Of a stretch of DNA of 64,000 bases, positions 1 through 64,000 are shown piece by piece. The notes beneath the pieces were generated by a model. It saw nothing but the letters and a program-made list of their open reading frames with translations, ran no database searches and was not told the origin of the DNA. Each line of letters starts with the position of its first letter. Within the stretch, counting starts at the first letter, position 1. The position numbers and the translations under genes are program-made. This stretch comes from Pomacea canaliculata (taxonomy: Eukaryota > Mollusca > Gastropoda > Architaenioglossa > Ampullariidae): assembly GCF_003073045.1 (NCBI RefSeq), contig NC_037591.1, forward strand, positions 22,787,319 through 22,851,318, given 5' to 3'.

Positions 1-2118
1 TTCTTGACTGATCTTTTTTTCTTATTTATTACTCGTTCTCAACATTCAGCTAATTTGTCATCTACATTGTAAAACAAGACATTATATATCGTGTTTATAA
101 TGACAGATTATTTCATAACTCCTTTTTTGTAGATATATACTCTTTGTGTCTGTGTGAGTGAATGAGAGATAGAAAAATGCAACAAGGGTTGAAGAGAGAG
201 GGGATGTATGCTGGCCTCCATTTCAAATCAATGACCACGCCTTTTTACATCATCACGTGCATCTTGCATGTCAGAGAGAGACAGCTGGAGACAGAGGCAC
301 TCCACTTACAGATGTTGCAGGCCGGAGGAAGCGTGGTAGCATCAGCGAGTACAAGCTCCTGCAGCTGTAATGACAAAATCAATGTTGTGTATGACGGATT
401 CATACAGCAGCAGATACAGCAAAGGGACGCGGAGCAAGCTGAGCGTGTCGCACCTCTGCCGCGCAGCTGCCGCACGCCACACGTAGGTTTTATTTTTTAT
501 TTTTTCTTTCTTTCCTGCCGGCATGTTCAGCCTCCCGAACCTCCACCGTCGACCGTCTAACACGCGGCGCCATCGATGTGCACTGCAGCACCTTTCGCAC
601 CCTCCGTCGGCGCATGTAGCGGTGGTTGAACCGCAGGTGCTTTGCTCTTGGCACTGGAGTTGCAGTTGGGGTTTGCACTTACGGGTACATGTGTGGTGAC
701 ATGCATACATTTTCACATGTGTGTGAGGGAATGCGTGTTTGTTGTTTATATGTAAGCGATCATGTATGTGGAGGCTGACATGCACTTTTTTCTCTGTATA
801 TCTGTATGTAGGTATATATATATATGTGTGTGACAGAAGAAAGAGAGGCGAGTGGAAGAGTGTCACACTCATGTCATGTCAGCAAGTGACTTTGTTTATT
901 TATTTATGTTGTGTTTATCTTTGCACTTCGCCACCACCTGTCTCCGAGAACAAGCGATAGGGGTCAACACTGATGTCACTCACGTGGTCAGTTTAAAGAC
1001 AAAATCCAGTTTACAACAATAACTGACAATCATCTGCAGATCGTTGTCTAATCAGCAATTAGCGTGTACAGGTGTTTTGTCCAGGTGTCGCTGATTAGTT
1101 TATGCTGATTGTTGGTCTTCACGCTGGTCGTTACTATTTATACCTGCGTTCGTCCGACAGCAATTAGAGACTAGTTTGAAGAAAGAGACAAAAAGGACAA
1201 TCTAACACCATCTGACATTCTCAACCATCGGCACACAGATGACCGCCCACTCATCTCACGAGAGACAACTCCTGTTTCCGGACAAGACGTGGGCGACGAG
1301 AAGATCGCCGAGTGTGTGGAGAGAAGCAGACGATCATTTGAGCTCTGACTGCTTTACGACCAGCTTCAGATGTGAGGACAGGCAAGCTGCAATAGTTTGG
1401 ACAGAAATAGAAGCTTTGCAACTACCAGGATATTATACCAGCTTCTTCTCCGTCACCTTGGAGATAGGAAATATACAAAAATATTCACAGTACAACATAG
1501 CGTGGCTCTCTGATAAAAAAAATTTCAATTCCAACAGAAATTTATAGAAAGAAGTTTTTAAAGAAGATATGTCTAAGGCATCGTCAGTTCTATTTTAGAT
1601 AGAATATTAATTATTTCTAAAGACAGCTCCTGATCTTCTCTCCACCTCGTCCCCGGATGTGCAGGATTTTGTTTCTTTCACTCGTTTCACCAACTGCTTC
1701 TTCAAAGACATGGACACAGTTCAAACCTATCTTTCATTCTTTCGATATTGAGTTTATGTTTTAAGAGACATTTAACCCAGAGCATCAGGCACCATGTATA
1801 TCTAGTCTATTCAGATTTTACTGTCTTCTTCTATGCAATGATCAGTTCAAAACTGCAACGAACCAAGAAACTTAGTTGAGTGTCTCGTCGATCGAAAGGA
1901 GGATCTTCCAAGAATAGGAAATCCTCTTGTCGTGGATGATTATAAAGAAATATAAAATCAATGGACATATTGATTGTTGATTGATTCAGATAAACAGACG
2001 GCTAATCAGCATTCTGGAACAACTAGCAACTCCAGAGACGTCTTAAAAATAAAAGATGCGATTTGAAGTAAATTATTTACTAAATTATTTAAAGTAAATG
2101 TGTAAAGAAGTAATCATC

Positions 2119-2121
<3 letters not shown>

Positions 2122-2148
<27 letters not shown>
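2122..2148 (+). repeat. Poly-A tract (27 A)
   Basis: This is an uninterrupted run of 27 A. It could be the tail of an old retroposed sequence, but no recognisable body precedes it and no target-site duplication was found. Confidence 0.85.
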
Positions 2149-2149
<1 letters not shown>

Positions 2150-2204
2150 AAGCAAAATAATAATTTGACAAAGACGACGGTTAATGCTCCAGTAGTTCTC
2201 TGGC

Positions 2205-2420
2205 TGAGTGTCTTGTCTTGTGTCTTGCCATTGTCTTGTCCTGGTCTTCAATTTCTTGTCTTGTCCTTATCTTGTCTTTGCTTTGTCGCTGTCGCTTTTT
2301 GTCCTACCCTCTACAGTCTTTGACTTGTCGTCGGCTTGTCCTGTCTTTGTGCTGTCTTGCTTCTTCTTTATCCTGATATTGTCCTGTCCCGTTCTACCGT
2401 TGTCTAATTCTCTTTTTCTC
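2205..2420 (+). repeat. Degenerate TTGTC-type minisatellite
   Basis: Repeated CTTGTC/TTGTCCT words occur throughout at irregular spacing, giving a pyrimidine/G-rich degenerate tandem array. The open frame across it (Ser/Leu/Cys/Phe-rich) is a by-product of the repeat. Confidence 0.6.
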
Positions 2421-3565
2421 CCTTTATCGTATCTTCTCCTTCAATGCCCTTATTATGTCATCTCAGCGCACCTACCCCGGTCGCATTTCGATACCTGATA
2501 AAAAAATTTTTTATAAAAAATATGTGATGATGATGTTCTCAAGGGTAGTCAACAGACCGTCGACAATATGTCGCTTACTCTCGCAGTTTCCCGGACACCG
2601 TGGGCTGTCGGGGTCAGGAGGTCGGCAAGGGAAGGAGATTGAATGGCAGGAGGAGAGGTCAGCCTTAATGACTAAACTGCATTTCAGCGTCTGGCGGACT
2701 GCGGGACGCGTGGCTGGAAACAATTACCGCCGCCTTCGTCAATACTAAAAGACAACGAGAGTTAGGCCCGTAACAGACGGACACAATCTCATTGCACGTT
2801 GGCGACATGGAAGGACGCACAAACACAGTCAACTACAGACGACATGGTCAAGGAAGGATCGAACTCGCAAACACTTCACTTTTGAGTTTTATGCGACGAA
2901 GAATGTAGCTTTTTAATTTCTTTTCTCCTTCTGTCAATTTTCTGATTCTATGCTAAATACTCCCCTCATTCCTTTGCACATGTTCGTGCGAAATCACTTC
3001 CTGCTTTCAGTCCATCCGATTGCGTTTATTCTTTTTTTTCATTCCACGCATTTGTCTATATTTCCTTCTTCTTTCTGTTCATCCGTTGGTTCACATCACA
3101 ATCTTCCTGAATTTTGTTCACATCTACTTCCATATTTCTTTCCTTCTATTCGTCCTCCCATTTGTCAATATTTTTTCACGCACACATACACACGCATGAC
3201 TCAAGTACGCACGCGCAATATTTACACACATGAATACTCCCACACACGTTCTCGCCACTCTCCTGTCTTCTCCAGACAGTCACCACCCACACATGATCCA
3301 AAAATCCGTTGCCTATTAACAAGGGGAGGGTAATTAAGTCCCTCTCCATCACCACCACAATCAGCACCACGTACCATTATCATTTCATTGACTGTCCAAA
3401 GAGCCAATTATCTGCACTCTTAGCAGAAGTTAACTCTGGCCCCCGCCACGGCTATCAAAGTGACCGCCATATTACTGTTTCCGGGAGCCCGTCCCATGAT
3501 GGTCAACCGTTGCCGCCGAGTTACGGCCCATTCGCGCCGCTACGGCACGTGCGGGAGATGGCTTT

Positions 3566-3577
3566 ATGAATATTCAT
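3566..3577. promoter_or_regulatory. Perfect palindrome ATGAATATTCAT (POU MORE-like)
   Basis: A perfect 12-bp palindrome of the form ATGAATATTCAT. This fits the MORE class of sites bound by POU-domain homodimers (consensus roughly ATGNATATNCAT). It lies in a unique, CpG-containing patch. The same 12-mer recurs at 26,812. Function is inferred from the motif only. Confidence 0.3.
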
Positions 3578-6451
3578 ACAGCCACCGGAAACGATTCTCT
3601 TGCAGCTGTTTTGTCATGGCTGTCTGTCCTTCTCCTCGTTTTGCGCAAACATCCCTGTGGAAGGGGCCTGGTGTTTCGCACGCCAGCCACCAGAAGTCCT
3701 CATGCCCAGTCACGGCCGACCTGCGCGGTGCATGATGGGATTGCTAGGTGAACATCACCAACGCGGGGCTACCTTTCTCCTTCTAGGGATGGGAGGATGG
3801 GGGAGGGGATCGGGGATTATCCCCATCCATGTGGTTGTTGTAAAAGGAGGCGTACACGGCTGATGGTCCATCGTCGACAAGACTTCGTTATCCAACATCC
3901 ATCTCAACAATGTATGTCGACTTCTGAGAAAAAAATGTCTGTATATCAACAGCACCAAAAATTAAAAATATATCACTAAAAATATAAATTCACTTATACT
4001 TTTGAACTGTGCATAGATGAACGGTAAGTGTACTGCCGTGTATGATGCTGTACTGATTTATATTTTTATTATTAAATTCTTGTATCAACGCCCACGCTCT
4101 TGCATGCCTCGATTTGTGATACTTCAGAATTAATGGTTCCAAATCTCTAAAAAAAATATCCAGAACAGACAACGAGCTATTAGATGGGGAGAGGGTGGCT
4201 GTCAAGAGTGTTCAAAGAAATGGTGTAAAGACTGTAAAGAGGGAGACTGTAAAAGCTGTTAAGCGCCTACTAAAGTCATCTAAAGTTCTTCTTTCCCAAT
4301 GGTGTGTACTTCCCCACTTCCCGCTTTACACAACAAGGCAGCAAAAGGAACAACTTTCAACATATTCCTGTAAGAATGTTACTGTAACTATTTATAATTA
4401 AATTATGATCTAATTATTATTGATCATTATTAAAACAGTGTCTCAGAAGAGAGAGAGAATCTCGTTCCACCTACGACCTACACAGACTGGAGCAATATAG
4501 AGATACTTCTTTGTTGGGACAACCAGTCAAAGATAGATTAAGGTATTGTCATCTTCCCGTAAGCTGAATGACATGCATAAATACACACATAAACATATCC
4601 ATAGATGTATAGACCGACAGATCAGCCTGGAATATATTTCGACACGAGCGCAGCATAATAATTAACAATAAAAATTCCAATATTTCGTTAGGTTCATGTC
4701 TGAACTCGCCGCCTACACAGTTGTAATATTGCAGCCTCTGTCACTCAGCAATTTTGATAAATTAAGCTCATTAAGGTTAATATTTTCACCTAGCGAGCGA
4801 AATAAATGACAAAGAATCCAACATTCCATGTTCGTTTCGTACAAAGACATCCATACCGAGGTCCAGCTATGACAAGCGGGTAGGCGGACTGTCAGGAAAG
4901 AATCAGTTGCTGAGAGAGACAGGCAAGCAGACAGACAAAGAGGATGGATGTGAGGAGGATAACAGATAAGACAGACGAGAGGACAGGAGAGAGCAGCAAC
5001 GTTTTTCTGAAGCAGCGGTTTGAAAGTGGGTCACAATGGGAAATTTGGGATTTTTTTTCTTGGAACCGTTTTTTTGTGGGGGAGAGGGAGGGCAAGGGGA
5101 GGGCAATGGGAGGAGGAGGAGGCAGCTCTGCAAGGCTGCTTCCTTGGAGTATCCGAAGCTGGCAAATACAGAGAGCGGAGCAATCAATACAATCTGCTTT
5201 TTTGTGAGGGGCGCGGTTGCCGGTGCCGATGGTTTCGGCACAGTCCGTGGGGTCGATGAAGACCAGAACAGAAGAATTTCTGGATTTCTCTCCTTTTCTC
5301 TCCTCCTGGATTTCTCTCCTTCTCCTCACCACACCACTTCCTCGCTGATCAAACCAAATTTCAAGAAGCCGAAATAAGACTTTGGCTTTACTCTTGGGGG
5401 TCAGATTGTGTATGAGCAGCAGACACACAACCGCCCTTCATCTCATTAACTCTCCTCCGCTCTGTCTTTCTCTGTACACACACACACACCGAGGTCTGGC
5501 GTGCTCACTTTCTTCCCCTCTGTCTTTGACTGGCGCCATTCAGCGAGGAGACGCAGTGGGCTGACAGCAATGCCATTGCCATGGCAACGGCAGATGGGCG
5601 GCGGATGCCACGTGCATGGAGTGTAAGACAGGCCAAGACACAAGATCTGATCGAATATGGGAAGACGGTCAGTCAGTCGTCTGCCTTCTGTCTGTCTCTC
5701 TTTTCTCTCTGTCTCTGCCTCTGTCTCGCTCGCTTTCTGTGTCAATCAAATTAAACGAAGGCCAACGTGCTGTCACTCGTTGAAATGTAGGTTTTTTTCA
5801 GTGGTGGCCCGAATCCTCTACCATTTCCTCACCGTCCTCTAGAAGTCTTGATGCCAAATGATTACTGACCGCTACTCTTAGGATCGCCAACCTTTAAACG
5901 TGTCCGACAAGCTAAAAGGCGATAGGCTAAACTCTCATTGCCTTAGACACAGTGAGCCACTTACCATGTCATAGTTCACGGCTAGTAGGCTGGGAGCTGG
6001 TGGTCAGATCATAGTATCAGTGGAGAGATGAATGAATCACACATTGATCAATGACAATGACCAGTGTTCAACTGTGCCACGTGTCAACGCCTCGCGTGAC
6101 GTCATCTTAATTAAAGTCATCTACAGACAGAACGTGTCGGTATTGCACCCTTAATTAGGGCCGTCTTCCTAGCCAATGGCTGGCGTGTCTACTGCACCAC
6201 GTGACCAACACAGCGATCCTTGCAGCTGGATTACGGCCAGCGGACACATCGCGCATGTTATAGGGAGTGGGCGAAGATATACAAGGGAGGAAACTTTAGT
6301 GTAGCCCCACCTCACCCCACCCCACCCATACAAAGACATATCACTTGACGATAGGGTGGTGATTGTCACGTGATTTGGCCATGGTGAATATGTCAATGAA
6401 ATCGTTGCACGGGCTTAAAATGGATAATAGATGAAGATGAGCTTGAATAAG

Positions 6452-6547
<96 letters not shown>

Positions 6548-6549
6548 GG
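6452..6549 (+). repeat. (GACA)n microsatellite, about 24 copies
   Basis: An essentially perfect array of the GACA tetranucleotide. Read on the minus strand it makes a spurious Cys-Leu-Ser-Val repeat peptide. It is not a CRISPR array, as there are no spacers. Confidence 0.97.
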
Positions 6550-7254
6550 TGTTACAATCTCTTCGTGACCCTCACAGAAGATCTGACCTGCAATCTCAGG
6601 AGTCGTAACTGTTACATAGTTCACGAGGAATCAAGGAGTCACAAAAACCGTTAAAACCAATTTGTTTTTTTAAAAAAAGACATTTGATAAAATCTGGAAG
6701 CGAAGGCTACACTGATGTCAGCACAACATTTTTAATGGCCGAAAGCCTTCACAAAGGTCTCACACAATAAGCTGCAGCCTTCTGCAACATCAGCACTGTC
6801 GGGAACAGAAGAAAATGAGAGAAGAAAAAAAAAAGAGGAGAAATTCTCCGAGCAAATTCTGTTGATCTCTGCTCTTAATAAATAATAGATAAAGACGACT
6901 GGAAGAATCCGGAAGTGAGGGGGTTTCACGAGCCAACAACACGGCTACTGATCCGGAAGCTGCCAATGTTGTCGCGCGTTTTTCTCTATTTGTGCGCGAG
7001 CTCCCTCAGCTGAACAAAATTCATCACATGCTGGGCCAAGATTTTTTTCTCTGTGAGTGTGTGTGGGAGGGGAAGAGGTAAGTGGGTGGGAGTATGGCTG
7101 GTGTGGTGGTGGTGGTAGAGAAAGGGAATATCGTCGTAGTCCGACGTCCGTTGTGGATGGTTCACTAAGGTCCTTGCATAAGAATTCTTACTATCTAAAT
7201 GCAGGGACCTGATTCTCTCAACTTCTGCTCTAATAATAATAATCAGTTCTGATT

Positions 7255-7400
7255 TCAGTAATGTAATAATAATAATATAAATAACAACAATAACATTTAT
7301 ACAGAGCCTTTCTCCAGTGTGAGCCAGACTCAGAGGGCGCTGGCATAGCGCGCTTCCCTGTCAGAACACGAGCTCAGTCCAAGGAAGAAAGAAAGACGAG
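7255..7400 (+). mobile_element. Retroelement 3'-tail-like fragment
   Basis: An (AAT)n-like stretch is followed by AACATTTATACAGAGCC and a TCTCCAGTGTGAGCC..CAGAGGGCGC block. This resembles the widespread tails of animal CR1/L2-like LINEs and their SINEs, in which an AAT microsatellite abuts 'tttatatagcgcc...gcgctt'. No coding part remains. The element family cannot be named from this fragment. Confidence 0.4.
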
Positions 7401-9409
7401 GTGGGGCGGTGATGTGACACAGTCAGTTGCTTTTAAAAGAAATGCAGAAAGGAGATAAGTCAGGTGAAGATTAGCGTGAAGAACAGTAGACAGAACAATA
7501 GAAGAGTGTCATCATCAATTCATCATCATCATCATTTCGCAGTTAGCGAAAGGGAGATGGTCCCAATCAAAGTCAAGGGACTGTAGATTCAAATATATCG
7601 TTTGTTGTTCAAAAGGTTTTGGTGGACGACATGGCATTGGCAAAAATGGACTTCACGATACGCTGACTTGTAAAATGCATGCACCTGCATTAGGATCATG
7701 TTTGCTTCTAATAGAAATCCCCCGTCAAGCCGCTGCTAACAGCAATGCACTTCTTCTCAACATCCCTGACGAGCAGGTCTGACGTGGCACCATCACTTAC
7801 ATCGATTCCGTTTAACCGTGTCGCTTCTGATGACAGGACAAGCACTCGTGGCCACTCGGTGCAGGGTTAAAGATTTTATGTAACCATTTCGATCTCACAT
7901 TTTAACCATCCAGACCTTTTGTCCACTGTAAATTTTCATCAGGGTGGCCATGAAGTTCTATAACCTCAAATCAGGAACTCAAAGCCGCTTTAATTGTCCG
8001 ATGCAAGGCCATCGAGTGTTGGACCAGTCTCCAGCTTCCAAGGTCTGCAAAAGGATTAACATTGAAAAAAAAAGTCCTCGTCATCAGTATCATGGTTGTT
8101 GCCCTCGTTATTGCCGTCGTTGTGTGTGGTGATCTGCCACCAGACACCGCCGAGGGTTGAATCGATTGTGTCTTCAGGCTGTGCAGGTGCGGTGCCGACT
8201 CCATCACGACTGGTGAACTACTGCAGCTGTATTGATAAGCATCCCCGGCATCTTAACTTCGCCTCCTGTCTCTCACAACCGCCGCGTTCCTCCGCTCGCT
8301 CCATTTCTTCTGTGACAAAGAGTTCTGATCGTTTCTACTTCACAGCTGCTCGCTTTTTCAATTCTCTCTTAACTGAGCGAGAAGGGGAGGTTATCCTTGA
8401 AGAGCGCGTGCAAGATTGGCATCGACGATTCTGAATGATGGCAACTCGGATGTCTAGGCTTGTGACCGAGTTTAGGGTAGTTTATGATTTTGATGCTAGT
8501 GGATCACTTTTACAAGAACGAGAACGGAAGGAAGGACAGTCTAACTTATAACTCACGGGTGTAACTGCAATATGAGAGGAGTAGTCTCACGTATTACTTC
8601 ATTGCTTAGACTGCCATGGCGGGGTGGGGACGAAGACATCCCGTGACATCTACAGTAATCCACAAGAGAGTTGTAAGAAAGACTGTAAATTCTGCAGTTT
8701 ATAGACAGACCTTTGGACTATTGGTCTAAACAACGGAGGAAAAAAAAAAAGAAAAGAAAAATAACCATGATGAAAATGATTGCGAAAGCACAAGCCTTAA
8801 TCTTTTCCAATTTTCGTCTGGCTTATTTCTCTTTCTTTTGATTTCCAACCTCGTGCCCTGGCCTTCACCCCCTTCCGTTCCACAACAATCTTTTTTGTAA
8901 TCCCCACCACGTCTAAGCTGACGGTATTTGGACATTTAATTTTCCAGAGCGAGCAAACTTTTTCGAGACATGTCATCAGCCGTCAAATGTGGCTTCCCTA
9001 TCCAGGACCTCAAAGATGATGAGTCGCAGCTTCCCAGAGGCGCAAACGAGGAAAACAATTAGACTGAAAGCTCTTGTGATCCCGGAAATGATCAGCCATA
9101 TTGCAACCGTCACAAAACAACACAAGGCCAATGTGGAGAGCAAGGATGCTGTAAGACATGATTTAGGAAAAGAAGTTTGGACAAAGGTAAATGCCGGCGG
9201 TGAATCGAATGTAGTCCGTGTGTGTCATCAGCGTTCAGAAGGTGGAGAGTGGTTGTAGACAGGTATCACAGTCTTCTGTGAGGGTAGAAAGGTACCTTCC
9301 CCAATCACCTCGCCTCCTATCTCCTGCAAATAGGAGCTGGTAAGGCCTCATCACACCATGCGACACAGTCACGGCTTGGTCGGCCTTTGATGGTATCAGT
9401 ACCGGAAGT

Positions 9410-10290
9410 TGCATCGAGAAAGGACACAACATTGCTAAGCAGATCTCCAACCTGAGAGTAATAGCCGACAGGCTCTCGACCATGTCTTCACAGACTTTAA
9501 GAAGGCATTTGACACATTATGGCAAAAACATGGAAATACAACATCAACACCAACTTCATCAAATTAGAAAACATCTACCTGACCAAATCACCAATACTAT
9601 CATCTTTAATGGCAGTAAAGGCGACTAATTCAGAACAATGATCGGAATTCTTTATATTGTCCCCTACATTGTGCAACATCTCCTTAAGGAAATCATGGAA
9701 GATGAATAGAGAACACGAAGGTTTAGTCAACACTAGAGGCAGACAATCAACTGGCAGTTGTGTAGCTGAGATAGATGAGTTATCTGACAAAGAGCACGAG
9801 CTGACTGATCTTGTTCACAGTCTTGAAAAAATGAACACTGCTTCGAAAAGAAGACAATGCAAAAAAAGACTGAGCTGACAGACAATGGCACTAACAGTAT
9901 CAAGCACAGACATCAGAGTGGATGGCGCGAAGCTAGGGAGAGTCTACAGTTTCAAATGATTGCGATTAATTGCCTCAGGCTCAAAGTTCAAAGCCCGAGA
10001 TGCTCTGCAGAACAGAGTAGACAACAACAGGGTCCACCAGTCTGAAATGCAACCACAATGACATCTCCCTCTTCTCCAGAATCACGCTGATGAATTCTCT
10101 GGTCATCTCCATATTCCTCTATGCATGTAAGACTTGCACCTTGACAGCAGACTTGCAAAAGAGAAAATAGTCATGGAGATGAAGGTACTGCAGAACAGAT
10201 CCTTTGATGATTTACCAGTGAGTAAATACAAAAGAGAATTAGTCCATGAAGCAAAAAATATCTCCCGTCCACTCCGATAAGACTTAAGTG
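9410..10290 (+). pseudogene. Decayed non-LTR retrotransposon reverse transcriptase
   Basis: Scattered over several frames are collinear pieces of an endonuclease/reverse-transcriptase polyprotein. They are an 'IAKQISNLRVIAD' block at about 9435-9470, then 'DHVFTDFKKAFDTLW' (RT domain 2a/2 block, about 9478-9525), 'LEKMNTASKR' (about 9824-9852), and 'LVISIFLYACKTCTLTADLQ' (about 10,098-10,160). The last matches the post-RT segment of RTE/jockey-like elements abundant in molluscs. Many stops and frameshifts separate the blocks, and the catalytic F/YADD segment is not recognisable. The element is dead. The adjacent GA-rich tract at about 10,315-10,370 may mark its end. Confidence 0.8.
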
Positions 10291-10384
10291 GTATGAGCGA
10301 ATCTCGAAATTATCAGGAGAGAGAGAGAGAGAAAAGAGAGAGAAGAGAGAGAAAGAAAAGATGCTTTCAAAGGCGAAGAAGTTT

Positions 10385-10460
10385 CCAGACGCAGGACACG
10401 AACCTACTGTCCTCAGTGCAGCAAGGTGCTGTAGTGCAACCCGGACACCCGACCATGCAA
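10385..10460 (-). mobile_element. Possible tRNA-derived SINE fragment
   Basis: On the minus strand a B-box-like GGTTCGTGTCC is preceded by CACTACAGCACC..CACTGAGGACAGTA. This is the arrangement seen in tRNA-derived SINE heads. The A box is poor and no cloverleaf folds convincingly, so it is not called as a tRNA gene. Confidence 0.35.
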
Positions 10461-10683
10461 CATGTACCCGGTCACGGGAAGGTGGAACATAATTTCGATT
10501 CTGGAAAAGACACGGCCACCCGTGTTGTGTAATTGGTTGACATCATGTCTTGCGATTGGCTGATGTGCTAATGCAGTCATGTCATGTCATGTCATGGCTA
10601 GTGTGCCTGTACAGTCAGTTGATGTCCGTGTACACGTAAAACTGAGGTCTACACATTTTTGCTGCCTTGTAAATAGTCGATGT

Positions 10684-10684
10684 C

Positions 10685-10737
<53 letters not shown>

Positions 10738-10746
10738 ACAACAACA
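10684..10746 (+). repeat. (CAA)n microsatellite
   Basis: About 20 nearly uninterrupted CAA copies followed by A-rich sequence. The minus-strand poly-Cys frame over it is an artefact. Confidence 0.95.
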
Positions 10747-13700
10747 AAAAATAAATAAAAACCAAAACAGCCGCCAGCGCGGAGATTGTGTACAGCAGTT
10801 AATACTCTCAGTAAGTTAATTTTCTCCAAAGGATTACTGTTCAAAAACAGGCTTACAAGCTTTTTACTCAGTTTCACATTTACAATCATCCGCTGTAAGA
10901 ACATTCTTATATTTACTAAGTCTCAAGATAAGTAAGACAATTAAACCCAGCCTCCAGTTACTGATCTACTGATATGGACAAGTTGCTAAAGTGTACAAGT
11001 ATCTTGTTTCTCGCCATGGTAACAATATCGGTATTTTGTGGTGTGCAAAGCCAGAGTTAGAGATAACCCCTCCTCTACCTGCTCAGATTCTCTCCCCAAC
11101 CCCATCATGAGCGGAGAGGGGTGGATGTACGTCACTCTGCACAAAATGATGGTATCCACCCCCATCTCTCCATCCACCCCTTACCGTGCTGGCGACCGTT
11201 TAGAAATAACCGACAGTGTGTGTGCGTTGAAACGGTTCCTCGGCACTGCCTGGGTTTGGGGTGTCTCGGGGGAGAGAGGAGGAGTGCGGTCCTCGCGCGG
11301 TGCCGGGGAAAAATCGAAAGCGTTTGTGACCCGAGCTTGTAGCTTGTAGCTTGTTACCATTCGCTGGCGCTCTTGACGCGCTCCCTTCTACCCCGACCCC
11401 ACCTCACCCCGCTTCCCCTACCCATCCACCCCACTCTCCTGTCTCTCTCTCGATGGCTGGCTCTCCCACGCAGACGGTCGGCAGTGTTGAGACTAAGTTC
11501 TTCATCTCTCTTAGTCCCCACCCCCTTACCCAACGCTGTCCCCACCCCACCCGTACCCATCCCTGCTTCATCGACTATCTCGCCTATTTCTATTGTCTCC
11601 ACACGATTGCCAAACACTCTTCTAAGCCCACGCTCCTCCCGTTGGTCACCATCCATCCTCCCACCAATCTCTCTCTCTCACAGACACACGGACACAAACA
11701 GGGACACATACACACAGAGAACACGGACACACACACACAGAGATACACGGACACACACACACACAGGGCCTTAGCTTCGGTTCCGATAGCTACAAGGCCT
11801 CAGCTCTTCACTATCACTTTCAACTAATCGACAAATTCAATAGATGAGGGCGAAAGGGCGGGGAGAGGGAGGGAAGGAAGGGTGTAGGGAGGGGAGGGGA
11901 GAGCAGCAGTCAGCCCCCTCACCGTTCCACTGGCTGCACGCCCCTTGCGACAAGCAGCGCGCCAGCAGCTCGCATCCTCCGACAGACACGGACTACCCGT
12001 CCTCGTCCTTTGCTGGGTGGGTAGGAGGAGGAGGGGTGGGGATGGAATTGAGAGGAAGATGATGATCAGAGACTAACGAAAAGATGAAAAGAACTAGTTT
12101 GTGAGCATGATACACTGTGTTTCTTTCTCACCCTTCTCCAGTTCTCTCTCCTTCATTCCCCTCCTCCAGTCTCTCTCTTTGTCTCGCTGTCGTCGACTGA
12201 TGCATGTCTGTAATGTGGTTTTGCGAGGTGCACGGAGCGACTGAGGACTTAGTGGAGGGAGATAGCGATGGTGAGCCGAGAATGTGAAACACAAAGTGCA
12301 AGACTCTCACTTCGATTTTCCTTCCAACACTGCGGCACCTGGTGCAGTACTACAAAGCTGTCGGGAGGGGAATGGGGGGAGGTGTGAGAGGGGAAAGGAG
12401 GAGGTCACAGAGGGAGTGAATGACAGTTCAACATTGCAGCAGCTGGTGCACCGTGCTGGAATACGTCGATGAAGACCGTCGACACTGTATGGAAGTGTGT
12501 GTGTGTGTGTTCGTATGTGGTGTGTTTGTGTGTGTGCTCGCATGCTGTGTGTGTTTGTACATGTGTGTGTGTGTGCATGTGTATGTTTGTGCGTGTGTGT
12601 GAAACTGTCAAGCGCACAACAGCTTGTCATCCTCACAATAAAACAGCACATCAACCTAGGACCAGCCTGATAGCCTCCATTAAAAAATTCGCCAGCTCCA
12701 ACATCGCCATACACAGATAGCCCACGAGGGACGCACCGTCACCCTGTTTGGGGTTGAATGACTTGGAGTTTGGAAAATCGGTGTTTCCGTAAACTGACCC
12801 CTCCTGTGAAAGAAAAAGTTGTTAAAGGCTGCCACCCGCAACGGCTGATTCTACATTTAAAATCACTTTCCATGTAGTAAACGAGAAGCCGTCAGACTCT
12901 CCGTCTGTAGCCGCCATCGTCAGAGCCAAAGACTTTGGTACAGACCAGTGCCTGGTGGGTGCAGCAGAACAATTCCTTCACTGATGGCATCCTTTCTCTC
13001 TCTCTCCATCCCTCACACACACACACATACACGCAGCATAGAGGCTGCAGGTCCGCTGGGAGGCGTGCGACAGGAGCAGCAGTCAGATGGAGACGTTGGA
13101 CGGTCGAGGCAGTGGGAGACAATCGGCTCGGGTTCGACGCCGTCCGTCGAGCATTAAAAAAATAAAAACAGTGGAGGACAAGTCAGTACCTTGCTCCATT
13201 TCTTGCATGGTTTTAGATCGGTTGTCCAAATTAAAAGTCCTCTCTATCCTCAAAAGGAAAACTACATGTCATTTTGCAGGTTTGTTTATAGTAATTTTTA
13301 TTTCTGTTGCTGGGTTGTTTTGTTGTTGTTGTTGCACAATGTGAAGGTTTTCTATGTCGAGGCTCTTTATTTAAACTCAATATTTCTCCAACGTTCTTTT
13401 TGAAATAGGACGAAAACTAATTAAGCGAGATGAATAGAATCAAGAAAAAAGCGTCATTCGCTTCATGCAGCAGGTGACAAGATGTCGGAGGGAAGGAGGA
13501 TCAGAATCTGACAGTTGAGTCATTCAGGCAAGGGCTGGCTGGCAGGGGCTACTCACAAAAACTGACTGGCAAGGAATCTGAGGTTAAGACGTGCAGTACC
13601 GGGGACATTTGGCTTTCCCGACCCTGGGCAGTACATGCAGGTGGTGCCATAGAAAGATTAAGTTACCTAAACAATATCTCCACCGACTAGAAGAAATCTT

Positions 13701-13850
13701 TGGAAGCATATTCTAGCACGCACAGAAAAAGAAAATGAACACAAATTACTAAAGATTTTTGAAAAGTCTTAAATCTGGATGTAAATGAAGTTCAAGAGTT
13801 TAGTGAAGTAGGCTGACCGAGTAATTTGTTGCAAGTTGATGGAGCTTGGT
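10747..13850. other. Simple-repeat-rich non-coding region
   Basis: No gene is seen. The interval carries CA/ACAC tracts at about 11,680-11,765, a long TG-rich tract at about 12,495-12,605, CT and GA-rich patches and shorter CA runs near 13,010-13,035. Open frames here are His/Thr- or Cys/Val-rich because of the dinucleotide repeats. None shows domains or supported splice junctions. Confidence 0.6.
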
Positions 13851-13879
13851 GAGATAGGGACCTCTGTCCATAGTCTTTC

Positions 13880-14205
13880 ACCTTAGTCAACGGGACTGGA
13901 AGAAACTATTAGAAGAAGAGGAGTAGTCGTATGCGAAAGTACGGATGCCGATGGGCTCAGACAGGTACCGGGACCAGCATCTGAAATAGAGAAGTTCATG
14001 GTGGATAGTTTATAGGCTATGCAGTCAGTAGCGGCTATGCAGTGAAGAGAGCGAATAATGGATGTTTTATGTTCAGATCCATAACATATGTCCAGGTGAG
14101 ACCACAGCATCGTCCTCAAAATCTTTCAAGAAAGAGATTTGGCAATGCCCGCTAAAAGAACATTACAATAGTCGATCCTTGAGATGCACGAAAGCAAAGA
14201 CTAGT
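13880..14205 (-). pseudogene. CR1/L2-like LINE reverse-transcriptase 3' fragment
   Basis: On the minus strand the segment near 14,200-14,120 translates to 'ISRIDYCNVLLAGIAKSLS'. This is the very common C-terminal motif (SRxDYCNxLLxGxP) of CR1/L2/Rex-type LINE polyproteins. It is followed downstream by 'IIRSLHCIAA' and 'YKLSTMNFS', which correspond to the usual 'LRSLHWLP...YKLSTLTF' blocks. Stops and frame changes make it a fossil. No 5' part of the element is recognisable. Confidence 0.78.
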
Positions 14206-14604
14206 CTCTAGGCTGCATTTCCTGTCTCCAGGCAGTGGGATTGCTTTCATCAGACATGTCCCCAACCTCCAGCCAGCTGGAGCGCATAAAATATCTCATA
14301 TCTCAAACGATCTAACCAGACTCCATGGAAGGATGCATTTTGAAGACCTTGCGCGAAAGACAGTGAGCAATAATCAGTTTTCTTTGAGATCATGTTAACG
14401 TTCAAAAAAACTGATTTTTTAGTTTAAATATTGACATAGATGTTTACATATTTACATAAATGTCTGTGCGCCTACCCATCCCAACTCTGTCTTTTCAGCA
14501 AAACAGACCCATGATCTTAAAATAAATAAATGTATAAAAATAAAAACACAAATGGTCTTGAAAAAGAAATAACACAAAATTAAATTCAAGCATGTAAACA
14601 ATTT

Positions 14605-14675
14605 AAAAACTACATTAGGAATCGAACCCTTACACTTCACCACCCTCTTATCACTGCAGTACTCACAGCAAGTTC
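14605..14675 (-). mobile_element. Possible tRNA-derived SINE fragment
   Basis: The minus strand contains a strong B-box-like GGGTTCGATTCC preceded by GTGATAAGAGGGTGGTGAAG. This resembles the 3' half of a tRNA or a tRNA-derived SINE. The 5' half does not provide a good A box or acceptor pairing, so a functional tRNA is unlikely. Confidence 0.35.
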
Positions 14676-14880
14676 CCCGAGGTTTCATTATTTATTAACA
14701 TAGTTATGGATTCAAGTTTGTTTTGAAGGACATAGATTTTGTCTACAAATTATCTTACACACCTCTGATGTTACCTGCGTGGCGAAGTGTAGCGTGTCCA
14801 CGTGACCGGCAGACGACGTTTGGACAGGTGTGGTCAACGTCACGCGCCATCAAGAATGTCCTTCATAGTTTCCAGAGCAA

Positions 14881-14962
14881 CCTGTGTGTGTGGTTTGTGT
14901 GTGTGTGGTTGTGTGTGTGTGGTTGTGTGTGTGTGTGTGTGGTGGTGTGTGTTGTGTTGTAA
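14881..14962 (+). repeat. (TG)n-rich microsatellite
   Basis: TG/GTTG tracts broken by GGTT interruptions. Confidence 0.9.
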
Positions 14963-15858
14963 ATAAGGGGAGAGGGAGAAGCGGAGGCAAAAATTGTTGA
15001 TACCGTGCAAGAGCGAACCCCACCTGCCTGATTTGTTTCGCGCCTCCCGGGAGTGCAGTTAGAAGTCATGGAAGTGGCTTTCTTTCTTTTACTTTTAAAT
15101 TCTCTTTTCTTGCCTTTCTTTTTACTGTCATTCGGGAGTTTCTCGTTAGGGCTGGCTTTATGACTTTAATCATGGCAAACGATGTTGTAAAAAAGAAAAA
15201 AATGCTGTAAGTAGCAGCTCTTCCTACTGGCACGTGCATGACAAGGATGAGGGATGGGGTATTGGATAACCACGTGACCCGAGGTCACCAATCGATTCAC
15301 ACCCTCCTTCTAGGGACAAAAAAAGGGAAACGTGTGAAAAAACAAAATTAGATTAGTTATGTTCAAAGGTACCTTGCTATTTGAAATTTAACCTACGGAG
15401 ATTAATCAAGCGTTTCATCTTCTCAGTAGATTTCCACCGCTGTTGATGGCGGCCTGTCTTTAAATAGAAATAAGCAGCCTGCGCCTTCTGAAACGGCGAT
15501 GATGGCCATTTTTAACACCTCTTTCAGCTGCTTTCATTTGCTTCTGGTTACGAGTGCACGGGCAGCGCGATCCGCTTCCAACAGACGTTCCAGTGACCGG
15601 CCACCACCACCACCACACCCCACCCCCTCTGCAATCACACAGTGACGTGACACGATACGGGGGGAAAAGGGGGGGACCCACGGGGGCGGAGCTAAGCAGA
15701 AGAATGGGCAGGTCTCTTCTGGCACGCAGAAAGCTGAAGGTCCTTGCAAACCTTGGACTTGAAAGTTCCCTGTCCGCTCTTGTCGAAAAGTTCGTGCAGA
15801 CGTGAGGTTGGGTGACGCCACGACTTGCCTCGCGGCCCCTACATGCACGCGCGCGTTG

Positions 15859-16013
15859 TGACGTCACACTGGTGCACCGCGGTGTCGGCGGCAACCCAGC
15901 ATCGTGGCCGGGTGTCGGGCAGCGCCACAAAGCTTCTATTTAAGTAGCGGGGCTTCCTGCGAGACGCGTCCCTGCGTCTGATCACACCGGCCAGGAGGCA
16001 GCGACAGCCACGA
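15859..16013 (+). promoter_or_regulatory. Candidate promoter: CRE, TATA-like box, downstream ATG
   Basis: The region is unusually CpG-rich for this window. A perfect cAMP-response element TGACGTCA lies at 15,859-15,866 and a second CRE-like TGACGTGA near 15,641. A TATA-like TATTTAAG is at 15,937-15,944. The first ATG downstream (16,013) opens only a 38-codon frame with no recognised domain, so no gene is called. The arrangement is what a signal-responsive polymerase II promoter looks like. The transcript it would drive is unknown. Confidence 0.35.
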
Positions 16014-16650
16014 TGAAGTGTTTCCATGCGCGCGGCCTGTTAAGCTACCTTCACAAGAAACTTTTTTTCTCAGGCGAAAGCATTCTTCTGCCATCACTCT
16101 TACCACGATCCCAGAGGATTCTGTACTGAAGCATGGATGATAATGCCCCGGATGAAGCCCCTTGAACAAGACCCAGACTTTGTCCGTCGTTGTTTTTGGA
16201 GGACTTTAGCTCGATGCCAGTCGGCCAAAATTCCTGTAAAATATTGGCAGGTTTGTTACCACATCCACCATCAGTTAGCAAGACTCTACATCGAGCCTCA
16301 GGCCCGATGTTTGGAGATGTATTGGACAACCATGAGACATTTTGGGGGTCGCGTACCTTCCAGAGAAGAAGCGAAGTCAGGAGCAGAATTACGAACAAAA
16401 CAGAAGTTGATAAGTAACTGTTACAAGTATCACGGAGCCGTTAGTTGTCGTGTGAACGGTGCTTTAAAGGAAGCGCACTGGCATTGATAAAGGAACTAAT
16501 ACCCTGGCCAAGCATGCAGGCTTGTGTCGTACTTTACCGAAGGAAAGAAGGATCCTCTAGAAAATCGCTCCTGCCAACACAACACTGTAATCAATAACTT
16601 TCTTTGATAAGCTCTTTCTCTTTTTCGCTCTTACTCAATCTTCTTTGTCT

Positions 16651-17032
16651 GTGACTGTTTCTCTCTCTCTCACACTAACACCTCCTATTCACCCACACAC
16701 ACACACAAGCGCGCGAGTGCGAGCACACACACACCTAGAGACACAGAGAAGGATTTGTCTAACAGGGGGGGGGGGGAGGAGGGGAGGGGGGAGGAGGAGG
16801 AGGAGACAAGATGTCGCGAACTGTTTCTCAGTTTGGGAGCAGGTTCTGCTGCAGTGACTTCAATAGTGAATGTAATTGTTACTCATCTGAAAACATCCTC
16901 TCTCCTGTCTTTTTCCAAATGCATTCTTTCCCCTCTCTTTCTCTTTCTTCTCTCTCTTTCTCTCTCTTTCTCTCGTTCTTTCTCTCTTCTCTCTTTATCT
17001 CTCTCTTTCTCTCTCTCTCTTTCTCTCTGAGA
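16651..17032 (+). repeat. CT/TTTC-rich polypyrimidine tract with interposed G/GA run
   Basis: TCTC and TTTC repeats flank a CA tract, and a polypurine block with an uninterrupted G run sits near 16,764-16,805. Such homopurine/homopyrimidine DNA can form triplex or G-quadruplex structure. All open frames across it are repeat artefacts. Confidence 0.85.
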
Positions 17033-17584
17033 ACGTGGCTGGAAGGAGAATAATTTCTCGTTGTCAGAGTGCCTCCGCTCTGGTGAACTTTATGCACCTA
17101 ATATGTTCTGATTTTTTTTCTGCTGAGCTTTTCTCTAATCCGTTGTAAGCAGCTATTGCTGGCATTTGAATGTTTACACGGGGACAGAGGGCGCTTCCAG
17201 TGAGCTAGGAATGGAACAGACAGCTCTGCGCCTCTTCGCCCATAATCAAACACAACACAAAATATCTTGAAACGACTTGCAACGACGGAGCTAAGGGTCC
17301 TTCCAGCAGGACACAGATGCATGGCAGTGAAGGATGCAATAGTGCATTGGACTTTAGGGTATTACTTTAAAGGGTAAACCATGTTGTTTGTTGTTTAAAA
17401 TTAAATTGTTTGTGAACAGTCCCGCTACATACTTGTGATGTCGTCGCCTGATGACATCGCTACTTTTATGGGCACAGGTCTGAACCGTTGAAGTTTTGAC
17501 CTGTAAACAACACCAGGCCCTGGACATCACCTCTCCTCTCACTTCACACATCTTCCACATCGTAATTCTCCAGGTTAATGCTTC

Positions 17585-17700
17585 TTGTCTCGTCTCTTTT
17601 GTTAAGTGCATTGAGCGAGAAGTGTGCTTTATAAACGTTCATTGTTGTAAATAATAATAATAATAATCATCATCATCATCAGCATCATCATCATCATCGA
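17585..17700 (+). mobile_element. LINE/SINE 3' tail with (AAT)n/(CAT)n microsatellite
   Basis: The motif GTTAAGTGCATTGAGCGAG..GTGTGCTTTATAAACGTTCATT is followed at once by (AAT)n and (CAT)n. This is the typical tail shared by CR1/L2-like LINEs and dependent SINEs in invertebrates ('aagcgctttgagc...gcgctatataaa'). Only the tail remains. Confidence 0.5.
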
Positions 17701-20700
17701 ACCAGTAGACCAGATTTTTGATGACGCACGTGATGCGTCCACACCGACTGAAAAATTGTAGGCGCTGAAGGCTGAGTAAGAGAAAGTTGAGCCATGAGTT
17801 TATTTCTGTGTGAATATGGCCAGAAAGACAGGGAGAAAGTAAAGAAGGAAGGACGAATAAAAAGAACGAAAGAAAATCTGTTTTTTCGCTTGATGGCGAT
17901 ATCTTTTTCAAGTCTTGGAGATCTTGAGCCTCAGCTCGATTCATTTGCCGCTCTTTCTTGCCGAGCCTTTCATGTGTCCTGACTGTGGGGAATAGGCAAC
18001 TGCTCTCAGTTGTTCGTGGACACACTCCACCGGCTCCCCCACCGCCACTTTGGCTAAATCTAATTAATGAGATCAAGAGCAGGCTACTCCTGCAAGCCCT
18101 CCAGCGCTCGGACATTCTGTGTTCATGCCTATGTACTGCGCGTGCGTGAGTGCTTGAGTAGGTATGTGTGCGTGTGTGTATGGTTACATATGTGTGTGTG
18201 AGAGAGAGTGAGTGAACACAACCATTTGTACGTCCAGATGTGTGTTCGCCTGTAACTGTGTTTGTGCTTGCATGTGTAAATGTGTGTTTGTGTGTTTGCT
18301 TGTATGTTCTGCGTGTATGCGTGTGCGTGCGTTTCTGCGTTTGAGTCCTCATCGCTATTGTATTCTATACCTCCTCCCTCTGTTAAACCTTCTTCACTGA
18401 TGGCGGTTAGAGCAGCATCTCGAGGTCTGCATGGCGCTGTGTCCAAAAAACTTCCTCTTTCTGACTAGCAGAACAAAAATGAAAAACCTGATTATGTTAT
18501 AAAAGGTTACATTATAGGTGATATTATTGAAGGTTGCACCATAAAAATTATATTATAAAGGTGATATTATTGAAAACTATATTACAAAAGTTTTATTCTT
18601 AAACGTTATACCATAGAAAGTTTTATTATAGGTTATATTATAGAAGGTTGCACTGTAAAGATATTATAGAAGGTGAAGGCGAGGAAGGCCATGACCTAAA
18701 CACAGTGAATCACTTACTATCACTTCTAGGACCATCAGAGACTGAGGCTCGTTAGTGTTAGCTTGAGCAGTCACTGATGTCTTTCTACAATGACTTACCA
18801 CCAACAAGAATTTTATGCATCACAGAAAAATGCAATCATGAGTGGTACATGCCTACATTTGAATGAAAATGACGATAAGCATATGGCACCTGTTTAAAGG
18901 ACATGATGCACACACACAGAGTTTAAAAAGAAATTTACTCACACACACACACATATATACACTCTTTCTCTGTGTGTACCTATTTGTGTGTTTGTGTACA
19001 CTTGAGCACGCATTATGTGTGTGAGAGAGAGAGAAAGCTCATGTTCAAGCGTACTTGCCTGGCTGGAACTTGAGGAAACAAGAAGAAGAAGGAAAGAGGA
19101 CAAAAACAAAGAAAAAAGGTTGTGCACTCAGTCCTGTAGTTTAGAGCAAACGGAAATGTGACTGCAGCTGCAGTGTTACAAGGAGGAGAGAGGCTTCAGA
19201 AGATAAAAGGGAAGCAATTGTTGACTTAAGAAAGCGGCGGTTCGTGGCGTTTTGGATGTGGATCATCCGGCAAAAATTCACGGAAAATGGAAGGCGAGGA
19301 ATTTAAATTGCTGTTTGGACGCAAAAAAAAAAAAAAAGAAAAGGAGAAAAAAAGGAACAAAAAGATAATCGCGCGCACGCACGCACACACACACACACAA
19401 ACACACTTTCTTCTTTTCCTAATCTCTCTCCTTTTTCTGTTACGGAGGCAAGCACGCGCACACTCACACACACCAACTCACTGACCCCTCCACCCCACCC
19501 ACCCCCACACATACAGGGGGAGAGAGAGAAACAGGAGGAGATAGAATCAGCACATACAAGCTATGGTTTTCCAATACAAACTATGGTTCCTGTTCATTGC
19601 CCTTCGTTAAACACAAATTTTAATAGAAAATGACATTGGAAATCGACCCAATATTAAAAATGTCCTACCATTCCTATCATTGCTTGATTAAGCAATGGAT
19701 TAACACCCAAAATGTCAGATCCTCAGGTTAGTCTGCTACATTCAAAGTGCTTTCGGCTTATTAACATTTAAAAGTTGTCTTTTCCCACTCTCTTTATCAA
19801 TTTACTGTATCTTGGACTTTGTTCAGTCATTAATCAACGACATTCATTAATCTTTGCACAACATCGTTGTTAGTCCATAATCCCTAATTTTTTTCTTAAT
19901 TTATCTTTACTGAAACTTATTCATCGCGCTTTGTTCCTCTGAACGATGGCGTGATCCATCTGCAAACCATTGTACCCCACATGTCTTCAAATCCCAATTT
20001 TTACCAGTCCTATCAAAAGTCCGGGTAGCTTTGCAGTTACGTGCACTGGCAAGTTGAAGATAACTGCCTAGCAGGGAACAAAACAACCCCTCCATGTGCA
20101 TCCAGGTCACATGCCAATCACGTTGTGACTTTAAACACTTAAACCATCTGCTTCCCATTGCATGAGCTCTCCTCGATGCAAAAGCCATTAGGCAGGGAGG
20201 CACGATGGCGGCTGGTAACTGGATTATAAAATGCGCCGCTAAGCGCCGTTGAGAGAATTCAAGATGACAATGTTTCTCGGACCACCAGGCTCTGGCCTAC
20301 AGAGACCAGCTCGCCAAAACAAGATATTTATTTATCTGCTGCATCCTTTTGCCATGCTCCAAAAGTTTAGGGTTCTTTTCACTTACACCAGTCGGGTCGT
20401 TTGTTACTCGGCTAATTAAAGATGGTGGGGATGGAGAAGTGACACGAAGAGGACACAGACCTCTGAGAAGAACAACGCTGGTCATCATTCGACGGAGATG
20501 ATGGACGGATAATGTGACTTAGAGAAGAACGAATTGTTTTCCAGAGAGTTGAGACGGACAAGTGTTTACTGCGCTTCTTTAAAGAGGAACAACCTATTGA
20601 TAACTTTTATAAGTGTCCGTAACACGACTATTCCTTAATTCATCCTCCCATTGAATTCATCCCAAGAAGACAGAAGAGCTTGTGAACAGTCTCTCCATTT

Positions 20701-23700
20701 TATTCTGGTGTGTGGCTGTTGGCGCTGGTAATTTTGTTCGCCTCTTTGTTTTCTTTCGTCCTACGCTTTTTGCTGTATGCTGGGTGCTATCTTATTTCGT
20801 TGCCCCTCGATTTTTTATTTCTTGTCACCTCCTCTTATCTATTTCCTTAAAGAATAAAACATGTAAAAAGTTTGGTGGCTGACTCAGTAATTACATTACT
20901 GCCCAGGCATACCGTGTGTGTTTTTTTCTCTTTCAAATAAATGCTATACCGTTCCTTGCTTGTGAGGGGAATTCCCTGTGGATCACAGAGAAACACATCA
21001 GCAGAAGACAGGATCCGACATTGCAGGAGTCGAACTATTTGGTTTCCTGGGCGTTCCATTTCAGATAGAAAGAAACAAAGAGGTACAGGAGAGAGAAAAA
21101 GGCAGTAACGAGCGTGGTAACTGGTGAAGAAATAAAAAAACAAACTTTAGAACGAGAACTTTGTAACCATGCATTATTCTGATTGCCAGTGACACATAAA
21201 ATCGTACATTCACAGAAGAAACTAAAATAAACCAAAGCCAGGCGTGATTACTGTATTCATCGTTCATCTTTAATCTTCTCTGTGCTGTGAGCACTCTCTC
21301 TAATTGCAACATTTAATGAAAAATCTCTCCGTTACCTGCTCGCACGCCGGACGCACACATGCTTTCACGGCACCACACATCGATACAAGCGCGCTACTCT
21401 TGCCCGTTCATGTTGAGAACTAAAAGGATGATGTATGAACAAACCTGGATCGCCATCCCTCTTCTTTATTTATTTATTTGTCGCTCGTCGCGGGACTGCG
21501 TCAAACGGTTGACAAGGCATAGCATACAGCTCGCGTGCTCGGTGGTGCGTTGTGACCCTGTGGTGGTGATGGTTGTTTGGTTCGACTTTGAGGTCGCCTT
21601 GATTGACTGGTTGGATAGTTAAACTTTATCATGACAAAGAAGAAGACCATGGCAAAAATTAAGATAAGGAGTTTGAATAAATGTTATATTGGCAACGCTG
21701 ATCTGAGAGCCAAAGAATATCGAAGATTTAAAGAAAAAAAACCCAAAAAACCAAAAACAAAAAAAACAAAACAAAAAGAAAAAGAAAAAAAGAAAAAAAG
21801 CGACAAACTATTATGTCCATCACCTCCCATCTCTCTCTCTGACACACACACCCACGCGCGCACACACACAAACATCTCGTTCCACCCTCATCACGTCACC
21901 TGCCGTGGCTAGGCCTAAATTTAGCCTCAAGATGGCTCACAACACTGCCCGGATGTTAGAGAAATAGGAAAGGCCTCAACGAGTTGGCACGTTCTAAAAA
22001 GGCCAAATTAACTTTCCTTGCCGGCGCCATGAATTATGGAACACGCTCCATTTTTCCTCTCACTCAAAGGGCGGCCCTCTAGCCTCGGACAGAAGCGGAG
22101 CGTGAGGAAGGTCCCTGATGCGTGCGGCCGCCATGACAGCAAGATGGCTGACGACACACAGGACGATATGCGGAGTTTATAGGCACTTTCTCTTTTGCTC
22201 TTCAATTATTTTATGTTACCGTTGTCTGGAAGTAAGGGGAGTACAGAAATTTTCGCTTCATTGCACATGTGATATAGACACCTCTGTATATTATGTACAC
22301 ACAAACACAAACACAGACATATAGATATAAGGTCCGAAGTTTTGGGGACATTTCAGATTTCTTGTTTTGTTTCCAAACTTAATGTCAAACCTTGATGTCT
22401 AAGAAATTCTTTTTATAGACCTCTGTCCCACTGATTTTATTGTCTTCAAGGTCTGTATACTTCTTTTTTATTATCAACATCTTGTGTGTGTGTGGTGAAG
22501 AAAGTTCACGTACTAAGACCTGAAGTTTAATGAGTTAGACATGAATGAACTTAGGACAAAGCTTCCTTAGCCATCTACTGCGGTACTAGTCAAATTAACT
22601 CTCATTGATAAGTTTTCTTGCTTTTTGGAGTAGCATTACCTGCGTTAAAGATTATGTTTTACCGCCTTTTCATTCATGTATCCATAACAACGAGGCTAAA
22701 TAGTGGCACAATGCAAGTAGCATTGCTGAAGACGTGAAGGACGACGATTTCGTTGCATTTATTAAAATTTTAAGGACGACTTTTGTATGTTTTTGTTTAC
22801 AGTGGAGAGGTGGAATAAAAACAGAAACAAAAACAGTCCGCTCTTGTAATACCCACAAGACCACAAAAATAAATAAAAAGGTGATAGAATGTTTTCCTAG
22901 AAATTTTGACAAGAACAATTTCATCCCGTTTCACCGTTACATCACTTTGTAGAGAAATGTGTCGTGAACTGGGATTGGTTCTTGGTTGTTGTTTTTTTGA
23001 AAAAATTAAAACTACACTCTCTCCGGTTTGTGAAATATCATCGCGTTTTTTTTCCTGCCGAAAGCTTTTTGTATGCTACACGTTCTCTTCGTCAAAATCT
23101 TGTTACATATTGAATTATAAAGAGATCAGTTTTTTTTTTTTATTGTTTGCATTTTGAGTTCACTAGGTGAAACAGAAATCATGGAATATAGTGCTTTAGG
23201 CAGATTCCGAACTCTAACTGCTCCCTTGCACTCCATAATTTAGCAGACTAGTCATCTCTGGCATTGGTGTAATGAAAACAAACTTTATTATTCTGCGTGC
23301 TCACTTTTAATTGAAAGTTATGGATGTCATAGTGCAAAAATATTAAAATCTCAGTCCACATATTTTGCATTCATTTTGTGCCTTCATGCTGGAAGGGAAG
23401 GGGAACTTCCATTTACAAAAATTTTTAAGATACGTATTATATATTTTATTGTATAATTTATACTTTGATATTCATCAGTCTGATAACAAATGTATTGTAA
23501 AATTGAGGCTAAGCTCCAAAACAACAGAGAGAGAGGAGGGAATACACTGACAAGTTAATATTCACCTTAGCCCTTAGTTAAAAGGGATAAAACTTCTGAA
23601 TAAAGAATAAAAATGACAATAAAAATGACAACAGAAATTGCACAAAGCAAGACGAATTACCAAACAAGCTGTATCACTCAGCAGAACTGTGTGACTTCTT

Positions 23701-23925
23701 GTAAGGAGATCATAAAACTGTCCGTTGACCCCTGCACCTGTCGCACTTGCTAAGTTGAGATATCGCTCTTCCCATGACAGCACTTTCAGGCACATGTCCT
23801 AATTAAGCGTGAAGCAGGTGAAAGCAAACTATGTCAAATTCGGGCCTAATTATTCCCCCACAGCCCCAATTTTCTCCCTTCATCCTCTATCAATCGCCAG
23901 CATCAGGCTCTCTCTCTCTCACTTC
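17701..23925. other. Non-coding region, no gene recognised
   Basis: No exon chain or domain was recognised. Simple repeats occur (TG near 18,170-18,340, CA near 18,940-18,955, poly-A near 19,324, CA near 19,380-19,400, A-rich 21,735-21,800). Unique patches with homeodomain-like CTAATTAATGAG near 18,060 and GGCTAATTAAAGATGG near 20,412, plus YY1-like AAGATGGC words near 21,932 and 22,142, might be regulatory. Nothing shows this directly. Confidence 0.5.
18485..18690 (+). repeat. AT-rich degenerate minisatellite
   Basis: The words TTATA(T)TATAGAAGGTT, GGTGATATTATTGAA and AGGTTGCACCATAAA recur in approximate tandem at roughly 25-35-bp spacing, with drift between copies. Confidence 0.6.
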
Positions 23926-23928
23926 ATG

Positions 23929-24285
23929 CTAGATTCTGTCAAACGCGCTCTTAAAGTCCATGAAGCTGTCGACCAGATACAGTTGTTGGTGTTGTAGATG
24001 TTCTGCATTTAAAAATCTGTTCAACTGTGATCCTGCCCAGTTTGAAGCCAGCCAAATTTTCTGCATTTCCTCTGTGGTGATGTTTAGGCAATTTTGGATT
24101 ACTTTCAGCATGATCTTGCTTGGATGGATGATTAGTTGGTTCTGTAGCTTTGACACCAACATGACGTCACCAAGATATAACGAGATTAATCGTCTTTCAT
24201 CGTGATAGATCAGTCGAGCCATGCCAGTAACAAAAACAAATGCCAAGCCTTCCTTCCTTTTTTTTCGGGGGAGGGGGAATTTCAT
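23929..24285 (-). pseudogene. Non-LTR reverse-transcriptase fragment
   Basis: A 118-residue minus-strand frame carries blocks of the same element class as the 9.4-kb fossil. They are 'HPSKIMLKVIQNCLN' (usual form HPSKVMLxVILNRL), 'NAEHLQHQQLYLVDSFMD' and 'DFKSAFDRI', the conserved RT block usually read as DFKKAFDRVW. The expected EEQAGFR block is replaced by divergent sequence. The frame stops right after DFKSAFDRI, so only the N-terminal RT part survives. Its long intact frame may mean a younger insertion than the other copies. Confidence 0.78.
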
Positions 24286-27200
24286 AATGCAGGTGAGTCG
24301 TCAGCTGTTCAAGCCTGTCATGTGCGAGGCCCACGTCACATGACCAGTCAATTACGTCTTCCAAACGTCCTTTCCCTCCCACATCTGCCTCCCATCTTCG
24401 GAACAATTTTCCAAATTAAAATGGGGCGGGAGGGTGGGAGAGAGAAAAAAAAAAACCCAGCTTCTCCCATATCCTGGTTTTGTCCCTGCAAAATTCATGA
24501 CAGTCCTGGCCATGATTACAATGTATTTTCGGTTCTGATATTCACTGCAATATTCAATATAACAGCTCTTACTAAATAGCGTGGTAGCGAGCGGAAAAAG
24601 CCTATGGGAGTGATTAAGTGAGAAATGGAGGACGGTGGTGTGAAATCATCAGAGGAGCACAATGTGACACTAAACTATACAATGATATACAATGTTAGTC
24701 TATGATACCAGATGGCATCATGTCCTACCATTAACATACCGACTGCTTCTACATCTGACGCCCTCTGACATACACAGCTTGGTGGAATCCGTCAGAACTA
24801 GCAAAGCAAGACACCGCCTCCTACACCATGCCCTATGCGACCTGCGTGCTTGCCGAGATCACTGCACATCTCGAGTCTTGACACATATCATGCTCCAGAG
24901 ACTCCTTACTTATCACTTATTTCTCTCTCGAACATGAAATCGCAAGGAGAAACACTGAACTCGAGAAATAAAGACCATTTCCCTTGGCTGTTCAAATCTC
25001 ATTGTGAGTGAAATGATGTCGTATTGTGTGAAATGCTTCCAGTAAAACATGGCCTAGCACAGCATCTCTAGTGATGCAAGCTGTACATAACAATACAGAA
25101 TCTCGAAAGCGAAAGCAAAGAATGTTCATGTATCGTTACTGAATTCACAGGAAATGATTCTGGCATAGTATTTACAGACGTGTATCCTTCGATTGCTTGC
25201 AGACGAATTTTTGTTTACTTCTTGAGCGAGGTCAAAGCAAAAATTCTGCGACACCAAGAGAGCTTCTGTACAGAAGAATGCATTTCCTCGTCAAACACGA
25301 CAGTCTCCAGCTAAAACCTCCTGTTTTTATAGCCCTTTGCTCTCAAAATCTGTTACAACGGCGACAAGTACAAATTCAGCCATCGCTGCTGATCTCCCAG
25401 TCTGCACAGACCCACCTCAAGCTAATACTAGCTGCCATGTGTGGCATAATCTCGTGTAATTGGAGACTGGTTTTCTGTCGTTGACCACAAAACAAAAATC
25501 AATCCGTTTCAATACACCAAAAATATAAACAATGGGAAGGTCTGTGAGGTTAATAGTCGCTGATATCCATGTGAAAGAAGAAAAGCAGCACTAAGAAAAT
25601 TTAAGAATTTGTTCATGTGAATTTAAAGCAAACATTTAAATGCTTGGATGTTGTGAAAAAAAGGTGAGAAGGAATTAAAAAATAAAATTAAAGAAACGAA
25701 AGCATGAAATGAAAGTATTTATAACGTAAGTGGAAGAAATAGGCCTTGAAGATAGTTCAGCCAAAAAGGACTAATAAGTATAAAGTCAATTTAGTGTTGT
25801 TACTTTTAAGAATTCAAGGTGTATGCAGAAAAGGCATACTGATATGTGTGGTGTGTGGCATCATAGTGCAGGACGGTGCTCACTAGCCCCATAATTCCTC
25901 TAGCCATCACTCAGTTACAACAGAAAGATTTCGTCTCTTTCACTTAATGCTGAGCTACGATCTGCAAAATTTGTCAAACATTGAGTTTTGATAATCAGGA
26001 ATTGTGTTAAATCATTCTTTGTCGTTTGCAACCTCGATATCTCATTCTGATGTTTTGGTTTCTGAACCCTCATAGCCTTCAGGTTCAGACATGCAGAATT
26101 TCACATTATTTTTCACAGCTGCACAAAAATAAATCTTCCAAGGAATCCGATGCGACGTTGACAAGAAGCGAGATCTCGCAGTATTTTTGCGGATTACAGG
26201 TGGAAATTGTCGACTTTGAAATTAGATCATAAATACATGGTTTTATTTCAGCACTGCAGCTCACAGAATATATTATGTCTCTACCTACCAGAATCGCTGC
26301 ATAACTCTGATCACTCGACTGAGTTTTTAATGAAGAATGAGAATATGCATAACGAAGCCGAATCAAGAAAGCACGATGGCAAAAACGCAGATCTAATTGC
26401 CCCCCTTTTTTCAGTGCATGAATGTTTTCTGACAAATGCTGCTGGGATCTATTGTCACGGCAGCCCTCCATTAGAGTGTGCGCGGTTCTTGTCTCTTCAC
26501 ACATGAGAATGGCTCCGAGCACACGACATTGTGAGGACAAAACGAGACTCTTGCGTTAGAGAGCTGCACGCCAGGGAAGGTAATTCCATTTACTTACCTC
26601 CCTTGGGAAGGCAGGGAAATGTTCAAGCGGACGATCTCTCTCTAAGGACCTCTTATAATTTACAGATAATGCCTGCCTCTTGTAGCAGTTCCACCTCGAT
26701 CGTCCAAAATCGCTCTGGAGAATGGCTCCTTTTCTCTGTCAAGAGAGCGGGGCAGAGTGCTGTTCTCCGCAGTCTAGTGACCTAATCGCCAAAATCGAAT
26801 CAGGCGGCGATATGAATATTCATGTTGGCTAGCCTAGCATTTATTGTGCTGCACCGTCCATTTTCATGAGATCGTCGTTGACTTCCATGGTGCTGGTGGT
26901 GATTGTGGTGCTGTGGTCAGCAGTGGTCTGACTCCACTGATCAGCATACGTGCGTGGAGTTTGGTTTTTCCGCTGCTGGCCTTGATCCCTGACCTTTCGC
27001 TTTCAGATGCCCTTGACGGTGGTGAACAGGAGCAGGGATGAGGGAGCGAAGGGGAAGAAATAGGACACTTGACAGAAATACCAGACGAACGTTGAAGAAA
27101 CACGCACATGCATGCAGAAAAGCACACACACAAAAAGAACAGACATTAACTCCTAAAGATAGATGAGTGTAACGGACCCAAAGAATGAGTGCGTGTATGT

Positions 27201-28696
27201 GCCTATTTATGAGTGCATGCCTGTCTGAATCCAATTTTTTCTATGTTTAAATAGAGACCTCGCAGTTATTGGCACTGAATCCAAGCAGTGCTCATCTCAC
27301 GAAAAGATGACGAAACTCAATATTTTTACTCGTGACCAATGTTCCCTCGTTTTTGCACAAGCTTTCCGAGCGCTGAAGTGTGTGTCAAGCGTCTGTCTTA
27401 TTGAGGTGCAAGGCTAATGCCGGTGCCTGCAAAATATCAAAACACGATTCATACATATTTACAGCGGCTTCTGGGCGTGCCTAGAAGACACAATGTCATG
27501 ATTAGTGAGTTAGAGCGACGAGAGAGAGAAATAAACAAGATCATTTACAGAGGAGCATGTCTACGAACATACGTGTACTTCAGCGACAGTGGTAATGATA
27601 CGATCTAAAATAATGTTTAAACATACTCTAAGTAGGATCGCAATTTAAAAAACTTGGATAATTATGTATGCTTGTCAACATACTCGCAATTCTCTTCAAT
27701 TTTAGAAATCACATTATCTCTCCATTCTCTTTTTTTAAGATGCTGCATACATTGGACAGAGTAACAGACATTAAAAAAAAACAAACAAAACAAAACTGAG
27801 GCACAGGAGAAATTATTATTCTCTGAGCTCGCTAGGGTCAGACTTCGCATCAGAACTGTCACAGTTGTATGCTGGATAAGCTTATTTACTAAAACTGCAT
27901 TATTGCTACACTCCTGAGGCTGAGATCATTATTCTGTGGCTGGAAAATCAATCTCGTGAAATGAGAAGAAGATGTCATGTAGATCACTATGGTAACGTTG
28001 ATAAACTGCGAGACAAACTGCAAAGTCCGATCAAATAACACGAAACACCACCAATAGGATGCAAATTCCAGGGCCATACAATTACTTTCCTTGTCATCGT
28101 GCATTTGGCGACGCTTTATTGTGCAAACACCATGGAATTATTTTGAAGAAAACCTATTTTCTTGCTATACTTACAATCAATAAAAAGTAAAGTACCATAT
28201 TTTAAATAAAGTTACATGCTTAGAGTTACTGAGTTAATCATAATTATTACTATATCCCCATTTTTCGCGTTACTAACATTTTGCAGTTCCCCACTGTCTT
28301 TTTGCATTTTTAAAAATGTATGTGCATATATGCGTACCCATGTGTGTTGAGTGTTTTAATCAGTGTTTTAGAAATTACTAATTACTAATGCTACCATTAC
28401 CCGAAACGGGAGATACCTGAAATGGCGAGAAAACTCGTCACACTTCTACGGGAGAGAATTCATCAGTTGAAGAGTTGAAGGTATTTACCTCCCTTGATCT
28501 GTAGCCCCGCCGTCCTGTTTACGCGTTTGGGTCTGTTGTGCATTTTTGAATGTTAACACCTGGGGTGCAGGTGAACATTTTTGTTTTCGATAAGTAGTAA
28601 GTTTGAAAGAAACTTAAAAGACGAAAGCAAAGCGCTGCTCTTTGTTAAGAATAAGTAAAGTCAAAGAGCCACAGAACCTAAATAATAACGACAGTC

Positions 28697-28850
28697 ATTA
28701 TGGTGCTATTGGAAACTTTCTGACAAACCCTGCACATATCCTGCACTGATCCTACCTAAACTGGATGCAAATATGGTGGGGTCAAATAAACTGCTGTACT
28801 TGACCCTGCTGCTAATGGAAACTTTCTGACAAACCCTGCACACAATCTGC
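28697..28850 (+). repeat. Short direct repeat, two copies about 108 bp apart
   Basis: GGAAACTTTCTGACAAACCC followed by TGCACA and a nearby CTGCA occurs near 28,709 and again near 28,817 with almost no change. The intervening DNA is unique. It is probably a local tandem duplication. Confidence 0.7.
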
Positions 28851-30283
28851 AATATAAGGAATGTGCAGTCAAATTAATTCCTGTATGTTACTCATTCATA
28901 GCATGTTCCAGGGACAAGCATACAGAAAATATTTTTCCTTCGAGAAAAAAAAAACAACAAAAAAACCCAGCAAATTTATTTAATTTGTCAGCGTAGTTTT
29001 TGGTTGTCTTCTCCTTTCTGAGGGCTTTTGGGAGATAGTAGAGATAGCTGTAAGAAACTGAGAAACTGAGAACGAAGAAAATAACATGAAATCAATGAGA
29101 AATATATCATAATTAACAAAGTTACACTTTCAGGCGGAAAGCAAACTCTTACTCTAATAGAATTGATATATTTCGTATTTTTTAACATCATAAAATTTAA
29201 GTAGCTTCCTTTTGGGACTGATTGAAAACGCCGATAAATTAGAAGATTCCAAAAAACGAGCAATGGAGGAGAGAAGTTTTAACAGACTTTGTAAGGCAGC
29301 GGGCAGGTCCGTCCCTGTCTGCCTGGCAATTTGGGCATTTTGTTTTATTTAGTTATATTTCTGTCTTTTAGTTTGTAAAAAGATGTCTGCAAAGAACTAC
29401 TTCTTGCGAAGATTTTACATTTGTCGACTTGACTGAAACTAGGGGTATTTTTTCTAAAGTAAAATTTTAAAGTGTGCTTTATATAAAAATGGATCAAACG
29501 TATACTTTTCCTGTGCACAGCAAATATTAAACACGTTTTCTTGACAATTTGCTCAAACAAAGGTAACTTTTTTTCAAAATCGCTCCTATCCTATTTAAAT
29601 TCGTGGCACAGGCTCATATGAAAAATTGCGCTGGCGGAACAAGTCTGGGTTATATAGTTTTATCTTATTTAAAACGACTTTAAATTCTAAAATTGTGTTT
29701 TTGCGCTGTATTTATATAAAAAGTGTTTAAAATTACAAATATCTTGCAAAATGAAGAGAGCATCGAAATAATAATTGTGATTTATATAGTTCGTAATCAC
29801 TCTCACGAATGAAAATGCTCTCAACGCTTAAGCAGGAGACATGGACAGAATATGGAGGACGAAAGGAGAAAACAGTGCAGACAAGTAATAAAAGACAAAC
29901 ATAGAAGACATAAAGAGGACTCACGTTTGCTCCAAAGAGGGACCGTTTATTTTATATTTTTGTTTTAGTTTTCACATTTAAACTAAATCAAATTAATTTA
30001 AATGCATGGGATTTCAAGAAACCTGTGTCTCTACACATACCACACGCGATTCCATGAACATATGGATCCCTATCAATCCTTATCTCTTAACGGTTAGAAC
30101 GCACAGAACATTTCAGCATAAAAACTGTATTACCATAGGTAACACAATTCTGGATTAACGTATTCAGTATCTCTCTTTACACATGTAGAAAGAATACACA
30201 GGTGGAGAAAATGTTGATGTTAGAGCAATCGTCTGAAAAGGCCATGCATGAATCTTTGACTTGTTTGATGATTATTGTTAAAT

Positions 30284-30321
30284 GCGCTTACGCACGCGTG
30301 GACACACACGCGCGTAAGCGC
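30284..30321. other. GC-rich inverted repeat (hairpin)
   Basis: GCGCTTACGCACGCGTG is separated by a few bases from its near-complement CACGCGCGTAAGCGC. This gives a stem of about 15 bp with one bulged base and a loop of about 6 nt, inside very AT-rich flanks (TTAAAT... and ...TTTTTTAAA). No element is recognised around it. Confidence 0.6.
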
Positions 30322-30995
30322 TTTTTTAAAAGACAAAAGTTAGTGAAATAGTATATTCTTTAAAATAATCACTCTCTGAGCGAAACAGTACGAAGATCTG
30401 TTTAGTATGAATGTTGGTCTTGAATGTAGGAGATAAACTTCACCATAACCAGTTATTTACTCGGATGTCGTAAACTATGGATTTTAAACCGAATCAGATT
30501 TACTTAAAAAATATTTTCGAAATTATTAGCGATTTCAACAAAAAGTTGAAATTCTAGCCAGAAAACTAAGTTTTAAATGTGGTGTGGAAAAATTCATAAT
30601 GTCATACATCATTTACCGATGTGTGATATTGATATCTCATTTCACAACTGTGGATACTTATTAGATAAATAAGAACAGCTGTAAAGCTACTTACCGTATT
30701 TTACATGTCAGTAAACAAAAAAAATCAAGTGGGAATATGAGCATAAAATGCATAGTATACACCTCAAGGGCGAGCATAACAAAATCAAGAGAGAAACGAA
30801 CAGAACTTAAGGAAATCCTTCCAGAAAACAGCGTTGGCAATAACAAAAATACATTTCTAAACTCCTCAGATATCACCTGGTCGAATTCAGAAGCTACGAT
30901 AACAAATGATTTATCCATCCATTTCCCCACTCATTCTGTGTCTGCCGTTTTCATTTCTAAGAAAGGCAGCGATGACAAACTGGCTGAACACAAGT

Positions 30996-33052
30996 TTATA
31001 AAGATCCATGTTCTCTGGGATTGTTTGCAACGGCAATAATAACTCCAAAGTTGATGGCAAGTGCTGACGATATTACAGATAAGAAGAGCACTGGTCCATA
31101 ATTGTATTGGCTGTTGATGGACGTGGCGATGATGTAGACGAAGGTGCCGACGAAACACATCATACCTGAAACAAGAGATAAGAGGAAGTAGGAGGAGAAT
31201 TCATTGGACTGCATTAGTACCATTCCAAACGAAGACGACTTCAGCTCGTGTACGGGAGGGATGCCGCTATGTTTACAATTTGTTTATTCTAAGCGTACAC
31301 AGAAGCTTTAAAATAAAACACTTTAAACTGCTTTATTTTCGTTTAAAAATAGTTTCATGCGATAATAAGCTCTTCAGGTAAGTAATTTCCTTACAGTGGT
31401 GAAATCATTTATGAGTTGCTGTACTAAACTGCTGATTGCTATTGACTGGTTGAAAATTTTCGCAGGTGGCGTACACTTAAGGGGACAGCCAAAAGAAGCA
31501 CTCATTAATAAACTTAATTCGTCCCTTGGTCCATGTCTGTCTATCGTGAGAGTGTACAGTCCAGTCACAGTTCGACAGAAAACGTTAGCACACCAAGCTA
31601 ACACATTTTCACTCATTTTCATTCATTTCCTCTACCATGTACAAAATTTTCCTCGCCTCCAACAACAGCGCTCATCTCCACCCCCCTCCAGTGGTGACTG
31701 ATGACCTCGAGGCAGTTGTAGATGATGACAAAGTAACAGGACAGGAAAAGACAGATAACTCCCGTCACGTGAAAAACCTGGGAAACCTGCTCGAAGACTA
31801 GCAAAGAGAAACACATTAATAGTTTGACACTCGATTTCTAAGAAAAACGTGGATAACCTGTCCGCAGACAAGCAAGGACGCCTAACGCCCACTCGAATCA
31901 CACGAAAAGCCCGTGAAATGATGCTCGAGAAACGTTGGGATTATGGATGGGTGGGGTGGAGAAAGTGAGGAGGTAATCCATTTGCGTAATCAGCCTGAGT
32001 AGAAAAACGTGACTGGCAATGAGAGAGAAATGAACCTTTTTTTATTAATAAAAAAGGAACAATAAAAAAGGAACCCCCACCTAACATAATCATGATATTA
32101 TACTATCTTTGTGTCTTTTACACCAGTTATTTTTGCTAGTTCGATAATTACTAAGAATTACTTGTTTTATGTTAACCAAATTGTGCTTCAAAACACTTAA
32201 ATCTGGGAAGTGGATAGCCAAGCTGTTAGAGCGCAGCAATCATTCCCCAGTCGACCCAGCTGTCGACCAACCTAGAGAGTTAGATAACATAAGGCAGGGA
32301 GGAAGAGGAGAAATCCATCCTCACAAATAGATGGCCCGAGAAGAAAGAGATCTCAAACTCTTCCCCTCCCAACGACCAAAAAAACAAACAAACAAACAAA
32401 AAAGACTGTGATTAAGGGACGACCTTTACTTTATCTTGACCTTACACTTAAATTATAAATACTCTGGTGCAATTATACAGGACAGAAATATGCGAAAGAC
32501 AATGGGTTGAGGCTTACATTTTGCATATTCTGGTTGTGTCCACTGATTAATGTGTTCCGATGCATAGATGTACATGAAATAATCAATTACTTCTTCCACC
32601 CAGTATTTTCTGTATGCACCGCAAGAAGTACAATGGAGAAAATACAGCCATTCTAGCCCTCCAAAAATAATTTAAAAAAAAAAAAAAATAATAATAATAA
32701 TGCACCACACACAGAGAGCGACAGACAAAAGCAGAAGGAATGGGAGGTTTAGTATTACGCTATCGTTCGAACAGAGAAGTAATGGACAACCAGACAATAA
32801 ACGCAAAAAAGTTACAAATATTTTCGTGAAAGTTATCCTCGGTAGACTAACCTCTAAAGTCGTTGAAGTCACGCCACGACACAAAGACAAAGTTTGGTTC
32901 TCACAGTCCATCCAAAGCCCAGTCAGGTATGTGGTATGGTTAGCGGTCACCTTGCCCCACCCAGGAAACACGTCGCTCACTATCGCCATGGCGGTGCTGA
33001 TGAAGATGCCAGAGACTGCCGCTTTGTACAACCTGCATCTTTTCCCACACAT
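30996..33052 (-). CDS. Claudin-like four-transmembrane protein (gene G)
   Basis: A three-exon minus-strand gene, distant paralogue of the plus-strand cluster. Exon 1 (33,052-32,852) encodes TM1, the PGW residue, two N-glycosylation sequons (NHT, NQT) and the superfamily signature GLWMDC-x8-C. Its donor is GAG|GTTAGT. Exon 2 encodes TM2. The acceptor is either TAG before 31,797, which has a strong pyrimidine tract, or CAG before 31,786, which keeps exon 1 in frame. The donor is either a GT at 31,635 or a GC donor (GAG|GCGAGG) after 31,657, the position matching the paralogues. Exon 3 (31,165-30,996, acceptor TTTCAG) encodes TM3 and TM4 and ends at TAA. Every combination that stays in frame gives about 166-173 residues. 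The role would be plasma-membrane tetraspan (junction, channel or adhesion). Subfamily and partner are unknown. Confidence 0.65.
32205..32290 (+). mobile_element. Possible SINE head
   Basis: GTGGATAGCCAAGCTGTTAG followed by AGCGC reads like the A-box half of a tRNA-derived SINE (TAGCCxAGxxGTTAGAGCGC). The B box is not recognisable. It lies in the first intron of the minus-strand claudin-like gene. Confidence 0.4.
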
Positions 33053-34142
33053 CGTCTCTTTTCACGCCAACGCCTGCTTTGGAACACGCACACAAACACA
33101 AACTTTCTTTTAAAATGCACGATCTAGAAAATGATATTTACATTAATTTTAATCATCAAACTGTTCAAAAACATTTTTATGCTTATTACGCAAGCACAGC
33201 GGTAAGGTGTGATTTGCTGACACACCAGAGAGGATGTGAGCACTGAGATACGGCATGGCAGTGATGGCACTAACAACTCTAGCGCTCACCTGCTGACGAC
33301 GTGGGCGAATGTTGATCATTAGGAGGACACAATGCGCCAACCCAAGACACTCGGGCTAGTGAAGTTGATTTATCATGTCCCCACCTTCCCCCCAACGTTC
33401 TTCCCCCACTTCCCCAAACCGTTCTTGTCAAGACTCCCGGTAATCTCGCTTTTTGCGGGGGACGTGATTTATTGAAAGTGCCACTGATTTTTTTTCTCAC
33501 TGTATATCTTACATGCATGCGTCTGCACACCGATAGAGAAGCGAGTTTTGAACTTTGAAAATATAATAATACTAAAGAATTTATAACCATGCAGGTGCAT
33601 GTATTGGCCTGAAACATCAGTGTGTGTGAGAGAGAGAGAGTGTGTGTGCTTGCTCGAGGATATAAACATTACAACCAGTGTTTTGCAGAGATGGATCATC
33701 GGTCTAGATAATAACAATGACAATTCTTTATTAACAAGAGGTAAAATAAGCAAGAAAATGTTTTTCCCCCCATTTAGCCCTCGCCCTTTACAGGGAAAAA
33801 AATTAAGTAAATAAAGTAATTAAGCATTATAGAATAATTTGTAGCCAAGTGCACCATTTATAAGAAGCTGACCAGCCCATTTTTTACTACGTAAGAAGTA
33901 ATAAGCTAAATCTCAAAGTACAATAATCTTTTTTCACACCGTCGCTCCTGGCAACCAGGAGGCGTATCATTTCCGATCCACAATTTTACGCCAAGAACGA
34001 AAACTCTTTTGTTTGGCCTCTGCATCAGACGACACTCAGATAATGTGACCCAGATACTCGGTCACTTAACCAGCGAAATGCCTACAATGTGTAGAATGTT
34101 GAATTAAAGCTCCGAGAATTAAAAAATTAATCCAGGGGAGAA
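33053..34142. promoter_or_regulatory. Divergent intergenic region between gene G and the zinc-finger gene
   Basis: About 1.1 kb separates the start codons of two genes pointing away from each other, so their promoters should lie here. It contains a short GA/TG tract near 33,630. No clear TATA box or CpG cluster picks out a start site for either gene. Extra upstream non-coding exons are possible. Confidence 0.3.
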
Positions 34143-37100
34143 ATGGAGGCTGCAGGTGATATCACAAAAATAGATCACGGGGTGCCTGCTGCTGGTCTGG
34201 TGCCAAAGGCTCCATGCTCAGATTTGAGGAAATCAGGCGAAAGACAGAGCAGCGATAATAGCAGGAGGCAACAGCAGGCACGAAGTGAAGGGAGGCTTCA
34301 TTCGTTCACAACTGATAAGAAAGTGCCGCTCTTTCAGGTCAGCGATTCCGATTTTTGTGTACAGGTTAACATGGTAAAGTGAGAATTTCTTGAACATTAA
34401 AAAAGAAAACACCGCTACGCTGCAGTCAAGTCTCGACACTAGGATTCCACTTTTTAATGTGTGCACCCTCCCTGTATCTCATCACTTTATAGTTTCTCTG
34501 TGAATTTTCATTTAGGGAATGTTGTAATAATTTTCAGCACTTAAAGTAGTCTCTGGACGAGTTAGATTTAACACCACAGTTTGTTTGGGATTCATGTGTG
34601 TGTGATATCGGCTGTCAAACAATATATATGACTGGGATAACGGTTCTCATTGTCATTAAATGTTTATTCTAAATCTGGTTCTACAGCAGTGAAGTAGCAA
34701 ACAACAAGACATTGCATTACAGTGCATCACCTGTTTAAGGTATTATTTGATCTACTCTACACAAACTTACCTGTTGTTAGCTTGTGTGTTGAAAGAAGTT
34801 TCCTAGTCAAAGACATCCATTGAGGCACGGAAGAGCTACACTTGTAGCTTTTACTTCCATTATGCTCCTCAGCATCTTATTACCCAGTCTCATTTTCTGT
34901 GAATGTATTTAGTCTCTTTCTTACAAAGTATACAACAACTATTCCTAGATCTGTTTAATATAATATTATCAGTAATTCTGCATTCTTAACAGAAACCTGC
35001 ATCAGGCCACTCTGACAGCATGCACATAACATCAGGAACACGGTCTTTTGATGGTATACGGAAGATGGATATCAGCATTGCTGAAAGATGGCACCAGATT
35101 GGACAGCATCAAGGACTGCACCATAATACAGACATTGCTGCATTTTTAATAAATATGTAAGTTATTTAATGAAAATACTTTATGTAACATGTAACCTATA
35201 TTATATCAGTGTTCATTCATTTATCCATTGTCTGGCACCAGTTATGTGCGAGAACTGGTTGTTGAGGGAAAACACGTGGATAGATACAGCTGACAAGGTC
35301 TGCAGCTCAGGCCTATCTTGAGTAATGTTTGTAATCCAGTTCTTCCTCTGACCACCTGCAAGTAGTTCCTGGAGTCCTATGAACTTGGTGACCATACTCC
35401 ATACAAAGTCATTAGTTCCATATTCCCAGTCCAATATCCAGAGCAGCCTCCTCAGGCACCTGTTCTCAAATGTTGGGAGTCCAAGTTTCAAATCCATACA
35501 GCAGGAATATTACTGTCAGGGATTATTTATATAATTAAGTGTATTTCCTAGTCATTTCTAAGAAAGGGATGAAAAATTTAGTTATTGGTATCATTAGTGC
35601 ATAGATAAAACTGTACCTAAATCTTACTTTGTACTTACATCTGCAGATATGTGTGTGCACACATTTTAGGGAGTCTGTATGAGAGAGATCCTCTGGGCCA
35701 CTAACATGAGTAACAAATTACAGTACACTATTTATTTTTGATTGATTGAATGGTTTTAAACCTGTAGAGGCATTTATATATACAAAAGAAATCACATATT
35801 GATTCATAACAGTGACTATGATAAAAATGATGATAAAGAACAATTAACAATGAGATACAGGTAGTTGTTAATTTACAACCTGCGCAACAGGACTATTTGA
35901 CTTTACAACCACTTAACAACTTGTACAGTTTACGTCTGGCTATGGCTGGCAAGGGAACAAAGTGAAAAAGGACAAATATGATAAGAAAAATAATGAGCCA
36001 GTATAATGAAATAATGATCAAAGAAAATGTTTCTGAAATACCATATGGCTGAAAGATTTAACATAGCTAACTTAACAACCAGATTGAGGTACAACTGGTT
36101 TGTTGTTATCAAATGCGGTTGGAAGTCGATGATTTCCTGTTAATGCAAGAAACTTTTTTTTATATACCATTTCCAGATATGAAAAGAGTGTGAGATTTGG
36201 CATAAATAAATTAGAGTGCTGCCCAAGGTGTGAGTCAAGTCTGATTTTGTGCTGCGCAGCATGCAAGTATCAGCATGAAATCAAAGATTTACATTCAACA
36301 TCAAATTATGATAAACAGGTATGTGTTGCCACAAAATGATGTTTGTATATCCAGTGTCTACCAGTTCAAGTAATTGTGAATTATGCTGATGCTAACTGAG
36401 TTCTTCATGAATATGTCTGCACATTGTTTTTAAAAAATAAAAGTACAGTGCTCACTTGTTTGCATATATAGCATGCTTTAACAAAGCTTATTGCATTTTT
36501 TTTCTTATTTTTCACCCTAATGGTTTCTACTCTTGTTATCTCCCTTTAGTTTTTCTTACCGTGATCTTGTGTGCAGCAAATGTTTCTAAAATATTAACTT
36601 TTATAAAGAAACAAAGTTAAAATCATTTTTTCTAAATATTGCCTCTACACTATTTACTGTGTTCCACAAGTGCATACAAATAAATGTACTGACGGGAACA
36701 AAGTCTGGCTTAAGCAGTTTCATCGTAGAACTTAAAGCTCTAAAGTTGTGTTGTTCACTGTGTTTCTACAAAACTGATTGTCTATATAGATTTAAGGCCT
36801 AAAGATGTTAAAAATTAGAATTAAAGAAAGAAGGAAGTAATGTTACTTTGATTTATACTTTTTGTCATCCTAAAATGCACCATTCTTTCACTGAACTGTG
36901 CCTGTTGGAGTCATGAGTCACTGTGAACTTGATAATTGGTCTTTGATTCTTAGATGGTCAGTGTTATGAAAGTCATGTGGAAAACAACAACAAATGAAAA
37001 CAAAGACAAGGGAAAAATATCAGTTTCATAATTAATTTTCTGTCAGTTGTAAAATATATGGAAGTCTGGAACTGACTTTCTCTAGTATCAGTATGAGCAT

Positions 37101-39587
37101 GGTGATTCTAATAGATGCTGACACAAGCAGGTTTTGAGTGCTTTAATAAATATTATTTAAAAAGCTGTGCTTAGCATTTTTATGACATTTGTTTTACAAG
37201 TGTTCTCTTGAATGCTGTAGTTAGAAAGTTATGCAGTTTATCACAGTAGAAAAATGACAAAGTTTTTTTGTATAGGGGTTGTACTCTCATTTGTTACCTT
37301 GTGATTACCACCCTTAGCATGAAAGCAAAACACATTCAGCTTGTATGGAGCAGTCTAATCTGAATGAAGCGAGCAGAGAAATGGACTTGAAAGAAACGAA
37401 AATGGCACCATCCCTTGCAGAGGAGGTAGCAAACAGTGTATTGTATGCAGACTCTGTAACATCTGTGTCGGTAAGCAAGCTCTTTTTTCCTATCTGTTTC
37501 TCTCTTAACCAATTCAGCTCTTATAAAAAGTGAGATGTACCTATTTGTGAAGATGCCATTGCCCTGATAGAAATATATAGATCAGTTTATCAGTATGTCC
37601 AGTCTGCCTTAATGACGAATCCAAGGAATATGAACTATGCTGTGGAACATATTCATAATGTTCATTCCTTGTATATTGTCACCAAGTTGAATGCAGACTG
37701 CAGGCTTTCAATTTTATTTCTTAATAATTCCATGACAGGTATTTTAACTTTATGCTTATCTTTAATTTTTATGTACATTGTTTTTTTTATCATACTGTAG
37801 GTGTTAGTCTGAGACACCAGCATCATTGTGTTTTTGCACTGAAATGGTAATGTGTGTGAGTGTTAAAGAAAGAGAGGGTGCATTGCAAAACTGAAATTTC
37901 AAAGAGAATAAATTATGCTGCATGTGTGAGTGAGAAAACAAAAGAAGATGGATGATAGAGTGAGATGGTGAAATGCAGTAAAGATTTTTTTTATCATGCA
38001 TTTATGTGTTTTGCAGAGCCCAGGTGAAGTACAAAAGACCTCATTATCTAGTTCAAGCTTAGAAACTGGCGGGAACTTTAACGCTCCTGATAGCAATGAC
38101 ATTAGTAAGCCCTTCATCTTTCTTAAAGACATCCACAACGGTATTCACTCACACACCTATCAAAAGCAATCGCTGTGCAAGCCAGAATTTGTGTCTCGTA
38201 AAAGGTGTGCTGTAGTAACATCCACCAAAAAAGGCACAACAAAAATAGACACAACTCTTTTGACGTTCAGAAGAAGGAAGAAGACCGAATGTCTAGATGT
38301 GATATGTGCAGTATAACATTTACACCAGAGGGCGATCAAGACGTGCACGCACGGTTTCGTAGTGATCAAAAGCTGTTCCTTTGCTGTGAGTGTGGGACAA
38401 GGTTCATGAAACCTCGAGCTTTGAAAATTCACAAGCGAAGTCATCAAACCGCGAAGAACCTGCAGTGCCAATTGTGTTCATCGTCCTTTGTGTCATCCCT
38501 CACGTTCAGGAAGCACATGCAAAGTGCTCACGTCGTTAAGAAGCCTTTCCAATGCCAGGTGTGTGATTCGACCTTCATGACCTCGAGTCACCTCAAAGTT
38601 CACATGCGCTCGCACACTGGAGACAAACCTTTTAAGTGCAAAGAGTGCGGACAGGCCTGCGCGCAGTCTGGCGAGCTGGTGCGCCACATGCTGACCCACA
38701 CGGGCGAGAAGCCGTTCCACTGCAGCGTATGCTCCTCGGCGTTCACCAGGGCTTCGTATTTGACCGTCCACATGCGCAACCATCACACCGGCCACAAGCC
38801 CTTCAAGTGCCAGCACTGCGGCATGGCGTATGCCGACTCGCGCAACCTGAAGGTGCACCTGAGGAAGCACTCGGGCGAGAAGCCATTCCTCTGCCAGGAC
38901 TGTGGAAAGTCCTTTGCCGACCCCTGCGTGCTTGCTAGACACCGCAGACAGCACACGGGTGCAAAACCTTACAAGTGTGAACAGTGTGACGTGTCATTCA
39001 CCAACTCGGGGTCTCTGAAGTATCACACCCGCAGGCACCTGGGCCTCAAGCCATATCTGTGCGATGAGTGCGGTGCAGCATTCACGTCGTCCAGTCAACT
39101 TTCCCAGCATCGCCGGATGCACACGGGGATCAAACCTTTTGCGTGTCAGGAGTGTGGGGCCACCTTTGCCCGATCCCAGAATCTGAAGGCGCACCTGCTC
39201 AACCACAGCGGGCAGAAACCACCCAAGCGGCTCAAACGCTACACCTGCGAGTTTTGCAACGCGGTGTTCACGGACAACCGCAACTTCGTCAGGCATGTAA
39301 GGATTCATACAGGTGAGAAACCGTTTAAGTGCAGCGACTGCGAGGCAGCGTTTGCTCAGCCAGGAGACCTGAAGAAGCACATCAGGGTTCACACAGGTGA
39401 GAAGCCATACACTTGTCCTGACTGTGCATCAACGTTTCGTCACTCCAGTGGATTGACCATCCATCGAAGAACTCACACAGGGGAAAAACCCTACAAATGC
39501 CAACAGTGCGACTCGGCTTTCATTTCCTCCAGCAAACTTACAGCACACGTAAGGAGTCGACATAAACCGACAAATGAAAGAGCTTAG
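34143..39587 (+). CDS. Multi-C2H2 zinc-finger protein with N-terminal CxxC module
   Basis: Proposed exons: 34,143-34,337 (donor CAG|GTCAGC; two later phase-0 donors are possible), 34,993-35,156, 36,177-36,318, 37,318-37,470 and 38,017-39,587. Phases agree through exon 4. Exons 2-3 encode 'RWHQIGQHQGLHHNTDIAA', then CPRC-x7-CAAC, a small four-cysteine zinc module. The last exon encodes 14 intact C2H2 fingers with TGEKPF-type linkers, preceded by one degenerate finger (CDMC, second His missing). Such arrays bind DNA in the nucleus, so this is probably a sequence-specific transcriptional regulator of about 740 residues. Exon 5 entered in phase from exon 4 reads open only to 38,316, whereas the finger frame is offset by one base. 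The switch must occur before 38,316, most simply at an AAAAAA run near 38,225. This is a real frameshift, a small intron or an assembly error. The orthologue is not identified. Confidence 0.75.
35213..35525 (-). pseudogene. Non-LTR retrotransposon 3' fragment in zinc-finger gene intron 2
   Basis: The minus strand reads 'SLTVIFLLYGFETWT' (about 35,525-35,480; the LVVSIFLYGCETWT motif). In another frame follow 'FENRCLRRLLWI', 'TNDFVWSMVTKFIGLQE' and 'GGQRKNWITNITQDRPELQT', matching the tail of endonuclease/RT polyproteins (FExxCxRRLLxI ... GRQRKxWxDNI). The segment between GLQE and QRKNW is deleted. It lies antisense to the host gene and is inert. Confidence 0.75.
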
Positions 39588-40131
39588 TTCGAGAAAAAAA
39601 AAAAAAACCAACAACCTCCGTGTCTTAAGCTTTTTCTGAATAGCAGGGTTACATTTCGTGCGATCATTTGCCAAGGGAAAGCTACTTCAAAAATATGAAG
39701 ACCAACTGCTGAATATTCTCCTAACTCTTAATGTATTAAACAGACGCTGTGTGTTTATTACTGTTTCCATTCAGCCTCACCCGTTAAACAAGACAGATAT
39801 TTTGTTTTTCTTATAGTGTTTAATGTTCAAATAATAACGATATTAATATCGTATACAGACTTTAGAAATTAGTATTATGCTTGAATTCCGCAGTATGTGA
39901 TGGTCATTCTCAGAAAATGGAACATTTACCATCTAGTGAAGAAATTTCCTGACAGATTTATAAGTTTTGCTTTACATTATTGTTTTTCGATGAGAAAGAA
40001 GTAAACTATGAATAAGGAACATTTTCTTGTAAACATATTTCATACATGAAAGAAATCGAACAAGGTTTTGAATCTTGATTCTCATGTTATTCAAAGAGAA
40101 TAATAATAATAGTGTGAGCTTTTAGTCACAG
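39588..40131. other. 3' flank of zinc-finger gene
   Basis: A-rich tract at 39,594-39,606, then AT-rich sequence with no gene. A weak ATTAAA-like polyadenylation signal (TGTATTAAACAG) occurs near 39,731. No canonical AATAAA is obvious close to the stop codon. Confidence 0.4.
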
Positions 40132-40275
40132 GTCAAACATAATGCCGATGATGTCAGTAAAAGTGCAGATCTGTACAACAGGTACTACAAGCACAACAAA
40201 TCAAGAAGAAAACAAAAATGCGGAGAGCTGCCCTTAAACTCACCAAAGCCTGTTAGGCGAAGGAGCACCATTCCG
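40132..40275 (+). CDS. Candidate coding exon (48 codons, phase 0/0)
   Basis: An acceptor TTTTAGTCACAG precedes 144 nt that are open in one frame and end in a good donor CCG|GTATGT. The peptide is basic and probably disordered, including 'NKSRRKQKCGELPLNSPKP' and an RRRST motif that fits PKA-type phosphorylation. It could be an alternative 3' exon of the zinc-finger gene, whose exon 4 also ends in phase 0, or part of another transcript. No homologue is recognised. Confidence 0.35.
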
Positions 40276-40437
40276 GTATGTGTGTGGCATAAAAAACTAG
40301 AACCGACTCTTTAGAAATTTAATTTAACTTTTTACATTTTTTGAATCGGTTACCGATAGGTAGGAGGCTGGAAGCTAAAAGAATTCTTCCGCAGTTGTGG
40401 GTTCGTTGTAAAAATACAGTGGCACGTCCATTGGCTT

Positions 40438-40552
40438 TTCTACTGCTACCAGCACAGACTACTCGTGTACTACCAACACAGACTACTCGTGTACTACCAG
40501 CACAAACTACTCGTGTACTACCAACACAGACTACTCATGTGCTACTAGCAAC
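40438..40552 (+). repeat. 24-bp minisatellite, about 4-5 copies
   Basis: Tandem copies of a unit read as ACTACTCGTGTACTACCA plus (A/G)CACAG. The first and last copies are more diverged. The unit length is a multiple of three, so an open frame repeating LP(A/T)QTTRV crosses it, but nothing suggests it is expressed. Confidence 0.85.
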
Positions 40553-40678
40553 AAAGTCTTGCCGATGCTTTGGGGATCATACTGTACTACCTACTGTATA
40601 CTGTATACGTATACTGTAACATGCATACAGCTTCGATAAAAGCTATGGCTGTCTTCTCTTTTATCGTGATTGTTTGCA

Positions 40679-40771
40679 ATGGATGAAGGTATGACTTCTT
40701 ACGTCAGTTGCTGGAAACCTCCATGCCCGTTGTGTAAGGAGGCCAGGAAGACGGAGGAGGAGGAGATGGCG
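40679..40771 (+). CDS. Candidate first coding exon (31 codons)
   Basis: An ATG opens a frame that runs to a consensus donor GCG|GTAAGT. It encodes a Cys-containing segment, 'CWKPPCPLCKEARK', followed by acidic residues. It ends in phase 0, matching the candidate exon at 43,145, whose start continues the Glu/Lys-rich composition. There is no acceptor in phase with the 40,132 exon, so it would be an alternative first exon. Support is splice signals and open frame only. Confidence 0.3.
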
Positions 40772-41214
40772 GTAAGTCAGGTCATCGTGGTTAGTGCCAT
40801 TAGGTAACCGTAGCTAATGTTGTCTTTGATGTGGTACTTGTTCCTATAACCCACTCACACCTTACATCCAACAAAGGGAAGACTTCTAAAAACACGGAAG
40901 CGCGAGAGGAGCCATTTTAAACTAGATTAACTGCCGATGGCTGGAAGCCGGAAAATTGAATGTAATTCGCCAATATTGCCTAAAAAAACAATCAATATGC
41001 TCAACGCAGAAAAATCTTTTTAAAAAAATTATTTCGGACACCACCTGAATTTATAATGCTTGTTGAATTTTATGGATAAAGAAATGCCAAAGACTAATTG
41101 TGTCTGCTTAGAAAACTGTTCCATCACTCTTTACAGACAGCTGCACGACGTTGGACCGTAACTTTGTTAATGTAACTTTAGACTGTAGCTGTTAATGTAA
41201 CGTTAACCTATAAC

Positions 41215-41275
41215 CCGGTAATGCAGTGGTTAACAGGACGATGTCAGGAACAAAATGCAGGTGACACCAGTTTGA
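41215..41275 (+). mobile_element. Possible tRNA-derived SINE fragment
   Basis: GGTAATGCAGTGGTTAACAG is followed about 30 nt later by CCAGTTTGAATATC, resembling degenerate A and B boxes of a tRNA-derived SINE. Confidence 0.35.
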
Positions 41276-41479
41276 ATATCGTGACCAGCGAGAACGCAAA
41301 TGCCGCTTGATGTTCAGCGCCACCCGCCATGTTTAAAACGCACTCGGGGTAAAACACTTTCAGATTCGTCAATAAATGAAATATATAAAACATCTCTGGT
41401 ACACTCAGTCGCAAATATTTCTATCACATGATTATGCATATCCAGGTATTCAGTGGACTAGACATCTGAAAACAGCATC

Positions 41480-41676
41480 ATGCCTTTCACTAGTCACAGT
41501 GCTGCCTATAAGCTGGGGTGTGCGGTTGTTATTCTAGCAACTGTTGTTGGTGCCGTGGGATTGGCCGTTCCAGGATGGCTGACATGCAGGGAAAAAAGCT
41601 GAATCTTTTATGGTCTTTAGAAATTATGCATCCACGAACTTGGACAACTTCACGGAGGTTATATTGGGTATCAATC
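41480..41676 (+). pseudogene. Dead first exon of a claudin-like gene (relic A)
   Basis: ATGCCTTTCAC opens 'MPFTSHSAAYKLGCAVVIL' then 'ATVVGAVGLAVPGWL', aligning along its length with exon 1 of genes B, C and F (MPFTSRSKLYILGYA...). After the conserved PGW the frame meets TGA. A few codons on, the conserved GLW codons read GGT CTT TAG (TGG changed to TAG). Both stops are in the ancestral frame, so the copy is inactivated. No matching exons 2 or 3 were found before gene B. A diverged copy of the cluster's downstream flank at 42,399 suggests a whole unit once stood here. Confidence 0.75.
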
Positions 41677-42398
41677 AAGTCGATTGGTATCATTTATGAC
41701 AAATCTAAATTTTGCTTACTTTTAATAAGTAGAACACAGTTTACTTGCCAGTAAATTTTGTTGACCGGAGAATGAGGCATCCAAAAGTAAAAACAGAACT
41801 ACTATAGAAAGAACATTTTCCACATTTACAATATGTACGGATGCATATGTGTGTGCATGTAGATGCGTTGATAATCATATACGTGGCGTCATTGTATCAA
41901 AATAGTAAGACACTTGTACTCTTGATGATCCATCGATGATCCATAATGTCACAAGATGACAGTTCGTCTTTAGCAGCCAGGGTGGGAGGCACGGTGTATT
42001 CAGTAAAAAGGAGGAAAAACAGCAGGGTTCCCCCTCTTTCTTTTTGTGACCTTGTCACTCGTCTTTCCTCTTTCCCTCTCCTTCTACCGTGACTTTGTCG
42101 ATCTCTTTCTCCCTCTCCTTACCTCGCTACTGACCCCCTTCCATATTTCCACCTTTCTCGCTCTGATAAATATAACCCAATATAACATTTGTGAAGTCTA
42201 AACAAATCATTCTGGCAATTTTGACAAATGCTGCGGATGTGATCAGATCTCAACCGCTCTCTGGTTTATGGAAAAATTGAAAGGAGGATACATGAGTCAA
42301 GGAAGCCATGCCTAGAATCGACTTCACTGCGTAATTTCCCCTATCAAATTTCATCTAACGCATTTGCTGTCTCACAGGACTAAGGTCCAGCTTCTTTA

Positions 42399-42460
42399 TC
42401 CACGTGAGACACCCGGAAGTTGACGTGTTCCTGAGGAGAACATGTGCGAGACCTTTCTGA
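42399..42460 (+). repeat. Diverged third copy of the claudin unit's 3' flank
   Basis: CACGTGAGACACCCGGAAGT followed by TGACGTGTTCCTGAGGAG closely matches segments about 0.95 kb downstream of gene B (near 47,170) and gene C (near 50,624), which read CACGTGACCTACCCGGAAATG..CGTGTTCCTGAGGAGG. It marks the remains of an older duplicated unit attached to relic A. Confidence 0.65.
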
Positions 42461-43144
42461 CTGCCACTGCTGCGCACAGGCTCTCTACGTACTCGTCCAG
42501 CTGTACTGGTTCTCGAGGGCTAGGAGGAAGCAAGCAAGCATCCTAAATTAACAAGACATTTACAAATGCCTATTTGTCTCTTCTTCATCCTCCCACTCTC
42601 TCTCTCACACACACGCGCAGAGAACACAAGTGCACGCAGTGTCCTTACATGAGCCCAGCAGCAGCAATAAACTCGGTGAAGGGCTCGCATTGGTTGTATG
42701 TGGCTTCAATGTTGATAACTAGCTAGTGCTGTGTGACAGCCATGTGTGTCTCACAGTCATGTCAGAGACTCCAGAAAACCCACTGGGACGCAACTGCTTC
42801 CCCTCCCTTCCCTTTCAAGACCCCCCCTTCACACACAAACCAACAAAACATCGGCCATACATAGTTGTGTGGTTCTATAGATAGCATTCGTGTTTGTGCA
42901 TGTCTTTGTTACATTTTGCGGTCTCTATACCGTTTCATTTATTTGTCTCGGTTTGTAACTAACAAAGAGTGTGGTGACACATCATCTTGTGCCAAACGCT
43001 CCAGCTCACTCGGTAACGGAACTCGTGACTCGATGACAACACAGGGAGACACAACTGCCAACTCACGCGCCAGAATAGATGACTGACGACGCCCCTGATG
43101 TGGACTTACAAACACACTCTCTTATTATTTTGTTTCTCTGTCAG

Positions 43145-43210
43145 GAAAAAGAAGAAGATAAGGGGATGGCGGAAAAGAGGAAGAAGAAGACGGGAATTGC
43201 AGGCCGTCCT
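43145..43210 (+). CDS. Candidate coding exon (22 codons, phase 0/0)
   Basis: An excellent acceptor (TTTGTTTCTCTGTCAG) precedes 66 open nucleotides ending at donor CCT|GTAAGC. The peptide is highly charged, 'EKEEDKGMAEKRKKK' then TGIAGRP. It is in phase with the 40,679 candidate. Its identity is unknown. It could belong to a transcript passing through the claudin-like cluster. Confidence 0.35.
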
Positions 43211-43914
43211 GTAAGCAAAAGTCGGAAAACAAGAATTTGTCTACTGTACGAAACATCACGATAGAACTTTCTCATTCTACACAGAGTTTAATTTGTAACT
43301 TAAAACGTGGCTATTAAAATTATAATTGTACAGAGGCTAACCTTTGAAGCTATAATTAGCACAATTTTCTTTTTGTGTTGTGAGGAAAAAAAATAGTTCC
43401 TACAGAGCATTTATCTGTGAAAACCCTGGCTAGGAAAATGTTGGGTGTGTTATAAATTTAATGTTACTTGTTCCCTAGGGCTGTGTTCAGTTTTCATCTG
43501 CCACGCCCAAACTTAGGAGACCTTAAGATCCACAAAAGATACCTCGTTAACTTAAAAATATGTTTTCCTCAGTTCAAAATTATGTGTTCTTCAGTTGGCT
43601 GTTTCCCTTATAATCGATTTGTGCACCGTTACATGTATTCACAACAACACACTGGGCAAAACACATACAGTACAGATGTTTATGCAAGTGGAGGGGAAAA
43701 AGCTCTGTCATTGTTACTGTACTTTCGTTCTGGAAAATAAAATGAAATATCAAATTACTAGATTAATTTTTTCGATGTCATGTGAGTCCCTGACTGCGGA
43801 GAAAGCGGAAGTAGCCTCTAGATGGCTCAAGTTTGACAGAGCAGGAACATGACCTCTCAGTCCGCACAGAGTGTTGGCAGTTGTCCCTCTGTCTATCACC
43901 CCTGACTCCATCAC

Positions 43915-44294
43915 GTGATTGCCACTTCGGCCCCAGAAAACAATCATTCTCATTTCTCCGACTGCAGCCGTAGGGACTCGTACTGCATTTGCCAACCGCT
44001 CAAGACCTATTGTCTTCACTGGACATCGTGCAGGACGTAGATATAACGCGCTTCAAACGTGAGTGGCTTCATTTGGTGTATCTCATCTCATCTGGATTAG
44101 ACGTTTGTAGAAGAAAATACTTCTTTATTTACACCTGAGAGAGTATATTTATGAAGCCAAGCTGATTCGTTGTATACAAAGACTTTAGACCTCTTCAGCT
44201 GCTAGCAACTCTGTCCGTTTCATACCTAATCATCTCCCCTTCGCATTTTTCTTTCTCTCCGTCTTCCCTCCTCTTAGCAACTACTACATACACG
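43915..44294 (+). promoter_or_regulatory. Promoter and 5' UTR exon of gene B
   Basis: A block strongly conserved with the copy at 47,730-48,099 contains an E-box (TCACGTGAT) near 43,912, a TATA-like GATATAAC at about 44,040, and a downstream candidate 5' UTR exon ending at donor CACG|GTAAGG (44,295). Gene D has the same order (TATATAAA, then donor TTCG|GTAAGT). The coding exon's acceptor (CTCTCTCTGCAG) is at 44,978-44,989. Confidence 0.5.
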
Positions 44295-44989
44295 GTAAGG
44301 TGGAGAGTGAAGGTCACGTGACGTTGGACACGGCTCGATGGCTGCTTTTTGTCGAGGACACTGCACTGGTGTTGTTTGCGGCTATTTCACTGACACAGTT
44401 CTCCAGGAGACTAGAGTCCCCACTTTAACACGGATATAGAGGCAGACATTGTTCGAAAGCCTCGTCCTGTATTTTATTGCCGGATGTAGTAGCTGTAGTG
44501 TGTATGTCAGAGCCATATGTACACAGGCTCACGAGGTTAGGGACTGTGATGATGATGATAATTTTTTGTGAGGTGCATTTCCCCATGTGAACACGAGCTA
44601 CGTGCGCTGCACTCAAAAGACCATGAAGTAACCGACCATGCAAAAAAAGAAAAAAAATCATAAGCGACCACCAAAGAGATAACATAAAATAATATACAAA
44701 CAGTAGTGCAACAATAAAGTGTTTCATGGAACTAAGTGAAAAAGCAAAAGTAGAACTCTGTACAACACATTAATGAGCCAGACTTATGCGAACTCATGTA
44801 GCCACTTCCATATATTTGAATATTGCTCGGAAAATTCTGCTGAACCTGTGAGTAAATCAAGAACTGTAAAAGACAAAAATTCAGAAAGATTTTATTCTAA
44901 AGATTAATGTTATAACGTGCTTGTTTGACTCACGACTCATACATCTCGATGTTTAACACCAACTCTCGCATATCTCTCTCTCTCTGCAG

Positions 44990-45093
44990 ATCATAAACAA
45001 ATTTGAAGACCTTTAGTGACCCAGGTGACGTCAGGACAGGTCAAGTCAGGCGATGACAGAGTCCACTGTGGACTTGTGAACTGACACACCATC
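44990..45093 (+). promoter_or_regulatory. Conserved 5' UTR segment with AGGTCA-type half-sites (gene B)
   Basis: Just upstream of the start codon lies GTGACCCAGGTGACGTCAGG then ACAGGTCAAG. C has AGGTCA and, 9 nt on, AGGTCA in direct repeat, and F has the same. These words are nuclear-receptor half-sites, though spacing 9 is unusual. Being inside the predicted exon, the block may instead act in the RNA. Confidence 0.45.
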
Positions 45094-46220
45094 ATGCCTT
45101 TCACCTCTCGCAGCAAACTTTACATTCTGGGATATGCAGGCGTTGTCTTGGCAACCGTTGCTGGTTCCGTTGGACTGGGCGCTCCGGGCTGGTTCATCAT
45201 AAGAAGTGACTTCATCGAGTTGTTCTGGGGTCTGTGGCAAACTTGTGCCCGCGGTTATGGACGGTTTGAGTGTACTTACATTGACCACGCATTATTCGAT
45301 AGTAAGTCGGAAGCAAGAAGGGAGAAATGAGCGATAAACAAAATTTATATGTTCCTTGTTTGTGAACATTTTCATTACAGGAAATGAAGACCACCTTGGA
45401 CAACAGAAGAAAACTAACGTGTGTGTATACTTGTGTAAAGGGGTGCTATGATGGTGATGTGATCAGGTAAAGAAGAAAGAAAAATGTGGATATCATTATT
45501 TAAAGAATAAATTAACGTTTATATATCTTAGAGTTCCTGATGGTTTTCTTTTTGCAGATTATATGAAGGCCACCCAGGCTATGGCATGCATCGGGGTGGC
45601 CCTCCTGATCGTGTCTACTCTGTACGGACTGTTTGTCAATATGTCGTCTACAAACTTGCCATCATCACCCATAGTCGAGACAACAGCATTGCTAGGGGGT
45701 GAGCAGCTTTCCAAAACTGAATCTCTTACATTTGAATGGTTTTATTGCTATAATAAACATTAAATTTTGAATTGGCTTCGAAGAAGGCGCCTCGCAAAAA
45801 CTGACAGGTGGATCAATTGTGAGTGAGTCTAGAAATTTTACAAACCTTCATTTCTTATATCATAGCCTATGATTGTGAGCAGGCGACTATTCACAAAAAG
45901 AGCTAAATGAAGGAAGACTTCAAAGAAAACGATGGAGAATACTTTGATATGAGGAAAAGAACAAATGAAAATACTTACATAGAAGGAGAATGATGATGAT
46001 GGATGATGATGATGATTTTCTTTGTGCAGGTCTGAGCCTTTTTATTGGCTGCATGGTGTGGGCAGGTTATAAGAAGAAGTATGTCCCCGAACATACTGAT
46101 TTTATCAGTTTCGGGTACGCCATGATAATAGCCACCATCGGCTCTGTCCTCGCTGTTCTGGCATCCGCCTGTGTGGCAGTAGCAAGCCGAAGAGCCGGGT
46201 CCTACCAGATCCTGTCTTAG
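45094..46220 (+). CDS. Claudin-like four-transmembrane protein (gene B)
   Basis: Exons 45,094-45,301, 45,558-45,698 and 46,030-46,220 (208+141+191 nt; both introns phase 1) give 179 residues. Donors are GATA|GTAAGT and GGGG|GTGAGC. Acceptors are TTTTTGCAG and TTTGTGCAG. TM1 is about residues 10-31, TM2 76-97, TM3 112-130 and TM4 144-167. The first extracellular loop has W33, GLW at 46-48, C51 and C60, the claudin/PMP22 superfamily signature W..GLW-x2-C-x8-C with the disulphide cysteine pair. The start codon is the one conserved in C, F and relic A. Family members sit in the plasma membrane and build junctions, pores or adhesion contacts. The second loop is very short and the C-terminus (SYQILS) lacks the classical claudin YV PDZ ligand. 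Nearest copy is C. Function is not assignable further. Confidence 0.82.
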
Positions 46221-46609
46221 ATGAAGAGACTGGACTTGACCTTTGTATCACATGTATTGTTTGCTTATGTGTTTTGTTTGGTTAATGGCTAGCAGTATTA
46301 GGTAAACCTAATTATAGTTTTTTCTGCACCAGAAATTGTTTCATTGATCATCCCCAGCTTGCATGTGAATCCTAACCAGACACAGTCTTTGAGTTTTTCT
46401 GCTTCCTTTTGTTGTTCTTGCGGCCCTATGCTCCTCGAGGAGTAACAAGGACTAAACTTTGTTGCTCTTTCTGAAAAGTTTTGAATAACGTGGATAGCTT
46501 TTATACAAGTCGACTGTATGTCTTCGAAGACAGTAGAAAATGTCACCTAAACCTGTTTTTCTCAGTCTCATTGTTCTCTCTCACTGGGCGGATCGGCAAG
46601 TGTGAGTTA

Positions 46610-46780
46610 AATAAAATTTTCGCAAAAGCACGCTAAAGAATTTTGTTTGCATTTTTGCCCATCCACTACTTTTGAAAACATTGGATTATTTGTACCTTGT
46701 ACATTTGTATTTCTTTACCTTGCCGGCTTTGTATCTTTGACATTGATGTCACCGGTGTCATATTGTTCACTTTTAATAAA
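46610..46780 (+). terminator. Polyadenylation signals of gene B
   Basis: AATAAA occurs at 46,610-46,615 and 46,775-46,780. The second is followed by T/GT-rich sequence. Both are conserved in the duplicate downstream of gene C. Confidence 0.6.
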
Positions 46781-47345
46781 ACAACATCTATAAATCTTAT
46801 TTTCGTCTCTCTTGTGATGAATGTAGATATTTACAATTACAATGTGTATATACAGCTACAATAACTAATTTTTAAACCGTACTCGCAAAATTTGTCATTC
46901 TCCGCAAAGATTCCAATTTTAAAAACTTATCTCAAGGAACCGCACATGTCGTCGTTGAGGTTATTATTCATCTCATAATTTTCTTGAAAACTCCGCAGCA
47001 AATAAAGAAGGAAAGCATCAAGAAAGGGAGGAAGTAAATAAATGATGGGAATAAACTAGAAAGTGAGGATAAAAGATTTGCTGGAAAGCATTGTTTTGTT
47101 CGCCGAGTGTTAGGTAGATAGCCGACGCTTCCTTCCTCCCTTCTGTCAGGACCCTTGAGTTGACCCGTCCACGTGACCTACCCGGAAATGAACGTGTTCC
47201 TGAGGAGGTCGTGCGCCGATGACTGTCATTTCAATAAAACAACAAAACAATGAAAAGTATTCATGTGCATGCGTGAAGAAAGTAACGAATGAAGCGGCTC
47301 CGATGGCCAGTTGACAACAGGATGAGGTGTGCAATGTTCGTGTGT

Positions 47346-47440
47346 TCTTTTTGGAAATCGACGCTTTTTTTGCCCTGTGGCAAAATAGTCTTCAAGTACG
47401 TGGAGGATTGTCCTGAAGTTACTTGGACTACAAAAGTCTT
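47346..47440 (+). pseudogene. Orphan half-exon relic related to gene D
   Basis: Starting at TTTTTGGAAATCGAC and running through the donor GATG|GTAAGTC and about 50 nt of intron, the sequence matches the second half of gene D exon 1. It has an extra T shifting the frame, the first conserved Cys changed to Ser (AGT) and the second replaced by a stop (TGA). The TM1 half, exon 2 and exon 3 are missing. It sits exactly at the joint between duplicated copies 1 and 2, so it is a recombination scar. Confidence 0.8.
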
Positions 47441-47729
47441 GATGGTAAGTCAAAGAGTGGGAGTGGGGTGGGGAGGAAGCTTCCTGAACTCCATGTTTAT
47501 GCAAGTGGACGGGAAAAGCTCTGTCCTTGTTACTGTACTTTCGTTCTAGAAAATACATTGAAATATCGAATTACTAAATTATTTTTTTCGATGTCATCCG
47601 AGTCCGTGACTGCGGAGAAAGCGGAAGTAGCCTCTAGCTGGTTCAAGTTTGACAAAGCAGGAACGTGACCTCTCAGTCCGCACAAAGTGTTGGCAGTCGT
47701 CCCTCTGTCTATCACCCCTGCCTCCATCA

Positions 47730-48099
47730 CGTGATTGCCACTTCGGCCCCAGAAAACAATCATTCTCATTTCTCCGACTGCAGCCGTAGGGACTCGTACT
47801 GCATTTGCCAACCGCTCAAGACCTATTGTCTTCACTGGACATCGTGCAGGACGTAGATATAACGCCTTTAAAACGTGAGTGGTTTCATTTGGTGTATCTC
47901 AACTCATCTGGATTAGACTTTTTCAGAAGAATTTTTTTTTATCTTTGCACCTGAGAGAGTATATTTATGAAGCAAAGCTGATTCGTTGTATACAAAGACT
48001 TTTGACCTCTTCAGCTGCTAGCAACTCTGTCCGTTTCATCTCCCATCGCATTTTTCTGTCTCTCCGTCTTCCCTCCTCTCAGCAACTACTACATACACG
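47730..48099 (+). promoter_or_regulatory. Promoter and 5' UTR exon of gene C
   Basis: Duplicate of the gene B promoter block, with an E-box (TCACGTGAT) near 47,728, GATATAAC at 47,856-47,863, and an untranslated exon ending at CACG|GTAAGG (48,100). The next acceptor (CTCTCTCTGCAG) ends at 48,398. The AGGTCA direct repeat lies at 48,432-48,452. Confidence 0.5.
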
Positions 48100-48494
48100 G
48101 TAAGGTGGGGAGTGGAGGTCACGTGACGTTGGACACGGCTCGATGGCTGCTTTTTGTTGAGGACACAGCACTGGCGTAGCTTGCGGCTATTTCACTGACA
48201 CAGTGCTCCAAGAGACTAGAGTGCCCACTTTAACAGGGATATAGAAGCATTGTTCGAAAATCTCATGCTGTATTTTATTGCTGGATGAGTTCAAAAAGAT
48301 TTTATTTATAAAGACTAATGTTATAACGTGCTTGTTTGACTCACGACTCATAAATCTCGATAATTGACACCAACTCTCGCATCTCTCTCTCTCTGCAGAT
48401 CATAAAAAATATCGAAAACCTTTAGTGATCCAGGTCACGTCAGGACAGGTCAAGACAGGCGACGACAGAGTCCACAGTGAACTGACACACCACC

Positions 48495-49682
48495 ATGCCT
48501 TTCACCTCTCGCAGCAAACTTTACATTCTGGGATATGCAGGCGTTGTCCTGGCAACCGTTGCTGGTTCCGTTGGACTGGGCGCTCCGGGTTGGTTCATCA
48601 TAAGACGTGACCCCATCGAGATCTTTTTTGGTCTGTGGCAAGCTTGTGCCCGAAGTTATGGACATTTTGAGTGTACTTACATTGACTACACATCATTCGA
48701 TCGTAAGTCGGAAGCAAGAAGGGAGAAATGAGCGATGAACAAATTTTATGTGTTGCTTGTTTGTGAACATTTTTGTTACAGGAAATGAAGACCACCTTGG
48801 ACAACAGAAGAGTTATTTTCTCATTTGTAGTATGACTAACGTGTGTGTATACTTGTGTAAAGGGGATGATATGATGGTGATGTGATCAGTAGAAAGAAGA
48901 AAGAAAAATGTGGATATCATTATTGAAAGAATAAATTAACGTTTATGTACCTGTTTATGTACCTATGATTTCATGATGGTTTTCTTTTTGCAGAATTTAT
49001 GAAGAAAATCCAGTCTGCGGCGTGCATCGGGGTGGCCCTCCTGATCGTGTCTACTCTGTACGGATTGTTTGTCAATATGTCGTCTACAGATTTACCATCA
49101 TCACCCATAGTCGAGACAACAGCATTGTTAGGGGGTGAGCAGCTTTCCAAGACTGAATTTCTTACATTTGAATGGTTTTATTGCTATAATAAACATTAAC
49201 TTTTGAAAAGACTTCGAAGAAGGCGCTTCGCAAAAACTGACAGGTGGATCAATTGTGATTGACTCTAGAAATTTTACAAACCTTCAATTTTTTTATATCA
49301 GAGGCTGTGATTGTGTATTAAAGTTGTGAGCAAGACGACGATTCAGAGAAAGAGGTAAATGAAGTAAGATTTCAAATAAAACGATGGAGAATACTTTCAT
49401 ATGACGAAAAGAACAAATGAAAATAGCTGATGATGATGTTGATGCTGATGCTGCTGCTGATGATGATGATTATTATTTTTTTGTGCAGGTATCAGCCTTT
49501 TGAGTGGCTGCATAATGTGGGTATTTTATAGGAACTTGTTTTCCGCCGAACTTCTCTCTGATATTGTCAGTTTCGGGTACGCCATGATAATAGCCACCAT
49601 CGGCTCTGTCCTCGCTCTTCTGGCGTCCGCCTGTGTGGCAGTAGCAAGCCGAAGAGCCGGGTCCTACCAGATCCTGTCTTAG
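48495..49682 (+). CDS. Claudin-like four-transmembrane protein (gene C)
   Basis: Exons 48,495-48,702, 48,994-49,134 and 49,489-49,682 (208+141+194 nt, phase 1/1) encode 180 residues. TM1 is identical to gene B. The extracellular signature is W33, GLW 46-48, C51, C60. Compared with B, the first loop differs at ten residues, the start of exon 2 at six, and TM3 with the second loop almost throughout ('GCIMWVFYRNLF' against 'GCMVWAGYKKKY'). TM4 and the tail are the same but for one residue. Introns and 3' UTR stay nearly identical. Predicted plasma-membrane tetraspan. An AATAAA lies at 50,232-50,237. A recent duplicate of B whose extracellular face has diverged selectively. Confidence 0.82.
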
Positions 49683-50231
49683 ATGAAGAGACTGGACTTG
49701 ACCTTTGTATCACATGTATTGTTTGCTTATGTCTTTTGTTTGGTTAATGGCTAGCAGTATTAGATAAATCTAATTACAGTTTTTCTGCACTAGAAATTTT
49801 CATTGATCATCCTCAGCTCGCATGTGAATCCTAACCAGACACAGTCTTTGAGTTTTCGGCTTCCTTTTGTTGTTCTTGCGGCCCTATGCTCCTCGAGGAG
49901 TAACAAGGACTAAACTTTGTTGCTCTTTCTGAAAAGTTTTGAATAACGTGGATAGCTTTTATACAAGTCGACTGTGTGTCTTCGAAGACAGTAGAAAATG
50001 TCACCTAAACCTGTTTTTCTCAGTCTCATTGTTCTCTCTCACTGGGCTGTGGGCAAGTGTGAGTTAAATAAAATTTTCGCAAAAGCACGCTAAAGAATTT
50101 TGTTTGCATTTTTGCCCATCCACTACTTTTGAAAACATTGGATTATTTGTACCTTGTACATTTGTATTTCTTTACCTTGCCGGCCTAGTATCTTTGACAT
50201 TGATGTCACCGGTGTCATATTGTTCACTTTT

Positions 50232-50237
50232 AATAAA
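50232..50237 (+). terminator. Polyadenylation signal of gene C
   Basis: AATAAA about 550 nt past the stop codon, in the position matching the gene B signal. Confidence 0.6.
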
Positions 50238-51187
50238 ACAACATCTATAAATCTTATTTTTGTCTCTCTTGTGATGTATGTAGATATTTACAATTACAAT
50301 GTGTATATGCAGCTACAATAACTTATTTTAAAACCGTACTCGCAAAATTTGTCAGTCTCCGCAAAGATTCCAATTTTAAAAGCTTATTAACTCATGGAAC
50401 CGCACATGTCGTCGTTGAGCTTACTATTCATTTTTTTTCTTGAAAACTCCGCAACAAACAAAGAAGGAAAGCATCAAGAAAGGGAGGAAGTAATTGAATG
50501 ATGGGAATATACTACAAGGTAGGATACATTTTGCTGGATGGCATTGTTTTATTCGCCGAGTTGTAGTAACAGAGGGCCGACGCTTCCTTCCTCACTAGTG
50601 TCAGGACCTTGAGTTACCCCGTCCACGTGACCTACCCGGAAATGAACGTGTTCCTGAGGAGGTCGTGCGCCGATGACTGTCACTTCAATAAAACAACAAA
50701 ACAATGAAAAGTATTCATGGGTATGCGTGAAGAAGGGAACAAATGAAGCGGCTCCGATGGTCAGTTGACAACAGGATACGGTGTGTGATGTTCGTGATGT
50801 GATGGATAATGTTGTGAACATTCCAGGCCGGAGTGACGACCGTTTGTTCGAACTCAGCGGCTCGACACACCAGTCACATAATTAGACTGGAGTTAGTGTT
50901 TTCCTAGTTACGACAACCGTGTTTATGCATACCATACCTAACCCTTACCCCAAAACACAAAAAGTGAGTGGGTGGGACAGGGTCTCGTGACAGACAGTGA
51001 CCTGATTAACTGATGTCTGATGGACTCAGTCACACAATTCACACATTCTTATGGCCGTCCTTGCAAGGGGCTGTCGTCTGATATCTCCGACAACAACCGG
51101 ATTTTCTTCCCGTGGGAGACCCGTACTACATGCACATGTTATCAAAGGCCAACAGACCCTGTTTTCCTTCCTGCAACCTGCCCTGGA

Positions 51188-51299
51188 TATATAAACAGGA
51201 CACTGTAATGGGTTTATTTTAACTCGTGTTTGATGTAGTACAGGATTCCGTAGTCAGCATGCTTGTTTCTGAGAATGTTCACTTTTATGGACATATTCG
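51188..51299 (+). promoter_or_regulatory. TATA box and 5' UTR exon of gene D
   Basis: TATATAAA at 51,188-51,195 is followed about 100 nt later by a donor TTCG|GTAAGT (51,300). An acceptor TTACTCACAG ends at 51,628, 38 nt before the ATG. The upstream DNA shares short blocks (CCGTACTACAT, CAAAGGCC) with the gene B and C promoters. Confidence 0.5.
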
Positions 51300-51666
51300 G
51301 TAAGTACAACACATGCACTGTTTGACAACAATGTGTGAAATACACTGCTGCTCACCATTACCATTGTCTCTTTTGTGTCACTGCAGCTACGCATCACGTA
51401 ATATTGAAAGTGGATAATAATATATTTTCAAATGTCAAGACAGAATAAGTGTTTTCAATATTTATTTACTTTTTGTTGAACCCATTTTATTATTTAATAT
51501 TTTTGTCCCTCTTATTCCCTCTGTAAGGTTAAATTGGGCGGCTGGAGAGTGGGAAGGGAGGGAAAGGGAAAGGACGATATTAAAAATTGCCTGGGTCATT
51601 TTTTTCCTTCTTAAGATGTTACTCACAGAGTATATACACATACATAGGTTCTTCATCATCATCATG

Positions 51667-52642
51667 ATGCCTTTCAGTGGGCGCACCAGAACTTACCGTG
51701 TGGATATGCATTCGTTGCCCTGGCAACAGTTGCTGCTACCGTAGGATTGGGAGCTCCAGGCTGGATGATAAGAACAGATCTTTTTGGAAATCGACACTTT
51801 TTCGGCCTGTGGCAAAATTGTGTTCAAGTTCGTGGAGGATTGTCCTGTAGTTACTTGGACTACAAACGTCTTGATGGTAAGTCAAAGAGTGGGGTGGGGT
51901 GGGGGAGGACACTTCCTGAACTCCATTACTACGATGTCTGAACCTGTGATAAGCAAATGTGTTTTAGCTGATTGTAAGGACATGACATGGAAAGTTTAAT
52001 TTATGTTGTTACGTACATAGGGGTGTATGTATTAAAGGGTGGGGGAAGTAATAGGGAAGGAAGATAATAAAGAAAAAGTTATAAAGATGAAATTATGAAT
52101 GAAAGAATTAATACAATTATTAATTATTAATTTATTTTATCTTTCGAGTACCTTGTTCCGAGGTTTTCTTTCTGCAGATTATATGAAAACCACCCAGGCT
52201 ATGGCGTGTATCGGGGTGGCCATCCTCATTGCGTCTACTCTGTATGGAATGGCTGTCAACATGGAGTGTACAGATTCTCCATCATCGCCATTCGTCGAGA
52301 CATCGGCGTTTCTAGGCGGTAAGTTTGTCACTTCAAATCCTCAAGCTTGAATCTTTTATTTAACACAATCTTGGAGGATGTAATAATTTTAAGATATTGT
52401 GACAAGAACAAGGAAATATTCATTGATAAAGCTTGGCTGATGTTGCTGATGATTGTCTTTGTGCAGGTTTGAGCCTTTTCATTGGCTGCATGGTGTGGGC
52501 GGCTTACAGGGACAAGTTCTTCATCCCAATATTGGACAGTTTAGGTTATGCCATGATACTGGCTACTGCTAGCTCTGTCCTCGCTATTCTCGCCTCTTTT
52601 CTTGTGGCAATAGGAAGTCACCAAAGGTTTACAATCAGATAG
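51667..52642 (+). CDS. Claudin-like protein with frameshifted first exon (gene D)
   Basis: Exons 51,667-51,876, 52,178-52,318 and 52,467-52,642 have phase-1 introns and canonical sites. Exon 1 starts ATGCCTTTCAG like its paralogues, but one base is missing around codon 12 (CGTGT|GGATATGCA, where the others have a full CTG codon). The ATG frame therefore does not reach the TM1-GLW frame, and no upstream ATG exists in that frame. Downstream all is intact: PGW, GLWQNC-x8-C, TM2, TM3, TM4, ending TIR. Without the indel the product would be 175 residues. Exon 2 and 3 integrity suggests a recent lesion, a segregating null allele or a base-calling error. It has its own TATA box. Family role as for gene B. 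Confidence 0.65.
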
Positions 52643-54047
52643 ATGTTTTCCTAGATGAAGTGTTATCCAACGGCGCTTTAACAACGAGTGGGTTTCGTCA
52701 TTAGAAACGAATGGCAAAGTGACTCACCAGATTTAAGTGTAAGCTTAAGTCCTATTCTCTCTCACAAAAGGTTATCATTTTATAAGCTTATCTCATGGAA
52801 CTGCGTGTGTAATGTTTTATTTTTCTGTCTCTCTCTCTCTCTCTCCTACACACGCACGCACTCACACACAATTTAAAAAAAAATGAAACGGGTCTAAATT
52901 TTCTAAAATTCATTTATCAAATATTTACCGCATTTATAAAACATCACGTGTGTTTTTCAGATGTTAATACGTTTTCGTCAGCTTTTTCTTTGTTTCAAAC
53001 TTTTGTATTTGAGGACATGTTTATTTACAAAAGCTAGGATGACTTGTGTTTATTGTGTGCAAAGTCGCTATGATTTGTTTTAGACGTTGAAATTTGCAAA
53101 ACATAAGCACTTAGCACTTGCAACAAGTACTCGATACGAACTGTAGATTATTAAACTACAGTTATAGTTCCTAACGTTTGACTGGTCTCTTTCCAAGATG
53201 ATTAACCCCAAATATCCAGTTAGGGATTTTTGATTTATTAACAAGTTCCAATAATAAATGTAGAACAACATAACATTATTCTATAAGAGCAAGATCTCAC
53301 AGTCGAGGAAAGTTTGAGAAAAAGCTAGTTTAAACACTTAGTTCTATGTGGTACTTAGGTATTAACATGGTTAGAAACCTGGATTCATCTGCTATGATCT
53401 TTTTTTCAAGTTCTTGGTGTGTTCTTTATTAAAACTCTTGCCGCTTACTTTCACAACGAATCTTTTTGTGTTGTAAAATGTTTAGAATATCTTTTAAAAA
53501 AAAACAACAACAAATTCACACAAAGCATCATTCCCATGTTGTTTTCGTGAGGACTGCATTGGAGAAGTTGCTTTGCGAACTAATGTATTTCAGCGAGGAG
53601 TCAAACAGCAGGATGAACAGAGCTCACACAAGACTTACAGACCTCGACCTTACGACAGGACAGACTTTCATATATTTCAAAGTTCACTACCTTCTCAAAT
53701 CAAACTGTTTGGTGAACACAGCTCACCCCTTTCACGTTCCCTCGCTCATCCCTCTGCAAACAAACATTTCAAAGCTTTTTCTTTCATCTCACGGTAGAGC
53801 CTGTCTCTAAGAACAGAAAGTTCTAGAACAGATTTTTCTGGTTCCGAGAAAGTGAATCACAGCCTGTGAACCTCTCGCGCCTATCCACGACTGCTAACAA
53901 CACACACACAAATTGCTTACGTCACCGAGGCTCATGGAGCCTGTGCGGTCGGATTGCTGGGAGTTTCACCACGTTGCGACTGTGGCACCTGCCACTGTGT
54001 CAGGTCCTCAGTCGGGTGGAGCTGGGTGTGGACACAACCCGTCACCG
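52643..54047. other. Intergenic region between genes D and E
   Basis: The first 180 nt keep weak similarity to the 3' flanks of B and C (TTTATAAGCTTATCTCATGG against TTTAAAAGCTTATTAACTCATGG). The rest is AT-rich and unique, with a CT/CA tract near 52,825-52,870. No exon is recognised. The promoter of gene E is not visible. Confidence 0.5.
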
Positions 54048-55146
54048 ATGTTCACGTGCACCGGCAAGTCCCTAGGTTATCAAGGTGGGGTAACTCTCAT
54101 CATTCTTGCCACCGGACTGGCACTGGCTGGCACCGCGACCCCCAGGTGGCTGATCCTGACGTCACAGGCCGGTGACGTCGCTGCGAAAGGTTTATGGATG
54201 ACATGCGCAGACCTTTCGCTGCAGAACTGCTCAACCATAGCGCTGAAGGATTTCGCCGGTTAGTGTCTGTGCGTTGTGTGTGTGTGTGTGCTTTCAAGAG
54301 CTCGGTAGACAGTTTTTTTGGAAAAGAATGAATATTAATTCGACTTGCATATATTTTGTCTCTGCGCGTGAGTGAGAGTGAGTAATTAACGGACTGTGGG
54401 AGAGTATATACTCTCTTGCGTATGTGGCGAGAGATCATCAGGCTTTAAAATGTAACAAAACAAATTTTTTCTGTCAGGGTTTGAGAAGTGGACTCAGATC
54501 ATCGTGATGATGGCAGATCTGGCGTTTGTCTGTTCATCGTGGAGGGCCCTAAAGTACGATAACTCAGTGACCTTTCCGAAGACAGCCGAGTTGTTGGCCT
54601 TTTATGGAGGTATGTACCATACTCGGTGCTCCAGGCGGATTATTTAATTTTTTCCGACAACGAGCGGTGGGATTGAGGGATGGGTGGATGGTCTGTTGAA
54701 CCTATGATTGACCCTGGACTTGTATGACTGATAATTTTCTTTCTCTTTGCCTTTTTGTCAGGAGAGCACTTCATCATACGTATGCATGCAAACACAAGCA
54801 CGCAGGCGAACACACGCACGCACGCACGCGCACAGATTACGTAATACGCACGCGTATCCACCACAGTGAATTATTTATTTCTGTTACAGGCGTTCTTAGT
54901 TTCATCGGTGCTGTTATCTACGCTGTAAACACGAAGCGACTTGACGACACTGCCTATGGTTTCGGGTTTTTCCTGGTCGCGGCGGCCGCCATTGTGGGCG
55001 TGGCTGGAGGACTGGTGGTGGCCAATCAGAACTGGACTGAGTGGATAAAGGACCAATCGTTGAGCAGCGAGGTCAACCACAGGGGCGCACTGACAGAATT
55101 CAACATGTCCAGGCTGCAGAAGATGAATTCTATTAAACCGAAGTAG
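54048..55146 (+). CDS. Divergent claudin-like four-transmembrane protein (gene E)
   Basis: Exons 54,048-54,258, 54,478-54,609 and 54,890-55,146 (211+132+257 nt, phase 1/1) give 199 residues. The start ATG (MFTCTGKSLGYQ) lines up with the paralogues. The longer open frame upstream lacks TM-like sequence and is taken as 5' UTR. TM1 is about residues 13-31. W34, GLW 48-50, C53 and C61 form the signature, with an N-glycosylation sequon at N60 (NCS). TM2 follows 'FEKWTQ', TM3 is 'GVLSFIGAVIYAV' and TM4 is the Ala/Val-rich segment after YGFGFF. The cytoplasmic tail is about 45 residues, much longer than in B-D and F, and ends SIKPK. The exon layout is shared but the sequence is far from the B/C/D/F group, so it is an older branch. 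An AATAAA is at 55,577. Confidence 0.78.
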
Positions 55147-55576
55147 GGGAGAACAAAAAGATTCACGCATTTCTAAAAACTGTTATAGCCAAGCATTGTG
55201 ATCACTTTGTTTCTCCCATTTCTCTCCTTCTGTTTGAACAATCCGTGTTTCGGTCCCAGCTTTCATTGTGTTCCACACTTGTATGTTAGTCTGGCTGGTT
55301 TTGAGTCCCATCTCTCTCTCGCTCCGTTAGCAATGCAAAATGCAACTGTTTGTCATTATCATTCAGTGCTACTCGTTGAGTGCTAGACGTGTAGACATTT
55401 TAATGATCACTGTATTCTACATTCCATGTTTCCAACACAGCTCTAAATAATGTCCCTACGTGGGATTTAATGTTACCAACACTGGGTAGTTGAAGTCTTT
55501 AAGAATTAGTCGTTATACCTTTATACCATTGGATGTCAGAAATTAATCCGGTATATATATAAAATATAAATATAGA

Positions 55577-55582
55577 AATAAA
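55577..55582 (+). terminator. Polyadenylation signal of gene E
   Basis: AATAAA about 430 nt after the stop codon, in an AT-rich stretch. Confidence 0.5.
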
Positions 55583-55934
55583 TATATAATTCTGCATTGG
55601 GAGTGTGTACTGTGTACTATATAGCTTCAGTTAGAAGGAATGTTTGAAGGTTTATGTCAGTACTTCCTTACACAGAATACTTTCTCCTTCCCAATTTGAC
55701 TGCTCAGTCAAGTATTACCAGGACACTACTATGTATCGGGGGGAGAGGGAAGGGAGGGCTAGAGACCAGTACAAAGCGCGGAGCTCACCCTTTCTCCCGC
55801 ACTTGTACTTCCAACGTCTAACGCACGCTGTCTTGGTCTCCTCTTTTCCACTTTTAAAAGGAAATTTTAAAACCCTGACTGATTCATTGTAGCAAATGTG
55901 CATCGTCCCGGGTCCATGCACTCTGTTCAAGCTG

Positions 55935-56077
55935 TGCGCATGCGTAGCTGCTGCCACGCTGCGCATGCGCGGTATAAATTAGGAATGTTTATTTGGGACA
56001 CAAGGCCTTAAAAGCGGAGGTCTAGTACTACACGTTGGGTCTTCCCGCTCATCGCCGATTTTTTTCATCTCACACAG
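55935..56077 (+). promoter_or_regulatory. Promoter with two NRF1-like sites, TATA box and first exon
   Basis: TGCGCATGCG at 55,935-55,944 and a perfect GCGCATGCGC at 55,961-55,970 match the NRF1 palindrome. TATAAA follows at 55,973-55,978. A strong donor CACACAG|GTGAGT at 56,078 would close a non-coding first exon of about 75 nt. It most likely serves gene F (acceptor at 60,277), which would give F a 4.2-kb first intron holding both hAT elements. This link is an inference. Confidence 0.55.
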
Positions 56078-56143
56078 GTGAGTAATTGTTTCATTTGTCT
56101 ATTTTTTGTTTCGATGCTACACAAGCGACCTATCACTCGTATC

Positions 56144-56405
56144 CAGGCCCGTTCTTAGCCCCCGCGGGGCCCGAGGCAAAGGGCATGTGCGGGGCCCTCA
56201 CGCCACGATCACACGGTTTTAGTTGGGATCTAAAGTCACTTTTTTCCTCAGGGATATCTTGTCTTTTATCATTGACAGCACGCTGCATACACATTACAAC
56301 ATAAGCCTACGATTAATTTATTTGTAACGTTCGTCAATAGGTTACAATCAAAAGCGCGGGGCCCTAGGCAGATGCCTCGTCCGCCTGCCCCTAAGCACGG
56401 CCCTG
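56144..56405. mobile_element. Non-autonomous hAT element (MITE), 262 bp
   Basis: The left end CAGGCCCGTTCTTAG and the inverted right end CAGGGCCGTGCTTAG match at 13 of 15 positions. Both continue into GC-rich GGGGCCC blocks. The element is flanked by a perfect 8-bp duplication CTCGTATC (56,136-56,143 and 56,406-56,413), diagnostic of hAT insertion. There is no coding capacity. Confidence 0.85.
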
Positions 56406-57383
56406 CTCGTATCCCATTGTGCTCACAAAGTGTTGGCGGCCTTTTCTCTTTGCCTCTAGCGCCTCTCGGGTCTCGTGTTCCTCGCGAGCTATTTGTTAGG
56501 GACCCTGGTGATGTCACACACACACATTCCCGCGTTCTTACTACAAAGCACAAACAATTGCCTGTAGGCTGTCCAAACACACATAAAATTTCTGGGCCCA
56601 AGACAAATATTAACACACACATCTGTACTACACAATGTCCGGGTGGTCACGGCCGCCTGAACAGCACAAAACAAAACTATCTTTGCATGTAAACACCCGA
56701 GCTATGATATAGCTATGAGCTATGATAAGCGCATTAGATATCAATATGAAGATTTAAAAGAAAAAAACTTTCACACAGCCAGATAAAAATCCAGTTGAAG
56801 GTCATCACAGCCGTTGTATAGTATATACGTTGTATAGAAAATTAAAAACAGCAAACGGTGCTCTGGTATCCAACGGCATCAAGTCACCTCTTACCAAATG
56901 TCAAGTGAAAATCACACGGTCGCTTCATCCAGAAGTTAAGAGTTACCAAAACAAACAACAAAACAAGCAAACAAATCCAAAAAAAAAAAAATAAATAAAA
57001 TAAACCCCACCTACTACCCCAGGCATGGTAGATTGATTAAAAATAGAACACACAACAGGTAAGTTTTACACAAAATCCACACAGTCACTTCTCATTCACT
57101 TTTACTTCTCTTCTCCTGTTCTTGACTCACGCCTTTCTCTATTTTTCTTACCCGCTCTCATGAACAGTTTTAAAAGTTTACAACCCCATCATCGGGGGAG
57201 AGAACTACGACCTGTTGACATTCGCTACTTTCGTTTTAATTTCGCGGTAAACACGCCTTGACACTATTATTCTCTCGTTTTTCCTGTTACACCCCGGGGA
57301 ATTGGGGAAGATGGGGGTTGGAGTTGGGGCTCATACTACATTTACCAAAAAATCTATGATCAGTTCTTACTGATGGTGTATAC

Positions 57384-58695
57384 CAGCGGTTCTCAACCTG
57401 TGGGTCGCGACCCCCTGGGGGGTCGCGACGTGCCTACAAGGGGGTCGCGAAGGTGGTCATTTTTTAAAAAAGTTTCTTATACCGTATTAGTGAAATTAGT
57501 TTACATTGTGTAACCGAGTGGTGAGGGCGATCAAACTCCAAATGTCTTCTCCCTATTCAACTACACTGTCTCGGCATGCAGTGACTTCTCACTTCCAAAC
57601 TCAAAACACAATCCCCCTCTCAACAATTAAGCCTCCAATCTCCCTCCTCTCGCCTTTTGCCCTCTCTCTCCCCCAATCTCTCATCGCTGACTCCCCTCTC
57701 CCTCTCCAGTCACACCTCTCTTTTTTTTTTTTAAACATCTAAAAGGCACGCATTCAGGAAACGTCCATCATTCACACCCTTTCATTCGCACGTGCTCACT
57801 GCTCAGTCCTAGTACTCTATAGGTCCCTGACAGAAGGCGATGACCAGACAAGGGAAAGACACCACCATATTACAAACAACTGACAAGATGAATGCTTTCG
57901 TCCGAAAATTTCGTTGTGGACGCAAAAGATACGCCAAGAAAATATTTTTGATATGTTTCCGTGCTTGTGTAAGTGCAAGGCTAACAACTTGATCAGGTGA
58001 AGAATGTAATTATTGCCCATCTAAGCGGACTGCAAGAAAGGTTTCAGCATTACTTCGCTGAAATTGATGTGACTAAATACGATTGTATTCGTAATCCATT
58101 TCTGGCTGATCCTAGCACAAGCGGGTTGTCCACAGAAGAAGAGCAGCTCATCGACCTTTCGAGTGACCAATCCCTGAAAATGGTCTTCCAAACAACACCA
58201 GTGCCAACATTCTGGATTAGCATCAACGGTGCTTTCTGAGAAAGCAATGAAAGTTCTTCTAACATTTTCAACTTCATATATGTGTGAGCAAGGATTTTCA
58301 GCATTGGCAGCACTGAAGTCGATACAAAAATCGTGTGGACGCAGAGGCTGAGCTGCGAATAGCAATGGGTACAAACATCGCACCAGGTTCGCTTCTCTAT
58401 GCAACAGCAAGCAGGCTCAACCTTCTCATTAATCAAAGAGAGTGTCCAAATAAAATAATATTTATTAGCACGCAGAATTTGCTTTAGTAACATTTCATTA
58501 ACAGTTATACTTCTTGCAGATACGAACTTTGTTCTTCCGTTGTTGATTTGTATTGATTTCTTCGACGCGGCGTTCGACGTTAGCTAGGGCTCCCTCCCCC
58601 CCCCCCGCTTTCCACCACCTAGCTGGCTAAGGGGGTCGCGGACGTACCGGTGTTCGTCAGGGGGGTCGTCACATGTAAAAGGTTGAGAACCGCTG
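57384..58695 (+). mobile_element. Internally deleted hAT transposon with transposase remnant
   Basis: The 16-bp perfect terminal inverted repeat CAGCGGTTCTCAACCT is followed by GTGGGTCGCGACC, typical of the ZBED5/ZMYM6-like (Charlie-type) hAT group. An 8-bp target-site duplication GTGTATAC is at 57,376-57,383 and 58,696-58,703. Inside, about 57,890-58,440 holds pieces of the transposase C-terminal part: 'DKMNAFVRKF', 'NIFDMFPCLCKCKANNLI', 'VKNVIIAHLSGLQERF', 'LSTEEEQLIDLSSD', and the hATC dimerisation block 'KVLLTFSTSYMCEQGFSALA'. These are broken by frameshifts and stops. The BED finger and the catalytic core are gone, so the copy is non-autonomous. Confidence 0.9.
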
Positions 58696-59241
58696 GTGTA
58701 TACAATACGCTTAAAAAGTGACAGTTGGCAAACATCCGCTTGTACCATTACATTTTGTTTTTAGCAGTTTGCGTCTGAATATTTTCTTTTAGGTGTTAAG
58801 CTTTGGAACGGTGTAATGTCTGCTGTTCGTGTTAGTGTAGTATAAAGTCCACTGAATTTCGTTCCTGCTGTGATACCAGAATCATCTCATATTCCCTGTA
58901 GCTCAAAACGAATTTAAAAAAATTACTGTTCATTTATAAATAATTGTGTATATTACACTGTTGCTCACTAAAGTCCTATTTTTAAGTTCTGTGTCACACG
59001 TACTAAAATGTACCAATAAGTAGATATACATCACATATACAGAAATTGACAAAACAAATTAATTGTTTGGCTAAGTCTGTCAACACATGTGACCTGATTT
59101 TAGTGTTTACATCGCACTCCGTCTGAAGGGTAGGGGCAGTAAGATCCACCTTTAAAAACAGTCATTTTTTCCCCTCGAGAAACTTTTTTTAACGGTTGAA
59201 CAACTTTGTGTACAGAGATAAAATACATGCAATGCTTTTTA

Positions 59242-59245
<4 letters not shown>

Positions 59246-59290
<45 letters not shown>
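59246..59290 (+). repeat. (ATT)n microsatellite
   Basis: About 15 perfect ATT copies. On the minus strand they read as a poly-Asn artefact. Confidence 0.95.
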
Positions 59291-59291
<1 letters not shown>

Positions 59292-60277
59292 AACCAATGG
59301 TTAATACTGTGCTAACATTTCTGATTTACAAAGCCTAAGGCCACGTGTGGTGTTGTCAGCAGCGACATGGCAGTTTGCATATATTTCTGTTGTACCACAC
59401 GGTAACGGACTCACATTTAGTTCTCTTTGTGTTGTTATTCAGGCTGATGGCGGAAAAGGAAAGTTTCAAAATAAGGGAAAAGAGAGGCCGAAGTTTAAAA
59501 AAAGAGAGTGAGAGAGAATGAAGAATGGGTCAGACTGAACTTATTTATTTGTGTGTTGTGTTGGTTTGTAAAGATTTCCTCCCATTTCATGCATGATTTT
59601 ACCAGTGTGCCTTGAGTGTCTTCTTGAAGGAGGAAAGAATTGACAGTTCAGGAACAAGTAAAACACGTGTGACTGTTGGGCTCAAATGCCTGGCGCAAGA
59701 CCCCAGCACCCGTCCTTTCAGATCGTCGTCCAGGAGTTTTGAAGGGATTAATCCTGTAGAGACAAAATGTTACCACATTCTCGTTTACTTAAAAATACCG
59801 CATGGTAACAGGGAAGAACAAAACACTTCACATTTACGAGAAAAGTCATGTACTTCAAACATGACATAAAACTTGTTTAAGTCATCTGCAGAGCCCCCAG
59901 CAGGACATCCTACCTCTTGTTGTCCCGTCACCCACCCTTTCTGTTCAGTCCCAGCCATGCCTCACGTGCGTTCCCTCCCTTTAGTTTCATCATCACATAA
60001 AATTAAAATTAAATCCTTAAAGCATATTTATTATGTGAACTTCAGGAAATCAATCACTCTTTGCAATTTTCATATCAGTAGAGTTTTAGAATCAACAACG
60101 TGTTCAATCTAGTATTCTAGTTCAACGAGGGCTCATGCGGTCATTTCAATGTCTGTAAGGCAGTTCGGAACGATTTTATTTCTAGAGACTGGTGTACAGT
60201 ATGCTTGACTTACTTGCTTGACTCCCAACTGAAAAACCATCGGCCTTTGACACCATCCCATGTATCTTCCTCCACAG

Positions 60278-60372
60278 ACCGTGAGTGACCCAGGTCACAT
60301 CAGGACAGGTCAAGGCAGGCGCTGCTGTGGATCCGCGGTGGAGACTGTGGACTTGTGACCTGACACACCATC
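60278..60372 (+). promoter_or_regulatory. Conserved 5' UTR segment with AGGTCA direct repeat (gene F)
   Basis: Downstream of acceptor TCCTCCACAG the exon begins GTGAGTGACCCAGGTCACAT and continues CAGGACAGGTCAAGGCAGG. AGGTCA occurs twice, 9 nt apart. The arms GTGACC/GGTCAC form an inverted repeat with a 2-nt centre. The block and the CTGACACACCATC before the ATG are shared with genes B and C, though the flanks further upstream have diverged. Confidence 0.45.
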
Positions 60373-62157
60373 ATGCCTTTCAATTCTCGCAGCAAAGTTT
60401 ACATTCTGGGATATGCAGGCGTTGTCCTGGCAACCGTCGTTGGTTCCATTGGACTGGGCGCTCCGGGCTGGTTCATCGCAAGAAGTGACATCAGCGAGTT
60501 GTTGACGGGTCTGTGGCAAGTTTGTGTCCAAGGTTTTTTGGTTTCCAGAGAAGTTCGTCTGTACTTACATTGACTACGAATCATTAGACAGTAAGTCCAA
60601 CGAATAAAAGATTAGTTTAAGATTGGGAAATATTAGTTTAAAGGGTTAGTGCAGTAGACCTTTTTTCTAAGATTGGGTAAAACTTCTTTGTGCGAGATAC
60701 TATTTCCTCAACTCTAAGGGAACATCCCATTTCCGTGAGATATAATAACACAAAAGTGATTTAAAAAATGTGACTTGCTGCTTATTCATGATCTCAACTT
60801 TTCCATTAAATGAGGCCTTGACAACGTAAGAGCACCTATGAACAACAAATAGCACGAATTTCTTGTTATTATTGTTATTTTCTGTTTTGCAAAATTGCCT
60901 TTAAAGGAAATTACCAACACCAATATAAAAAAAGAAAGGAAGTATTTTCACGTTTACATCTGTGTGTGCATGCATGTGTGGCAGACAGAAAGAAGTGAAG
61001 AGAGAAGTTAAAGAGGGTTGGGGAGTTAGGAAGGAAAACCAAAAAGAAAAGAAATTTGATAAATGATGACTGAAAGCATAATTAGATAAGTTACGGATCT
61101 TTGAGTACCAAATTCTCGAAGTGTTATTTCCGCAGATTACCAAAAGGCCACCCAGGCTATGGCGTGTATTGGGGTGGCCCTCCTGATTGCGTCTACTGTG
61201 TACGGACTGTTTGTCAATGTAGTATCCACAAATTCGCCATCGTCACCTTACGTTGAGATCCTTGCCTTGTTGGGTGGTAAGCATCTTGTCCTTTCCAAAT
61301 CTCAACAGATTTTTAAGATTAAAAGGGTCTGTTGACTAGGTCAGAATTGTCAGTTCGTTCGAATAAATTCGTCTGAACACGCTTGGCTGAAACTTAGAAG
61401 TTGGTGCTGAAGTGATGGGGGAGGGAGGGGGAAATGGTGTTTTACAGCAAAGCGCAAAGTCTGTAATCAGATGTCACAATCAGAGAAAGAACAGCCTGCC
61501 CGCGACGAGATCTGAACCCAGAACACCCAATCCTCAGTGCATTGTTGACAGGTGCTAGCCAATACGCCACCAGACTGTCTAAATTGTTGCTGATACCAGG
61601 CGTGGGTCGCATTAAAATATTGTTGCCTTTCTCAGGTGCTAGTCGACTTTGATAAGCTGGACCTAAATAGCCACTTTAGACTGTTAACCTAAAACTCGTT
61701 TTGAAGAACTGTCATACACTCCAAGCAACTTTCACGTTAAGTAACAAACAAACAAAACTGAGGCTTAGAGTCCGAACCAGGACTTCATGTTAAACCCGAT
61801 CATGAAACTGAAGATTAGTGCTTTTTCTGACATCGGGGACAACAGGAATCTTGTGCACTAGAGGAAAAAGGGAAACATTTTATCTAGAACTGAGATGATG
61901 ACGATGACGATGACGATGACGAGTGATGGTGATGGTGATTGATGATTGATGATGTATTTTTTCTTTGTGCAGGTGTGAGCCTTTTTATCGGCTGCATGGT
62001 ATGGGTAGGTTATAAGTACAACTTTTACTCCGATCCAGGGGTCAGTTTGGGTTACGCCATGATAATCTCTACTATTGGCTCTGTCCTCGCTATTCAGGCT
62101 TCTGTGTGTGTGGCAGTAGGAAGCCGGAGAAATGGATCCTACCAGCAAATTCAATAG
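60373..62157 (+). CDS. Claudin-like protein with frameshifted first exon (gene F)
   Basis: Exons 60,373-60,590, 61,136-61,276 and 61,973-62,157. TM1 (MPFNSRSKVYILGYAGVVL) and GLWQVC are intact. A run of six T (GGTTTTTTGG, about 60,533-60,538) then throws the frame to a stop at TACATTGA. With five T the frame would pass through 'FVCTYIDYESLD' into the conserved donor, putting the second Cys ten residues after the first and giving 180 residues in phase. Exons 2 and 3 are intact with TM2-TM4 and end QQIQ. Exon 1 is 218 nt against an expected 217. It is either a recent null allele or a homopolymer miscall. It is the outermost member of the cluster and probably transcribed from the NRF1/TATA promoter at 55.9 kb. 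Confidence 0.7.
61440..61585 (-). mobile_element. tRNA-derived SINE in gene F intron 2
   Basis: The minus strand carries an A-box-like TGGCGTATTGGCTAGCACCT and, about 40 nt on, a B-box-like GGTTCAGATCTC. A CTTTGCGCTTTGCTG tail follows. This is the architecture of a polymerase III SINE head with a LINE-like tail. Confidence 0.55.
61892..61953 (+). repeat. (GAT/GAC)n tract before exon 3 acceptor of gene F
   Basis: GATGAC and GGTGAT repeats end about 20 nt before the exon 3 splice acceptor. Comparable GAT tracts sit at the same place in gene B (45,991-46,017), gene C (49,428-49,472) and gene D (52,437-52,455). Confidence 0.85.
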
Positions 62158-63869
62158 TATGTGACTTTCTCTATGTTGCTATTCGGTAGTTAATGACCAA
62201 CAGAGGCGAGGTAAATCTGATGATAGGCTCTCTGTAGCAGTAACGATTGTGTGTTTGTTTTGTAGTTTTGTTTGTGTTTTTATATTTAGGCTCAACTTAC
62301 ATTTGAGTCTGTAAAAGATAGACACAGTAACTTGAACTTTCAAACTTTGTTTTTGTTTTCATTGCTGTGAATTGTTAGACAGTGTCACAAAAATACACTA
62401 CAAAGAAGTCTGCAAACTGTGCAAGCCTGTAAACCAGCATTTCTGAAAAGGTAATCGAGAGCTTCACCATAAACCTCTCACATTCGAGAATTCTCTGTTG
62501 CTATGTAAAATGTAATATTTATCGTGATGTAACTACAGTGAGCCTCTGTGTGTGTATTTTGTTTTTGTTTGTTTCCTTTTTTAAATGGCGATATATTTAG
62601 TCTTTAATTGATAGAGAAGGTGGGCCAAGGCTTGACCGACCTAAACAGGCCTAGATGAACAGGCTTATTCATCCAGCGATCTGCCTAGTGACCTACAATC
62701 ATCTGTAATAATCCGCAACAGTCTGCGTGTAGCCACAAGAATCGGTTCCACCATCTGCAATCATCTGCCCAGCTACCGGCTCAGCCATCTCCGATCATCA
62801 ACTCAGTTATCACTTGAATCACCCCAGCTATCCTCACGCGTTCATTCGGTTTGACTATTTAACACCACCATTCATCACAAGACACCAGTCCCTGGTACAA
62901 CAACCTGATGGTTCAGATCGTCAGGAAGAATCCAGACAAATGACAGTGACAGTCCTTGATCCAGGTCGCTCGTCACAGGACACTGCCGTAGAACATTCGT
63001 GATCACCTGCGTTTATTTTCTTTTTTAAAAATTTTTTTAATACTTAAAATTTGCTAATAGTTGGTCGGCCCTTTCTGCATTTTGAAAAAGACAGAGGAGT
63101 ATAGCGTGGGTGTGGTCGCGCATAAAGCAGCCACTTAAAACACTTCTCATCAAAAAGTTACAGCTGCTGAAGTTAATTTACTAGTAATTTTGAAAATCCT
63201 AGATTAGTAGGCATACCGGATTAATTCCAAAATAAATTTCAAAATTTCACCTTGTCATTGGGAAAAAAAAATATTGTTTAAAGACAGTGTTCACATTACT
63301 TGACAAGCGCACAATTTCAAATGACTTTTAGTCAGTTTTTGAAGGTAACACATTATGATTTTACTTATTTATCATATTTACTGTGTTGATAAACCATCAA
63401 ATGAGTCTTTAAAAATATATATGAATATAGTTTCTGAAGCTTTTCTAGCTTTTTGAAACCGATATGCGTGCACACGCACAGTTAATCTAAAACTATTAGT
63501 TTTTGTACATTAACTTTGCCCTTTAACAATGTATAAAAATGCATTATTATATTTTATTTAGTATTCTTAATGCCATATTCATTGTCTTCACTCGTTTAAT
63601 GCTAATTAGAAGCATTAAACTAGACATTATAGACAATACTCTTTTTTTATGTTGTTCATCGACGCTGGAGTGCAAGTTACTGTTGGCGAGATAAAATAAG
63701 GGGAGAGAACGATTATGTGATTAAAAGTTCGTCCACTTTTAGGGACATTACTTCCCTTTCATTCTTCTTGCGAGCTTTTGGTGAACACACAGGACGTGAA
63801 TGACACTCGTTTCTAGGTCTCTTTCTCTCAGAGAGTCTCTGTAAACAACCAAATGTAAACAGCTCTTCG
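62158..63869. other. 3' flank of gene F, no gene recognised
   Basis: Unique AT-rich DNA. Short TG and T-rich tracts occur near 62,540-62,580. The segment 62,640-62,830 repeats words such as ATCATCTG(C/T) and GATCATC, a weak degenerate repeat. No coding exon is supported. Confidence 0.5.
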
Positions 63870-64000
63870 TCAAATGGTGTGTTTTAGGGTTTTTTCTATT
63901 CTCCATCTACATTAATGATCTTCCCCCACATAACCCAACTATGTGAGGTGTTTGCAGACGACACAAAAATACACGCACACCACTAACTGATTGAGCCACT
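63870..64000 (+). pseudogene. Non-LTR reverse-transcriptase fragment at window end
   Basis: In two frames separated by a frameshift are 'FSIYINDLPPH' and 'LCEVFADDTKIHAHH', the RT block-4/5 signature in which FADD holds two catalytic aspartates (usual form LLFxIYINDLP...LFADDTKI). The preceding GVF*G replaces the GxxLGP block. This is a CR1/jockey-type fossil running off the edge of the window. Confidence 0.78.

Follow-up and report, generated by a model that had tools for sequence, protein, structure and literature searches.

The extracellular loops of two pairs of tandem claudin-like genes in the snail Pomacea canaliculata have changed faster than non-coding DNA, and we consider it probable that positive selection acted on these loops in both the B/C and the F/G pair while purifying selection kept the scaffold. 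The genes were analysed in a stretch of 64,000 nucleotides (the window), with G, the twin of F, located to its right. The original prediction, made for B and C, had read their divergence as diversifying selection, and this reading is supported.

Gene copies and local layout

A single claudin-like membrane protein with four helices is present here in tandem as B, C, D, F and G, and recent duplication has produced at least two young pairs among them, B/C and F/G. In spliced models, B (179 amino acids) and C (180 amino acids) are intact, each with three exons, GT-AG introns and open frames; all gene coordinates given here are on the forward strand. Coding exon 1 of B (45094..45301), an open frame with a GT donor, carries the start, TM1 and most of extracellular loop 1 with the W-GLW-C-C motif, exon 2 (45558..45698) encodes the end of loop 1, TM2 and the intracellular loop, and exon 3 (46030..46220) encodes TM3, loop 2, TM4, the tail and the stop. 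The exons of C lie at 48495..48702, 48994..49134 and 49489..49682, with loop 2 longer by one codon.

Self-BLAST places B and C in a tandem duplication, where the unit carrying B (43676..47494) recurs with 89–91% identity as 47493–50796, which carries C, and then jumps to 51779–51926. At the junction of the two units, a stop-containing fragment of D exon 1 (47346..47494, 91% identical to 51779–51926) marks the duplication breakpoint. Gene D (51667..52642), the third paralogue, is one base short at codon 12 and is either a pseudogene or an assembly error, and gene A (41480..41671), also found by self-BLAST, is an exon-1 pseudogene with two stops. A second tandem block (54325..64000) contains part of E and gene F (60373..62157), which has a frameshift in loop 1 near a T run; this block is repeated piecewise to the right of the window (L009, 548–9848) with G and with E′, a partial copy of E that is missing exon 1 and, through a deletion, 4 bases of exon 2.

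Claudin family membership

Four proteins were scored against PF00822 (PMP22_Claudin; curated cutoff 26.7 bits), with B (37.6 bits) and G (40.7 bits) above the cutoff and C (25.6 bits) and E (23.4 bits) below it. The W-GLW-C-C motif, which we take to be the PMP22/claudin family signature, is invariant in the aligned loop 1 of G, B, C, E and D, while the frameshift in F falls between its two cysteines. Hydropathy maxima near residues 16, 84, 120 and 156 of B, C and G predict four membrane helices; in C, loop 2 is hydrophobic and its hydropathy dip is almost gone. A search of solved structures with a single sequence and with a profile, at E up to 10, gave 10 and 9 matches, respectively, with no claudin among them. 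Classic claudins end in a PDZ-binding YV, and this end is missing from the copies ending in ILS (B and C) or QIQ (F and G).

Divergence between B and C by segment

The difference between B and C varies sharply along the gene. Codons 1–36 differ by 1.9%, with two silent and no replacement codons, and our recount of this TM1 half agrees with the original prediction, as it does for codons 37–69, where ten replacement and two silent codons were again found. The rest of exon 1 (45202..45301, loop 1) is the first of three fast patches, with 17 differences in 100 bases (17%) next to an intron at 7.0% (18/256). The second patch (45558..45587) covers the last part of loop 1 and the outer edge of TM2, and it holds 10 differences in 30 bases (33%), out of 15 in all of exon 2, reproducing the bunching described at the start of that exon. 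TM3 and loop 2 form the third (46030..46108), where 21 of 79 bases differ (27%) and, in codons 118–144, 17 of the 26 aligned codons are replaced with none silent, confirming that most of this segment is different. In TM4 and the tail, differences fall to 2 of 112 bases (1.8%), with one replacement and one silent codon among codons 145–180.

The near-identity elsewhere that had been claimed holds for TM4, the tail and the 3′ UTR (13/575, 2.3%), but not for the introns, with intron 2 at 9.6% (26/272) without its GAT repeat and 12.7% (42/331) with it. The introns (7.0% and 9.6%) and the 3′ flank (50/534, 9.4%) set the neutral level for this pair, so describing the introns as almost the same was an overstatement. 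In B and C, 24 of 57 loop codons are replaced, compared with 4 of 108 in the remainder without TM3 (Fisher p = 1e-9), and dN is higher in loop 2 (0.535) than in loop 1 (0.219). Counting against this contrast, 61 of 2438 non-coding windows of 100 bases match or exceed the 17-difference stretch of exon 1.

The second pair

In F and G, codons 1–36 differ by 0.9%, the rest of exon 1 by 26%, loop 2 by 17% plus an indel, TM4 and the tail by 1.9%, and the introns by 7–8%; TM3 is not fast in this pair (3/48). The claim that ectodomains outpace introns therefore stands for the loops, in two twin pairs, but not for the ectodomain only, as the changes in C extend into TM3 and the outer part of TM2. Replaced codons number 19 of 52 in the F/G loops and 6 of 108 in the remainder without TM3 (Fisher p = 1e-6), and dN is similar in loop 2 (0.196) and loop 1 (0.225), with loop 2 on its own giving p = 0.056. 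E and E′, from the duplicated block of F and G, served as a control for exon 3 only, because E′ lacks exon 1 and carries the exon 2 deletion; their loop 2 shows one difference in 35, silent as read in the alignment, and the comparison with loop 2 of F and G gave p = 0.087.

These comparisons depend on several choices. Gaps in the codon alignment were placed by hand and gap codons were left out of the counts, as were one extra loop-1 codon of G, codons 1–12, 34–45 and the tail of D, and, from the neutral sets, the GAT repeats of intron 2. The bases of F from codon 54 to the region of the second cysteine were also excluded (codons 55–57 masked), so F and G are compared at 40 of 43 loop-1 and 12 of 15 loop-2 codons; the frameshifts in F and D remain a caveat on the rate tests. 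Loop limits were drawn by eye from claudin topology after B and C had been seen, and a later hydropathy run agrees with them; the F/G pair and the boundary-blind site model are for this reason the fairer checks.

Loop rates against the neutral rate

Loop dN is 0.285 for B/C and 0.218 for F/G, three to four times the non-coding divergence of 6.9% found in each pair (183/2636 and 301/4376, respectively), so the predicted excess over the intron and non-coding rate was recovered in both. Calibrated on non-coding DNA, loop ω is 3.65 for B/C (p = 6e-8), 3.22 for F/G (p = 1e-5) and 3.42 for both pairs (2ΔlnL = 48.4), or 3.97 with a longer non-coding set, while ω in the rest of the protein is 0.30. 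Merging changes into events kept the excess in B/C (loops 26/169, non-coding 156/2636, p = 2.7e-5) and in F/G (19/150 and 270/4376, p = 0.003). Differences per event are 1.35 and 1.68 in the loops compared with 1.17 and 1.11 in non-coding DNA, showing that loop changes come in runs, a pattern that multi-base mutation or conversion would produce. Removing codons with two or more changes lowered loop ω to 2.09 (p = 9.5e-4 for both pairs; 0.009 and 0.040 singly), and since p stays below 0.001 for the two pairs together, multi-base mutation was rejected as the explanation. Relaxed constraint was rejected as well because it cannot yield rates above those of introns.

The topology-blind site models, run with our own script rather than codeml, also placed ω above 1 across the usable copies, as had been predicted for the loops: M2a improved on M1a by 2ΔlnL = 35.0 for B, C, F, G and D, 30.6 for B, C, F and G, and 7.7 (p = 0.021) for exons 2 and 3 only. 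Of the codons whose naive posterior exceeded 0.8, the loops held 15 of 18, 12 of 14 and 11 of 18 in these three runs, respectively. None of 114 null simulations of the four-copy set with exon-specific branch lengths reached 30.6, the maximum being 5.3. Across the protein, 11 codons were replaced in both pairs where 4.9 were expected (p = 0.002), but within the loops the expectation is 8.0 and the sharing is non-significant (p = 0.076). Silent changes are scarce in the loops, and comparing silent with replacement changes within the loops alone gave a pooled binomial p of 0.10.

Alternative explanations

With so few silent changes in the loops, gene conversion is the strongest non-adaptive rival: old duplicates would have been homogenised everywhere except in the loops, which would retain old neutral divergence. 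The B/C 3′ UTR and TM4 are unusually alike, the UTR differing significantly from the flank (p = 2e-7), as are the TM1 silent sites of B and F (3/27.5, against 29.5/62 in TM2 to the intracellular loop and TM4 to the tail; p = 7e-4). Outside the loops and TM3, F/G silent change (3/87) is lower than in non-coding DNA, and constraint or conversion may therefore affect silent sites in coding sequence. Giving the loops a 2.9-fold neutral rate falls only 2.5 log units below the ω model for both pairs and equals it for F/G. Yet, with the intervening introns at 7–10%, conversion tracts would have had to break off close to matching exon boundaries in the two pairs, and an extra loop rate is unneeded once ω is free (p = 0.52). 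When the loops have their own neutral rate, ω = 1 is rejected for both pairs (p = 0.020) and for B/C (p = 0.023, or 0.007 with TM3 included), though not for F/G alone (p = 0.33); conversion alone, named with the original prediction as what would refute it, thus explains the two pairs together poorly, but F/G by itself does not argue against it. The simulated nulls, whose exons differed in branch length, speak against it too, and we regard conversion as improbable. An assembly artefact, with alleles placed one after the other or with wrong bases, is more improbable still. The published assembly used a heterozygous animal and long-read data, according to sections of PMC6129957, and the frameshifts in F and D fit an artefact; however, the window and loci L001–L010 contain no N, the heterozygosity of 1–2% given in those sections is well short of a non-coding divergence of about 7%, and base errors would not gather at loop replacement sites.

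Directional functional change of individual duplicates, chiefly C and in part G, with no continuing diversification, is a possible though not a likely account of the whole. With F, G and D as references, 22 B/C replacements could be polarised and 13 were ambiguous; C accounts for 17 of the 22 and B for 5 (p = 0.017). Of those 17, 8 strike residues identical in B, F, G and D, and the extension of change in C to TM3 and outer TM2 makes part of it look like directional remodelling of one copy. Against this, F and G change in the same loops, with 10 replacements polarised to G, 6 to F and 10 ambiguous, and loop codons are prominent across the whole tree in the site model. Somewhat more doubtful is selection on paracellular ion or water permeability through loop charge, rather than on recognition, in a freshwater animal. 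Loop net charge ranges from +1 (D) to −4 (G), with masked codons in D and F; excerpts of a freshwater-adaptation study give dN/dS of 1.45 and 1.60 for a prawn claudin (PMC6450038), and passages of PMC3153257 attribute the charge selectivity of the pore to residues in loop 1 of claudins. However, loop 2, the trans-contact loop in the excerpted text of PMC11490706, is faster than loop 1 in B/C and about equal to it in F/G, and the loops of B and C are only one charge unit apart.

Discussion

Positive selection on the loops remains our preferred explanation. Purifying selection would hold TM1, most of TM2, TM4, the tail and the W-GLW-C-C core, while positive selection would have swapped residues of extracellular loops 1 and 2 in each pair. 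These loops probably form an outward, claudin-like binding surface, and the selected change may alter their binding partner, whether a neighbouring cell, another claudin or a parasite. Excerpts of PMC11490706 describe trans contact through claudin loop 2, and these and passages of PMC3153257 describe a bacterial toxin that binds it. A recognition or host–pathogen role for the snail copies, as the original prediction suggested, would be by analogy. We offer only tentatively the broader idea that the array is a diversifying surface recognition set (for mating, self or parasites) whose two loops are reshaped by selection after each duplication. Outward loops outrunning neutral DNA in two pairs would suggest that a claudin scaffold may serve in recognition or in parasite escape, and would make B/C and F/G convenient pairs for exchanging loops in a snail that is probably a major invasive pest.

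Claudins are commonly viewed as conserved barrier components. Among the open-literature matches listed, none reported positive selection on claudin loops or molluscan claudin arrays, the prawn claudin excepted, and among the five papers naming Pomacea canaliculata together with claudin, none was on its claudins, as judged from titles and the start of abstracts. The Macrobrachium freshwater prawn claudin resembles our case in its reported dN/dS above 1, but the excerpted comparison is between species, and tandem twins and a loop contrast are absent from it (PMC6450038). Abalone sperm and acrosomal proteins, judged from the start of the abstracts of PMC9022041 and PMC6952181, are likewise molluscan duplicates with rapid, selected protein change; they are secreted by sperm, whereas the snail copies are predicted four-helix membrane proteins. 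The resemblance to claudins (PF00822) lies in the presence of four hydrophobic stretches, the W-GLW-C-C of loop 1 and a short loop 2; the snail copies depart from classic claudins in a tail without the PDZ-binding YV, and solved claudins were unmatched up to E 10. Passages of PMC3153257 call the loop 2 positions that serve folding and trans contact highly conserved among classic claudins, whereas in the snail copies the loops are the fastest-changing part.

Arrangement of the claudin-like genes

The twin claudin-like genes B and C each have three exons and are intact, encoding 179 and 180 aa, respectively. Against the PMP22_Claudin profile (PF00822, cutoff 26.7 bits), B scores 37.6 bits and C 25.6 bits, slightly below the cutoff. 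A second twin pair is formed by F, which is frameshifted, as is gene D, and G, which lies to the right of the window (L009 6276-6486, 7021-7161 and 7897-8090) and is intact (181 aa, 40.7 bits). Hydropathy displays four maxima, compatible with four helices (TM1–TM4), and the alignment shows no change across B, C, D, E and G at W33, GLW46-48 or either cysteine (B numbering). The more distant claudin-like gene E (54048-55146, + strand; 199 aa with exons joined by eye) scores 23.4 bits, below the cutoff, and its partial copy E' (L009 817-2078) is without exon 1 and has a frameshifting 4-base deletion in exon 2.

Self-BLAST showed that 43676-47342 recurs at 47493-50796, split into two main pieces of 89% and 91% identity, and that 47346-47494 is 91% identical to 51779-51926, within exon 1 of D; the duplicated stretch would thus have spanned from left of C into D. 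The B/C junction lacks ~1 kb of the sequence lying between C and D, and the arrangement fits a single tandem duplication as the origin of the pair. A 393-base segment upstream of B (44487-44879) is missing at C (48288-48289). The block 54325-64000 recurs piecewise at L009 548-9848, with the longer pieces 85-92% identical.

A genome-wide search with B as the query (24 candidates scored; 440,159,624 bases in 24 contigs) returned at least 16 matches at E ≤ 0.001, all within C2:22828798-22859399. The close copies found are therefore a single cluster, comprising A (an exon-1 pseudogene), B, C, D, F and, beyond the window, G. Because the query was B and not C, a donor resembling C's patches alone may lie elsewhere in the genome. 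Broken claudin-like exons in opposite orientation (40726-40875, −; 41480-41671, +) are what is left of at least one further copy (A). A weak claudin-like exon at 32897-33043 (−, E 0.011) has GLW and C, and weak matches with 32-37% identity to B occur right of G at L010 ~6112-6778 (E 3e-4 and 0.72). The 5' leader homology between B (45007-45093) and F (60276-60372) starts near a splice-acceptor-like AG in both genes, so both likely have an upstream non-coding exon. A C2H2 zinc-finger gene occupies 38202-39587 (+), with a 461-codon frame uninterrupted between two stops and 13 zf-C2H2 stretches.

Divergence within the two twin pairs

The original observation was that B and C diverge in their extracellular loops and are near identical elsewhere. 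Its codon counts were correct on recount. In aligned bases, codons 1-36 differ at 2/108 and the remainder of exon 1 at 17/100. The introns, described as almost the same, are not, differing at 18/256 (intron 1) and 26/272 (intron 2 outside a GAT repeat; 42/331 including it). Exon 2 has 10 differences in its first 30 bases and 5/111 thereafter, TM3 with loop 2 has 21/79, and TM4 with the tail has 2/112. The 3' UTR (about 46221-46800 and 49683-50260) differs at 13/575 (2.3%) versus 50/534 (9.4%) in the 3' flank, reflecting either constraint or a conversion tract.

The loop divergence is real and recurs, as the same loops are altered in F–G. Here, codons 1-36 differ at 1/108 and the remainder of exon 1 at 26/100, plus 13 gap bases; loop 2 differs at 5/30, plus a 9-base gap. 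The introns differ at 42/518 and 40/597 (one repeat, 14/92, set aside), exon 2 at 6/141, TM3 at 3/48, TM4 with the tail at 2/107, and the 3' UTR with flank at 53/771. In F–G, TM3 and the beginning of exon 2 are not altered as they are in B–C. Between E, within the F/G block, and E', the loop 2 stretch differs at 1/35, silent by alignment reading; E' is a limited control because of its missing exon 1 and frameshift.

Probable selection on the extracellular loops

The loop limits, codons 33-75 and 131-145, were drawn by eye following claudin topology, after B–C and the exons of G had been seen; a later hydropathy run agrees with them. Loop dN is 0.285 for B–C and 0.218 for F–G, compared with non-coding divergence of 183/2636 and 301/4376; outside the loops, TM3 excluded, dN is 0.022 and 0.026. 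In a likelihood fit in which time is shared and calibrated on non-coding DNA, loop ω is 3.65 for B–C, 3.22 for F–G and 3.42 together (2ΔlnL 29.5, 19.5 and 48.4). From coding sequence only, it is 4.10, 4.30 and 4.14 (2ΔlnL 16.4, 12.0 and 28.2), and from codons with at most one change 2.26 (p 0.009), 1.93 (p 0.040) and 2.09 (p 9.5e-4).

Site models, which require no loop boundaries (own script, naive posteriors), prefer M2a over M1a with 2ΔlnL of 35.0 for B, C, F, G and D and 30.6 for B, C, F and G; null data simulated 114 times for the four copies, with exon 1 and exons 2/3 each given their own branch lengths, peaked at 5.3. Exons 2 and 3 alone gave 7.7 (p 0.021), with 7/18 high-posterior codons outside the loops. 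In the five-copy model, 18 codons have a posterior above 0.8: ten in loop 1 (38, 40, 43, 45, 50, 53, 57, 59, 66 and 67), five in loop 2 (135, 136, 139, 141 and 142) and three outside (112, 178 and 180). Of 22 polarised B–C replacements, C acquired 17 and B acquired 5, a further 13 being ambiguous; C is altered in TM3 and residues 70-78 where the remaining copies mostly agree. For F–G, 10 fall in G and 6 in F, with 10 ambiguous.

A locally elevated neutral rate in the loops is a less probable alternative. When the loops are given their own neutral rate, ω = 1 is still rejected for both pairs (p 0.020), B–C (p 0.023) and B–C with TM3 (p 0.007), but not for F–G alone (p 0.33). The replacement excess over silent changes within loops alone has a pooled p of 0.10. 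Loop differences cluster in runs, more so than non-coding differences. For B–C, 61/2438 non-coding 100-base windows have at least 17 differences, matching the exon 1 patch; for F–G, 0/4079 non-coding windows reach 26. Hot codons common to both pairs within the loops number 11 versus 8.0 expected (p 0.076), and F–G loop 2 tested alone gave p 0.056. In TM1, B and F show unusually few silent differences (3/27.5 versus 29.5/62 in TM2–intracellular loop and TM4–tail), and silent sites of F–G outside the loops and TM3 stand at 3/87, both being signs of constraint or conversion. Positive selection on the loops of this claudin-like array, the reading first proposed for B–C, best explains the pattern, which is repeated in F–G.

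Possible roles of the selected residues

Accounts of claudins describe loop 2 as making trans contacts and as binding a bacterial toxin, with loop 1 setting pore charge (PMC11490706, PMC3153257). By analogy, the selected residues may form the outward binding surface, for which candidate partners range from cells, mates and parasites to mere ions. A prawn claudin with dN/dS > 1 has been linked to freshwater life (PMC6450038). On the reading of positive selection, members of the claudin family here evolve in the manner of fast-changing recognition duplicates.
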